Below, in pieces: positions 1 to 64,000 of a stretch of DNA of 64,000 bases. Under the pieces are notes generated by a model, which searched no databases, was not told where the DNA came from, and saw only the letters and a list, made by a program, of their open reading frames with translations. The stretch comes from Tridacna crocea. Its lineage: Eukaryota; Mollusca; Bivalvia; Cardiida; Cardiidae. Made by a program: the position numbers and the translations under genes. The first letter of the stretch is position 1. Each line of letters opens with the position of its first letter. The stretch spans positions 9,761,501 to 9,825,500 of the forward strand of contig OX031072.1 in the NCBI GenBank assembly GCA_943736015.1, in the 5' to 3' direction.

Positions 1-44
1 TGGATAATTTCAGAGAGAGAAGAGATTTGATTGGCTGATGGGAA

Positions 45-51
45 GGGGGGG
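45..51 (+). repeat. Unstable G-run 1 (in M1; recurs in every unit)
   Basis: G7 here; G7, G8 or G9 in other units (G9 in M5, M7 and M31). Length states are inherited within the higher-order blocks, so they behave as markers. M32 also gains an A before the run. Confidence 0.95.
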
Positions 52-139
52 AATAGCTGTTTATTCTTATTAACCTTTTACCACACAATGACGCCTTTTA
101 ACACCCCTGAAAGAGAAGGCTTTTGAAAATAATCTGAGG

Positions 140-176
140 AAAGGAGACAATGCAGGTTACCAGCATTTTCTCCTTT
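140..176. other. 37-nt near-perfect palindrome (in M1; recurs in every unit)
   Basis: Centred on T158. Left arm AAAGGAGA (140-147) pairs with TCTCCTTT (169-176), then after one C/T mismatch AATGC pairs with GCATT, then after an A/A mismatch GGT pairs with ACC: 16 of 18 positions are complementary. As RNA or single-stranded DNA it would fold as an 8-bp stem, one mismatch, a 5-bp stem and a 9-nt loop. It is present in all units, including the 61-bp-deletion forms (next copy 1813-1849). Function unknown; a protein-binding site or cruciform is possible. Confidence 0.9.
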
Positions 177-183
177 TCCCACA

Positions 184-330
184 ATGTTTACTACCCTATC
201 AAAGAAAAAGTTGATTTTTAGTTATTCTTACATCTTATTGTATCTTTATGGCCTACTTCTAAATTCTTCAAACAAGAACAAGATTTTTTAATCGGAAAAA
301 GTTTCCGCAACAGCAAACGGTTGCTTCTGA
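184..330 (+). other. Small ATG frame, 48 codons in most units, probably non-coding
   Basis: Starts ATGTTTACTACC just after the 37-nt palindrome. Residues about 7-27 read as lysines followed by a hydrophobic, tyrosine- and leucine-rich stretch that resembles a signal peptide. In M1 itself, and in M31, a T-to-A change makes an early TAA, and in M14, M20 and M25 the 61-bp deletion shifts the frame to give 70 codons (e.g. 21930-22142). Such unrestrained changes argue against a conserved peptide. Confidence 0.6.
293..325. other. Two adjacent small hairpins, lost in deletion units
   Basis: CGGAAA (293-298) pairs with TTTCCG (302-307) around AAG; four bases later AGCAA (312-316) pairs with TTGCT (321-325) around ACGG. 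Both stems lie inside the 61-bp segment (268-328 in M1) missing from M14, M20 and M25. M2 has a loop change (G1991) that leaves the stem intact. Confidence 0.8.
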
Positions 331-464
331 ATTTTATATTTTTGCGCAGCGATTAAACATAAAATTGACTTTTGACTCGCGCGGTCGTCAAAATTGGTTC
401 AATGTTTTCGTGACCCTGGTAAGAAAACAGGGAAAAACTTTGTTTACCTTTCTTTGATTTGTTT
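308..464 (+). repeat. Internal sub-repeat S1 (in M1; present in most units)
   Basis: Most diverged of six sub-repeats. It opens with CAACAG and contains GCGCGGTCGTCAA (380-391), then GTGACCCTGGTA, aligning with GACGGTTGTCAA and TCGTCATGGTA of S4. Period to the next copy is about 157-166 bp. In the deletion units M14, M20 and M25 the first 21 bases of this sub-repeat are missing. Confidence 0.6.
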
Positions 465-628
465 AACAGGTATCAGTTGCCTCCGAAAGTGTCAAAGTTG
501 ATTTTACGATTTTATGCGCAACACGTATCAGTCACATATGGGTGAGATGGTCATCGTAACCAAATCATTGGCCCTAGTGAGAGAAAATGAAAAAGAAAAA
601 TAGAAAAATCCCTATAATTGACTTTAAG
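465..628 (+). repeat. Internal sub-repeat S2 (in M1; recurs in every unit)
   Basis: Opens AACAGGTATCAG. Its core CACATATGGGTGAGATGG (533-550) followed by TCATCGTAAC aligns with CACATATGAGACGG then TAGTCAACGTAAC of S5 with a small indel. The period to S3 is about 163 bp. Confidence 0.7.
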
Positions 629-813
629 CAACAGTTGTCGTCTGCTATAAAATATATTCCGTAAGTCGATTTTGCATGTTTTCGCGGGTATGTAACCGGC
701 ACCTGCGAGACAATAGACAACCTAAATGGGTTTGTCGTCACGGTAAAAAAAGACTTGAGAAGTAAAAAACAGATATCAGAAATTAAGTTCCCTATATTTG
801 ATCCATTAAGCAA
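574..813 (-). other. Recurrent minus-strand frame of 79 codons, probably non-coding
   Basis: Runs antisense through S2 and S3 and recurs in almost every unit. It needs a TTG start. A second frame of 65 codons (883-1080 in M1), also starting with TTG, runs antisense through S4 and S5; the two share a VPVTYPRK-like stretch only because the DNA sub-repeats are homologous. M34's 5-bp deletion and M31's stop change alter the C-terminus freely. Confidence 0.75.
629..810 (+). repeat. Internal sub-repeat S3 (in M1; recurs in every unit)
   Basis: Opens CAACAGTTGTCGTCTGCTAT and contains GTAAGTCGATTTT (661), TTCGCGGGTATGTAACCGGC (681-700) and GTTTGTCGTCACGGTA. Each landmark lies exactly 180 bp before its partner in S4: 661/841, 681/861, 691/871. 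It also contains the TATAAAATA motif at 645-653. Confidence 0.85.
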
Positions 814-985
814 CAGGTGTCATCTGCTATGAAGTGGTCCGTAAGTCGATTTTTCGCGTTTTCGCGGATACGTAACCGGAACCTATGAGACGGTTGTCAA
901 CATAAATAGATTTGTCGTCATGGTATAAAGAGATTGGAGGAAAAAAATATACATTAAAAATTTTGTTCCATTTGTTTGATTTATG
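811..985 (+). repeat. Internal sub-repeat S4 (in M1; recurs in every unit)
   Basis: Opens CAACAGGTGTCATCTGCTAT, shares GTAAGTCGATTTT (841) with S3 and has the core CGTAACCGGAACCTATGAGA (871-890). A short tandem TTTTCGCG TTTTCGCG occurs at 851-866. The exact 180-bp register continues into S5 (871/1051). Confidence 0.85.
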
Positions 986-1153
986 CAATAAGAAGCATTC
1001 AGTCTTTTTTTAGCCACTTGTCGCATTATTTTCTGGGGTTTTCGCATGAGCGTAACTGGCACATATGAGACGGTAGTCAACGTAACTGGGTTTCTTGTTG
1101 TGGTTTGAAGAGATTAGAAAAATTACACTTCAGTTGCCTTTGTTTGATATATG
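986..1153 (+). repeat. Internal sub-repeat S5 (in M1; recurs in every unit)
   Basis: Opens CAATAAGAAGC and has the core CGTAACTGGCACATATGAGA (1051-1070) 180 bp after that of S4. Its first part (998-1038) is nearly identical to part of S6, much closer than the rest of the sub-repeats are to one another. Confidence 0.82.
998..1038 (+). repeat. 41-bp internal duplication, copy in S5
   Basis: Starts TTCAGTC and ends TTCTGGGG. It matches 1178-1218 at 40 of 41 positions (T1029 versus A1209), 180 bp apart. In M14, M20, M25 and M29 the T-run of this copy has a T-to-C change (22696, 32667, 40963, 47649). Confidence 0.93.
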
Positions 1154-1220
1154 CAACAGGAAGCAACTAAAAGAGTTTTCAGTCTTTTTTTAGCCACTTG
1201 TCGCATTAATTTCTGGGGCT
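1154..1220 (+). repeat. Internal sub-repeat S6, truncated (in M1; recurs in every unit)
   Basis: Opens CAACAGGAAGCAAC and follows S5 through TTCTGGGG (1211-1218), after which similarity to the sub-repeat family stops. It is the right edge of the sub-repeat domain; the rest of the unit up to the next S1 shows no sub-repeat signal. Confidence 0.75.
1178..1218 (+). repeat. 41-bp internal duplication, copy in S6
   Basis: Partner of 998-1038. In M10 and M16 this copy carries the same T-to-C change at the same position of the T-run (16247, 26218) that other units have in the S5 copy, hinting at sequence exchange between the two copies. Confidence 0.93.
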
Positions 1221-1251
1221 TTTTTACACTGTACATTGATCACTTTGGCTT

Positions 1252-1266
1252 ATTGAAAGTTTCAAT
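1252..1266. other. 15-nt perfect palindrome (in M1; recurs in every unit)
   Basis: ATTGAAA, a central G, then TTTCAAT: seven complementary pairs around one base. It lies just past the sub-repeat domain in the part of the unit that is not made of sub-repeats. The loop is too short for a simple hairpin, so a dimeric protein-binding site is the more natural reading if it has any role. Confidence 0.85.
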
Positions 1267-1317
1267 GTGCAGCATTTATTGTGGGCTGAGTTAGAAAAGC
1301 AAATCCAGTTAAGGGCT

Positions 1318-1324
1318 GGGGGGG
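1318..1324 (+). repeat. Unstable G-run 2 (in M1; recurs in every unit)
   Basis: G7 here; G6 in M9, M13-M15, M19, M20, M22-M25 and M27-M29; G8 in M11, M17, M34 and M35; G9 in M33. This run sets whether the downstream plus-strand frame is open for 79 or 111-112 codons. Confidence 0.95.
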
Positions 1325-1357
1325 TGCATCGAGGGTCTAAGGGAAGTAATTCTTGCA

Positions 1358-1397
1358 AGGGGCTTGAAAAGACCAAAACAAGGTCTGCTGCGCCCCT
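1358..1397. other. Nested hairpin (in M1; recurs in every unit)
   Basis: Outer stem AGGGGC (1358-1363) with GCCCCT (1392-1397); inner stem AGACC (1370-1374) with GGTCT (1382-1386) around AAAACAA; internal loop of 6 and 5 bases. Stems are unchanged in nearly all units; in M35 the two changes at 58064-58065 (GC to AT) replace the G that opens GCCCCT and so weaken the outer stem. Confidence 0.75.
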
Positions 1398-1610
1398 ATT
1401 TTCTTAAATGTTTGGCCATTTTCAGTGAAATCTGGCATGTGTGGATGGTGCATGCCTGGCAGTTCGCCAAGGACTGCACAACAGCCTTTAAAGAAGACTT
1501 TAAATCCACTTTTATGCCTTTTTTTTCACTGTTTTTTATCGAGAAATTATGGCGCCATTTTGGAGCGATTTTGAAGCTCTCTGATTGGCTGTTGGATATC
1601 TGATTGGCTA

Positions 1611-1660
1611 TTGGTTCCCATTCTGATTTGGCTCCTTGGTTCCCATTCTGATTTCCTTAA
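1611..1660 (+). repeat. Two 25-bp direct repeats (in M1; recurs in every unit)
   Basis: TTGGTTCCCATTCTGATTT begins at 1611 and again at 1636, followed by GGCTCC and then CCTTAA. Together with flanking CTGATTGG motifs this forms a short decayed minisatellite at the end of the unit, next to the HindIII site. Confidence 0.9.
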
Positions 1661-1664
1661 AGCT

Positions 1665-1688
1665 TCTCTGATTGGATAATTTCAGAGA
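1665..1688. other. Inverted repeat across the HindIII/unit-phase junction
   Basis: TCTCTGA (1665-1671) pairs with TCAGAGA (1682-1688) around the 10-nt loop TTGGATAATT. Present in every unit; the M2 change C1689 lies just outside the stem. Confidence 0.7.
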
Positions 1689-3345
1689 CAGAAGAGATTT
1701 GATTGGCTGATGGGAAGGGGGGGGAATAGCTGTTTATTCTTATTAACCTTTTACCACACAATGACGCCTTTTAACACCCCTGAAAGAGAAGGCTTTTGAA
1801 AATAATCTGAGGAAAGGAGACAATGCAGGTTACCAGCATTTTCTCCTTTTCCCACAATGTTTACTACCCTATCAAAGAAAAAGTTGATTTTTAGTTATCC
1901 TTACATCTTATTGTATCTTTATGGCCTACTTCTAAATTCTTCAAACAAGAACAAGATTTTTTTATCGGAAAAAGTTTCCGCAACAGCAAAGGGTTGCTTC
2001 TGAATTTTATATTTTTGCGCAGCGATTAAACATAAAATTGACTTTTGACTCGCGCGGTCGTCAAAATTGGTTCAATGTTTTCGTGACCCTGGTAAGAAAA
2101 CAGGGAAAAACTTTGTTTACCTTTCTTTGATTTGTTTAACAGGTATCAGTTGCCTCCGAAAGTGTCAAAGTTGATTTTACGATTTTATGCGCAACACGTA
2201 TCAGTCACATATGGGTGAGATGGTCATCGTAACCAAATCATTGGCCCTAGTGAGAGAAAATGAAAAAGAAAAATAGAAAAATCCCTATAATTGACTTTAA
2301 GCAACAGTTGTCGTCTGCTATAAAATATATTCCGTAAGTCGATTTTGCATGTTTTCGCGGGTATGTAACCGGCACCTGCGAGACAATAGACAACCTAAAT
2401 GGGTTTGTCGTCACGGTAAAAAAAGACTTGAGAAGTAAAAAACAGATATCAGAAATTAAGTTCCCTATATTTGATCCATTAAGCAACAGGTGTCATCTGC
2501 TATGAAGTGGTCCGTAAGTCGATTTTTCGCGTTTTCGCGGATACGTAACCGGAACCTATGAGACGGTTGTCAACATAAATAGATTTGTCGTCATGGTATA
2601 AAGAGATTGGAGGAAAAAAATATACATTAAAAATTTTGTTCCATTTGTTTGATTTATGCAATAAGAAGCATTCAGTCTTTTTTTAGCCACTTGTCGCATT
2701 ATTTTCTGGGGTTTTCGCATGAGCGTAACTGGCACATATGAGACGGTAGTCAACGTAACTGGGTTTCTTGTTGTGGTTTGAAGAGATTAGAAAAATTACA
2801 CTTCAGTTGCCTTTGTTTGATATATGCAACAGGAAGCAACTAAAAGAGTTTTCAGTCTTTTTTTAGCCACTTGTCGCATTAATTTCTGGGGCTTTTTTAC
2901 ACTGTACATTGATCACTTTGGCTTATTGAAAGTTTCAATGTGCAGCATTTATTGTGGGCTGAGTTAGAAAAGCAAATCCAGTTAAGGGCTGGGGGGGTGC
3001 ATCGAGGGTCTAAGGGAAGTAATTCTTGCAAGGGGCTTGAAAAGACCAAAACAAGGTCTGCTGCGCCCCTATTTTCTTAAATGTTTGGCCATTTTCAGTG
3101 AAATCTGGCATGTGTGGATGGTGCATGCCTGGCAGTTCGCCAAGGACTGCACAACAGCCTTTAAAGAAGACTTTAAATCCACTTTTATGCCTTTTCTTTC
3201 ACTGTTTTTTATCGAGAAATTATGGCGCCATTTTGGAGCGATTTTGAAGCTCTCTGATTGGCTGTTGGATATCTGATTGGCTATTGGTTCCCATTCTGAT
3301 TTGGCTCCTTGGTTCCCATTCTGATTTCCTTAAAGCTTCTCTGAT
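1673..3345 (+). repeat. Satellite unit M2
   Basis: 1,673 bp, G8/G7. Private changes: C1689 (in the GA-rich segment), C1899, and G1991 in the loop of the second small hairpin. C3196 interrupts the T-run after ATGCC and is shared only with M7. Confidence 0.96.
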
Positions 3346-5018
3346 TGGATAATTTCAGAGAGAGAAGAGATTTGATTGGCTGATGGGAAGGGGGGGGAAT
3401 AGCTGTTTATTCTTATTAACCTTTTACCACACAATGACGCCTTTTAACACCCCTGAAAGAGAAGGCTTTTGAAAATAATCTGAGGAAAGGAGACAATGCA
3501 GGTTACCAGCATTTTCTCCTTTTCCCACAATGTTTACTACCCTATCAAAGAAAAAGTTGATTTTTAGTTATTCTTACATCTTATTGTATCTTTATGGCCT
3601 ACTTCTAAATTCTTCAAACAAGAACAAGATTTTTTTATCGGAAAAAGTTTCCGCAACAGCAAACGGTTGCTTCTGAATTTTATATTTTTGCGCAGCGATT
3701 AAACATAAAATTGACTTTTGACTCGCGCGGTCGTCAAAATTGGTTCAATGTTTTCGTGACCCTGGTAAGAAAACAGGGAAAAACCTTGTTTACCTTTCTT
3801 TGATTTGTTTAACAGGTATCAGTTGCCTCCGAAAGTGTCAAAGTTGATTTTACGATTTTATGCGCAGCACGTATCAGTCACATATGGGTGAGATGGTCAT
3901 CGTAACCAAATCATTGGCCCTAGTGAGAGAAAATGAAAAAGAAAAATAGAAAAATCCCTATAATTGACTTTAAGCAACAGTTGTCGTCTGCTATAAAATA
4001 TATTCCGTAAGTCGATTTTGCATGTTTTCGCGGGTATGTAACCGGCACCTGCGAGACAATAGACAACCTAAATGGGTTTGTCGTCACGGTAAAAAAAGAC
4101 TTGAGAAGTAAAAAACAGATATCAGAAATTAAGTTCCCTATATTTGATCCATTAAGCAACAGGTGTCATCTGCTATGAAGTGGTCCGTTAGTCGATTTTT
4201 CGCGTTTTCGCGGATACGTAACCGGAACCTATGAGACGGTTGTCAACATAAATAGATTTGTCGTCATGGTATAAAGAGATTGGAGGAAAAAAATATACAT
4301 TAAAAATTTTGTTCCATTTGTTTGATTTATGCAATAAGAAGCATTCAGTCTTTTTTTAGCCACTTGTCGAATTATTTTCTGGGGTTTTCGCATGAGCGTA
4401 ACTGGCACATATGAGACGGTAGTCAACGTAACTGGGTTTCTTGTTGTGGTTTGAAGAGATTAGAAAAATTACACTTCAGTTGCCTTTGTTTGATATATGC
4501 AACAGGAAGCAACTAAAAGAGTTTTCAGTCTTTTTTTAGCCACTTGTCGCATTAATTTCTGGGGCTTTTTTACACTGTACATTGATCACTTTGGCTTATT
4601 GAAAGTTTCAATGTGCAGCATTTATTGTGGGCTGAGTTAGAAAAGCAAATCCAGTTAAGGGCTGGGGGTGTGCATCGAGGGTCTAAGGGAAGTAATTCTT
4701 GCAAGGGGCTTGAAAAGACCAAAACAAGGTCTGCTGCGCCCCTATTTTCTTAAATGTTTGGCCATTTTCAGTGAAATCTGGCATGTGTGGATGGTGCATG
4801 CCTGGCAGTTCGCCAAGGACTGCACAACAGCCTTTAAAGAAGACTTTAAATCCACTTTTATGCCTTTTTTTTCACTGTTTTTTATCGAGAAATTATGGCG
4901 CCATTTTGGAGCGATTTTGAAGCTCTCTGATTGGCTGTTGGATATCTGATTGGCTATTGGTTCCCATTCTGATTTGGCTCCTTGGTTCCCATTCTGATTT
5001 CCTTAAAGCTTCTCTGAT
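3346..5018 (+). repeat. Satellite unit M3, unusually many private changes
   Basis: 1,673 bp, G8 and a second G-run interrupted by T4669. Other private changes: C3785, G3867, T4189 (GTAAG to GTTAG) and A4370 (CGCATT to CGAATT). None of these five changes is seen in another unit, which suggests this copy has escaped recent homogenisation. Confidence 0.96.
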
Positions 5019-6691
5019 TGGATAATTTCAGAGAGAGAAGAGATTTGATTGGCTGATGGGAAGGGGGGGGAATAGCTGTTTATTCTTATTAACCTTTTAC
5101 CACACAATGACGCCTTTTAACACCCCTGAAAGAGAAGGCTTTTGAAAATAATCTGAGGAAAGGAGACAATGCAGGTTACCAGCATTTTCTCCTTTTCCCA
5201 CAATGTTTACTACCCTATCAAAGAAAAAGTTGATTTTTAGTTATTCTTACATCTTATTGTATCTTTATGGCCTACTTCTAAATTCTTCAAACAAGAACAA
5301 GATTTTTTTATCGGAAAAAGTTTCCGCAACAGCAAACGGTTGCTTCTGAATTTTATATTTTTGCGCAGCGATTAAACATAAAATTGACTTTTGACTCGCG
5401 CGGTCGTCAAAATTGGTTCAATGTTTTCGTGACCCTGGTAAGAAAACAGGGAAAAACTTTGTTTACCTTTCTTTGATTTGTTTAACAGGTATCAGTTGCC
5501 TCCGAAAGTGTCAAAGTTGATTTTACGATTTTATGCGCAACACGTATCAGTCACATATGGGTGAGATGGTCATCGTAACCAAATCATTGGCCCTAGTGAG
5601 AGAAAATGAAAAAGAAAAATAGAAAAATCCCTATAATTGACTTTAAGCAACAGTTGTCGTCTGCTATAAAATATATTCCGTAAGTCGATTTTGCATGTTT
5701 TCGCGGGTATGTAACCGGCACCTGCGAGACAATAGACAACCTAAATGGGTTTGTCGTCACGGTAAAAAAAGACTTGAGAAGTAAAAAACAGATATCAGAA
5801 ATTAAGTTCCCTATATTTGATCCATTAAGCAACAGGTGTCATCTGCTATGAAGTGGTCCGTAAGTCGATTTTTCGCGTTTTCGCGGATACGTAACCGGAA
5901 CCTATGAGACGGTTGTCAACATAAATAGATTTGTCGTCATGGTATAAAGAGATTGGAGGAAAAAAATATACATTAAAAATTTTGTTCCATTTGTTTGATT
6001 TATGCAATAAGAAGCATTCAGTCTTTTTTTAGCCACTTGTCGCATTATTTTCTGGGGTTTTCGCATGAGCGTAACTGGCACATATGAGACGGTAGTCAAC
6101 GTAACTGGGTTTCTTGTTGTGGTTTGAAGAGATTAGAAAAATTACACTTCAGTTGCCTTTGTTTGATATATGCAACAGGAAGCAACTAAAAGAGTTTTCA
6201 GTCTTTTTTTAGCCACTTGTCGCATTAATTTCTGGGGCTTTTTTACACTGTACATTGATCACTTTGGCTTATTGAAAGTTTCAATGTGCAGCATTTATTG
6301 TGGGCTGAGTTAGAAAAGCAAATCCAGTTAAGGGCTGGGGGGGTGCATCGAGGGTCTAAGGGAAGTAATTCTTGCAAGGGGCCTGAAAAGACCAAAACAA
6401 GGTCTGCTGCGCCCCTATTTTCTTAAATGTTTGGCCATTTTCAGTGAAATCTGGCATGTGTGGATGGTGCATGCCTGGCAGTTCGCCAAGGACTGCACAA
6501 CAGCCTTTAAAGAAGACTTTAAATCCACTTTTATGCCTTTTTTTTCACTGTTTTTTATCGAGAAATTATGGCGCCATTTTGGAGCGATTTTGAAGCTCTC
6601 TGATTGGCTGTTGGATATCTGATTGGCTATTGGTTCCCATTCTGATTTGGCTCCTTGGTTCCCATTCTGATTTCCTTAAAGCTTCTCTGAT
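5019..6691 (+). repeat. Satellite unit M4
   Basis: 1,673 bp, G8/G7. C6383 changes GGGGCTTG to GGGGCCTG just inside the outer stem of the nested hairpin, and removes the TTG that would start the recurrent plus-strand reading frame. Confidence 0.96.
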
Positions 6692-8365
6692 TGGATAATT
6701 TCAGAGAGAGAAGAGATTTGATTGGCTGATGGGAAGGGGGGGGGAATAGCTGTTTATTCTTATTAACCTTTTACCACACAATGACGCCTTTTAACACCCT
6801 TGAAAGAGAAGGCTTTTGAAAATAATCTGAGGAAAGGAGACAATGCAGGTTACCAGCATTTTCTCCTTTTCCCACAATGTTTACTACCCTATCAAAGAAA
6901 AAGTTGATTTTTAGTTATTCTTACATCTTATTGTATCTTTATGGCCTACTTCTAAATTCTTCAAACAAGAACAAGATTTTTTTATCGGAAAAAGTTTCCG
7001 CAACAGCAAACGGTTGCTTCTGAATTTTATATTTTTGCGCAGCGATTAAACATAAAATTGACTTTTGACTCGCGCGGTCGTCAAAATTGGTTCAATGTTT
7101 TCGTGACCCTGGTAAGAAAACAGGGAAAAACTTTGTTTACCTTTCTTTGATTTGTTTAACAGGTATCAGTTGCCTCCGAAAGTGTCAAAGTTGATTTTAC
7201 GATTTTATGCGCAACACGTATCAGTCACATATGGGTGAGATGGTCATCGTAACCAAATCATTGGCCCTAGTGAGAGAAAATGAAAAAGAAAAATAGAAAA
7301 ATCCCTATAATTGACTTTAAGCAACAGTTGTCGTCTGCTATAAAATATATTCCGTAAGTCGATTTTGCATGTTTTCGCGGGTATGTAACCGGCACCTGCG
7401 AGACAATAGACAACCTAAATGGGTTTGTCGTCACGGTAAAAAAAGACTTGAGAAGTAAAAAACAGATATCAGAAATTAAGTTCCCTATATTTGATCCATT
7501 AAGCAACAGGTGTCATCTGCTATGAAGTGGTCCGTAAGTCGATTTTTCGCGTTTTCGCGGATACGTAACCGGAACCTATGAGACGGTTGTCAACATAAAT
7601 AGATTTGTCGTCATGGTATAAAGAGATTGGAGGAAAAAAATATACATTAAAAATTTTGTTCCATTTGTTTGATTTATGCAATAAGAAGCATTCAGTCTTT
7701 TTTTAGCCACTTGTCGCATTATTTTCTGGGGTTTTCGCATGAGCGTAACTGGCACATATGAGACGGTAGTCAACGTAACTGGGTTTCTTGTTGTGGTTTG
7801 AAGAGATTAGAAAAATTACACTTCAGTTGCCTTTGTTTGATATATGCAACAGGAAGCAACTAAAAGAGTTTTCAGTCTTTTTTTAGCCACTTGTCGCATT
7901 AATTTCTGGGGCTTTTTCACACTGTACATTGATCACTTTGGCTTATTGAAAGTTTCAATGTGCAGCATTTATTGTGGGCTGAGTTAGAAAAGCAAATCCA
8001 GTTAAGGGCTGGGGGGGTGCATCGAGGGTCTAAGGGAAGTAATTCTTGCAAGGGGCTTGAAAAGACCAAAACAAGGTCTGCTGCGCCCCTATTTTCTTAA
8101 ATGTTTGGCCATTTTCAGTGAAATCTGGCATGTGTGGATGGTGCATGCCTGGCAGTTCGCCAAGGACTGCACAACAGCCTTTAAAGAAGACTTTAAATCC
8201 ACTTTTATGCCTTTTTTTTCACTGTTTTTTATCGAGAAATTATGGCGCCATTTTGGAGCGATTTTGAAGCTCTCTGATTGGCTGTTGGATATCTGATTGG
8301 CTATTGGTTCCCATTCTGATTTGGCTCCTTGGTTCCCATTCTGATTTCCTTAAAGCTTCTCTGAT
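6692..8365 (+). repeat. Satellite unit M5
   Basis: 1,674 bp, G9/G7. T6800 (ACACCCTTG) is shared only with M7. C7918 (CTTTTTCACAC) is shared with M7, M12, M18, M21 and M26. Confidence 0.96.
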
Positions 8366-10037
8366 TGGATAATTTCAGAGAGAGAAGAGATTTGATTGGC
8401 TGATGGGAAGGGGGGGAATAGCTGTTTATTCTTATTAACCTTTTACCACACAATGACGCCTTTTAACACCCCTGAAAGAGAAGGCTTTTGAAAATAATCT
8501 GAGGAAAGGAGACAATGCAGGTTACCAGCATTTTCTCCTTTTCCCACAATGTTTACTACCCTATCAAAGAAAAAGTTGATTTTTAGTTATTCTTACATCT
8601 TATTGTATCTTTATGGCCTACTTCTAAATTCTTCAAACAAGAACAAGATTTTTTTATCGGAAAAAGTTTCCGCAACAGCAAACGGTTGCTTCTGAATTTT
8701 ATATTTTTGCGCAGCGATTAAACATAAAATTGACTTTTGACTCGCGCGGTCGTCAAAATTGGTTCAATGTTTTCGTGACCCTGGTAAGAAAACAGGGAAA
8801 AACTTTGTTTACCTTTCTTTGATTTGTTTAACAGGTATCAGTTGCCTCCGAAAGTGTCAAAGTTGATTTTACGATTTTATGCGCAACACGTATCAGTCAC
8901 ATATGGGTGAGATGGTCATCGTAACCAAATCATTGGCCCTAGTGAGAGAAAATGAAAAAGAAAAATAGAAAAATCCCTATAATTGACTTTAAGCAACAGT
9001 TGTCGTCTGCTATAAAATATATTCCGTAAGTCGATTTTGCATGTTTTCGCGGGTATGTAACCGGCACCTGCGAGACAATAGACAACCTAAATGGGTTTGT
9101 CGTCACGGTAAAAAAAGACTTGAGAAGTAAAAAACAGATATCAGAAATTAAGTTCCCTATATTTGATCCATTAAGCAACAGGTGTCATCTGCTATGAAGT
9201 GGTCCGTAAGTCGATTTTTCGCGTTTTCGCGGATACGTAACCGGAACCTATGAGACGGTTGTCAACATAAATAGATTTGTCGTCATGGTATAAAGAGATT
9301 GGAGGAAAAAAATATACATTAAAAATTTTGTTCCATTTGTTTGATTTATGCAATAAGAAGCATTCAGTCTTTTTTTAGCCACTTGTCGCATTATTTTCTG
9401 GGGTTTTCGCATGAGCGTAACTGGCACATATGAGACGGTAGTCAACGTAACTGGGTTTCTTGTTGTGGTTTGAAGAGATTAGAAAAATTACACTTCAGTT
9501 GCCTTTGTTTGATATATGCAACAGGAAGCAACTAAAAGAGTTTTCAGTCTTTTTTTAGCCACTTGTCGCAATAATTTCTGGGGCTTTTTTACACTGTACA
9601 TTGATCACTTTGGCTTATTGAAAGTTTCAATGTGCAGCATTTATTGTGGGCTGAGTTAGAAAAGCAAATCCAGTTAAGGGCTGGGGGGGTGCATCGAGGG
9701 TCTAAGGGAAGTAATTCTTGCAAGGGGCTTGAAAAGACCAAAACAAGGTCTGCTGCGCCCCTATTTTCTTAAATGTTTGGCCATTTTCAGTGAAATCTGG
9801 CATGTGTGGATGGTGCATGCCTGGCAGTTCGCCAAGGACTGCACAACAGCCTTTAAAGAAGACTTTAAATCCACTTTTATGCCTTTTTTTTCACTGTTTT
9901 TTATCGAGAAATTATGGCGCCATTTTGGAGCGATTTTGAAGCTCTCTGATTGGCTGTTGGATATCTGATTGGCTATTGGTTCCCATTCTGATTTGGCTCC
10001 TTGGTTCCCATTCTGATTTCCTTAAAGCTTCTCTGAT
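8366..10037 (+). repeat. Satellite unit M6
   Basis: 1,672 bp, G7/G7. One private change, A9571, in the second copy of the 41-bp internal duplication. Confidence 0.96.
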
Positions 10038-11711
10038 TGGATAATTTCAGAGAGAGAAGAGATTTGATTGGCTGATGGGAAGGGGGGGGGAATAGCTGTT
10101 TATTCTTATTAACCTTTTACCACACAATGACGCCTTTTAACACCCTTGAAAGAGAAGGCTTTTGAAAATAATCTGAGGAAAGGAGACAATGCAGGTTACC
10201 AGCATTTTCTCCTTTTCCCACAATGTTTACTACCCTATCAAAGAAAAAGTTGATTTTTAGTTATTCTTACATCTTATTGTATCTTTATGGCCTACTTCTA
10301 AATTCTTCAAACAAGAACAAGATTTTTTTATCGGAAAAAGTTTCCGCAACAGCAAACGGTTGCTTCTGAATTTTATATTTTTGCGCAGCGATTAAACATA
10401 AAATTGACTTTTGACTCGCGCGGTCGTCAAAATTGGTTCAATGTTTTCGTGACCCTGGTAAGAAAACAGGGAAAAACTTTGTTTACCTTTCTTTGATTTG
10501 TTTAACAGGTATCAGTTGCCTCCGAAAGTGTCAAAGTTGATTTTACGATTTTATGCACAACACGTATCAGTCACATATGGGTGAGATGGTCATCGTAACC
10601 AAATCATTGGCCCTAGTGAGAGAAAATGAAAAAGAAAAATAGAAAAATCCCTATAATTGACTTTAAGCAACAGTTGTCGTCTGCTATAAAATATATTCCG
10701 TAAGTCGATTTTGCATGTTTTCGCGGGTATGTAACCAGCACCTGCGAGACAATAGACAACCTAAATGGGTTTGTCGTCACGGTAAAAAAAGACTTGAGAA
10801 GTAAAAAACAGATATCAGAAATTAAGTTCCCTATATTTGATCCATTAAGCAACAGGTGTCATCTGCTATGAAGTGGTCCGTAAGTCGATTTTTCGCGTTT
10901 TCGCGGATACGTAACCGGAACCTATGAGACGGTTGTCAACATAAATAGATTTGTCGTCATGGTATAAAGAGATTGGAGGAAAAAAATATACATTAAAAAT
11001 TTTGTTCCATTTGTTTGATTTATGCAATAAGAAGCATTCAGTCTTTTTTTAGCCACTTGTCGCATTATTTTCTGGGGTTTTCGCATGAGCGTAACTGGCA
11101 CATATGAGACGGTAGTCAACGTAACTGGGTTTCTTGTTGTGGTTTGAAGAGATTAGAAAAATTACACTTCAGTTGCCTTTGTTTGATATATGCAACAGGA
11201 AGCAACTAAAAGAGTTTTCAGTCTTTTTTTAGCCACTTGTCGCATTAATTTCTGGGGCTTTTTCACACTGTACATTGATCACTTTGGCTTATTGAAAGTT
11301 TCAATGTGCAGCATTTATTGTGGGCTGAGTTAGAAAAGCAAATCCAGTTAAGGGCTGGGGGGGTGCATCGAGGGTCTAAGGGAAGTAATTCTTGCAAGGG
11401 GCTTGAAAAGACCAAAACAAGGTCTGCTGCGCCCCTATTTTCTTAAATGTTTGGCCATTTTCAGTGAAATCTGGCATGTGTGGATGGTGCATGCCTGGCA
11501 GTTCGCCAAGGACTGCACAACAGCCTTTAAAGAAGACTTTAAATCCACTTTTATGCCTTTTCTTTCACTGTTTTTTATCGAGAAATTATGGCGCCATTTT
11601 GGAGCGATTTTGAAGCTCTCTGATTGGCTGTTGGATATCTGATTGGCTATTGGTTCCCATTCTGATTTGGCTCCTTGGTTCCCATTCTGATTTCCTTAAA
11701 GCTTCTCTGAT
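10038..11711 (+). repeat. Satellite unit M7
   Basis: 1,674 bp, G9/G7. It shares T10146 and C11264 with M5, and C11562 with M2. Private changes are A10557 and A10737. This looks like a mosaic of neighbouring variants. Confidence 0.96.
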
Positions 11712-13384
11712 TGGATAATTTCAGAGAGAGAAGAGATTTGATTGGCTGATGGGAAGGGGGGGGAATAGCTGTTTATTCTTATTAACCTTTTACCACACAA
11801 TGACGCCTTTTAACACCCCTGAAAGAGAAGGCTTTTGAAAATAATCTGAGGAAAGGAGACAATGCAGGTTACCAGCATTTTCTCCTTTTCCCACAATGTT
11901 TACTACCCTATCAAAGAAAAAGTTGATTTTTAGTTATTCTTACATCTTATTGTATCTTTATGGCCTACTTCTAAATTCTTCAAACAAGAACAAGATTTTT
12001 TTATCGGAAAAAGTTTCCGCAACAGCAAACGGTTGCTTCTGAATTTTATATTTTTGCGCAGCGATTAAACATAAAATTGACTTTTGACTCGCGCGGTCGT
12101 CAAAATTGGTTCAATGTTTTCGTGACCCTGGTAAGAAAACAGGGAAAAACTTTGTTTACCTTTCTTTGATTTGTTTAACAGGTATCAGTTGCCTCCGAAA
12201 GTGTCAAAGTTGATTTTACGATTTTATGCGCAACACGTATCAGTCACATATGGGTGAGATGGTCATCGTAACCAAATCATTGGCCCTAGTGAGAGAAAAT
12301 GAAAAAGAAAAATAGAAAAATCCCTATAATTGACTTTAAGCAACAGTTGTCGTCTGCTATAAAATATATTCCGTAAGTCGATTTTGCATGTTTTCGCGGG
12401 TATGTAACCGGCACCTGCGAGACAATAGACAACCTAAATGGGTTTGTCGTCACGGTAAAAAAAGACTTGAGAAGTAAAAAACAGATATCAGAAATTAAGT
12501 TCCCTATATTTGATCCATTAAGCAACAGGTGTCATCTGCTATGAAGTGGTCCGTAAGTCGATTTTTCGCGTTTTCGCGGATACGTAACCGGAACCTATGA
12601 GACGGTTGTCAACATAAATAGATTTGTCGTCATGGTATAAAGAGATTGGAGGAAAAAAATATACATTAAAATTTTTGTTCCATTTGTTTGATTTATGCAA
12701 TAAGAAGCATTCAGTCTTTTTTTAGCCACTTGTCGCATTATTTTCTGGGGTTTTCGCATGAGCGTAACTGGCACATATGAGACGGTAGTCAACGTAACTG
12801 GGTTTCTTGTTGTGGTTTGAAGAGATTAGAAAAATTACACTTCAGTTGCCTTTGTTTGATATATGCAACAGGAAGCAACTAAAAGAGTTTTCAGTCTTTT
12901 TTTAGCCACTTGTCGCATTAATTTCTGGGGCTTTTTTACACTGTACATTGATCACTTTGGCTTATTGAAAGTTTCAATGTGCAGCATTTATTGTGGGCTG
13001 AGTTAGAAAAGCAAATCCAGTTAAGGGCTGGGGGGGTGCATCGAGGGTCTAAGGGAAGTAATTCTTGCAAGGGGCTTGAAAAGACCAAAACAAGGTCTGC
13101 TGCGCCCCTATTTTCTTAAATGTTTGGCCATTTTCAGTGAAATCTGGCATGTGTGGATGGTGCATGCCTGGCAGTTCGCCAAGGACTGCACAACAGCCTT
13201 TAAAGAAGACTTTAAATCCACTTTTATGCCTTTTTTTTCACTGTTTTTTATCGAGAAATTATGGCGCCATTTTGGAGCGATTTTGAAGCTCTCTGATTGG
13301 CTGTTGGATATCTGATTGGCTATTGGTTCCCATTCTGATTTGGCTCCTTGGTTCCCATTCTGATTTCCTTAAAGCTTCTCTGAT
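11712..13384 (+). repeat. Satellite unit M8
   Basis: 1,673 bp, G8/G7. A single private change, T12672, in the A/T run before GTTCC. Confidence 0.96.
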
Positions 13385-15056
13385 TGGATAATTTCAGAGA
13401 GAGAAGAGATTTGATTGGCTGATGGGAAGGGGGGGGAATAGCTGTTTATTCTTATTAACCTTTTACCACACAATGACGCCTTTTAACACCCCTGAAAGAG
13501 AAGGCTTTTGAAAATAATCTGAGGAAAGGAGACAATGCAGGTTACCAGCATTTTCTCCTTTTCCCACAATGTTTACTACCCTATCAAAGAAAAAGTTGAT
13601 TTTTAGTTATTCTTACATCTTATTGTATCTTTATGGCCTACTTCTAAATTCTTCAAACAAGAACAAGATTTTTTTATCGGAAAAAGTTTCCGCAACAGCA
13701 AACGGTTGCTTCTGAATTTTATATTTTTGCGCAGCGATTAAACATAAAATTGACTTTTGACTCGCGCGGTCGTCAAAATTGGTTCAATGTTTTCGTGACC
13801 CTGGTAAGAAAACAGGGAAAAACTTTGTTTACCTTTCTTTGATTTGTTTAACAGGTATCAGTTGCCTCCGAAAGTGTCAAAGTTGATTTTACGATTTTAT
13901 GCGCAACACGTATCAGTCACATATGGGTGAGATGGTCATCGTAACCAAATCATAGGCCCTAGTGAGAGAAAATGAAAAAGAAAAATAGAAAAATCCCTAT
14001 AATTGACTTTAAGCAACAGTTGTCGTCTGCTATAAAATATATTCCGTAAGTCGATTTTGCATGTTTTCGCGGGTATGTAACCGGCACCTGCGAGACAATA
14101 GACAACCTAAATGGGTTTGTCGTCACGGTAAAAAAAGACTTGAGAAGTAAAAAACAGATATCAGAAATTAAGTTCCCTATATTTGATCCATTAAGCAACA
14201 GGTGTCATCTGCTATGAAGTGGTCCGTAAGTCGATTTTTTGCGTTTTCGCGGATACGTAACCGGAACCTATGAGACGGTTGTCAACATAAATAGATTTGT
14301 CGTCATGGTATAAAGAGATTGGAGGAAAAAAATATACATTAAAAATTTTGTTCCATTTGTTTGATTTATGCAATAAGAAGCATTCAGTCTTTTTTTAGCC
14401 ACTTGTCGCATTATTTTCTGGGGTTTTCGCATGAGCGTAACTGGCACATATGAGACGGTAGTCAACGTAACTGGGTTTCTTGTTGTGGTTTGAAGAGATT
14501 AGAAAAATTACACTTCAGTTGCCTTTGTTTGATATATGCAACAGGAAGCAACTAAAAGAGTTTTCAGTCTTTTTTTAGCCACTTGTCGCATTAATTTCTG
14601 GGGCTTTTTTACACTGTACATTGATCACTTTGGCTTATTGAAAGTTTCAATGTGCAGCATTTATTGTGGGCTGAGTTAGAAAAGCAAATCCAGTTAAGGG
14701 CTGGGGGGTGCATCGAGGGTCTAAGGGAAGTAATTCTTGCAAGGGGCTTGAAAAGACCAAAACAAGGTCTGCTGCGCCCCTATTTTCTTAAATGTTTGGC
14801 CATTTTCAGTGAAATCTGGCATGTGTGGATGGTGCATGCCTGGCAGTTCGCCAAGGACTGCACAACAGCCTTTAAAGAAGACTTTAAATCCACTTTTATG
14901 CCTTTTTTTTCACTGTTTTTTATCGAGAAATTATGGCGCCATTTTGGAGCGATTTTGAAGCTCTCTGATTGGCTGTTGGATATCTGATTGGCTATTGGTT
15001 CCCATTCTGATTTGGCTCCTTGGTTCCCATTCTGATTTCCTTAAAGCTTCTCTGAT
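13385..15056 (+). repeat. Satellite unit M9
   Basis: 1,672 bp, G8/G6. It carries A13954 (CATAGG) and T14240 (TTTTTTGCG), two markers also found in the 61-bp-deletion units, and the first G6 second run in the array. Confidence 0.96.
14652..14987 (+). other. Open frame of 111 codons, probably non-coding
   Basis: Longest recurrent plus-strand frame, shown in M9. It would need a GTG start and is open only when G-run 2 is G6 or G9; in G7 or G8 units the frame is cut to 79 codons starting at TTG, and in M4 to 63. The translation has many W and F residues and no motif I recognise. No ATG start, splice structure or frame-preserving indel pattern supports translation. I consider it a by-product of the satellite sequence. 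Confidence 0.8.
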
Positions 15057-16728
15057 TGGATAATTTCAGAGAGAGAAGAGATTTGATTGGCTGATGGGAA
15101 GGGGGGGAATAGCTGTTTATTCTTATTAACCTTTTACCACACAATGACGCCTTTTAACACCCCTGAAAGAGAAGGCTTTTGAAAATAATCTGAGGAAAGG
15201 AGACAATGCAGGTTACCAGCATTTTCTCCTTTTCCCACAATGTTTACTACCCTATCAAAGAAAAAGTTGATTTTTAGTTATTCTTACATCTTATTGTATC
15301 TTTATGGCCTACTTCTAAATTCTTCAAACAAGAACAAGATTTTTTTATCGGAAAAAGTTTCCGCAACAGCAAACGGTTGCTTCTGAATTTTATATTTTTG
15401 CGCAGCGATTAAACATAAAATTGACTTTTGACTCGCGCGGTCGTCAAAATTGGTTCAATGTTTTCGTGACCCTGGTAAGAAAACAGGGAAAAACTTTGTT
15501 TACCTTTCTTTGATTTGTTTAACAGGTATCAGTTGCCTCCGAAAGTGTCAAAGTTGATTTTACGATTTTATGCGCAACACGTATCAGTCACATATGGGTG
15601 AGATGGTCATCGTAACCAAATCATAGGCCCTAGTGAGAGAAAATGAAAAAGAAAAATAGAAAAATCCCTATAATTGACTTTAAGCAACAGTTGTCGTCTG
15701 CTATAAAATATATTCCGTAAGTCGATTTTGCATGTTTTCGCGGGTATGTAACCGGCACCTGCGAGACAATAGACAACCTAAATGGGTTTGTCGTCACGGT
15801 AAAAAAAGACTTGAGAAGTAAAAAACAGATATCAGAAATTAAGTTCCCTATATTTGATCCATTAAGCAACAGGTGTCATCTGCTATGAAGTGGTCCGTAA
15901 GTCGATTTTTTGCGTTTTCGCGGATACGTAACCGGAACCTATGAGACGGTTGTCAACATAAATAGATTTGTCGTCATGGTATAAAGAGATTGGAGGAAAA
16001 AAATATACATTAAAAATTTTGTTCCATTTGTTTGATTTATGCAATAAGAAGCATTCAGTCTTTTTTTAGCCACTTGTCGCATTATTTTCTGGGGTTTTCG
16101 CATGAGCGTAACTGGCACATATGAGACGGTAGTCAACGTAACTGGGTTTCTTGTTGTGGTTTGAAGAGATTAGAAAAATTACACTTCAGTTGCCTTTGTT
16201 TGATATATGCAACAGGAAGCAACTAAAAGAGTTTTCAGTCTTTTTTCAGCCACTTGTCGCATTAATTTCTGGGGCTTTTTTACACTGTACATTGATCACT
16301 TTGGCTTATTGAAAGTTTCAATGTGCAGCATTTATTGTGGGCTGAGTTAGAAAAGCAAATCCAGTTAAGGGCTGGGGGGGTGCATCGAGGGTCTAAGGGA
16401 AGTAATTCTTGCAAGGGGCTTGAAAAGACCAAAACAAGGTCTGCTGCGCCCCTATTTTCTTAAATGTTTGGCCATTTTCAGTGAAATCTGGCATGTGTGG
16501 ATGGTGCATGCCTGGCAGTTCGCCAAGGACTGCACAACAGCCTTTAAAGAAGACTTTAAATCCACTTTTATGCCTTTTTTTTCACTGTTTTTTATCGAGA
16601 AATTATGGCGCCATTTTGGAGCGATTTTGAAGCTCTCTGATTGGCTGTTGGATATCTGATTGGCTATTGGTTCCCATTCTGATTTGGCTCCTTGGTTCCC
16701 ATTCTGATTTCCTTAAAGCTTCTCTGAT
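15057..16728 (+). repeat. Satellite unit M10, first unit of the 9,971-bp higher-order repeat
   Basis: 1,672 bp, G7/G7. Markers: A15625 (CATAGG), T15911 (TTTTTTGCG), and C16247 (TTTTTTCAGCC in the second 41-bp copy). M16 repeats the last two exactly 9,971 bp later but lacks the first, so the duplicated match starts between 15,625 and 15,911. Confidence 0.96.
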
Positions 16729-18401
16729 TGGATAATTTCAGAGAGAGAAGAGATTTGATTGGCTGATGGGAAGGGGGGGAATAGCTGTTTATTCTTATTA
16801 ACCTTTTACCACACAATGACGCCTTTTAACACCCCTGAAAGAGAAGGCTTTTGAAAATAATCTGAGGAAAGGAGACAATGCAGGTTACCAGCATTTTCTC
16901 CTTTTCCCACAATGTTTACTACCCTATCAAAGAAAAAGTTGATTTTTAGTTATTCTTACATCTTATTGTATCTTTATGGCCTACTTCTAAATTCTTCAAA
17001 CAAGAACAAGATTTTTTTATCGGAAAAAGTTTCCGCAACAGCAAACGGTTGCTTCTGAATTTTATATTTTTGCGCAGCGATTAAACATAAAATTGACTTT
17101 TGACTCGCGCGGTCGTCAAAATTGGTTCAATGTTTTCGTGACCCTGGTAAGAAAACAGGGAAAAACTTTGTTTACCTTTCTTTGATTTGTTTAACAGGTA
17201 TCAGTTGCCTCCGAAAGTGTCAAAGTTGATTTTACGATTTTATGCGCAACACGTATCAGTCACATATGGGTGAGATGGTCATCGTAACCAAATCATTGGC
17301 CCTAGTGAGAGAAAATGAAAAAGAAAAATAGAAAAATCCCTATAATTGACTTTAAGCAACAGTTGTCGTCTGCTATAAAATATATTCCGTAAGTCGATTT
17401 TGCATGTTTTCGCGGGTATGTAACCGGCACCTGCGAGACAATAGACAACCTAAATGGGTTTGTCGTCACGGTAAAAAAAGACTTGAGAAGTAAAAAACAG
17501 ATATCAGAAATTAAGTTCCCTATATTTGATCCATTAAGCAACAGGTGTCATCTGCTATGAAGTGGTCCGTAAGTCGATTTTTCGCGTTTTCGCGGATACG
17601 TAACCGGAACCTATGAGACGGTTGTCAACATAAATAGATTTGTCGTCATGGTATAAAGAGATTGGAGGAAAAAAATATACATTAAAAATTTTGTTCCATT
17701 TGTTTGATTTATGCAATAAGAAGCATTCAGTCTTTTTTTAGCCACTTGTCGCATTATTTTCTGGGGTTTTCGCATGAGCGTAACTGGCACATATGAGACG
17801 GTAGTCAACGTAACTGGGTTTCTTGTTGTGGTTTGAAGAGATTAGAAAAATTACACTTCAGTTGCCTTTGTTTGATATATGCAACAGGAAGCAACTAAAA
17901 GAGTTTTCAGTCTTTTTTTAGCCACTTGTCGCATTAATTTCTGGGGCTTTTTTACACTGTACATTGATCACTTTGGCTTATTGAAAGTTTCAATGTGCAG
18001 CATTTATTGTGGGCTGAGTTAGAAAAGCAAATCCAGTTAAGGGCTGGGGGGGGTGCATCGAGGGTCTAAGGGAAGTAATTCTTGCAAGGGGCTTGAAAAG
18101 ACCAAAACAAGGTCTGCTGCGCCCCTATTTTCTTAAATGTTTGGCCATTTTCAGTGAAATCTGGCATGTGTGGATGGTGCATGCCTGGCAGTTCGCCAAG
18201 GACTGCACAACAGCCTTTAAAGAAGACTTTAAATCCACTTTTATGCCTTTTTTTTCACTGTTTTTTATCGAGAAATTATGGCGCCATTTTGGAGCGATTT
18301 TGAAGCTCTCTGATTGGCTGTTGGATATCTGATTGGCTATTGGTTCCCATTCTGATTTGGCTCCTTGGTTCCCATTCTGATTTCCTTAAAGCTTCTCTGA
18401 T
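16729..18401 (+). repeat. Satellite unit M11
   Basis: 1,673 bp, G7/G8. Counterpart M17 has the same length and the same G7/G8 state. Confidence 0.96.
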
Positions 18402-20074
18402 TGGATAATTTCAGAGAGAGAAGAGATTTGATTGGCTGATGGGAAGGGGGGGGAATAGCTGTTTATTCTTATTAACCTTTTACCACACAATGACGCCTTT
18501 TAACACCCCTGAAAGAGAAGGCTTTTGAAAATAATCTGAGGAAAGGAGACAATGCAGGTTACCAGCATTTTCTCCTTTTCCCACAATGTTTACTACCCTA
18601 TCAAAGAAAAAGTTGATTTTTAGTTATTCTTACATCTTATTGTATCTTTATGGCCTACTTCTAAATTCTTCAAACAAGAACAAGATTTTTTTATCGGAAA
18701 AAGTTTCCGCAACAGCAAACGGTTGCTTCTGAATTTTATATTTTTGCGCAGCGATTAAACATAAAATTGACTTTTGACTCGCGCGGTCGTCAAAATTGGT
18801 TCAATGTTTTCGTGACCCTGGTAAGAAAACAGGGAAAAACTTTGTTTACCTTTCTTTGATTTGTTTAACAGGTATCAGTTGCCTCCGAAAGTGTCAAAGT
18901 TGATTTTACGATTTTATGCGCAACACGTATCAGTCACATATGGGTGAGATGGTCATTGTAACCAAATCATTGGCCCTAGTGAGAGAAAATGAAAAAGAAA
19001 AATAGAAAAATCCCTATAATTGACTTTAAGCAACAGTTGTCGTCTGCTATAAAATATATTCCGTAAGTCGATTTTGCATGTTTTCGCGGGTATGTAACCG
19101 GCACCTGCGAGACAATAGACAACCTAAATGGGTTTGTCGTCACGGTAAAAAAAGACTTGAGAAGTAAAAAACAGATATCAGAAATTAAGTTCCCTATATT
19201 TGATCCATTAAGCAACAGGTGTCATCTGCTATGAAGTGGTCCGTAAGTCGATTTTTCGCGTTTTCGCGGATACGTAACCGGAACCTATGAGACGGTTGTC
19301 AACATAAATAGATTTGTCGTCATGGTATAAAGAGATTGGAGGAAAAAAATATACATTAAAAATTTTGTTCCATTTGTTTGATTTATGCAATAAGAAGCAT
19401 TCAGTCTTTTTTTAGCCACTTGTCGCATTATTTTCTGGGGTTTTCGCATGAGCGTAACTGGCACATATGAGACGGTAGTCAACGTAACTGGGTTTCTTGT
19501 TGTGGTTTGAAGAGATTAGAAAAATTACACTTCAGTTGCCTTTGTTTGATATATGCAACAGGAAGCAACTAAAAGAGTTTTCAGTCTTTTTTTAGCCACT
19601 TGTCGCATTAATTTCTGGGGCTTTTTCACACTGTACATTGATCACTTTGGCTTATTGAAAGTTTCAATGTGCAGCATTTATTGTGGGCTGAGTTAGAAAA
19701 GCAAATCCAGTTAAGGGCTGGGGGGGTGCATCGAGGGTCTAAGGGAAGTAATTCTTGCAAGGGGCTTGAAAAGACCAAAACAAGGTCTGCTGCGCCCCTA
19801 TTTTCTTAAATGTTTGGCCATTTTCAGTGAAATCTGGCATGTGTGGATGGTGCATGCCTGGCAGTTCGCCAAGGACTGCACAACAGCCTTTAAAGAAGAC
19901 TTTAAATCCACTTTTATGCCTTTTTTTTCACTGTTTTTTATCGAGAAATTATGGCGCCATTTTGGAGCGATTTTGAAGCTCTCTGATTGGCTGTTGGATA
20001 TCTGATTGGCTATTGGTTCCCATTCTGATTTGGCTCCTTGGTTCCCATTCTGATTTCCTTAAAGCTTCTCTGAT
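18402..20074 (+). repeat. Satellite unit M12
   Basis: 1,673 bp, G8/G7. T18957 (GGTCATTG) and C19627 (CTTTTTCACAC). T18957 is shared only with M18, 9,971 bp downstream. Confidence 0.96.
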
Positions 20075-21746
20075 TGGATAATTTCAGAGAGAGAAGAGAT
20101 TTGATTGGCTGATGGGAAGGGGGGGGAATAGCTGTTTATTCTTATTAACCTTTTACCACACAATGACGCCTTTTAACACCCCTGAAAGAGAAGGCTTTTG
20201 AAAATAATCTGAGGAAAGGAGACAATGCAGGTTACCAGCATTTTCTCCTTTTCCCACAATGTTTACTACCCTATCAAAGAAAAAGTTGATTTTTAGTTAT
20301 TCTTACATCTTATTGTATCTTTATGGCCTACTTCTAAATTCTTCAAACAAGAACAAGATTTTTTTATCGGAAAAAGTTTCCGCAACAGCAAACGGTTGCT
20401 TCTGAATTTTATATTTTTGCGCAGCGATTAAACATAAAATTGACTTTTGACTCGCGCGGTCGTCAAAATTGGTTCAATGTTTTCGTGACCCTGGTAAGAA
20501 AACAGGGAAAAACTTTGTTTACCTTTCTTTGATTTGTTTAACAGGTATCAGTTGCCTCCGAAAGTGTCAAAGTTGATTTTACGATTTTATGCGCAACACG
20601 TATCAGTCACATATGGGTGAGATGGTCATCGTAACCAAATCATAGGCCCTAGTGAGAGAAAATGAAAAAGAAAAATAGAAAAATCCCTATAATTGACTTT
20701 AAGCAACAGTTGTCGTCTGCTATAAAATATATTCCGTAAGTCGATTTTGCATGTTTTCGCGGGTATGTAACCGGCACCTGCGAGACAATAGACAACCTAA
20801 ATGGGTTTGTCGTCACGGTAAAAAAAGACTTGAGAAGTAAAAAACAGATATCAGAAATTAAGTTCCCTATATTTGATCCATTAAGCAACAGGTGTCATCT
20901 GCTATGAAGTGGTCCGTAAGTCGATTTTTCGCGTTTTCGCGGATACGTAACCGGAACCTATGAGACGGTTGTCAACATAAATAGATTTGTCGTCATGGTA
21001 TAAAGAGATTGGAGGAAAAAAATATACATTAAAAATTTTGTTCCATTTGTTTGATTTATGCAATAAGAAGCATTCAGTCTTTTTTTAGCCACTTGTCGCA
21101 TTATTTTCTGGGGTTTTCGCATGAGCGTAACTGGCACATATGAGACGGTAGTCAACGTAACTGGGTTTCTTGTTGTGGTTTGAAGAGATTAGAAAAATTA
21201 CACTTCAGTTGCCTTTGTTTGATATATGCAACAGGAAGCAACTAAAAGAGTTTTCAGTCTTTTTTTAGCCACTTGTCGCATTAATTTCTGGGGCTTTTTT
21301 ACACTGTACATTGATCACTTTGGCTTATTGAAAGTTTCAATGTGCAGCATTTATTGTGGGCTGAGTTAGAAAAGCAAATCCAGTTAAGGGCTGGGGGGTG
21401 CATCGAGGGTCTAAGGGAAGTAATTCTTGCAAGGGGCTTGAAAAGACCAAAACAAGGTCTGCTGCGCCCCTATTTTCTTAAATGTTTGGCCATTTTCAGT
21501 GAAATCTGGCATGTGTGGATGGTGCATGCCTGGCAGTTCGCCAAGGACTGCACAACAGCCTTTAAAGAAGACTTTAAATCCACTTTTATGCCTTTTTTTT
21601 CACTGTTTTTTATCGAGAAATTATGGCGCCATTTTGGAGCGATTTTGAAGCTCTCTGATTGGCTGTTGGATATCTGATTGGCTATTGGTTCCCATTCTGA
21701 TTTGGCTCCTTGGTTCCCATTCTGATTTCCTTAAAGCTTCTCTGAT
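20075..21746 (+). repeat. Satellite unit M13
   Basis: 1,672 bp, G8/G6, with A20644 (CATAGG). Counterpart of M19. It directly precedes a deletion unit, as M19 and M24 do. Confidence 0.96.
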
Positions 21747-23356
21747 TGGATAATTTCAGAGAGAGAAGAGATTTGATTGGCTGATGGGAAGGGGGGGAAT
21801 AGCTGTTTATTCTTATTAACCTTTTACCACACAATGACGCCTTTTAACACCCCTGAAAGAGAAGGCTTTTGAAAATAATCTGAGGAAAGGAGACAATGCA
21901 GGTTACCAGCATTTTCTCCTTTTCCCACAATGTTTACTACCCTATCAAAGAAAAAGTTGATTTTTAGTTATTCTTACATCTTATTGTATCTTTATGGCCT
22001 ACTTCTAAATTCTGAATTTTATATTTTTGCGCAGCGATTAAACATAAAATTGACTTTTGACTCGCGCGGTCGTCAAAATTGGTTCAATGTTTTCGTGACC
22101 CTGGTAAGAAAACAGGGAAAAACTTTGTTTACCTTTCTTTGATTTGTTTAACAGGTATCAGTTGCCTCCGAAAGTGTCAAAGTTGATTTTACGATTTTAT
22201 GCGCAACACGTATCAGTCACATATGGGTGAGATGGTCATCGTAACCAAATCATAGGCCCTAGTGAGAGAAAATGAAAAAGAAAAATAGAAAAATCCCTAT
22301 AATTGACTTTAAGCAACAGTTGTCGTCTGCTATAAAATATATTCCGTAAGTCGATTTTGCATGTTTTCGCGGGTATGTAACCGGCACCTGCGAGACAATA
22401 GACAACCTAAATGGGTTTGTCGTCACGGTAAAAAAAGACTTGAGAAGTAAAAAACAGATATCAGAAATTAAGTTCCCTATATTTGATCCATTAAGCAACA
22501 GGTGTCATCTGCTATGAAGTGGTCCGTAAGTCGATTTTTTGCGTTTTCGCGGATACGTAACCGGAACCTATGAGACGGTTGTCAACATAAATAGATTTGT
22601 CGTCATGGTATAAAGAGATTGGAGGAAAAAAATATACATTAAAAATTTTGTTCCATTTGTTTGATTTATGCAGTAAGAAGCATTCAGTCTTTTTTCAGCC
22701 ACTTGTCGCATTATTTTCTGGGGTTTTCGCATGAGCGTAACTGGCACATATGAGACGGTAGTCAACGTAACTGGGTTTCTTGTTGTGGTTTGAAGAGATT
22801 AGAAAAATTACACTTCAGTTGCCTTTGTTTGATATATGCAACAGGAAGCAACTAAAAGAGTTTTCAGTCTTTTTTTAGCCACTTGTCGCATTAATTTCTG
22901 GGGCTTTTTTACACTGTACATTGATCACTTTGGCTTATTGAAAGTTTCAATGTGCAGCATTTATTGTGGGCTGAGTTAGAAAAGCAAATCCAGTTAAGGG
23001 CTGGGGGGTGCATCGAGGGTCTAAGGGAAGTAATTCTTGCAAGGGGCTTGAAAAGACCAAAACAAGGTCTGCTGCGCCCCTATTTTCTTAAATGTTTGGC
23101 CATTTTCAGTGAAATCTGGCATGTGTGGATGGTGCATGCCTGGCAGTTCGCCAAGGACTGCACAACAGCCTTTAAAGAAGACTTTAAATCCACTTTTATG
23201 CCTTTTTTTTCACTGTTTTTTATCGAGAAATTATGGCGCCATTTTGGAGCGATTTTGAAGCTCTCTGATTGGCTGTTGGATATCTGATTGGCTATTGGTT
23301 CCCATTCTGATTTGGCTCCTTGGTTCCCATTCTGATTTCCTTAAAGCTTCTCTGAT
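21747..23356 (+). repeat. Satellite unit M14, 61-bp deletion form
   Basis: 1,610 bp, G7/G6. The deletion junction is at 22013/22014. It also carries A22254, T22540, G22673 (GCAGTAAG) and C22696. The same five-marker haplotype recurs in M20 and M25. Confidence 0.97.
22013..22014. other. 61-bp deletion junction in M14
   Basis: AAATTCT joins directly to GAATTT. In full-length units TTCT occurs at both ends of the missing segment (M1 264-267 and 325-328), so one copy is retained, as expected from slippage or microhomology-mediated repair. The junctions at 31984/31985 and 40280/40281 are identical, implying one event later amplified. Confidence 0.95.
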
Positions 23357-25027
23357 TGGATAATTTCAGAGAGAGAAGAGATTTGATTGGCTGATGGGAA
23401 GGGGGGGAATAGCTGTTTATTCTTATTAACCTTTTACCACACAATGACGCCTTTTAACACCCCTGAAAGAGAAGGCTTTTGAAAATAATCTGAGGAAAGG
23501 AGACAATGCAGGTTACCAGCATTTTCTCCTTTTCCCACAATGTTTACTACCCTATCAAAGAAAAAGTTGATTTTTAGTTATTCTTACATCTTATTGTATC
23601 TTTATGGCCTACTTCTAAATTCTTCAAACAAGAACAAGATTTTTTTATCGGAAAAAGTTTCCGCAACAGCAAACGGTTGCTTCTGAATTTTATATTTTTG
23701 CGCAGCGATTAAACATAAAATTGACTTTTGACTCGCGCGGTCGTCAAAATTGGTTCAATGTTTTCGTGACCCTGGTAAGAAAACAGGGAAAAACTTTGTT
23801 TACCTTTCTTTGATTTGTTTAACAGGTATCAGTTGCCTCCGAAAGTGTCAAAGTTGATTTTACGATTTTATGCGCAACACGTATCAGTCACATATGGGTG
23901 AGATGGTCATCGTAACCAAATCATTGGCCCTAGTGAGAGAAAATGAAAAAGAAAAATAGAAAAATCCCTATAATTGACTTTAAGCAACAGTTGTCGTCTG
24001 CTATAAAATATATTCCGTAAGTCGATTTTGCATGTTTTCGCGGGTATGTAACCGGCACCTGCGAGACAATAGACAACCTAAATGGGTTTGTCGTCACGGT
24101 AAAAAAAGACTTGAGAAGTAAAAAACAGATATCAGAAATTAAGTTCCCTATATTTGATCCATTAAGCAACAGGTGTCATCTGCTATGAAGTGGTCCGTAA
24201 GTCGATTTTTCGCGTTTTCGCGGATACGTAACCGGAACCTATGAGACGGTTGTCAACATAAATAGATTTGTCGTCATGGTATAAAGAGATTGGAGGAAAA
24301 AAATATACATTAAAAATTTTGTTCCATTTGTTTGATTTATGCAATAAGAAGCATTCAGTCTTTTTTTAGCCACTTGTCGCATTATTTTCTGGGGTTTTCG
24401 CATGAGCGTAACTGGCACATATGAGACGGTAGTCAACGTAACTGGGTTTCTTGTTGTGGTTTGAAGAGATTAGAAAAATTACACTTCAGTTGCCTTTGTT
24501 TGATATATGCAACAGGAAGCAACTAAAAGAGTTTTCAGTCTTTTTTTAGCCACTTGTCGCATTAATTTCTGGGGCTTTTTTACACTGTACATTGATCACT
24601 TTGGCTTATTGAAAGTTTCAATGTGCAGCATTTATTGTGGGCTGAGTTAGAAAAGCAAATCCAGTTAAGGGCTGGGGGGTGCATCGAGGGTCTAAGGGAA
24701 GTAATTCTTGCAAGGGGCTTGAAAAGACCAAAACAAGGTCTGCTGCGCCCCTATTTTCTTAAATGTTTGGCCATTTTCAGTGAAATCTGGCATGTGTGGA
24801 TGGTGCATGCCTGGCAGTTCGCCAAGGACTGCACAACAGCCTTTAAAGAAGACTTTAAATCCACTTTTATGCCTTTTTTTTCACTGTTTTTTATCGAGAA
24901 ATTATGGCGCCATTTTGGAGCGATTTTGAAGCTCTCTGATTGGCTGTTGGATATCTGATTGGCTATTGGTTCCCATTCTGATTTGGCTCCTTGGTTCCCA
25001 TTCTGATTTCCTTAAAGCTTCTCTGAT
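23357..25027 (+). repeat. Satellite unit M15
   Basis: 1,671 bp, G7/G6, otherwise the common sequence at the marker sites. Last unit of the first 6-unit block. Its counterpart M21 departs from it at C34552 and in G-run 2. Confidence 0.96.
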
Positions 25028-26699
25028 TGGATAATTTCAGAGAGAGAAGAGATTTGATTGGCTGATGGGAAGGGGGGGAATAGCTGTTTATTCTTATTAA
25101 CCTTTTACCACACAATGACGCCTTTTAACACCCCTGAAAGAGAAGGCTTTTGAAAATAATCTGAGGAAAGGAGACAATGCAGGTTACCAGCATTTTCTCC
25201 TTTTCCCACAATGTTTACTACCCTATCAAAGAAAAAGTTGATTTTTAGTTATTCTTACATCTTATTGTATCTTTATGGCCTACTTCTAAATTCTTCAAAC
25301 AAGAACAAGATTTTTTTATCGGAAAAAGTTTCCGCAACAGCAAACGGTTGCTTCTGAATTTTATATTTTTGCGCAGCGATTAAACATAAAATTGACTTTT
25401 GACTCGCGCGGTCGTCAAAATTGGTTCAATGTTTTCGTGACCCTGGTAAGAAAACAGGGAAAAACTTTGTTTACCTTTCTTTGATTTGTTTAACAGGTAT
25501 CAGTTGCCTCCGAAAGTGTCAAAGTTGATTTTACGATTTTATGCGCAACACGTATCAGTCACATATGGGTGAGATGGTCATCGTAACCAAATCATTGGCC
25601 CTAGTGAGAGAAAATGAAAAAGAAAAATAGAAAAATCCCTATAATTGACTTTAAGCAACAGTTGTCGTCTGCTATAAAATATATTCCGTAAGTCGATTTT
25701 GCATGTTTTCGCGGGTATGTAACCGGCACCTGCGAGACAATAGACAACCTAAATGGGTTTGTCGTCACGGTAAAAAAAGACTTGAGAAGTAAAAAACAGA
25801 TATCAGAAATTAAGTTCCCTATATTTGATCCATTAAGCAACAGGTGTCATCTGCTATGAAGTGGTCCGTAAGTCGATTTTTTGCGTTTTCGCGGATACGT
25901 AACCGGAACCTATGAGACGGTTGTCAACATAAATAGATTTGTCGTCATGGTATAAAGAGATTGGAGGAAAAAAATATACATTAAAAATTTTGTTCCATTT
26001 GTTTGATTTATGCAATAAGAAGCATTCAGTCTTTTTTTAGCCACTTGTCGCATTATTTTCTGGGGTTTTCGCATGAGCGTAACTGGCACATATGAGACGG
26101 TAGTCAACGTAACTGGGTTTCTTGTTGTGGTTTGAAGAGATTAGAAAAATTACACTTCAGTTGCCTTTGTTTGATATATGCAACAGGAAGCAACTAAAAG
26201 AGTTTTCAGTCTTTTTTCAGCCACTTGTCGCATTAATTTCTGGGGCTTTTTTACACTGTACATTGATCACTTTGGCTTATTGAAAGTTTCAATGTGCAGC
26301 ATTTATTGTGGGCTGAGTTAGAAAAGCAAATCCAGTTAAGGGCTGGGGGGGTGCATCGAGGGTCTAAGGGAAGTAATTCTTGCAAGGGGCTTGAAAAGAC
26401 CAAAACAAGGTCTGCTGCGCCCCTATTTTCTTAAATGTTTGGCCATTTTCAGTGAAATCTGGCATGTGTGGATGGTGCATGCCTGGCAGTTCGCCAAGGA
26501 CTGCACAACAGCCTTTAAAGAAGACTTTAAATCCACTTTTATGCCTTTTTTTTCACTGTTTTTTATCGAGAAATTATGGCGCCATTTTGGAGCGATTTTG
26601 AAGCTCTCTGATTGGCTGTTGGATATCTGATTGGCTATTGGTTCCCATTCTGATTTGGCTCCTTGGTTCCCATTCTGATTTCCTTAAAGCTTCTCTGAT
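25028..26699 (+). repeat. Satellite unit M16
   Basis: 1,672 bp, G7/G7. T25882 and C26218 match M10 at an offset of 9,971. The CATTGG site is the common form, unlike M10. Confidence 0.96.
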
Positions 26700-28372
26700 T
26701 GGATAATTTCAGAGAGAGAAGAGATTTGATTGGCTGATGGGAAGGGGGGGAATAGCTGTTTATTCTTATTAACCTTTTACCACACAATGACGCCTTTTAA
26801 CACCCCTGAAAGAGAAGGCTTTTGAAAATAATCTGAGGAAAGGAGACAATGCAGGTTACCAGCATTTTCTCCTTTTCCCACAATGTTTACTACCCTATCA
26901 AAGAAAAAGTTGATTTTTAGTTATTCTTACATCTTATTGTATCTTTATGGCCTACTTCTAAATTCTTCAAACAAGAACAAGATTTTTTTATCGGAAAAAG
27001 TTTCCGCAACAGCAAACGGTTGCTTCTGAATTTTATATTTTTGCGCAGCGATTAAACATAAAATTGACTTTTGACTCGCGCGGTCGTCAAAATTGGTTCA
27101 ATGTTTTCGTGACCCTGGTAAGAAAACAGGGAAAAACTTTGTTTACCTTTCTTTGATTTGTTTAACAGGTATCAGTTGCCTCCGAAAGTGTCAAAGTTGA
27201 TTTTACGATTTTATGCGCAACACGTATCAGTCACATATGGGTGAGATGGTCATCGTAACCAAATCATTGGCCCTAGTGAGAGAAAATGAAAAAGAAAAAT
27301 AGAAAAATCCCTATAATTGACTTTAAGCAACAGTTGTCGTCTGCTATAAAATATATTCCGTAAGTCGATTTTGCATGTTTTCGCGGGTATGTAACCGGCA
27401 CCTGCGAGACAATAGACAACCTAAATGGGTTTGTCGTCACGGTAAAAAAAGACTTGAGAAGTAAAAAACAGATATCAGAAATTAAGTTCCCTATATTTGA
27501 TCCATTAAGCAACAGGTGTCATCTGCTATGAAGTGGTCCGTAAGTCGATTTTTCGCGTTTTCGCGGATACGTAACCGGAACCTATGAGACGGTTGTCAAC
27601 ATAAATAGATTTGTCGTCATGGTATAAAGAGATTGGAGGAAAAAAATATACATTAAAAATTTTGTTCCATTTGTTTGATTTATGCAATAAGAAGCATTCA
27701 GTCTTTTTTTAGCCACTTGTCGCATTATTTTCTGGGGTTTTCGCATGAGCGTAACTGGCACATATGAGACGGTAGTCAACGTAACTGGGTTTCTTGTTGT
27801 GGTTTGAAGAGATTAGAAAAATTACACTTCAGTTGCCTTTGTTTGATATATGCAACAGGAAGCAACTAAAAGAGTTTTCAGTCTTTTTTTAGCCACTTGT
27901 CGCATTAATTTCTGGGGCTTTTTTACACTGTACATTGATCACTTTGGCTTATTGAAAGTTTCAATGTGCAGCATTTATTGTGGGCTGAGTTAGAAAAGCA
28001 AATCCAGTTAAGGGCTGGGGGGGGTGCATCGAGGGTCTAAGGGAAGTAATTCTTGCAAGGGGCTTGAAAAGACCAAAACAAGGTCTGCTGCGCCCCTATT
28101 TTCTTAAATGTTTGGCCATTTTCAGTGAAATCTGGCATGTGTGGATGGTGCATGCCTGGCAGTTCGCCAAGGACTGCACAACAGCCTTTAAAGAAGACTT
28201 TAAATCCACTTTTATGCCTTTTTTTTCACTGTTTTTTATCGAGAAATTATGGCGCCATTTTGGAGCGATTTTGAAGCTCTCTGATTGGCTGTTGGATATC
28301 TGATTGGCTATTGGTTCCCATTCTGATTTGGCTCCTTGGTTCCCATTCTGATTTCCTTAAAGCTTCTCTGAT
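26700..28372 (+). repeat. Satellite unit M17
   Basis: 1,673 bp, G7/G8. Same length and G-run state as M11. Confidence 0.96.
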
Positions 28373-30045
28373 TGGATAATTTCAGAGAGAGAAGAGATTT
28401 GATTGGCTGATGGGAAGGGGGGGGAATAGCTGTTTATTCTTATTAACCTTTTACCACACAATGACGCCTTTTAACACCCCTGAAAGAGAAGGCTTTTGAA
28501 AATAATCTGAGGAAAGGAGACAATGCAGGTTACCAGCATTTTCTCCTTTTCCCACAATGTTTACTACCCTATCAAAGAAAAAGTTGATTTTTAGTTATTC
28601 TTACATCTTATTGTATCTTTATGGCCTACTTCTAAATTCTTCAAACAAGAACAAGATTTTTTTATCGGAAAAAGTTTCCGCAACAGCAAACGGTTGCTTC
28701 TGAATTTTATATTTTTGCGCAGCGATTAAACATAAAATTGACTTTTGACTCGCGCGGTCGTCAAAATTGGTTCAATGTTTTCGTGACCCTGGTAAGAAAA
28801 CAGGGAAAAACTTTGTTTACCTTTCTTTGATTTGTTTAACAGGTATCAGTTGCCTCCGAAAGTGTCAAAGTTGATTTTACGATTTTATGCGCAACACGTA
28901 TCAGTCACATATGGGTGAGATGGTCATTGTAACCAAATCATTGGCCCTAGTGAGAGAAAATGAAAAAGAAAAATAGAAAAATCCCTATAATTGACTTTAA
29001 GCAACAGTTGTCGTCTGCTATAAAATATATTCCGTAAGTCGATTTTGCATGTTTTCGCGGGTATGTAACCGGCACCTGCGAGACAATAGACAACCTAAAT
29101 GGGTTTGTCGTCACGGTAAAAAAAGACTTGAGAAGTAAAAAACAGATATCAGAAATTAAGTTCCCTATATTTGATCCATTAAGCAACAGGTGTCATCTGC
29201 TATGAAGTGGTCCGTAAGTCGATTTTTCGCGTTTTCGCGGATACGTAACCGGAACCTATGAGACGGTTGTCAACATAAATAGATTTGTCGTCATGGTATA
29301 AAGAGATTGGAGGAAAAAAATATACATTAAAAATTTTGTTCCATTTGTTTGATTTATGCAATAAGAAGCATTCAGTCTTTTTTTAGCCACTTGTCGCATT
29401 ATTTTCTGGGGTTTTCGCATGAGCGTAACTGGCACATATGAGACGGTAGTCAACGTAACTGGGTTTCTTGTTGTGGTTTGAAGAGATTAGAAAAATTACA
29501 CTTCAGTTGCCTTTGTTTGATATATGCAACAGGAAGCAACTAAAAGAGTTTTCAGTCTTTTTTTAGCCACTTGTCGCATTAATTTCTGGGGCTTTTTCAC
29601 ACTGTACATTGATCACTTTGGCTTATTGAAAGTTTCAATGTGCAGCATTTATTGTGGGCTGAGTTAGAAAAGCAAATCCAGTTAAGGGCTGGGGGGGTGC
29701 ATCGAGGGTCTAAGGGAAGTAATTCTTGCAAGGGGCTTGAAAAGACCAAAACAAGGTCTGCTGCGCCCCTATTTTCTTAAATGTTTGGCCATTTTCAGTG
29801 AAATCTGGCATGTGTGGATGGTGCATGCCTGGCAGTTCGCCAAGGACTGCACAACAGCCTTTAAAGAAGACTTTAAATCCACTTTTATGCCTTTTTTTTC
29901 ACTGTTTTTTATCGAGAAATTATGGCGCCATTTTGGAGCGATTTTGAAGCTCTCTGATTGGCTGTTGGATATCTGATTGGCTATTGGTTCCCATTCTGAT
30001 TTGGCTCCTTGGTTCCCATTCTGATTTCCTTAAAGCTTCTCTGAT
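28373..30045 (+). repeat. Satellite unit M18
   Basis: 1,673 bp, G8/G7. T28928 and C29598 match M12 exactly at an offset of 9,971. Confidence 0.96.
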
Positions 30046-31717
30046 TGGATAATTTCAGAGAGAGAAGAGATTTGATTGGCTGATGGGAAGGGGGGGGAAT
30101 AGCTGTTTATTCTTATTAACCTTTTACCACACAATGACGCCTTTTAACACCCCTGAAAGAGAAGGCTTTTGAAAATAATCTGAGGAAAGGAGACAATGCA
30201 GGTTACCAGCATTTTCTCCTTTTCCCACAATGTTTACTACCCTATCAAAGAAAAAGTTGATTTTTAGTTATTCTTACATCTTATTGTATCTTTATGGCCT
30301 ACTTCTAAATTCTTCAAACAAGAACAAGATTTTTTTATCGGAAAAAGTTTCCGCAACAGCAAACGGTTGCTTCTGAATTTTATATTTTTGCGCAGCGATT
30401 AAACATAAAATTGACTTTTGACTCGCGCGGTCGTCAAAATTGGTTCAATGTTTTCGTGACCCTGGTAAGAAAACAGGGAAAAACTTTGTTTACCTTTCTT
30501 TGATTTGTTTAACAGGTATCAGTTGCCTCCGAAAGTGTCAAAGTTGATTTTACGATTTTATGCGCAACACGTATCAGTCACATATGGGTGAGATGGTCAT
30601 CGTAACCAAATCATAGGCCCTAGTGAGAGAAAATGAAAAAGAAAAATAGAAAAATCCCTATAATTGACTTTAAGCAACAGTTGTCGTCTGCTATAAAATA
30701 TATTCCGTAAGTCGATTTTGCATGTTTTCGCGGGTATGTAACCGGCACCTGCGAGACAATAGACAACCTAAATGGGTTTGTCGTCACGGTAAAAAAAGAC
30801 TTGAGAAGTAAAAAACAGATATCAGAAATTAAGTTCCCTATATTTGATCCATTAAGCAACAGGTGTCATCTGCTATGAAGTGGTCCGTAAGTCGATTTTT
30901 CGCGTTTTCGCGGATACGTAACCGGAACCTATGAGACGGTTGTCAACATAAATAGATTTGTCGTCATGGTATAAAGAGATTGGAGGAAAAAAATATACAT
31001 TAAAAATTTTGTTCCATTTGTTTGATTTATGCAATAAGAAGCATTCAGTCTTTTTTTAGCCACTTGTCGCATTATTTTCTGGGGTTTTCGCATGAGCGTA
31101 ACTGGCACATATGAGACGGTAGTCAACGTAACTGGGTTTCTTGTTGTGGTTTGAAGAGATTAGAAAAATTACACTTCAGTTGCCTTTGTTTGATATATGC
31201 AACAGGAAGCAACTAAAAGAGTTTTCAGTCTTTTTTTAGCCACTTGTCGCATTAATTTCTGGGGCTTTTTTACACTGTACATTGATCACTTTGGCTTATT
31301 GAAAGTTTCAATGTGCAGCATTTATTGTGGGCTGAGTTAGAAAAGCAAATCCAGTTAAGGGCTGGGGGGTGCATCGAGGGTCTAAGGGAAGTAATTCTTG
31401 CAAGGGGCTTGAAAAGACCAAAACAAGGTCTGCTGCGCCCCTATTTTCTTAAATGTTTGGCCATTTTCAGTGAAATCTGGCATGTGTGGATGGTGCATGC
31501 CTGGCAGTTCGCCAAGGACTGCACAACAGCCTTTAAAGAAGACTTTAAATCCACTTTTATGCCTTTTTTTTCACTGTTTTTTATCGAGAAATTATGGCGC
31601 CATTTTGGAGCGATTTTGAAGCTCTCTGATTGGCTGTTGGATATCTGATTGGCTATTGGTTCCCATTCTGATTTGGCTCCTTGGTTCCCATTCTGATTTC
31701 CTTAAAGCTTCTCTGAT
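30046..31717 (+). repeat. Satellite unit M19
   Basis: 1,672 bp, G8/G6, A30615. Matches M13 at 9,971. Relative to M24 (offset 8,296) it differs in G-run 1. Confidence 0.96.
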
Positions 31718-33327
31718 TGGATAATTTCAGAGAGAGAAGAGATTTGATTGGCTGATGGGAAGGGGGGGAATAGCTGTTTATTCTTATTAACCTTTTACCA
31801 CACAATGACGCCTTTTAACACCCCTGAAAGAGAAGGCTTTTGAAAATAATCTGAGGAAAGGAGACAATGCAGGTTACCAGCATTTTCTCCTTTTCCCACA
31901 ATGTTTACTACCCTATCAAAGAAAAAGTTGATTTTTAGTTATTCTTACATCTTATTGTATCTTTATGGCCTACTTCTAAATTCTGAATTTTATATTTTTG
32001 CGCAGCGATTAAACATAAAATTGACTTTTGACTCGCGCGGTCGTCAAAATTGGTTCAATGTTTTCGTGACCCTGGTAAGAAAACAGGGAAAAACTTTGTT
32101 TACCTTTCTTTGATTTGTTTAACAGGTATCAGTTGCCTCCGAAAGTGTCAAAGTTGATTTTACGATTTTATGCGCAACACGTATCAGTCACATATGGGTG
32201 AGATGGTCATCGTAACCAAATCATAGGCCCTAGTGAGAGAAAATGAAAAAGAAAAATAGAAAAATCCCTATAATTGACTTTAAGCAACAGTTGTCGTCTG
32301 CTATAAAATATATTCCGTAAGTCGATTTTGCATGTTTTCGCGGGTATGTAACCGGCACCTGCGAGACAATAGACAACCTAAATGGGTTTGTCGTCACGGT
32401 AAAAAAAGACTTGAGAAGTAAAAAACAGATATCAGAAATTAAGTTCCCTATATTTGATCCATTAAGCAACAGGTGTCATCTGCTATGAAGTGGTCCGTAA
32501 GTCGATTTTTTGCGTTTTCGCGGATACGTAACCGGAACCTATGAGACGGTTGTCAACATAAATAGATTTGTCGTCATGGTATAAAGAGATTGGAGGAAAA
32601 AAATATACATTAAAAATTTTGTTCCATTTGTTTGATTTATGCAGTAAGAAGCATTCAGTCTTTTTTCAGCCACTTGTCGCATTATTTTCTGGGGTTTTCG
32701 CATGAGCGTAACTGGCACATATGAGACGGTAGTCAACGTAACTGGGTTTCTTGTTGTGGTTTGAAGAGATTAGAAAAATTACACTTCAGTTGCCTTTGTT
32801 TGATATATGCAACAGGAAGCAACTAAAAGAGTTTTCAGTCTTTTTTTAGCCACTTGTCGCATTAATTTCTGGGGCTTTTTTACACTGTACATTGATCACT
32901 TTGGCTTATTGAAAGTTTCAATGTGCAGCATTTATTGTGGGCTGAGTTAGAAAAGCAAATCCAGTTAAGGGCTGGGGGGTGCATCGAGGGTCTAAGGGAA
33001 GTAATTCTTGCAAGGGGCTTGAAAAGACCAAAACAAGGTCTGCTGCGCCCCTATTTTCTTAAATGTTTGGCCATTTTCAGTGAAATCTGGCATGTGTGGA
33101 TGGTGCATGCCTGGCAGTTCGCCAAGGACTGCACAACAGCCTTTAAAGAAGACTTTAAATCCACTTTTATGCCTTTTTTTTCACTGTTTTTTATCGAGAA
33201 ATTATGGCGCCATTTTGGAGCGATTTTGAAGCTCTCTGATTGGCTGTTGGATATCTGATTGGCTATTGGTTCCCATTCTGATTTGGCTCCTTGGTTCCCA
33301 TTCTGATTTCCTTAAAGCTTCTCTGAT
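31718..33327 (+). repeat. Satellite unit M20, 61-bp deletion form
   Basis: 1,610 bp, G7/G6. Deletion junction at 31984/31985; A32225, T32511, G32644 and C32667 complete the haplotype shared with M14 and M25. This unit belongs to both higher-order periods: it ends the 9,971-bp block and starts the 8,296-bp block. Confidence 0.97.
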
Positions 33328-34999
33328 TGGATAATTTCAGAGAGAGAAGAGATTTGATTGGCTGATGGGAAGGGGGGGAATAGCTGTTTATTCTTATTAA
33401 CCTTTTACCACACAATGACGCCTTTTAACACCCCTGAAAGAGAAGGCTTTTGAAAATAATCTGAGGAAAGGAGACAATGCAGGTTACCAGCATTTTCTCC
33501 TTTTCCCACAATGTTTACTACCCTATCAAAGAAAAAGTTGATTTTTAGTTATTCTTACATCTTATTGTATCTTTATGGCCTACTTCTAAATTCTTCAAAC
33601 AAGAACAAGATTTTTTTATCGGAAAAAGTTTCCGCAACAGCAAACGGTTGCTTCTGAATTTTATATTTTTGCGCAGCGATTAAACATAAAATTGACTTTT
33701 GACTCGCGCGGTCGTCAAAATTGGTTCAATGTTTTCGTGACCCTGGTAAGAAAACAGGGAAAAACTTTGTTTACCTTTCTTTGATTTGTTTAACAGGTAT
33801 CAGTTGCCTCCGAAAGTGTCAAAGTTGATTTTACGATTTTATGCGCAACACGTATCAGTCACATATGGGTGAGATGGTCATCGTAACCAAATCATTGGCC
33901 CTAGTGAGAGAAAATGAAAAAGAAAAATAGAAAAATCCCTATAATTGACTTTAAGCAACAGTTGTCGTCTGCTATAAAATATATTCCGTAAGTCGATTTT
34001 GCATGTTTTCGCGGGTATGTAACCGGCACCTGCGAGACAATAGACAACCTAAATGGGTTTGTCGTCACGGTAAAAAAAGACTTGAGAAGTAAAAAACAGA
34101 TATCAGAAATTAAGTTCCCTATATTTGATCCATTAAGCAACAGGTGTCATCTGCTATGAAGTGGTCCGTAAGTCGATTTTTCGCGTTTTCGCGGATACGT
34201 AACCGGAACCTATGAGACGGTTGTCAACATAAATAGATTTGTCGTCATGGTATAAAGAGATTGGAGGAAAAAAATATACATTAAAAATTTTGTTCCATTT
34301 GTTTGATTTATGCAATAAGAAGCATTCAGTCTTTTTTTAGCCACTTGTCGCATTATTTTCTGGGGTTTTCGCATGAGCGTAACTGGCACATATGAGACGG
34401 TAGTCAACGTAACTGGGTTTCTTGTTGTGGTTTGAAGAGATTAGAAAAATTACACTTCAGTTGCCTTTGTTTGATATATGCAACAGGAAGCAACTAAAAG
34501 AGTTTTCAGTCTTTTTTTAGCCACTTGTCGCATTAATTTCTGGGGCTTTTTCACACTGTACATTGATCACTTTGGCTTATTGAAAGTTTCAATGTGCAGC
34601 ATTTATTGTGGGCTGAGTTAGAAAAGCAAATCCAGTTAAGGGCTGGGGGGGTGCATCGAGGGTCTAAGGGAAGTAATTCTTGCAAGGGGCTTGAAAAGAC
34701 CAAAACAAGGTCTGCTGCGCCCCTATTTTCTTAAATGTTTGGCCATTTTCAGTGAAATCTGGCATGTGTGGATGGTGCATGCCTGGCAGTTCGCCAAGGA
34801 CTGCACAACAGCCTTTAAAGAAGACTTTAAATCCACTTTTATGCCTTTTTTTTCACTGTTTTTTATCGAGAAATTATGGCGCCATTTTGGAGCGATTTTG
34901 AAGCTCTCTGATTGGCTGTTGGATATCTGATTGGCTATTGGTTCCCATTCTGATTTGGCTCCTTGGTTCCCATTCTGATTTCCTTAAAGCTTCTCTGAT
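33328..34999 (+). repeat. Satellite unit M21
   Basis: 1,672 bp, G7/G7, with C34552 (CTTTTTCACAC). Matches M26 at an offset of 8,296. Confidence 0.96.
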
Positions 35000-36671
35000 T
35001 GGATAATTTCAGAGAGAGAAGAGATTTGATTGGCTGATGGGAAGGGGGGGGAATAGCTGTTTATTCTTATTAACCTTTTACCACACAATGACGCCTTTTA
35101 ACACCCCTGAAAGAGAAGGCTTTTGAAAATAATCTGAGGAAAGGAGACAATGCAGGTTACCAGCATTTTCTCCTTTTCCCACAATGTTTACTACCCTATC
35201 AAAGAAAAAGTTGATTTTTAGTTATTCTTACATCTTATTGTATCTTTATGGCCTACTTCTAAATTCTTCAAACAAGAACAAGATTTTTTTATCGGAAAAA
35301 GTTTCCGCAACAGCAAACGGTTGCTTCTGAATTTTATATTTTTGCGCAGCGATTAAACATAAAATTGACTTTTGACTCGCGCGGTCGTCAAAATTGGTTC
35401 AATGTTTTCGTGACCCTGGTAAGAAAACAGGGAAAAACTTTGTTTACCTTTCTTTGATTTGTTTAACAGGTATCAGTTGCCTCCGAAAGTGTCAAAGTTG
35501 ATTTTACGATTTTATGCGCAACACGTATCAGTCACATATGGGTGAGATGGTCATCGTAACCAAATCATAGGCCCTAGTGAGAGAAAATGAAAAAGAAAAA
35601 TAGAAAAATCCCTATAATTGACTTTAAGCAACAGTTGTCGTCTGCTATAAAATATATTCCGTAAGTCGATTTTGCATGTTTTCGCGGGTATGTAACCGGC
35701 ACCTGCGAGACAATAGACAACCTAAATGGGTTTGTCGTCACGGTAAAAAAAGACTTGAGAAGTAAAAAACAGATATCAGAAATTAAGTTCCCTATATTTG
35801 ATCCATTAAGCAACAGGTGTCATCTGCTATGAAGTGGTCCGTAAGTCGATTTTTCGCGTTTTCGCGGATACGTAACCGGAACCTATGAGACGGTTGTCAA
35901 CATAAATAGATTTGTCGTCATGGTATAAAGAGATTGGAGGAAAAAAATATACATTAAAAATTTTGTTCCATTTGTTTGATTTATGCAATAAGAAGCATTC
36001 AGTCTTTTTTTAGCCACTTGTCGCATTATTTTCTGGGGTTTTCGCATGAGCGTAACTGGCACATATGAGACGGTAGTCAACGTAACTGGGTTTCTTGTTG
36101 TGGTTTGAAGAGATTAGAAAAATTACACTTCAGTTGCCTTTGTTTGATATATGCAACAGGAAGCAACTAAAAGAGTTTTCAGTCTTTTTTTAGCCATTTG
36201 TCGCATTAATTTCTGGGGCTTTTTTACACTGTACATTGATCACTTTGGCTTATTGAAAGTTTCAATGTGCAGCATTTATTGTGGGCTGAGTTAGAAAAGC
36301 AAATCCAGTTAAGGGCTGGGGGGTGCATCGAGGGTCTAAGGGAAGTAATTCTTGCAAGGGGCTTGAAAAGACCAAAACAAGGTCTGCTGCGCCCCTATTT
36401 TCTTAAATGTTTGGCCATTTTCAGTGAAATCTGGCATGTGTGGATGGTGCATGCCTGGCAGTTCGCCAAGGACTGCACAACAGCCTTTAAAGAAGACTTT
36501 AAATCCACTTTTATGCCTTTTTTTTCACTGTTTTTTATCGAGAAATTATGGCGCCATTTTGGAGCGATTTTGAAGCTCTCTGATTGGCTGTTGGATATCT
36601 GATTGGCTATTGGTTCCCATTCTGATTTGGCTCCTTGGTTCCCATTCTGATTTCCTTAAAGCTTCTCTGAT
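35000..36671 (+). repeat. Satellite unit M22
   Basis: 1,672 bp, G8/G6, A35569. Private T36197 (AGCCATTTG) in the second 41-bp copy, absent from its counterpart M27, so probably newer than the 8,296-bp duplication. Confidence 0.96.
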
Positions 36672-38342
36672 TGGATAATTTCAGAGAGAGAAGAGATTTG
36701 ATTGGCTGATGGGAAGGGGGGGAATAGCTGTTTATTCTTATTAACCTTTTACCACACAATGACGCCTTTTAACACCCCTGAAAGAGAAGGCTTTTGAAAA
36801 TAATCTGAGGAAAGGAGACAATGCAGGTTACCAGCATTTTCTCCTTTTCCCACAATGTTTACTACCCTATCAAAGAAAAAGTTGATTTTTAGTTATTCTT
36901 ACATCTTATTGTATCTTTATGGCCTACTTCTAAATTCTTCAAACAAGAACAAGATTTTTTTATCGGAAAAAGTTTCCGCAACAGCAAACGGTTGCTTCTG
37001 AATTTTATATTTTTGCGCAGCGATTAAACATAAAATTGACTTTTGACTCGCGCGGTCGTCAAAATTGGTTCAATGTTTTCGTGACCCTGGTAAGAAAACA
37101 GGGAAAAACTTTGTTTACCTTTCTTTGATTTGTTTAACAGGTATCAGTTGCCTCCGAAAGTGTCAAAGTTGATTTTACGATTTTATGCGCAACACGTATC
37201 AGTCACATATGGGTGAGATGGTCATCGTAACCAAATCATAGGCCCTAGTGAGAGAAAATGAAAAAGAAAAATAGAAAAATCCCTATAATTGACTTTAAGC
37301 AACAGTTGTCGTCTGCTATAAAATATATTCCGTAAGTCGATTTTGCATGTTTTCGCGGGTATGTAACCGGCACCTGCGAGACAATAGACAACCTAAATGG
37401 GTTTGTCGTCACGGTAAAAAAAGACTTGAGAAGTAAAAAACAGATATCAGAAATTAAGTTCCCTATATTTGATCCATTAAGCAACAGGTGTCATCTGCTA
37501 TGAAGTGGTCCGTAAGTCGATTTTTCGCGTTTTCGCGGATACGTAACCGGAACCTATGAGACGGTTGTCAACATAAATAGATTTGTCGTCATGGTATAAA
37601 GAGATTGGAGGAAAAAAATATACATTAAAAATTTTGTTCCATTTGTTTGATTTATGCAATAAGAAGCATTCAGTCTTTTTTTAGCCACTTGTCGCATTAT
37701 TTTCTGGGGTTTTCGCATGAGCGTAACTGGCACATATGAGACGGTAGTCAACGTAACTGGGTTTCTTGTTGTGGTTTGAAGAGATTAGAAAAATTACACT
37801 TCAGTTGCCTTTGTTTGATATATGCAACAGGAAGCAACTAAAAGAGTTTTCAGTCTTTTTTTAGCCACTTGTCGCATTAATTTCTGGGGCTTTTTTACAC
37901 TGTACATTGATCACTTTGGCTTATTGAAAGTTTCAATGTGCAGCATTTATTGTGGGCTGAGTTAGAAAAGCAAATCCAGTTAAGGGCTGGGGGGTGCATC
38001 GAGGGTCTAAGGGAAGTAATTCTTGCAAGGGGCTTGAAAAGACCAAAACAAGGTCTGCTGCGCCCCTATTTTCTTAAATGTTTGGCCATTTTCAGTGAAA
38101 TCTGGCATGTGTGGATGGTGCATGCCTGGCAGTTCGCCAAGGACTGCACAACAGCCTTTAAAGAAGACTTTAAATCCACTTTTATGCCTTTTTTTTCACT
38201 GTTTTTTATCGAGAAATTATGGCGCCATTTTGGAGCGATTTTGAAGCTCTCTGATTGGCTGTTGGATATCTGATTGGCTATTGGTTCCCATTCTGATTTG
38301 GCTCCTTGGTTCCCATTCTGATTTCCTTAAAGCTTCTCTGAT
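36672..38342 (+). repeat. Satellite unit M23
   Basis: 1,671 bp, G7/G6, A37240. Counterpart of M28 with the same length. Confidence 0.96.
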
Positions 38343-40013
38343 TGGATAATTTCAGAGAGAGAAGAGATTTGATTGGCTGATGGGAAGGGGGGGAATAGCT
38401 GTTTATTCTTATTAACCTTTTACCACACAATGACGCCTTTTAACACCCCTGAAAGAGAAGGCTTTTGAAAATAATCTGAGGAAAGGAGACAATGCAGGTT
38501 ACCAGCATTTTCTCCTTTTCCCACAATGTTTACTACCCTATCAAAGAAAAAGTTGATTTTTAGTTATTCTTACATCTTATTGTATCTTTATGGCCTACTT
38601 CTAAATTCTTCAAACAAGAACAAGATTTTTTTATCGGAAAAAGTTTCCGCAACAGCAAACGGTTGCTTCTGAATTTTATATTTTTGCGCAGCGATTAAAC
38701 ATAAAATTGACTTTTGACTCGCGCGGTCGTCAAAATTGGTTCAATGTTTTCGTGACCCTGGTAAGAAAACAGGGAAAAACTTTGTTTACCTTTCTTTGAT
38801 TTGTTTAACAGGTATCAGTTGCCTCCGAAAGTGTCAAAGTTGATTTTACGATTTTATGCGCAACACGTATCAGTCACATATGGGTGAGATGGTCATCGTA
38901 ACCAAATCATAGGCCCTAGTGAGAGAAAATGAAAAAGAAAAATAGAAAAATCCCTATAATTGACTTTAAGCAACAGTTGTCGTCTGCTATAAAATATATT
39001 CCGTAAGTCGATTTTGCATGTTTTCGCGGGTATGTAACCGGCACCTGCGAGACAATAGACAACCTAAATGGGTTTGTCGTCACGGTAAAAAAAGACTTGA
39101 GAAGTAAAAAACAGATATCAGAAATTAAGTTCCCTATATTTGATCCATTAAGCAACAGGTGTCATCTGCTATGAAGTGGTCCGTAAGTCGATTTTTCGCG
39201 TTTTCGCGGATACGTAACCGGAACCTATGAGACGGTTGTCAACATAAATAGATTTGTCGTCATGGTATAAAGAGATTGGAGGAAAAAAATATACATTAAA
39301 AATTTTGTTCCATTTGTTTGATTTATGCAATAAGAAGCATTCAGTCTTTTTTTAGCCACTTGTCGCATTATTTTCTGGGGTTTTCGCATGAGCGTAACTG
39401 GCACATATGAGACGGTAGTCAACGTAACTGGGTTTCTTGTTGTGGTTTGAAGAGATTAGAAAAATTACACTTCAGTTGCCTTTGTTTGATATATGCAACA
39501 GGAAGCAACTAAAAGAGTTTTCAGTCTTTTTTTAGCCACTTGTCGCATTAATTTCTGGGGCTTTTTTACACTGTACATTGATCACTTTGGCTTATTGAAA
39601 GTTTCAATGTGCAGCATTTATTGTGGGCTGAGTTAGAAAAGCAAATCCAGTTAAGGGCTGGGGGGTGCATCGAGGGTCTAAGGGAAGTAATTCTTGCAAG
39701 GGGCTTGAAAAGACCAAAACAAGGTCTGCTGCGCCCCTATTTTCTTAAATGTTTGGCCATTTTCAGTGAAATCTGGCATGTGTGGATGGTGCATGCCTGG
39801 CAGTTCGCCAAGGACTGCACAACAGCCTTTAAAGAAGACTTTAAATCCACTTTTATGCCTTTTTTTTCACTGTTTTTTATCGAGAAATTATGGCGCCATT
39901 TTGGAGCGATTTTGAAGCTCTCTGATTGGCTGTTGGATATCTGATTGGCTATTGGTTCCCATTCTGATTTGGCTCCTTGGTTCCCATTCTGATTTCCTTA
40001 AAGCTTCTCTGAT
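38343..40013 (+). repeat. Satellite unit M24
   Basis: 1,671 bp, G7/G6, A38911. Its upstream part matches M29 at 8,296, but M29 has T47493 and C47649 where M24 has the common bases, so the higher-order match ends inside this unit. Confidence 0.96.
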
Positions 40014-41623
40014 TGGATAATTTCAGAGAGAGAAGAGATTTGATTGGCTGATGGGAAGGGGGGGAATAGCTGTTTATTCTTATTAACCTTTTACCACACA
40101 ATGACGCCTTTTAACACCCCTGAAAGAGAAGGCTTTTGAAAATAATCTGAGGAAAGGAGACAATGCAGGTTACCAGCATTTTCTCCTTTTCCCACAATGT
40201 TTACTACCCTATCAAAGAAAAAGTTGATTTTTAGTTATTCTTACATCTTATTGTATCTTTATGGCCTACTTCTAAATTCTGAATTTTATATTTTTGCGCA
40301 GCGATTAAACATAAAATTGACTTTTGACTCGCGCGGTCGTCAAAATTGGTTCAATGTTTTCGTGACCCTGGTAAGAAAACAGGGAAAAACTTTGTTTACC
40401 TTTCTTTGATTTGTTTAACAGGTATCAGTTGCCTCCGAAAGTGTCAAAGTTGATTTTACGATTTTATGCGCAACACGTATCAGTCACATATGGGTGAGAT
40501 GGTCATCGTAACCAAATCATAGGCCCTAGTGAGAGAAAATGAAAAAGAAAAATAGAAAAATCCCTATAATTGACTTTAAGCAACAGTTGTCGTCTGCTAT
40601 AAAATATATTCCGTAAGTCGATTTTGCATGTTTTCGCGGGTATGTAACCGGCACCTGCGAGACAATAGACAACCTAAATGGGTTTGTCGTCACGGTAAAA
40701 AAAGACTTGAGAAGTAAAAAACAGATATCAGAAATTAAGTTCCCTATATTTGATCCATTAAGCAACAGGTGTCATCTGCTATGAAGTGGTCCGTAAGTCG
40801 ATTTTTTGCGTTTTCGCGGATACGTAACCGGAACCTATGAGACGGTTGTCAACATAAATAGATTTGTCGTCATGGTATAAAGAGATTGGAGGAAAAAAAT
40901 ATACATTAAAAATTTTGTTCCATTTGTTTGATTTATGCAGTAAGAAGCATTCAGTCTTTTTTCAGCCACTTGTCGCATTATTTTCTGGGGTTTTCGCATG
41001 AGCGTAACTGGCACATATGAGACGGTAGTCAACGTAACTGGGTTTCTTGTTGTGGTTTGAAGAGATTAGAAAAATTACACTTCAGTTGCCTTTGTTTGAT
41101 ATATGCAACAGGAAGCAACTAAAAGAGTTTTCAGTCTTTTTTTAGCCACTTGTCGCATTAATTTCTGGGGCTTTTTTACACTGTACATTGATCACTTTGG
41201 CTTATTGAAAGTTTCAATGTGCAGCATTTATTGTGGGCTGAGTTAGAAAAGCAAATCCAGTTAAGGGCTGGGGGGTGCATCGAGGGTCTAAGGGAAGTAA
41301 TTCTTGCAAGGGGCTTGAAAAGACCAAAACAAGGTCTGCTGCGCCCCTATTTTCTTAAATGTTTGGCCATTTTCAGTGAAATCTGGCATGTGTGGATGGT
41401 GCATGCCTGGCAGTTCGCCAAGGACTGCACAACAGCCTTTAAAGAAGACTTTAAATCCACTTTTATGCCTTTTTTTTCACTGTTTTTTATCGAGAAATTA
41501 TGGCGCCATTTTGGAGCGATTTTGAAGCTCTCTGATTGGCTGTTGGATATCTGATTGGCTATTGGTTCCCATTCTGATTTGGCTCCTTGGTTCCCATTCT
41601 GATTTCCTTAAAGCTTCTCTGAT
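40014..41623 (+). repeat. Satellite unit M25, 61-bp deletion form
   Basis: 1,610 bp, G7/G6. Deletion junction at 40280/40281; A40521, T40807, G40940 and C40963. Third and last copy of the deletion haplotype in the window. Confidence 0.97.
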
Positions 41624-43295
41624 TGGATAATTTCAGAGAGAGAAGAGATTTGATTGGCTGATGGGAAGGGGGGGAATAGCTGTTTATTCTTATTAACCTT
41701 TTACCACACAATGACGCCTTTTAACACCCCTGAAAGAGAAGGCTTTTGAAAATAATCTGAGGAAAGGAGACAATGCAGGTTACCAGCATTTTCTCCTTTT
41801 CCCACAATGTTTACTACCCTATCAAAGAAAAAGTTGATTTTTAGTTATTCTTACATCTTATTGTATCTTTATGGCCTACTTCTAAATTCTTCAAACAAGA
41901 ACAAGATTTTTTTATCGGAAAAAGTTTCCGCAACAGCAAACGGTTGCTTCTGAATTTTATATTTTTGCGCAGCGATTAAACATAAAATTGACTTTTGACT
42001 CGCGCGGTCGTCAAAATTGGTTCAATGTTTTCGTGACCCTGGTAAGAAAACAGGGAAAAACTTTGTTTACCTTTCTTTGATTTGTTTAACAGGTATCAGT
42101 TGCCTCCGAAAGTGTCAAAGTTGATTTTACGATTTTATGCGCAACACGTATCAGTCACATATGGGTGAGATGGTCATCGTAACCAAATCATTGGCCCTAG
42201 TGAGAGAAAATGAAAAAGAAAAATAGAAAAATCCCTATAATTGACTTTAAGCAACAGTTGTCGTCTGCTATAAAATATATTCCGTAAGTCGATTTTGCAT
42301 GTTTTCGCGGGTATGTAACCGGCACCTGCGAGACAATAGACAACCTAAATGGGTTTGTCGTCACGGTAAAAAAAGACTTGAGAAGTAAAAAACAGATATC
42401 AGAAATTAAGTTCCCTATATTTGATCCATTAAGCAACAGGTGTCATCTGCTATGAAGTGGTCCGTAAGTCGATTTTTCGCGTTTTCGCGGATACGTAACC
42501 GGAACCTATGAGACGGTTGTCAACATAAATAGATTTGTCGTCATGGTATAAAGAGATTGGAGGAAAAAAATATACATTAAAAATTTTGTTCCATTTGTTT
42601 GATTTATGCAATAAGAAGCATTCAGTCTTTTTTTAGCCACTTGTCGCATTATTTTCTGGGGTTTTCGCATGAGCGTAACTGGCACATATGAGACGGTAGT
42701 CAACGTAACTGGGTTTCTTGTTGTGGTTTGAAGAGATTAGAAAAATTACACTTCAGTTGCCTTTGTTTGATATATGCAACAGGAAGCAACTAAAAGAGTT
42801 TTCAGTCTTTTTTTAGCCACTTGTCGCATTAATTTCTGGGGCTTTTTCACACTGTACATTGATCACTTTGGCTTATTGAAAGTTTCAATGTGCAGCATTT
42901 ATTGTGGGCTGAGTTAGAAAAGCAAATCCAGTTAAGGGCTGGGGGGGTGCATCGAGGGTCTAAGGGAAGTAATTCTTGCAAGGGGCTTGAAAAGACCAAA
43001 ACAAGGTCTGCTGCGCCCCTATTTTCTTAAATGTTTGGCCATTTTCAGTGAAATCTGGCATGTGTGGATGGTGCATGCCTGGCAGTTCGCCAAGGACTGC
43101 ACAACAGCCTTTAAAGAAGACTTTAAATCCACTTTTATGCCTTTTTTTTCACTGTTTTTTATCGAGAAATTATGGCGCCATTTTGGAGCGATTTTGAAGC
43201 TCTCTGATTGGCTGTTGGATATCTGATTGGCTATTGGTTCCCATTCTGATTTGGCTCCTTGGTTCCCATTCTGATTTCCTTAAAGCTTCTCTGAT
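41624..43295 (+). repeat. Satellite unit M26
   Basis: 1,672 bp, G7/G7, C42848. Matches M21. Confidence 0.96.
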
Positions 43296-44967
43296 TGGAT
43301 AATTTCAGAGAGAGAAGAGATTTGATTGGCTGATGGGAAGGGGGGGGAATAGCTGTTTATTCTTATTAACCTTTTACCACACAATGACGCCTTTTAACAC
43401 CCCTGAAAGAGAAGGCTTTTGAAAATAATCTGAGGAAAGGAGACAATGCAGGTTACCAGCATTTTCTCCTTTTCCCACAATGTTTACTACCCTATCAAAG
43501 AAAAAGTTGATTTTTAGTTATTCTTACATCTTATTGTATCTTTATGGCCTACTTCTAAATTCTTCAAACAAGAACAAGATTTTTTTATCGGAAAAAGTTT
43601 CCGCAACAGCAAACGGTTGCTTCTGAATTTTATATTTTTGCGCAGCGATTAAACATAAAATTGACTTTTGACTCGCGCGGTCGTCAAAATTGGTTCAATG
43701 TTTTCGTGACCCTGGTAAGAAAACAGGGAAAAACTTTGTTTACCTTTCTTTGATTTGTTTAACAGGTATCAGTTGCCTCCGAAAGTGTCAAAGTTGATTT
43801 TACGATTTTATGCGCAACACGTATCAGTCACATATGGGTGAGATGGTCATCGTAACCAAATCATAGGCCCTAGTGAGAGAAAATGAAAAAGAAAAATAGA
43901 AAAATCCCTATAATTGACTTTAAGCAACAGTTGTCGTCTGCTATAAAATATATTCCGTAAGTCGATTTTGCATGTTTTCGCGGGTATGTAACCGGCACCT
44001 GCGAGACAATAGACAACCTAAATGGGTTTGTCGTCACGGTAAAAAAAGACTTGAGAAGTAAAAAACAGATATCAGAAATTAAGTTCCCTATATTTGATCC
44101 ATTAAGCAACAGGTGTCATCTGCTATGAAGTGGTCCGTAAGTCGATTTTTCGCGTTTTCGCGGATACGTAACCGGAACCTATGAGACGGTTGTCAACATA
44201 AATAGATTTGTCGTCATGGTATAAAGAGATTGGAGGAAAAAAATATACATTAAAAATTTTGTTCCATTTGTTTGATTTATGCAATAAGAAGCATTCAGTC
44301 TTTTTTTAGCCACTTGTCGCATTATTTTCTGGGGTTTTCGCATGAGCGTAACTGGCACATATGAGACGGTAGTCAACGTAACTGGGTTTCTTGTTGTGGT
44401 TTGAAGAGATTAGAAAAATTACACTTCAGTTGCCTTTGTTTGATATATGCAACAGGAAGCAACTAAAAGAGTTTTCAGTCTTTTTTTAGCCACTTGTCGC
44501 ATTAATTTCTGGGGCTTTTTTACACTGTACATTGATCACTTTGGCTTATTGAAAGTTTCAATGTGCAGCATTTATTGTGGGCTGAGTTAGAAAAGCAAAT
44601 CCAGTTAAGGGCTGGGGGGTGCATCGAGGGTCTAAGGGAAGTAATTCTTGCAAGGGGCTTGAAAAGACCAAAACAAGGTCTGCTGCGCCCCTATTTTCTT
44701 AAATGTTTGGCCATTTTCAGTGAAATCTGGCATGTGTGGATGGTGCATGCCTGGCAGTTCGCCAAGGACTGCACAACAGCCTTTAAAGAAGACTTTAAAT
44801 CCACTTTTATGCCTTTTTTTTCACTGTTTTTTATCGAGAAATTATGGCGCCATTTTGGAGCGATTTTGAAGCTCTCTGATTGGCTGTTGGATATCTGATT
44901 GGCTATTGGTTCCCATTCTGATTTGGCTCCTTGGTTCCCATTCTGATTTCCTTAAAGCTTCTCTGAT
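43296..44967 (+). repeat. Satellite unit M27
   Basis: 1,672 bp, G8/G6, A43865. Matches M22 apart from M22's private T36197. Confidence 0.96.
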
Positions 44968-46638
44968 TGGATAATTTCAGAGAGAGAAGAGATTTGATTG
45001 GCTGATGGGAAGGGGGGGAATAGCTGTTTATTCTTATTAACCTTTTACCACACAATGACGCCTTTTAACACCCCTGAAAGAGAAGGCTTTTGAAAATAAT
45101 CTGAGGAAAGGAGACAATGCAGGTTACCAGCATTTTCTCCTTTTCCCACAATGTTTACTACCCTATCAAAGAAAAAGTTGATTTTTAGTTATTCTTACAT
45201 CTTATTGTATCTTTATGGCCTACTTCTAAATTCTTCAAACAAGAACAAGATTTTTTTATCGGAAAAAGTTTCCGCAACAGCAAACGGTTGCTTCTGAATT
45301 TTATATTTTTGCGCAGCGATTAAACATAAAATTGACTTTTGACTCGCGCGGTCGTCAAAATTGGTTCAATGTTTTCGTGACCCTGGTAAGAAAACAGGGA
45401 AAAACTTTGTTTACCTTTCTTTGATTTGTTTAACAGGTATCAGTTGCCTCCGAAAGTGTCAAAGTTGATTTTACGATTTTATGCGCAACACGTATCAGTC
45501 ACATATGGGTGAGATGGTCATCGTAACCAAATCATAGGCCCTAGTGAGAGAAAATGAAAAAGAAAAATAGAAAAATCCCTATAATTGACTTTAAGCAACA
45601 GTTGTCGTCTGCTATAAAATATATTCCGTAAGTCGATTTTGCATGTTTTCGCGGGTATGTAACCGGCACCTGCGAGACAATAGACAACCTAAATGGGTTT
45701 GTCGTCACGGTAAAAAAAGACTTGAGAAGTAAAAAACAGATATCAGAAATTAAGTTCCCTATATTTGATCCATTAAGCAACAGGTGTCATCTGCTATGAA
45801 GTGGTCCGTAAGTCGATTTTTCGCGTTTTCGCGGATACGTAACCGGAACCTATGAGACGGTTGTCAACATAAATAGATTTGTCGTCATGGTATAAAGAGA
45901 TTGGAGGAAAAAAATATACATTAAAAATTTTGTTCCATTTGTTTGATTTATGCAATAAGAAGCATTCAGTCTTTTTTTAGCCACTTGTCGCATTATTTTC
46001 TGGGGTTTTCGCATGAGCGTAACTGGCACATATGAGACGGTAGTCAACGTAACTGGGTTTCTTGTTGTGGTTTGAAGAGATTAGAAAAATTACACTTCAG
46101 TTGCCTTTGTTTGATATATGCAACAGGAAGCAACTAAAAGAGTTTTCAGTCTTTTTTTAGCCACTTGTCGCATTAATTTCTGGGGCTTTTTTACACTGTA
46201 CATTGATCACTTTGGCTTATTGAAAGTTTCAATGTGCAGCATTTATTGTGGGCTGAGTTAGAAAAGCAAATCCAGTTAAGGGCTGGGGGGTGCATCGAGG
46301 GTCTAAGGGAAGTAATTCTTGCAAGGGGCTTGAAAAGACCAAAACAAGGTCTGCTGCGCCCCTATTTTCTTAAATGTTTGGCCATTTTCAGTGAAATCTG
46401 GCATGTGTGGATGGTGCATGCCTGGCAGTTCGCCAAGGACTGCACAACAGCCTTTAAAGAAGACTTTAAATCCACTTTTATGCCTTTTTTTTCACTGTTT
46501 TTTATCGAGAAATTATGGCGCCATTTTGGAGCGATTTTGAAGCTCTCTGATTGGCTGTTGGATATCTGATTGGCTATTGGTTCCCATTCTGATTTGGCTC
46601 CTTGGTTCCCATTCTGATTTCCTTAAAGCTTCTCTGAT
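44968..46638 (+). repeat. Satellite unit M28
   Basis: 1,671 bp, G7/G6, A45536. Matches M23. Confidence 0.96.
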
Positions 46639-48309
46639 TGGATAATTTCAGAGAGAGAAGAGATTTGATTGGCTGATGGGAAGGGGGGGAATAGCTGTTT
46701 ATTCTTATTAACCTTTTACCACACAATGACGCCTTTTAACACCCCTGAAAGAGAAGGCTTTTGAAAATAATCTGAGGAAAGGAGACAATGCAGGTTACCA
46801 GCATTTTCTCCTTTTCCCACAATGTTTACTACCCTATCAAAGAAAAAGTTGATTTTTAGTTATTCTTACATCTTATTGTATCTTTATGGCCTACTTCTAA
46901 ATTCTTCAAACAAGAACAAGATTTTTTTATCGGAAAAAGTTTCCGCAACAGCAAACGGTTGCTTCTGAATTTTATATTTTTGCGCAGCGATTAAACATAA
47001 AATTGACTTTTGACTCGCGCGGTCGTCAAAATTGGTTCAATGTTTTCGTGACCCTGGTAAGAAAACAGGGAAAAACTTTGTTTACCTTTCTTTGATTTGT
47101 TTAACAGGTATCAGTTGTCTCCGAAAGTGTCAAAGTTGATTTTACGATTTTATGCGCAACACGTATCAGTCACATATGGGTGAGATGGTCATCGTAACCA
47201 AATCATAGGCCCTAGTGAGAGAAAATGAAAAAGAAAAATAGAAAAATCCCTATAATTGACTTTAAGCAACAGTTGTCGTCTGCTATAAAATATATTCCGT
47301 AAGTCGATTTTGCATGTTTTCGCGGGTATGTAACCGGCACCTGCGAGACAATAGACAACCTAAATGGGTTTGTCGTCACGGTAAAAAAAGACTTGAGAAG
47401 TAAAAAACAGATATCAGAAATTAAGTTCCCTATATTTGATCCATTAAGCAACAGGTGTCATCTGCTATGAAGTGGTCCGTAAGTCGATTTTTTGCGTTTT
47501 CGCGGATACGTAACCGGAACCTATGAGACGGTTGTCAACATAAATAGATTTGTCGTCATGGTATAAAGAGATTGGAGGAAAAAAATATACATTAAAAATT
47601 TTGTTCTATTTGTTTGATTTATGCAATAAGAAGCATTCAGTCTTTTTTCAGCCACTTGTCGCATTATTTTCTGGGGTTTTCGCATGAGCGTAACTGGCAC
47701 ATATGAGACGGTAGTCAACGTAACTGGGTTTCTTGTTGTGGTTTGAAGAGATTAGAAAAATTACACTTCAGTTGCCTTTGTTTGATATATGCAACAGGAA
47801 GCAACTAAAAGAGTTTTCAGTCTTTTTTTAGCCACTTGTCGCATTAATTTCTGGGGCTTTTTTACACTGTACATTGATCACTTTGGCTTATTGAAAGTTT
47901 CAATGTGCAGCATTTATTGTGGGCTGAGTTAGAAAAGCAAATCCAGTTAAGGGCTGGGGGGTGCATCGAGGGTCTAAGGGAAGTAATTCTTGCAAGGGGC
48001 TTGAAAAGACCAAAACAAGGTCTGCTGCGCCCCTATTTTCTTAAATGTTTGGCCATTTTCAGTGAAATCTGGCATGTGTGGATGGTGCATGCCTGGCAGT
48101 TCGCCAAGGACTGCACAACAGCCTTTAAAGAAGACTTTAAATCCACTTTTATGCCTTTTTTTTCACTGTTTTTTATCGAGAAATTATGGCGCCATTTTGG
48201 AGCGATTTTGAAGCTCTCTGATTGGCTGTTGGATATCTGATTGGCTATTGGTTCCCATTCTGATTTGGCTCCTTGGTTCCCATTCTGATTTCCTTAAAGC
48301 TTCTCTGAT
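46639..48309 (+). repeat. Satellite unit M29, deletion-lineage haplotype without the deletion
   Basis: 1,671 bp, G7/G6. It has A47207, T47493 and C47649, three markers of the deletion units, but keeps the 61-bp segment and the common GCAATAAG. Private changes: T47118 and T47607. It may preserve the state before the deletion, or be a recombinant. Confidence 0.96.
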
Positions 48310-49981
48310 TGGATAATTTCAGAGAGAGAAGAGATTTGATTGGCTGATGGGAAGGGGGGGAATAGCTGTTTATTCTTATTAACCTTTTACCACACAATGA
48401 CGCCTTTTAACACCCCTGAAAGAGAAGGCTTTTGAAAATAATCTGAGGAAAGGAGACAATGCAGGTTACCAGCATTTTCTCCTTTTCCCACAATGTTTAC
48501 TACCCTATCAAAGAAAAAGTTGATTTTTAGTTATTCTTACATCTTATTGTATCTTTATGGCCTACTTCTAAATTCTTCAAACAAGAACAAGATTTTTTTA
48601 TCGGAAAAAGTTTCCGCAACAGCAAACGGTTGCTTCTGAATTTTATATTTTTGCGCAGCGATTAAACATAAAATTGACTTTTGACTCGCGCGGTCGTCAA
48701 AATTGGTTCAATGTTTTCGTGACCCTGGTAAGAAAACAGGGAAAAACTTTGTTTACCTTTCTTTGATTTGTTTAACAGGTATCAGTTGCCTCCGAAAGTG
48801 TCAAAGTTGATTTTACGATTTTATGCGCAACACGTATCAGTCACATATGGGTGAGATGGTCATCGTAACCAAATCATTGGCCCTAGTGAGAGAAAATGAA
48901 AAAGAAAAATAGAAAAATCCCTATAATTGACTTTAAGCAACAGTTGTCGTCTGCTATAAAATATATTCCGTAAGTCGATTTTGCATGTTTTCGCGGGTAT
49001 GTAACCGGCACCTGCGAGACAATAGACAACCTAAATGGGTTTGTCGTCACGGTAAAAAAAGACTTGAGAAGTAAAAAACAGATATCAGAAATTAAGTTCC
49101 CTATATTTGATCCATTAAGCAACAGGTGTCATCTGCTATGAAGTGGTCCGTAAGTCGATTTTTCGCGTTTTCGCGGATACGTAACCGGAACCTATGAGAC
49201 GGTTGTCAACATAAATAGATTTGTCGTCATGGTATAAAGAGATTGGAGGAAAAAAATATACATTAAAAATTTTGTTCCATTTGTTTGATTTATGCAATAA
49301 GAAGCATTCAGTCTTTTTTTAGCCACTTGTCGCATTATTTTCTGGGGTTTTCGCATGAGCGTAACTGGCACATATGAGACGGTAGTCAACGTAACTGGGT
49401 TTCTTGTTGTGGTTTGAAGAGATTAGAAAAATTACACTTCAGTTGCCTTTGTTTGATATATGCAACAGGAAGCAACTAAAAGAGTTTTCAGTCTTTTTTT
49501 AGCCACTTGTCGCATTAATTTCTGGGGCTTTTTTACACTGTACATTGATCACTTTGGCTTATTGAAAGTTTCAATGTGCAGCATTTATTGTGGGCTGAGT
49601 TAGAAAAGCAAATCCAGTTAAGGGCTGGGGGGGTGCATCGAGGGTCTAAGGGAAGTAATTCTTGCAAGGGGCTTGAAAAGACCAAAACAAGGTCTGCTGC
49701 GCCCCTATTTTCTTAAATGTTTGGCCATTTTCAGTGAAATCTGGCATGTGTGGATGGTGCATGCCTGGCAGTTCGCCAAGGACTGCACAACAGCCTTTAA
49801 AGAAGACTTTAAATCCACTTTTATGCCTTTTTTTTCACTGTTTTTTATCGAGAAATTATGGCGCCATTTTGGAGCGATTTTGAAGCTCTCTGATTGGCTG
49901 TTGGATATCTGATTGGCTATTGGTTCCCATTCTGATTTGGCTCCTTGGTTCCCATTCTGATTTCCTTAAAGCTTCTCTGAT
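48310..49981 (+). repeat. Satellite unit M30, consensus-like
   Basis: 1,672 bp, G7/G7. No diagnostic change found, so this is close to a consensus copy. It marks the right edge of the higher-order zone. Confidence 0.96.
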
Positions 49982-51655
49982 TGGATAATTTCAGAGAGAG
50001 AAGAGATTTGATTGGCTGATGGGAAGGGGGGGGGAATAGCTGTTTATTCTTATTAACCTTTTACCACACAATGACGCCTTTTAACACCCCTGAAAGAGAA
50101 GGCTTTTGAAAATAATCTGAGGAAAGGAGACAATGCAGGTTACCAGCATTTTCTCCTTTTCCCACAATGTTTACTACCCTATCAAAGAAAAAGTTGATTT
50201 TTAGTTATTCTTACATCTTATTGTATCTTTATGGCCTACTTCTAAATTCTTCAAACAAGAACAAGATTTTTTAATCGGAAAAAGTTTCCGCAACAGCAAA
50301 CGGTTGCTTCTGAATTTTATATTTTTGCGCAGCGATTAAACATAAAATTGACTTTTGACTCGCGCGGTTGTCAAAATTGGTTCAATGTTTTCGTGACCCT
50401 GGTAAGAAAACAGGGAAAAACTTTGTTTACCTTTCTTTGATTTGTTTAACAGGTATCAGTTGCCTCCGAAAGTGTCAAAGTTGATTTTACGATTTTATGC
50501 GCAACACGTATCAGTCACATATGGGTGAGATGGTCATCGTAACCAAATCATTGGCCCCAGTGAGAGAAAATGAAAAAGAAAAATAGAAAAATCCCTATAA
50601 TTGACTTTAAGCAACAGTTGTCGTCTGCTATAAAATATATTCCGTAAGTCGATTTTGCATGTTTTCGCGGGTATGTAACCGGCACCTGCGAGACAATAGA
50701 CAACCTAAATGGGTTTGTCGTCACGGTAAAAAAAGACTTGAGAAGTAAAAAACAGATATCAGAAATTAAGTTCCCTATATTTGATCCATTAAGCAACAGG
50801 TGTCATCTGCTATGAAGTGGTCCGTAAGTCGATTTTTCGCGTTTTCGCGGATACGTAACCGGAACCTATGAGACGGTTGTCAACATAAATAGATTTGTCG
50901 TCATGGTATAAAGAGATTGGAGGAAAAAAATATACATTAAAAATTTTGTTCCATTTGTTTGATTTATGCAATAAGAAGCATTCAGTCTTTTTTTAGCCAC
51001 TTGTCGCATTATTTTCTGGGGTTTTCGCATGAGCGTAACTGGCACATATGAGACGGTAGTCAACGTAACTGGGTTTCTTGTTGTGGTTTGAAGAGATTAG
51101 AAAAATTACACTTCAGTTGCCTTTGTTTGATATATGCAACAGGAAGCAACTAAAAGAGTTTTCAGTCTTTTTTTAGCCACTTGTCGCATTAATTTCTGGG
51201 GCTTTTTTACACTGTACATTGATCACTTTGGCTTATTGAAAGTTTCAATGTGCAGCATTTATTGTGGGCTGAGTTAGAAAAGCAAATCCAGTTAAGGGCT
51301 GGGGGGGTGCATCGAGGGTCTAAGGGAAGTAATTCTTGCAAGGGGCTTGAAAAGACCAAAACAAGGTCTGCTGCGCCCCTATTTTCTTAAATGTTTGGCC
51401 ATTTTCAGTGAAATCTGGCATGTGTGGATGGTGCATGCCTGGCAGTTCGCCAAGGACTGCACAACAGCCTTTAAAGAAGACTTTAAATCCACTTTTATGC
51501 CTTTTTTTTCACTGTTTTTTATCGAGAAATTATGGCGCCATTTTGGAGCGATTTTGAAGCTCTCTGATTGGCTGTTGGATATCTGATTGGCTATTGGTTC
51601 CCATTCTGATTTGGCTCCTTGGTTCCCATTCTGATTTCCTTAAAGCTTCTCTGAT
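49982..51655 (+). repeat. Satellite unit M31
   Basis: 1,674 bp, G9/G7. A50273 in the T-run is shared only with M1. Private changes: T50369, and C50558, which changes the usual CTAG to CCAG and so removes a minus-strand stop codon. Confidence 0.96.
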
Positions 51656-53329
51656 TGGATAATTTCAGAGAGAGAAGAGATTTGATTGGCTGATGGGAAA
51701 GGGGGGGGAATAGCTGTTTATTCTTATTAACCTTTTACCACACAATGACGCCTTTTAACACCCCTGAAAGAGAAGGCTTTTGAAAATAATCTGAGGAAAG
51801 GAGACAATGCAGGTTACCAGCATTTTCTCCTTTTCCCACAATGTTTACTACCCTATCAAAGAAAAAGTTGATTTTTAGTTATTCTTACATCTTATTGTAT
51901 CTTTATGGCCTACTTCTAAATTCTTCAAACAAGAACAAGATTTTTTTATCGGAAAAAGTTTCCGCAACAGCAAACGGTTGCTTCTGAATTTTATATTTTT
52001 GCGCAGCGATTAAACATAAAATTGACTTTTGACTCGCGCGGTCGTCAAAATTGGTTCAATGTTTTCGTGACCCTGGTAAGAAAACAGGGAAAAACTTTGT
52101 TTACCTTTCTTTGATTTGTTTAACAGGTATCAGTTGCCTCCGAAAGTGTCAAAGTTGATTTTACGATTTTATGCGCAACACGTATCAGTCACATATGGGT
52201 GAGATGGTCATCGTAACCAAATCATTGGCCCTAGTGAGAGAAAATGAAAAAGAAAAATAGAAAAATCCCTATAATTGACTTTAAGCAACAGTTGTCGTCT
52301 GCTATAAAATATATTCCGTAAGTCGATTTTGCATGTTTTCGCGGGTATGTAACCGGCACCTGCGAGACAATAGACAACCTAAATGGGTTTGTCGTCACGG
52401 TAAAAAAAGACTTGAGAAGTAAAAAACAGATATCAGAAATTAAGTTCCCTATATTTGATCCATTAAGCAACAGGTGTCATCTGCTATGAAGTGGTCCGTA
52501 AGTCGATTTTTTGCGTTTTCGCGGATACGTAACCGGAACCTATGAGACGGTTGTCAACATAAATAGATTTGTCGTCATGGTATAAAGAGATTGGAGGAAA
52601 AAAATATACATTAAAAATTTTGTTCCATTTGTTTGATTTATGCAATAAGAAGCATTCAGTCTTTTTTTAGCCACTTGTCGCATTATTTTCTGGGGTTTTC
52701 GCATGAGCGTAACTGGCACATATGAGACGGTAGTCAACGTAACTGGGTTTCTTGTTGTGGTTTGAAGAGATTAGAAAAATTACACTTCAGTTGCCTTTGT
52801 TTGATATATGCAACAGGAAGCAACTAAAAGAGTTTTCAGTCTTTTTTTAGCCACTTGTCGCATTAATTTCTGGGGCTTTTTTACACTGTACATTGATCAC
52901 TTTGGCTTATTGAAAGTTTCAATGTGCAGCATTTATTGTGGGCTGAGTTAGAAAAGCAAATCCAGTTAAGGGCTGGGGGGGTGCATCGAGGGTCTAAGGG
53001 AAGTAATTCTTGCAAGGGGCTTGAAAAGACCAAAACAAGGTCTGCTGCGCCCCTATTTTCTTAAATGTTTGGCCATTTTCAGTGAAATCTGGCATGTGTG
53101 GATGGTGCATGCCTGGCAGTTCGCCAAGGACTGCACAACAGCCTTTAAAGAAGACTTTAAATCCACTTTTATGCCTTTTTTTTCACTGTTTTTTATCGAG
53201 AAATTATGGCGCCATTTTGGAGCGATTTTGAAGCTCTCTGATTGGCTGTTGGATATCTGATTGGCTATTGGTTCCCATTCTGATTTGGCTCCTTGGTTCC
53301 CATTCTGATTTCCTTAAAGCTTCTCTGAT
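51656..53329 (+). repeat. Satellite unit M32
   Basis: 1,674 bp. G-run 1 is AAA then G8 instead of AA then G7-G9, a private insertion; G-run 2 is G7. T52512 (TTTTTTGCG) is shared with M9, M10, M14, M16, M20, M25 and M29. Confidence 0.96.
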
Positions 53330-55003
53330 TGGATAATTTCAGAGAGAGAAGAGATTTGATTGGCTGATGGGAAGGGGGGGGAATAGCTGTTTATTCTTAT
53401 TAACCTTTTACCACACAATGACGCCTTTTAACACCCCTGAAAGAGAAGGCTTTTGAAAATAATCTGAGGAAAGGAGACAATGCAGGTTACCAGCATTTTC
53501 TCCTTTTCCCACAATGTTTACTACCCTATCAAAGAAAAAGTTGATTTTTAGTTATTCTTACATCTTATTGTATCTTTATGGCCTACTTCTAAATTCTTCA
53601 AACAAGAACAAGATTTTTTTATCGGAAAAAGTTTCCGCAACAGCAAACGGTTGCTTCTGAATTTTATATTTTTGCGCAGCGATTAAACATAAAATTGACT
53701 TTTGACTCGCGCGGTCGTCAAAATTGGTTCAATGTTTTCGTGACCCTGGTAAGAAAACAGGGAAAAACTTTGTTTACCTTTCTTTGATTTGTTTAACAGG
53801 TATCAGTTGCCTCCGAAAGTGTCAAAGTTGATTTTACGATTTATGCGCAACACGTATCAGTCACATATGGGTGAGATGGTCATCGTAACCAAATCATTGG
53901 CCCTAGTGAGAGAAAATGAAAAAGAAAAATAGAAAAATTCCTATAATTGACTTTAAGCAACAGTTGTCGTCTGCTATAAAATATATTCCGTAAGTCGATT
54001 TTGCATGTTTTCGCAGGTATGTAACTGGCACCTGCGAGACAATAGACAACCTAAATGGGTTTGTCGTCACGGTAAAAAAAGACTTGAGAAGTAAAAAACA
54101 GATATCAGAAATTAAGTTCCCTATATTTGATCCATTAAGCAACAGGTGTCATCTGCTATGAAGTGGTCCGTAAGTCGATTTTTCGCGTTTTCGCGGATAC
54201 GTAACCGGAACCTATGAGACGGTTGTCAACATAAATAGATTTGTCGTCATGGTATAAAGAGATTGGAGGAAAAAAATATACATTAAAAATTTTGTTCCAT
54301 TTGTTTGATTTATGCAATAAGAAGCATTCAGTCTTTTTTTAGCCACTTGTCGCATTATTTTCTGGGGTTTTCGCATGAGCGTAACTGGCACATATGAGAC
54401 GGTAGTCAACGTAACTGGGTTTCTTGTTGTGGTTTGAAGAGATTAGAAAAATTACACTTCAGTTGCCTTTGTTTGATATATGCAACAGGAAGCAACTAAA
54501 AGATTTTTCAGTCTTTTTTTAGCCACTTGTCGCATTAATTTCTGGGGCTTTTTTACACTGTACATTGATCACTTTGGCTTATTGAAAGTTTCAATGTGCA
54601 GCATTTATTGTGGGCTGAGTTAGAAAAGCAAATCCAGTTAAGGGCTGGGGGGGGGTGCATCGAGGGTCTAAGGGAAGTAATTCTTGCAAGGGGCTTGAAA
54701 AGACCAAAACAAGGTCTGCTGCGCCCCTATTTTCTTAAATGTTTGGCCATTTTCAGTGAAATCTGGCATGTGTGGATGGTGCATGCCTGGCAGTTCGCCA
54801 AGGACTGCACAACAGCCTTTAAAGAAGACTTTAAATCCACTTTTATGCCTTTTTTTTCACTGTTTTTTATCGAGAAATTATGGCGCCATTTTGGAGCGAT
54901 TTTGAAGCTCTCTGATTGGCTGTTGGATATCTGATTGGCTATTGGTTCCCATTCTGATTTGGCTCCTTGGTTCCCATTCTGATTTCCTTAAAGCTTCTCT
55001 GAT
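53330..55003 (+). repeat. Satellite unit M33, start of the right-hand clade
   Basis: 1,674 bp, G8/G9, the longest second run. One T is lost near 53841. Private T53939, A54015 and T54026. T54504 (AAAAGATTTTT) is the clade marker shared by M33-M38. Confidence 0.96.
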
Positions 55004-56672
55004 TGGATAATTTCAGAGAGAGAAGAGATTTGATTGGCTGATGGGAAGGGGGGGGAATAGCTGTTTATTCTTATTAACCTTTTACCACACAATGACGCCT
55101 TTTAACACCCCTGAAAGAGAAGGCTTTTGAAAATAATCTGAGGAAAGGAGACAATGCAGGTTACCAGCATTTTCTCCTTTTCCCACAATGTTTACTACCC
55201 TATCAAAGAAAAAGTTGATTTTTAGTTATTCTTACATCTTATTGTATCTTTATGGCCTACTTCTAAATTCTTCAAACAAGAACAAGATTTTTTTATCGGA
55301 AAAAGTTTCCGCAACAGCAAACGGTTGCTTCTGAATTTTATATTTTTGCGCAGCGATTAAACATAAAATTGACTTTTGACTCGCGCGGTCGTCAAAATTG
55401 GTTCAATGTTTTCGTGACCCTGGTAAGAAAACAGGGAAAAACTTTGTTTACCTTTCTTTGATTTGTTTAACAGGTATCAGTTGCCTCCGAAAGTGTCAAA
55501 GTTGATTTTACGATTTTATGCGCAACACGTATCAGTCACATATGGGTGAGATGGTCATCGTAACCAAATCATTGGCCCTAGTGAGAGAAAATGAAAAAGA
55601 AAAATAGAAAAATCCCTATAATTGACTTTAAGCAACAGTTGTCGTCTGCAATATATTCCGTAAGTCGATTTTGCATGTTTTCGCGGGTATGTAAGCGGCA
55701 CCTGCGAGACAATAGACAACCTAAATGGGTTTGTCGTCACGGTAAAAAAAGACTTGAGAAGTAAAAAACAGATATCAGAAATTAAGTTCCCTATATTTGA
55801 TCCATTAAGCAACAGGTGTCATCTGCTATGAAGTGGTCCGTAAGTCGATTTTTCGCGTTTTCGCGGATACGTAACCGGAACCTATGAGACGGTTGTCAAC
55901 ATAAATAGATTTGTCGTCATGGTATAAAGAGATTGGAGGAAAAAAATATACATTAAAAATTTTGTTCCATTTGTTTGATTTATGCAATAAGAAGCATTCA
56001 GTCTTTTTTTAGCCACTTGTCGCATTATTTTCTGGGGTTTTCGCATGAGCGTAACTGGCACATATGAGACGGTAGTCAACGTAACTGGGTTTCTTGTTGT
56101 GGTTTGAAGAGATTAGAAAAATTACACTTCAGTTGCCTTTGTTTGATATATGCAACAGGAAGCAACTAAAAGATTTTTCAGTCTTTTTTTAGCCACTTGT
56201 CGCATTAATTTCTGGGGCTTTTTTACACTGTACATTGATCACTTTGGCTTATTGAAAGTTTCAATGTGCAGCATTTATTGTGGGCTGAGTTAGAAAAGCA
56301 AATCCAGTTAAGGGCTGGGGGGGGTGCATCGAGGGTCTAAGGGAAGTAATTCTTGCAAGGGGCTTGAAAAGACCAAAACAAGGTCTGCTGCGCCCCTATT
56401 TTCTTAAATGTTTGGCCATTTTCAGTGAAATCTGGCATGTGTGGATGGTGCATGCCTGGCAGTTCGCCAAGGACTGCACAACAGCCTTTAAAGAAGACTT
56501 TAAATCCACTTTTATGCCTTTTTTTTCACTGTTTTTTATCGAGAAATTATGGCGCCATTTTGGAGCGATTTTGAAGCTCTCTGATTGGCTGTTGGATATC
56601 TGATTGGCTATTGGTTCCCATTCTGATTTGGCTCCTTGGTTCCCATTCTGATTTCCTTAAAGCTTCTCTGAT
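55004..56672 (+). repeat. Satellite unit M34, 5-bp deletion
   Basis: 1,669 bp, G8/G8. Five bases (TATAA of CTATAAAAT) are missing between 55649 and 55650, abolishing the only TATAAAATA motif of this unit. Private G55695. Clade marker T56174. Confidence 0.96.
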
Positions 56673-58346
56673 TGGATAATTTCAGAGAGAGAAGAGATTT
56701 GATTGGCTGATGGGAAGGGGGGGGAATAGCTGTTTATTCTTATTAACCTTTTACCACACAATGACGCCTTTTAACACCCCTGAAAGAGAAGGCTTTTGAA
56801 AATAATCTGAGGAAAGGAGACAATGCAGGTTACCAGCATTTTCTCCTTTTCCCACAATGTTTACTACCCTATCAAAGAAAAAGTTGATTTTTAGTTATTC
56901 TTACATCTTATTGTATCTTTATGGCCTACTTCTAAATTCTTCAAACAAGAACAAGATTTTTTTATCGGAAAAAGTTTCCGCAACAGCAAACGGTTGCTTC
57001 TGAATTTTATATTTTTGCGCAGCGATTAAACATAAAATTGACTTTTGACTCGCGCGGTCGTCAAAATTGGTTCAATGTTTTCGTGACCCTGGTAAGAAAA
57101 CAGGGAAAAACTTTGTTTACCTTTCTTTGATTTGTTTAACAGGTATCAGTTGCCTCCGAAAGTGTCAAAGTTGATTTTACGATTTTATGCGCAACACGTA
57201 TCAGTCACATATGGGTGAGATGGTCATCGTAACCAAATCATTGGCCCTAGTGAGAGAAAATGAAAAAGAAAAATAGAAAAATCCCTATAATTGACTTTAA
57301 GCAACAGTTGTCGTCTGCTATAAAATATATTCCGTAAGTCGATTTTGCATGTTTTCGCGGGTATGTAACCGGCACCTGCGAGACAATAGACAACCTAAAT
57401 GGGTTTGTCGTCACGGTAAAAAAAGACTTGAGAAGTAAAAAACAGACATCAGAAATTAAGTTCCCTATATTTGATCCATTAAGCAACAGGTGTCATCTGC
57501 TATGAAGTGGTCCGTAAGTCGATTTTTCGCGTTTTCGCGGATACGTAACCGGAACCTATGAGACGGTTGTCAACATAAATAGATTTGTCGTCATGGTATA
57601 AAGAGATTGGAGGAAAAAAATATACATTAAAAATTTTGTTCCATTTGTTTGATTTATGCAATAAGAAGCATTCAGTCTTTTTTTAGCCACTTGTCGCATT
57701 ATTTTCTGGGGTTTTCGCATGAGCGTAACTGGCACATATGAGACGGTAGTCAACGTAACTGGGTTTCTTGTTGTGGTTTGAAGAGATAAGAAAAATTACA
57801 CTTCAGTTGCCTTTGTTTGATATATGCAACAGGAAGCAACTAAAAGATTTTTCAGTCTTTTTTTAGCCACTTGTCGCATTAATTTCTGGGGCTTTTTTAC
57901 ACTGTACATTGATCACTTTGGCTTATTGAAAGTTTCAATGTGCAGCATTTATTGTGGGCTGAGTTAGAAAAGCAAATCCAGTTAAGGGCTGGGGGGGGTG
58001 CATCGAGGGTCTAAGGGAAGTAATTCTTGCAAGGGGCTTGAAAAGACCAAAACAAGGTCTGCTATGCCCCTATTTTCTTAAATGTTTGGCCATTTTCAGT
58101 GAAATCTGGCATGTGTGGATGGTGCATGCCTGGCAGTTCGCCAAGGACTGCACAACAGCCTTTAAAGAAGACTTTAAATCCACTTTTATGCCTTTTTTTT
58201 CACTGTTTTTTATCGAGAAATTATGGCGCCATTTTGGAGCGATTTTGAAGCTCTTTGATTGGCTGTTGGATATCTGATTGGCTATTGGTTCCCATTCTGA
58301 TTTGGCTCCTTGGTTCCCATTCTGATTTCCTTAAAGCTTCTCTGAT
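56673..58346 (+). repeat. Satellite unit M35
   Basis: 1,674 bp, G8/G8. First unit with C57447 (CAGACATC), which removes the EcoRV site GATATC. Clade marker T57848. Private A57788, A58064, T58065 and T58255; two of these (58064-58065) are adjacent. Confidence 0.96.
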
Positions 58347-60019
58347 TGGATAATTTCAGAGAGAGAAGAGATTTGATTGGCTGATGGGAAGGGGGGGGAA
58401 TAGCTGTTTATTCTTATTAACCTTTTACCACACAATGACGCCTTTTAACACCCCTGAAAGAGAAGGCTTTTGAAAATAATCTGAGGAAAGGAGACAATGC
58501 AGGTTACCAGCATTTTCTCCTTTTCCCACAATGTTTACTACCCTATCAAAGAAAAAGTTGATTTTTAGTTATTCTTACATCTTATTGTATCTTTATGGCC
58601 TACTTCTAAATTCTTCAAACAAGAACAAGATTTTTTTATCGGAAAAAGTTTCCGCAACAGCAAACGGTTGCTTCTGAATTTTATATTTTTGCGCAGCGAT
58701 TAAACATAAAATTGACTTTTGACTCGCGCGGTCGTCAAAATTGGTTCAATGTTTTCGTGACCCTGGTAAGAAAACAGGGAAAAACTTTGTTTACCTTTCT
58801 TTGATTTGTTTAACAGGTATCAGTTGCCTCCGAAAGTGTCAAAGTTGATTTTACGATTTTATGCGCAACACGTATCAGTCACATATGGGTGAGATGGTCA
58901 TCGTAACCAAATCATTGGCCCTAGTGAGAGAAAATGAAAAAGAAAAATAGAAAAATCCCTATAATTGACTTTAAGCAACAGTTGTCGTCTGCTATAAAAT
59001 ATATTCTGTATGTCGATTTTGCATGTTTTCGCGGGTATGTAACCGGCACCTGCGAGACAATAGACAACCTAAATGGGTTTGTCGTCACGGTAAAAAAAGA
59101 CTTGAGAAGTAAAAAACAGACATCAGAAATTAAGTTCCCTATATTTGATCCATTAAGCAACAGGTGTCATCTGCTATGAAGTGGTCCGTAAGTCGATTTT
59201 TCGCGTTTTCGCGGATACGTAACCGGAACCTATGAGACGGTTGTCAACATAAATAGATTTGTCGTCATGGTATAAAGAGATTGGAGGAAAAAAATATACA
59301 TTAAAAATTTTGTTCCATTTGTTTGATTTATGCAATAAGAAGCATTCAGTCTTTTTTTAGCCACTTGTCGCATTATTTTCTGGGGTTTTCGCATGAGCGT
59401 AACTGGCACATATGAGACGGTAGTCAACGTAACTGGGTTTCTTGTTGTGGTTTGAAGAGATTAGAAAAATTACACTTCAGTTGCCTTTGTTTGATATATG
59501 CAACAGGAAGCAACTAAAAGATTTTTCAGTCTTTTTTTAGCCACTTGTCGCATTAATTTCTGGGGCTTTTTTACACTGTACATTGATCACTTTGGCTTAT
59601 TGAAAGTTTCAATGTGCAGCATTTATTGTGGGCTGAGTTAGAAAAGCAAATCCAGTTAAGGGCTGGGGGGGTGCATCGAGGGTCTAAGGGAAGTAATTCT
59701 TGCAAGGGGCTTGAAAAGACCAAAACAAGGTCTGCTGCGCCCCTATTTTCTTAAATGTTTGGCCATTTTCAGTGAAATCTGGCATGTGTGGATGGTGCAT
59801 GCCTGGCAGTTCGCCAAGGACTGCACAACAGCCTTTAAAGAAGACTTTAAATCCACTTTTATGCCTTTTTTTTCACTGTTTTTTATCGAGAAATTATGGC
59901 GCCATTTTGGAGCGATTTTGAAGCTCTCTGATTGGCTGTTGGATATCTGATTGGCTATTGGTTCCCATTCTGATTTGGCTCCTTGGTTCCCATTCTGATT
60001 TCCTTAAAGCTTCTCTGAT
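58347..60019 (+). repeat. Satellite unit M36
   Basis: 1,673 bp, G8/G7. T59011 turns a TAA stop into TAT in the plus frame; T59007 is private. C59121 and T59522 are the clade markers. Confidence 0.96.
58934..59179 (+). other. ATG frame of 81 codons opened by stop loss, probably non-coding
   Basis: In most units this ATG frame ends at TAA after 25 codons. In M36 and M37 (60607-60852) a TAA-to-TAT change lets it run to 81 codons through sub-repeat S3. The translation resembles no family I know. Recent neutral stop loss copied to one neighbour is the simplest reading. Confidence 0.7.
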
Positions 60020-61692
60020 TGGATAATTTCAGAGAGAGAAGAGATTTGATTGGCTGATGGGAAGGGGGGGGAATAGCTGTTTATTCTTATTAACCTTTTA
60101 CCACACAATGACGCCTTTTAACACCCCTGAAAGAGAAGGCTTTTGAAAATAATCTGAGGAAAGGAGACAATGCAGGTTACCAGCATTTTCTCCTTTTCCC
60201 ACAATGTTTACTACCCTATCAAAGAAAAAGTTGATTTTTAGTTATTCTTACATCTTATTGTATCTTTATGGCCTACTTCTAAATTCTTCAAACAAGAACA
60301 AGATTTTTTTATCGGAAAAAGTTTCCGCAACAGCAAACGGTTGCTTCTGAATTTTATATTTTTGCGCAGCGATTAAACATAAAATTGACTTTTGACTCGC
60401 GCGGTCGTCAAAATTGGTTCAATGTTTTCGTGACCCTGGTAAGAAAACAGGGAAAAACTTTGTTTACCTTTCTTTGATTTGTTTAACAGGTATCAGTTGC
60501 CTCCGAAAGTGTCAAAGTTGATTTTACGATTTTATGCGCAACACGTATCAGTCACATATGGGTGAGATGGTCATCGTAACCAAATCATTGGCCCTAGTGA
60601 GAGAAAATGAAAAAGAAAAATAGAAAAATCCCTATAATTGACTTTAAGCAACAGTTGTCGTCTGCTATAAAATATATTCCGTATGTCGATTTTGCATGTT
60701 TTCGCGGGTATGTAACCGGCACCTGCGAGACAATAGACAACCTAAATGGGTTTGTCGTCACGGTAAAAAAAGACTTGAGAAGTAAAAAACAGACATCAGA
60801 AATTAAGTTCCCTATATTTGATCCATTAAGCAACAGGTGTCATCTGCTATGAAGTGGTCCGTAAGTCGATTTTTCGCGTTTTCGCGGATACGTAACCGGA
60901 ACCTATGAGACGGTTGTCAACATAAATAGATTTGTCGTCATGGTATAAAGAGATTGGAGGAAAAAAATATACATTAAAAATTTTGTTCCATTTGTTTGAT
61001 TTATGCAATAAGAAGCATTCAGTCTTTTTTTAGCCACTTGTCGCATTATTTTCTGGGGTTTTCGCATGAGCGTAACTGGCACATATGAGACGGTAGTCAA
61101 CGTAACTGGGTTTCTTGTTGTGGTTTGAAGAGATTAGAAAAATTACACTTCAGTTGCCTTTGTTTGATATATGCAACAGGAAGCAACTAAAAGATTTTTC
61201 AGTCTTTTTTTAGCCACTTGTCGCATTAATTTCTGGGGCTTTTTTACACTGTACATTGATCACTTTGGCTTATTGAAAGTTTCAATGTGCAGCATTTATT
61301 GTGGGCTGAGTTAGAAAAGCAAATCCAGTTAAGGGCTGGGGGGGTGCATCGAGGGTCTAAGGGAAGTAATTCTTGCAAGGGGCTTGAAAAGACCAAAACA
61401 AGGTCTGCTGCGCCCCTATTTTCTTAAATGTTTGGCCATTTTCAGTGAAATCTGGCATGTGTGGATGGTGCATGCCTGGCAGTTCGCCAAGGACTGCACA
61501 ACAGCCTTTAAAGAAGACTTTAAATCCACTTTTATGCCTTTTTTTTCACTGTTTTTTATCGAGAAATTATGGCGCCATTTTGGAGCGATTTTGAAGCTCT
61601 CTGATTGGCTGTTGGATATCTGATTGGCTATTGGTTCCCATTCTGATTTGGCTCCTTGGTTCCCATTCTGATTTCCTTAAAGCTTCTCTGAT
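60020..61692 (+). repeat. Satellite unit M37
   Basis: 1,673 bp, G8/G7. T60684 (TAA to TAT) is shared with M36. C60794 and T61195 are clade markers. Confidence 0.96.
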
Positions 61693-63365
61693 TGGATAAT
61701 TTCAGAGAGAGAAGAGATTTGATTGGCTGATGGGAAGGGGGGGGAATAGCTGTTTATTCTTATTAACCTTTTACCACACAATGACGCCTTTTAACACCCC
61801 TGAAAGAGAAGGCTTTTGAAAATAATCTGAGGAAAGGAGACAATGCAGGTTACCAGCATTTTCTCCTTTTCCCACAATGTTTACTACCCTATCAAAGAAA
61901 AAGTTGATTTTTAGTTATTCTTACATCTTATTGTATCTTTATGGCCTACTTCTAAATTCTTCAAACAAGAACAAGATTTTTTTATCGGAAAAAGTTTCCG
62001 CAACAGCAAACGGTTGCTTCTGAATTTTATATTTTTGCGCAGCGATTAAACATAAAATTGACTTTTGACTCGCGCGGTCGTCAAAATTGGTTCAATGTTT
62101 TCGTGACCCTGGTAAGAAAACAGGGAAAAACTTTGTTTACCTTTCTTTGATTTGTTTAACAGGTATCAGTTGCCTCCGAAAGTGTCAAAGTTGATTTTAC
62201 GATTTTATGCGCAACACGTATCAGTCACATATGGGTGAGATGGTCATCGTAACCAAATCATTGGCCCTAGTGAGAGAAAATGAAAAAGAAAAATAGAAAA
62301 ATCCCTATAATTGACTTTAAGCAACAGTTGTCGTCTGCTATAAAATATATTCCGTAAGTCGATTTTGCATGTTTTCGCGGGTATGTAACCGGCACCTGCG
62401 AGACAATAGACAACCTAAATGGGTTTGTCGTCACGGTAAAAAAAGACTTGAGAAGTAAAAAACAGACATCAGAAATTAAGTTCCCTATATTTGATCCATT
62501 AAGCAACAGGTGTCATCTGCTATGAAGTGGTCCGTAAGTCGATTTTTCGCGTTTTCGCGGATACGTAACCGGAACCTATGAGACGGTTGTCAACATAAAT
62601 AGATTTGTCGTCATGGTATAAAGAGATTGGAGGAAAAAAATATACATTAAAAATTTTGTTCCATTTGTTTGATTTATGCAATAAGAAGCATTCAGTCTTT
62701 TTTTAGCCACTTGTCGCATTATTTTCTGGGGTTTTCGCATGAGCGTAACTGGCACATATGAGACGGTAGTCAACGTAACTGGGTTTCTTGTTGTGGTTTG
62801 AAGAGATTAGAAAAATTACACTTCAGTTGCCTTTGTTTGATATATGCAACAGGAAGCAACTAAAAGATTTTTCAGTCTTTTTTTAGCCACTTGTCGCATT
62901 AATTTCTGGGGCTTTTTTACACTGTACATTGATCACTTTGGCTTATTGAAAGTTTCAATGTGCAGCATTTATTGTGGGCTGAGTTAGAAAAGCAAATCCA
63001 GTTAAGGGCTGGGGGGGTGCATCGAGGGTCTAAGGGAAGTAATTCTTGCAAGGGGCTTGAAAAGACCAAAACAAGGTCTGCTGCGCCCCTATTTTCTTAA
63101 ATGTTTGGCCATTTTCAGTGAAATCTGGCATGTGTGGATGGTGCATGCCTGGCAGTTCGCCAAGGACTGCACAACAGCCTTTAAAGAAGACTTTAAATCC
63201 ACTTTTATGCCTTTTTTTTCACTGTTTTTTATCGAGAAATTATGGCGCCATTTTGGAGCGATTTTGAAGCTCTCTGATTGGCTGTTGGATATCTGATTGG
63301 CTATTGGTTCCCATTCTGATTTGGCTCCTTGGTTCCCATTCTGATTTCCTTAAAGCTTCTCTGAT
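61693..63365 (+). repeat. Satellite unit M38
   Basis: 1,673 bp, G8/G7. C62467 and T62868 are clade markers. The stop codon TAA is intact here, unlike in M36 and M37. Confidence 0.96.
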
Positions 63366-64000
63366 TGGATAATTTCAGAGAGAGAAGAGATTTGATTGGC
63401 TGATGGGAAGGGGGGGGAATAGCTGTTTATTCTTATTAACCTTTTACCACACAATGACGCCTTTTAACACCCCTGAAAGAGAAGGCTTTTGAAAATAATC
63501 TGAGGAAAGGAGACAATGCAGGTTACCAGCATTTTCTCCTTTTCCCACAATGTTTACTACCCTATCAAAGAAAAAGTTGATTTTTAGTTATTCTTACATC
63601 TTATTGTATCTTTATGGCCTACTTCTAAATTCTTCAAACAAGAACAAGATTTTTTTATCGGAAAAAGTTTCCGCAACAGCAAACGGTTGCTTCTGAATTT
63701 TATATTTTTGCGCAGCGATTAAACATAAAATTGACTTTTGACTCGCGCGGTCGTCAAAATTGGTTCAATGTTTTCGTGACCCTGGTAAGAAAACAGGGAA
63801 AAACTTTGTTTACCTTTCTTTGATTTGTTTAACAGGTATCAGTTGCCTCCGAAAGTGTCAAAGTTGATTTTACGATTTTATGCGCAACACGTATCAGTCA
63901 CATATGGGTGAGATGGTCATCGTAACCAAATCATTGGCCCTAGTGAGAGAAAATGAAAAAGAAAAATAGAAAAATCCCTATAATTGACTTTAAGCAACAG
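63366..64000 (+). repeat. Satellite unit M39, cut by the window edge
   Basis: First 635 bases of a further unit (G8 in run 1), ending in the CAACAG that opens sub-repeat S3. The array therefore continues past the window. Confidence 0.96.

Follow-up and report, generated by a model that had tools for sequence, protein, structure and literature searches.

A tandem array from Tridacna crocea whose 1,673-bp unit holds old sub-repeats beside a CpG-poor block

A homogeneous, apparently non-coding array

The window, the whole 64,000-base stretch of Tridacna crocea DNA that was analysed, is a single unbroken head-to-tail array of a unit of ~1,673 bp, as traced with anchors and a multiple alignment (Table 1). 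Unit lengths fall into two groups, with 35 of 38 at 1,669-1,674 bp and three at 1,610 bp. The short units (starts 21747, 31718 and 40014) have a 61-bp deletion in common, covering unit positions 264-324. A 63-bp palindrome at 127-189, described below, was considered as the piece missing from these units and was ruled out by the position of the deletion. The deletion takes away the first 18 bases of the first sub-repeat (S1), and a few matching bases are found at the break.

Table 1. Features of the array and of its unit.
Feature	Position	Strand	Basis and remarks
Array of ~1,673-bp unit	1..64000	.	38 complete units plus 634 bp; anchors, multiple alignment
S1, 157 bp, most diverged sub-repeat	307..463	+	S2-S5 profile, junction motif
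S2, 164 bp	464..627	+	S3-S5 profile; S2-S4 alignment with 0/500 shuffles as good
S3, 182 bp	628..809	+	S3-S4 identity 78%, 0/500 shuffles as good
S4, 175 bp	810..984	+	Pairwise alignments, profiles
S5, 168 bp	985..1152	+	Core S4-S5 alignment with 0/1000 shuffles as good
S6, truncated sixth sub-repeat	1153..1222	+	Likeness to S5 head alone
Other, CpG-poor block, first part	1223..1673	.	Continues at 1674-1979, unit positions 1-306; CpG observed/expected 0.27

Units are nearly identical to one another, pairs differing by a mean of 3.9 substitutions (0.23%; range 0-11, n = 38 units, with gaps left uncounted), and 29 exact distinct sequences occur among the 38 complete units. So small a difference between units marks the amplification of the unit as very recent, and old tandem sub-repeats inside a recently amplified unit agree with the original prediction of re-amplification as a 1.67-kb unit. 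Longer blocks are repeated exactly: positions 15626-24580 are identical to 25597-34551 (8,955 bp, at a lag of 9,971, or six units with one of them short), and 30091-36196 are identical to 38387-44492 (6,106 bp, at a lag of 8,296, or five units with one of them short). Blocks of several units have recently been duplicated, in six-unit and five-unit higher-order steps inside the array. Unequal exchange that shifts several units at a time would be expected to produce exact block duplications at such multi-unit lags. Copies homogenised as by concerted evolution and a long uninterrupted tandem array are properties of satellite DNA, and both are found here, as are the internal diverged subrepeats of complex satellites. 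On balance, we regard the array as composite (complex) satellite DNA of an ordinary kind, whose past is partly readable.

The longest open stretch in the window is 96 amino acids. Among the 50 open stretches listed, 26 recur as copies of the other 24 in units further along; those 24 were scanned with Pfam, and no family scored above cut-off (three sub-cut-off matches, E 0.029, 0.03 and 0.16). Across positions 1-5100, Rfam gave no match at gathering score, with four sub-threshold matches, and no tRNA genes were found. Judged from the open stretches and the Pfam, Rfam and tRNA scans, the array appears to be non-coding. A distant blastn search of phage and plasmid records returned no relatives of the unit, five exact-pattern scans of prokaryotic genome contigs and viral contigs gave no match, and no relative of the 96-aa stretch was confirmed in viral contigs. 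As the collections searched were those of prokaryotes, viruses and plasmids, the absence of relatives there means little. The 1,673-bp unit was not met in the literature searched, which is not to claim that it is unpublished.

Sub-repeats and their register

Positions 307-1222 of the unit are built of tandem sub-repeats, each opened by GCAACAG, or by a sequence close to it, as a junction motif at the six starts listed in Table 1; cut points used in the computations deviate from these starts by at most 4 bases. Of the six older sub-repeats that had been claimed from a first inspection, five are found, and the sixth proves to be a fragment of only ~70 bp that resembles S5 alone. Measured from the junction motif, the first two are 157 and 164 bp long, in keeping with the spacing of about 157-166 bp that had been given for them. 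The later ones measure 182, 175 and 168 bp, where exactly 180 bp had been expected.

A register of 180 bp is nonetheless prominent within the block. Autocorrelation of 308-1220 is strongest by far at lag 180 (z 11.9), followed by lags 360 (z 4.4) and 159 (z 4.1), and the best ungapped direct match within the unit, 658-1042 against 838-1222, scores 83 as compared to a maximum of 18 in 60 dinucleotide shuffles. This match is uneven: 151 of its 385 positions differ, and identity in 30-bp windows drops to 0.17-0.33 near 775-849 and 940-999, where lags of 178, 182 and 168 fit better than 180. The proposed register applies to the cores of S3-S5 and to the heads of S5 and S6, and fails as a full repeat length. 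Two of the landmarks on which it had been based, GTAAGTCG at 661/841 and TTCAGTC at 998/1178, recur exactly as described, while the GTAAC cores lie one base away from the positions given, at 692/872/1052, and GTAAC is additionally present off register at 556 and 1082.

Kinship among the sub-repeats was assessed by aligning all 15 pairs among S1-S6 and comparing each alignment with 500 shuffles. Five pairs were equalled by no shuffle (S2-S4, S3-S4, S3-S5, S4-S5 and S5-S6), and four by 1-10 shuffles (S1-S4, S1-S5, S2-S3 and S2-S5). The remaining six were equalled by at least 30, namely S1-S2 (65), S1-S3 (30) and S6 with each of S1-S4, and it is these pairs that could be put down to chance similarity or an alignment artefact. 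The score at lag 180 and the profile tests given below refute chance for S2-S5, and as an account of the sub-repeats in general it has a negligible probability. The original prediction, that the sub-repeats align better than shuffled sequence, thus survives for S2-S5, and is less secure for S1: of the four pairs that it forms with S2-S5, two are matched by at least 30 of 500 shuffles.

Profiles for S1 and S2 were made without the copy to be tested. A profile of S3-S5 scores S2 at 11.7 bits (positions 495-605), as compared to 7.6 for the best of 300 shuffled units, and by this measure S2 is a distant member of the sub-repeat family. S1 scores 10.2 bits at 381-459 with a profile of S2-S5 (best of 300 shuffled units, 5.6), and just 5.9 bits with the S3-S5 profile, with 2 of 300 shuffled units higher, so that its putative membership depends mainly on the profile test. 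Divergence is 22% between S3 and S4, with S5 the next closest, and reaches about half among the others in a forced global alignment. A tree of the sub-repeats sets S3, S4 and S5 apart from S1 and S2 in 95% of 200 bootstraps. That ancestral repeats were duplicated and then diverged, as had been suggested, agrees with tandem sub-repeats of this age.

A 45-bp stretch in the head of S5 (998-1042) is 96% identical to 1178-1222 in S6. No likeness was detected between S6 and S1-S4 (at least 73 of 500 shuffles as good), and the S5 head, its first ~50 bp, shows no detectable kinship with the heads of S3 and S4 (of 1000 shuffles, 516 do as well for S3 and 154 for S4). Because S6 matches the S5 head alone, and this head is unlike those of S3 and S4, S5 and S6 have a more recent local event in common, either a duplication or a conversion. 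A T-to-C change is present at 1011 in the S5 of units u14, u20, u25 and u29, and at the equivalent position 1191 in the S6 of units u10 and u16, 180 bp apart and in different units. Either conversion between sub-repeats or recurrence could account for these matching changes.

Derivation of the sub-repeat core from protein-coding sequence, as tandem exons, was also considered. Read in one frame of the + strand, the cores of S3, S4 and S5 beat column-permuted controls (p 0.0085), yet this is one of six frames tried and holds 3 stops, differences between the cores are not significantly concentrated at one codon position (p 0.26), and none of the 24 scanned stretches matched a Pfam family above cut-off. 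A coding origin was rejected as highly improbable.

Rotational positioning of nucleosomes is signalled by a dinucleotide period of 10-10.5 bp. In the sub-repeat block, the strongest A/T-dinucleotide period between 9 and 12 bp is 9.4 bp, outside that interval, with 1 of 200 shuffles as strong, in what is a weak test of positioning. The five sub-repeat lengths all lie within 135-195 bp, which passages of PMC5895790 give as the monomer range for nucleosome-length satellites. By length, the block is compatible with a nucleosome-length ancestral satellite.

CpG contrast and CpG mutation

CpG content sets the two parts of the unit sharply apart. The CpG observed/expected ratio is 1.22 in 307-1222, as compared to 0.27 in the other 757 bp, at a similar G+C (0.37 in the sub-repeat block and 0.39 in the remainder), and 38 of the 47 CpGs of the unit fall inside 307-1222 (2,000 shuffles: mean 25.8, maximum 37). 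When the circular unit is divided into its two best parts from CpGs only, with the repeats disregarded, a CpG-rich arc is obtained at 293-1082, and 0 of 300 dinucleotide shuffles equal this split. The left edge of the arc fits the repeat boundary at 307; the right edge lies 140 bp before 1222, so that the end of S5 and S6 are CpG-poor. From this contrast, the two parts seem to have had different histories.

No traces of the sub-repeats were found in the 757-bp block on either strand, where 196 of 200 shuffles (+ strand) and 17 of 200 (- strand) were as good. The original prediction had a satellite capturing about 750 bp of other sequence. A block of that size, free of sub-repeat similarity and with a different CpG content, does exist; the direction of the capture does not follow from it. 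Within the block, the imperfect palindrome at 127-189 has 31-nt arms that are 77% complementary and separated by 1 nt, and its score of 17 is reached by none of 200 shuffled units (best, 13). DNA fold energy across 110-210 is unremarkable (z -1.7), with 13 of 200 shuffles folding as well. Four copies of TGATTGG, a motif picked after it had been seen, lie within ~125 bp at window positions 1582-1706, from the end of the unit into the next; 3 of 1000 shuffled units have two copies within 130 bp and none has more. We take TGATTGG to be an inverted CCAAT box of NF-Y-like type. A 25-bp tandem duplication (TTGGTTCCCATTCTGATTT twice) is also present in the CpG-poor block, at 1599-1654, and is repeated throughout the array.

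The differences between units show how CpGs change at present. The 38 units deviate from the majority base in 40 distinct instances, 10 of them on CpG bases, which make up 94 of 1,673 positions (Fisher p 4e-5, odds ratio 6.1), and 9 of these 10 are C-to-T or G-to-A, transitions typical of CpG decay. With the count confined to the sub-repeat block, 9 of 29 departures fall on CpG bases (76 of 916; p 4e-4), and both tests rest on small event counts. Judged from this pattern of base changes, the array now seems to mutate like methylated DNA. With CpG bases changing about six times more often today, and CpGs in the sub-repeat block above expectation, the CpG-rich block has probably not been long under the present regime.

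CpG loss in the older past was approached through the sub-repeats themselves. Between S3 and S4, six CpGs are kept and six changed; the counts are three and six for S4/S5, and one and eight for S3/S5. Changes of the CpG to TpG/CpA type make up 6 of 6, 4 of 6 and 7 of 8 of the changed CpGs, respectively, where simulation gives about half in the absence of a CpG excess. A simulation of S3/S4 alone (400 runs) disfavours six-fold CpG mutation, with six CpGs kept in 0 of 400 runs and 4.5% by kept fraction, and is fitted by zero excess (58%). A second simulation, with a slightly different mutation model, covered three pairs under three assumed ancestors with 300 runs each. For S3/S4, none to two-fold CpG mutation fits; judged on the fraction kept, six-fold comes to 3-5%. 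For S4/S5, none to six-fold all fit, with six-fold at 7-16% by kept fraction. For S3/S5, two- to six-fold does better than none, so small a kept fraction being reached in 1-11% of runs with zero excess. On these models, some CpG decay is likely to have taken place during the older divergence of the sub-repeats, and the three pairs give no single rate. The CpG pattern could also have been shaped by selection for CpGs or by biased conversion.

Probable origin of the unit

We favour, with a probability of roughly 0.55, a relic tandem repeat and DNA of another history that were amplified and homogenised as one unit. A tandem repeat of ~160-180 bp would have left a short relic of five-and-a-bit copies, which would then have been joined to ~757 bp of DNA long depleted of CpGs, as methylated DNA is. 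The composite may next have been amplified, by unequal exchange or by rolling-circle amplification, and homogenised. The array would now sit in a setting of rapid CpG change, as found in methylated heterochromatin. Heterochromatin is its likely state, and recombination-driven turnover could keep it up with no need of an encoded product. We infer both the fusion and the order of the parts: a satellite may have captured the 757 bp, the reverse may have occurred, or both may have belonged to one mobile element. The order of events put forward in the original prediction is reasonable.

In alpha-satellite-type higher-order repeats, old monomers with a register near 170 bp lie inside a younger multimeric unit. 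The present unit is alike in holding old repeats of a similar register inside a younger unit, and differs in that 757 bp of it are free of monomers and in that the core motif of the CENP-B box has 0 matches in the consensus unit, both strands considered. Satellites with subrepeats, satellites derived from mobile elements and units of kilobase length are all on record in passages of PMC8122249, PMC5874043, PMC5895790 and PMC3648361, and the mollusc satellites described in part of PMC5874043 include some with subrepeats. Nearly all long-monomer satellites of Vicia faba are without internal subrepeats, according to passages of PMC5895790. By description, complex satellites and macrosatellites are likewise made of long homogenised units in tandem, with subrepeats in the mollusc cases, whereas the present unit joins a CpG-rich sub-repeat block to a CpG-poor one.

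A mobile element whose core is tandemly repeated is the strongest rival, although an unlikely one. The whole unit would then be a transposable element of the non-autonomous kind, similar to Helentrons/DINEs or to CvA/pearl elements, turned satellite, and no free satellite would have captured anything. DINEs have two blocks flanking central tandem repeats, of ~150 bp in DINE-TR1, and CvA has subterminal inverted repeats and a tandemly repeated core, as described in parts of PMC9957191 and PMC5874043. A repeated core between unrelated blocks is what is seen here, and the palindrome in the other block could also belong to such an element. As in the Helitron-derived DINE-TR1, two unrelated blocks of the unit enclose a small number of tandem repeats, of comparable length in both cases; in DINE-TR1, the central repeats alone were expanded, according to the same part of PMC9957191, whereas in this array the whole composite was, and the ends of a Helentron were not identified in the unit. 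CvA/pearl-related elements of bivalves likewise combine a repeated core with flanking blocks, and passages of PMC5874043 propose a link between them and satellites. Unlike them, the window holds no tetranucleotide array by TRF. No inverted repeats significantly above shuffles were found around the core: the best such pair to span it (257-283/1093-1119) scores 19 as compared to a mean of 16.1 and a maximum of 23 in 60 shuffles. No Pfam family scored above cut-off in the open stretches scanned, and the sharp difference in CpG content between core and flanks is unexpected had both always travelled together.

Locus-specific amplification is a further unlikely origin, in which a single-copy region carrying a minisatellite of about five copies became a 1.67-kb macrosatellite with no earlier satellite stage, as with human D4Z4 (3.3 kb) and NBL2 (1.4 kb; passages of PMC8122249). 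It would suit the presence of just five-and-a-bit sub-repeats, ending at 1222, and the promoter-like look of the four TGATTGG copies, a motif chosen post hoc. Nothing decisive stands against it, but the sub-repeats are far older than the array and their spacing is of the satellite class.

The most speculative version, which we consider doubtful, keeps the joining of two parts and gives the CpG-rich block a source outside the methylated genome of the host. A foreign or mobile sequence, largely unmethylated, would have been joined to an old methylated fragment of the host and recently swept into a methylated satellite, and CpG content within the unit would record the order of joining.

The unit layers several times in one sequence, with old divergence of the sub-repeats, a join of parts that contrast in CpG content, and a recent amplification accompanied by block duplications. 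Should the CpG contrast turn out to date the join, the same approach could be used on other composite satellites; otherwise, the array is ordinary satellite DNA.
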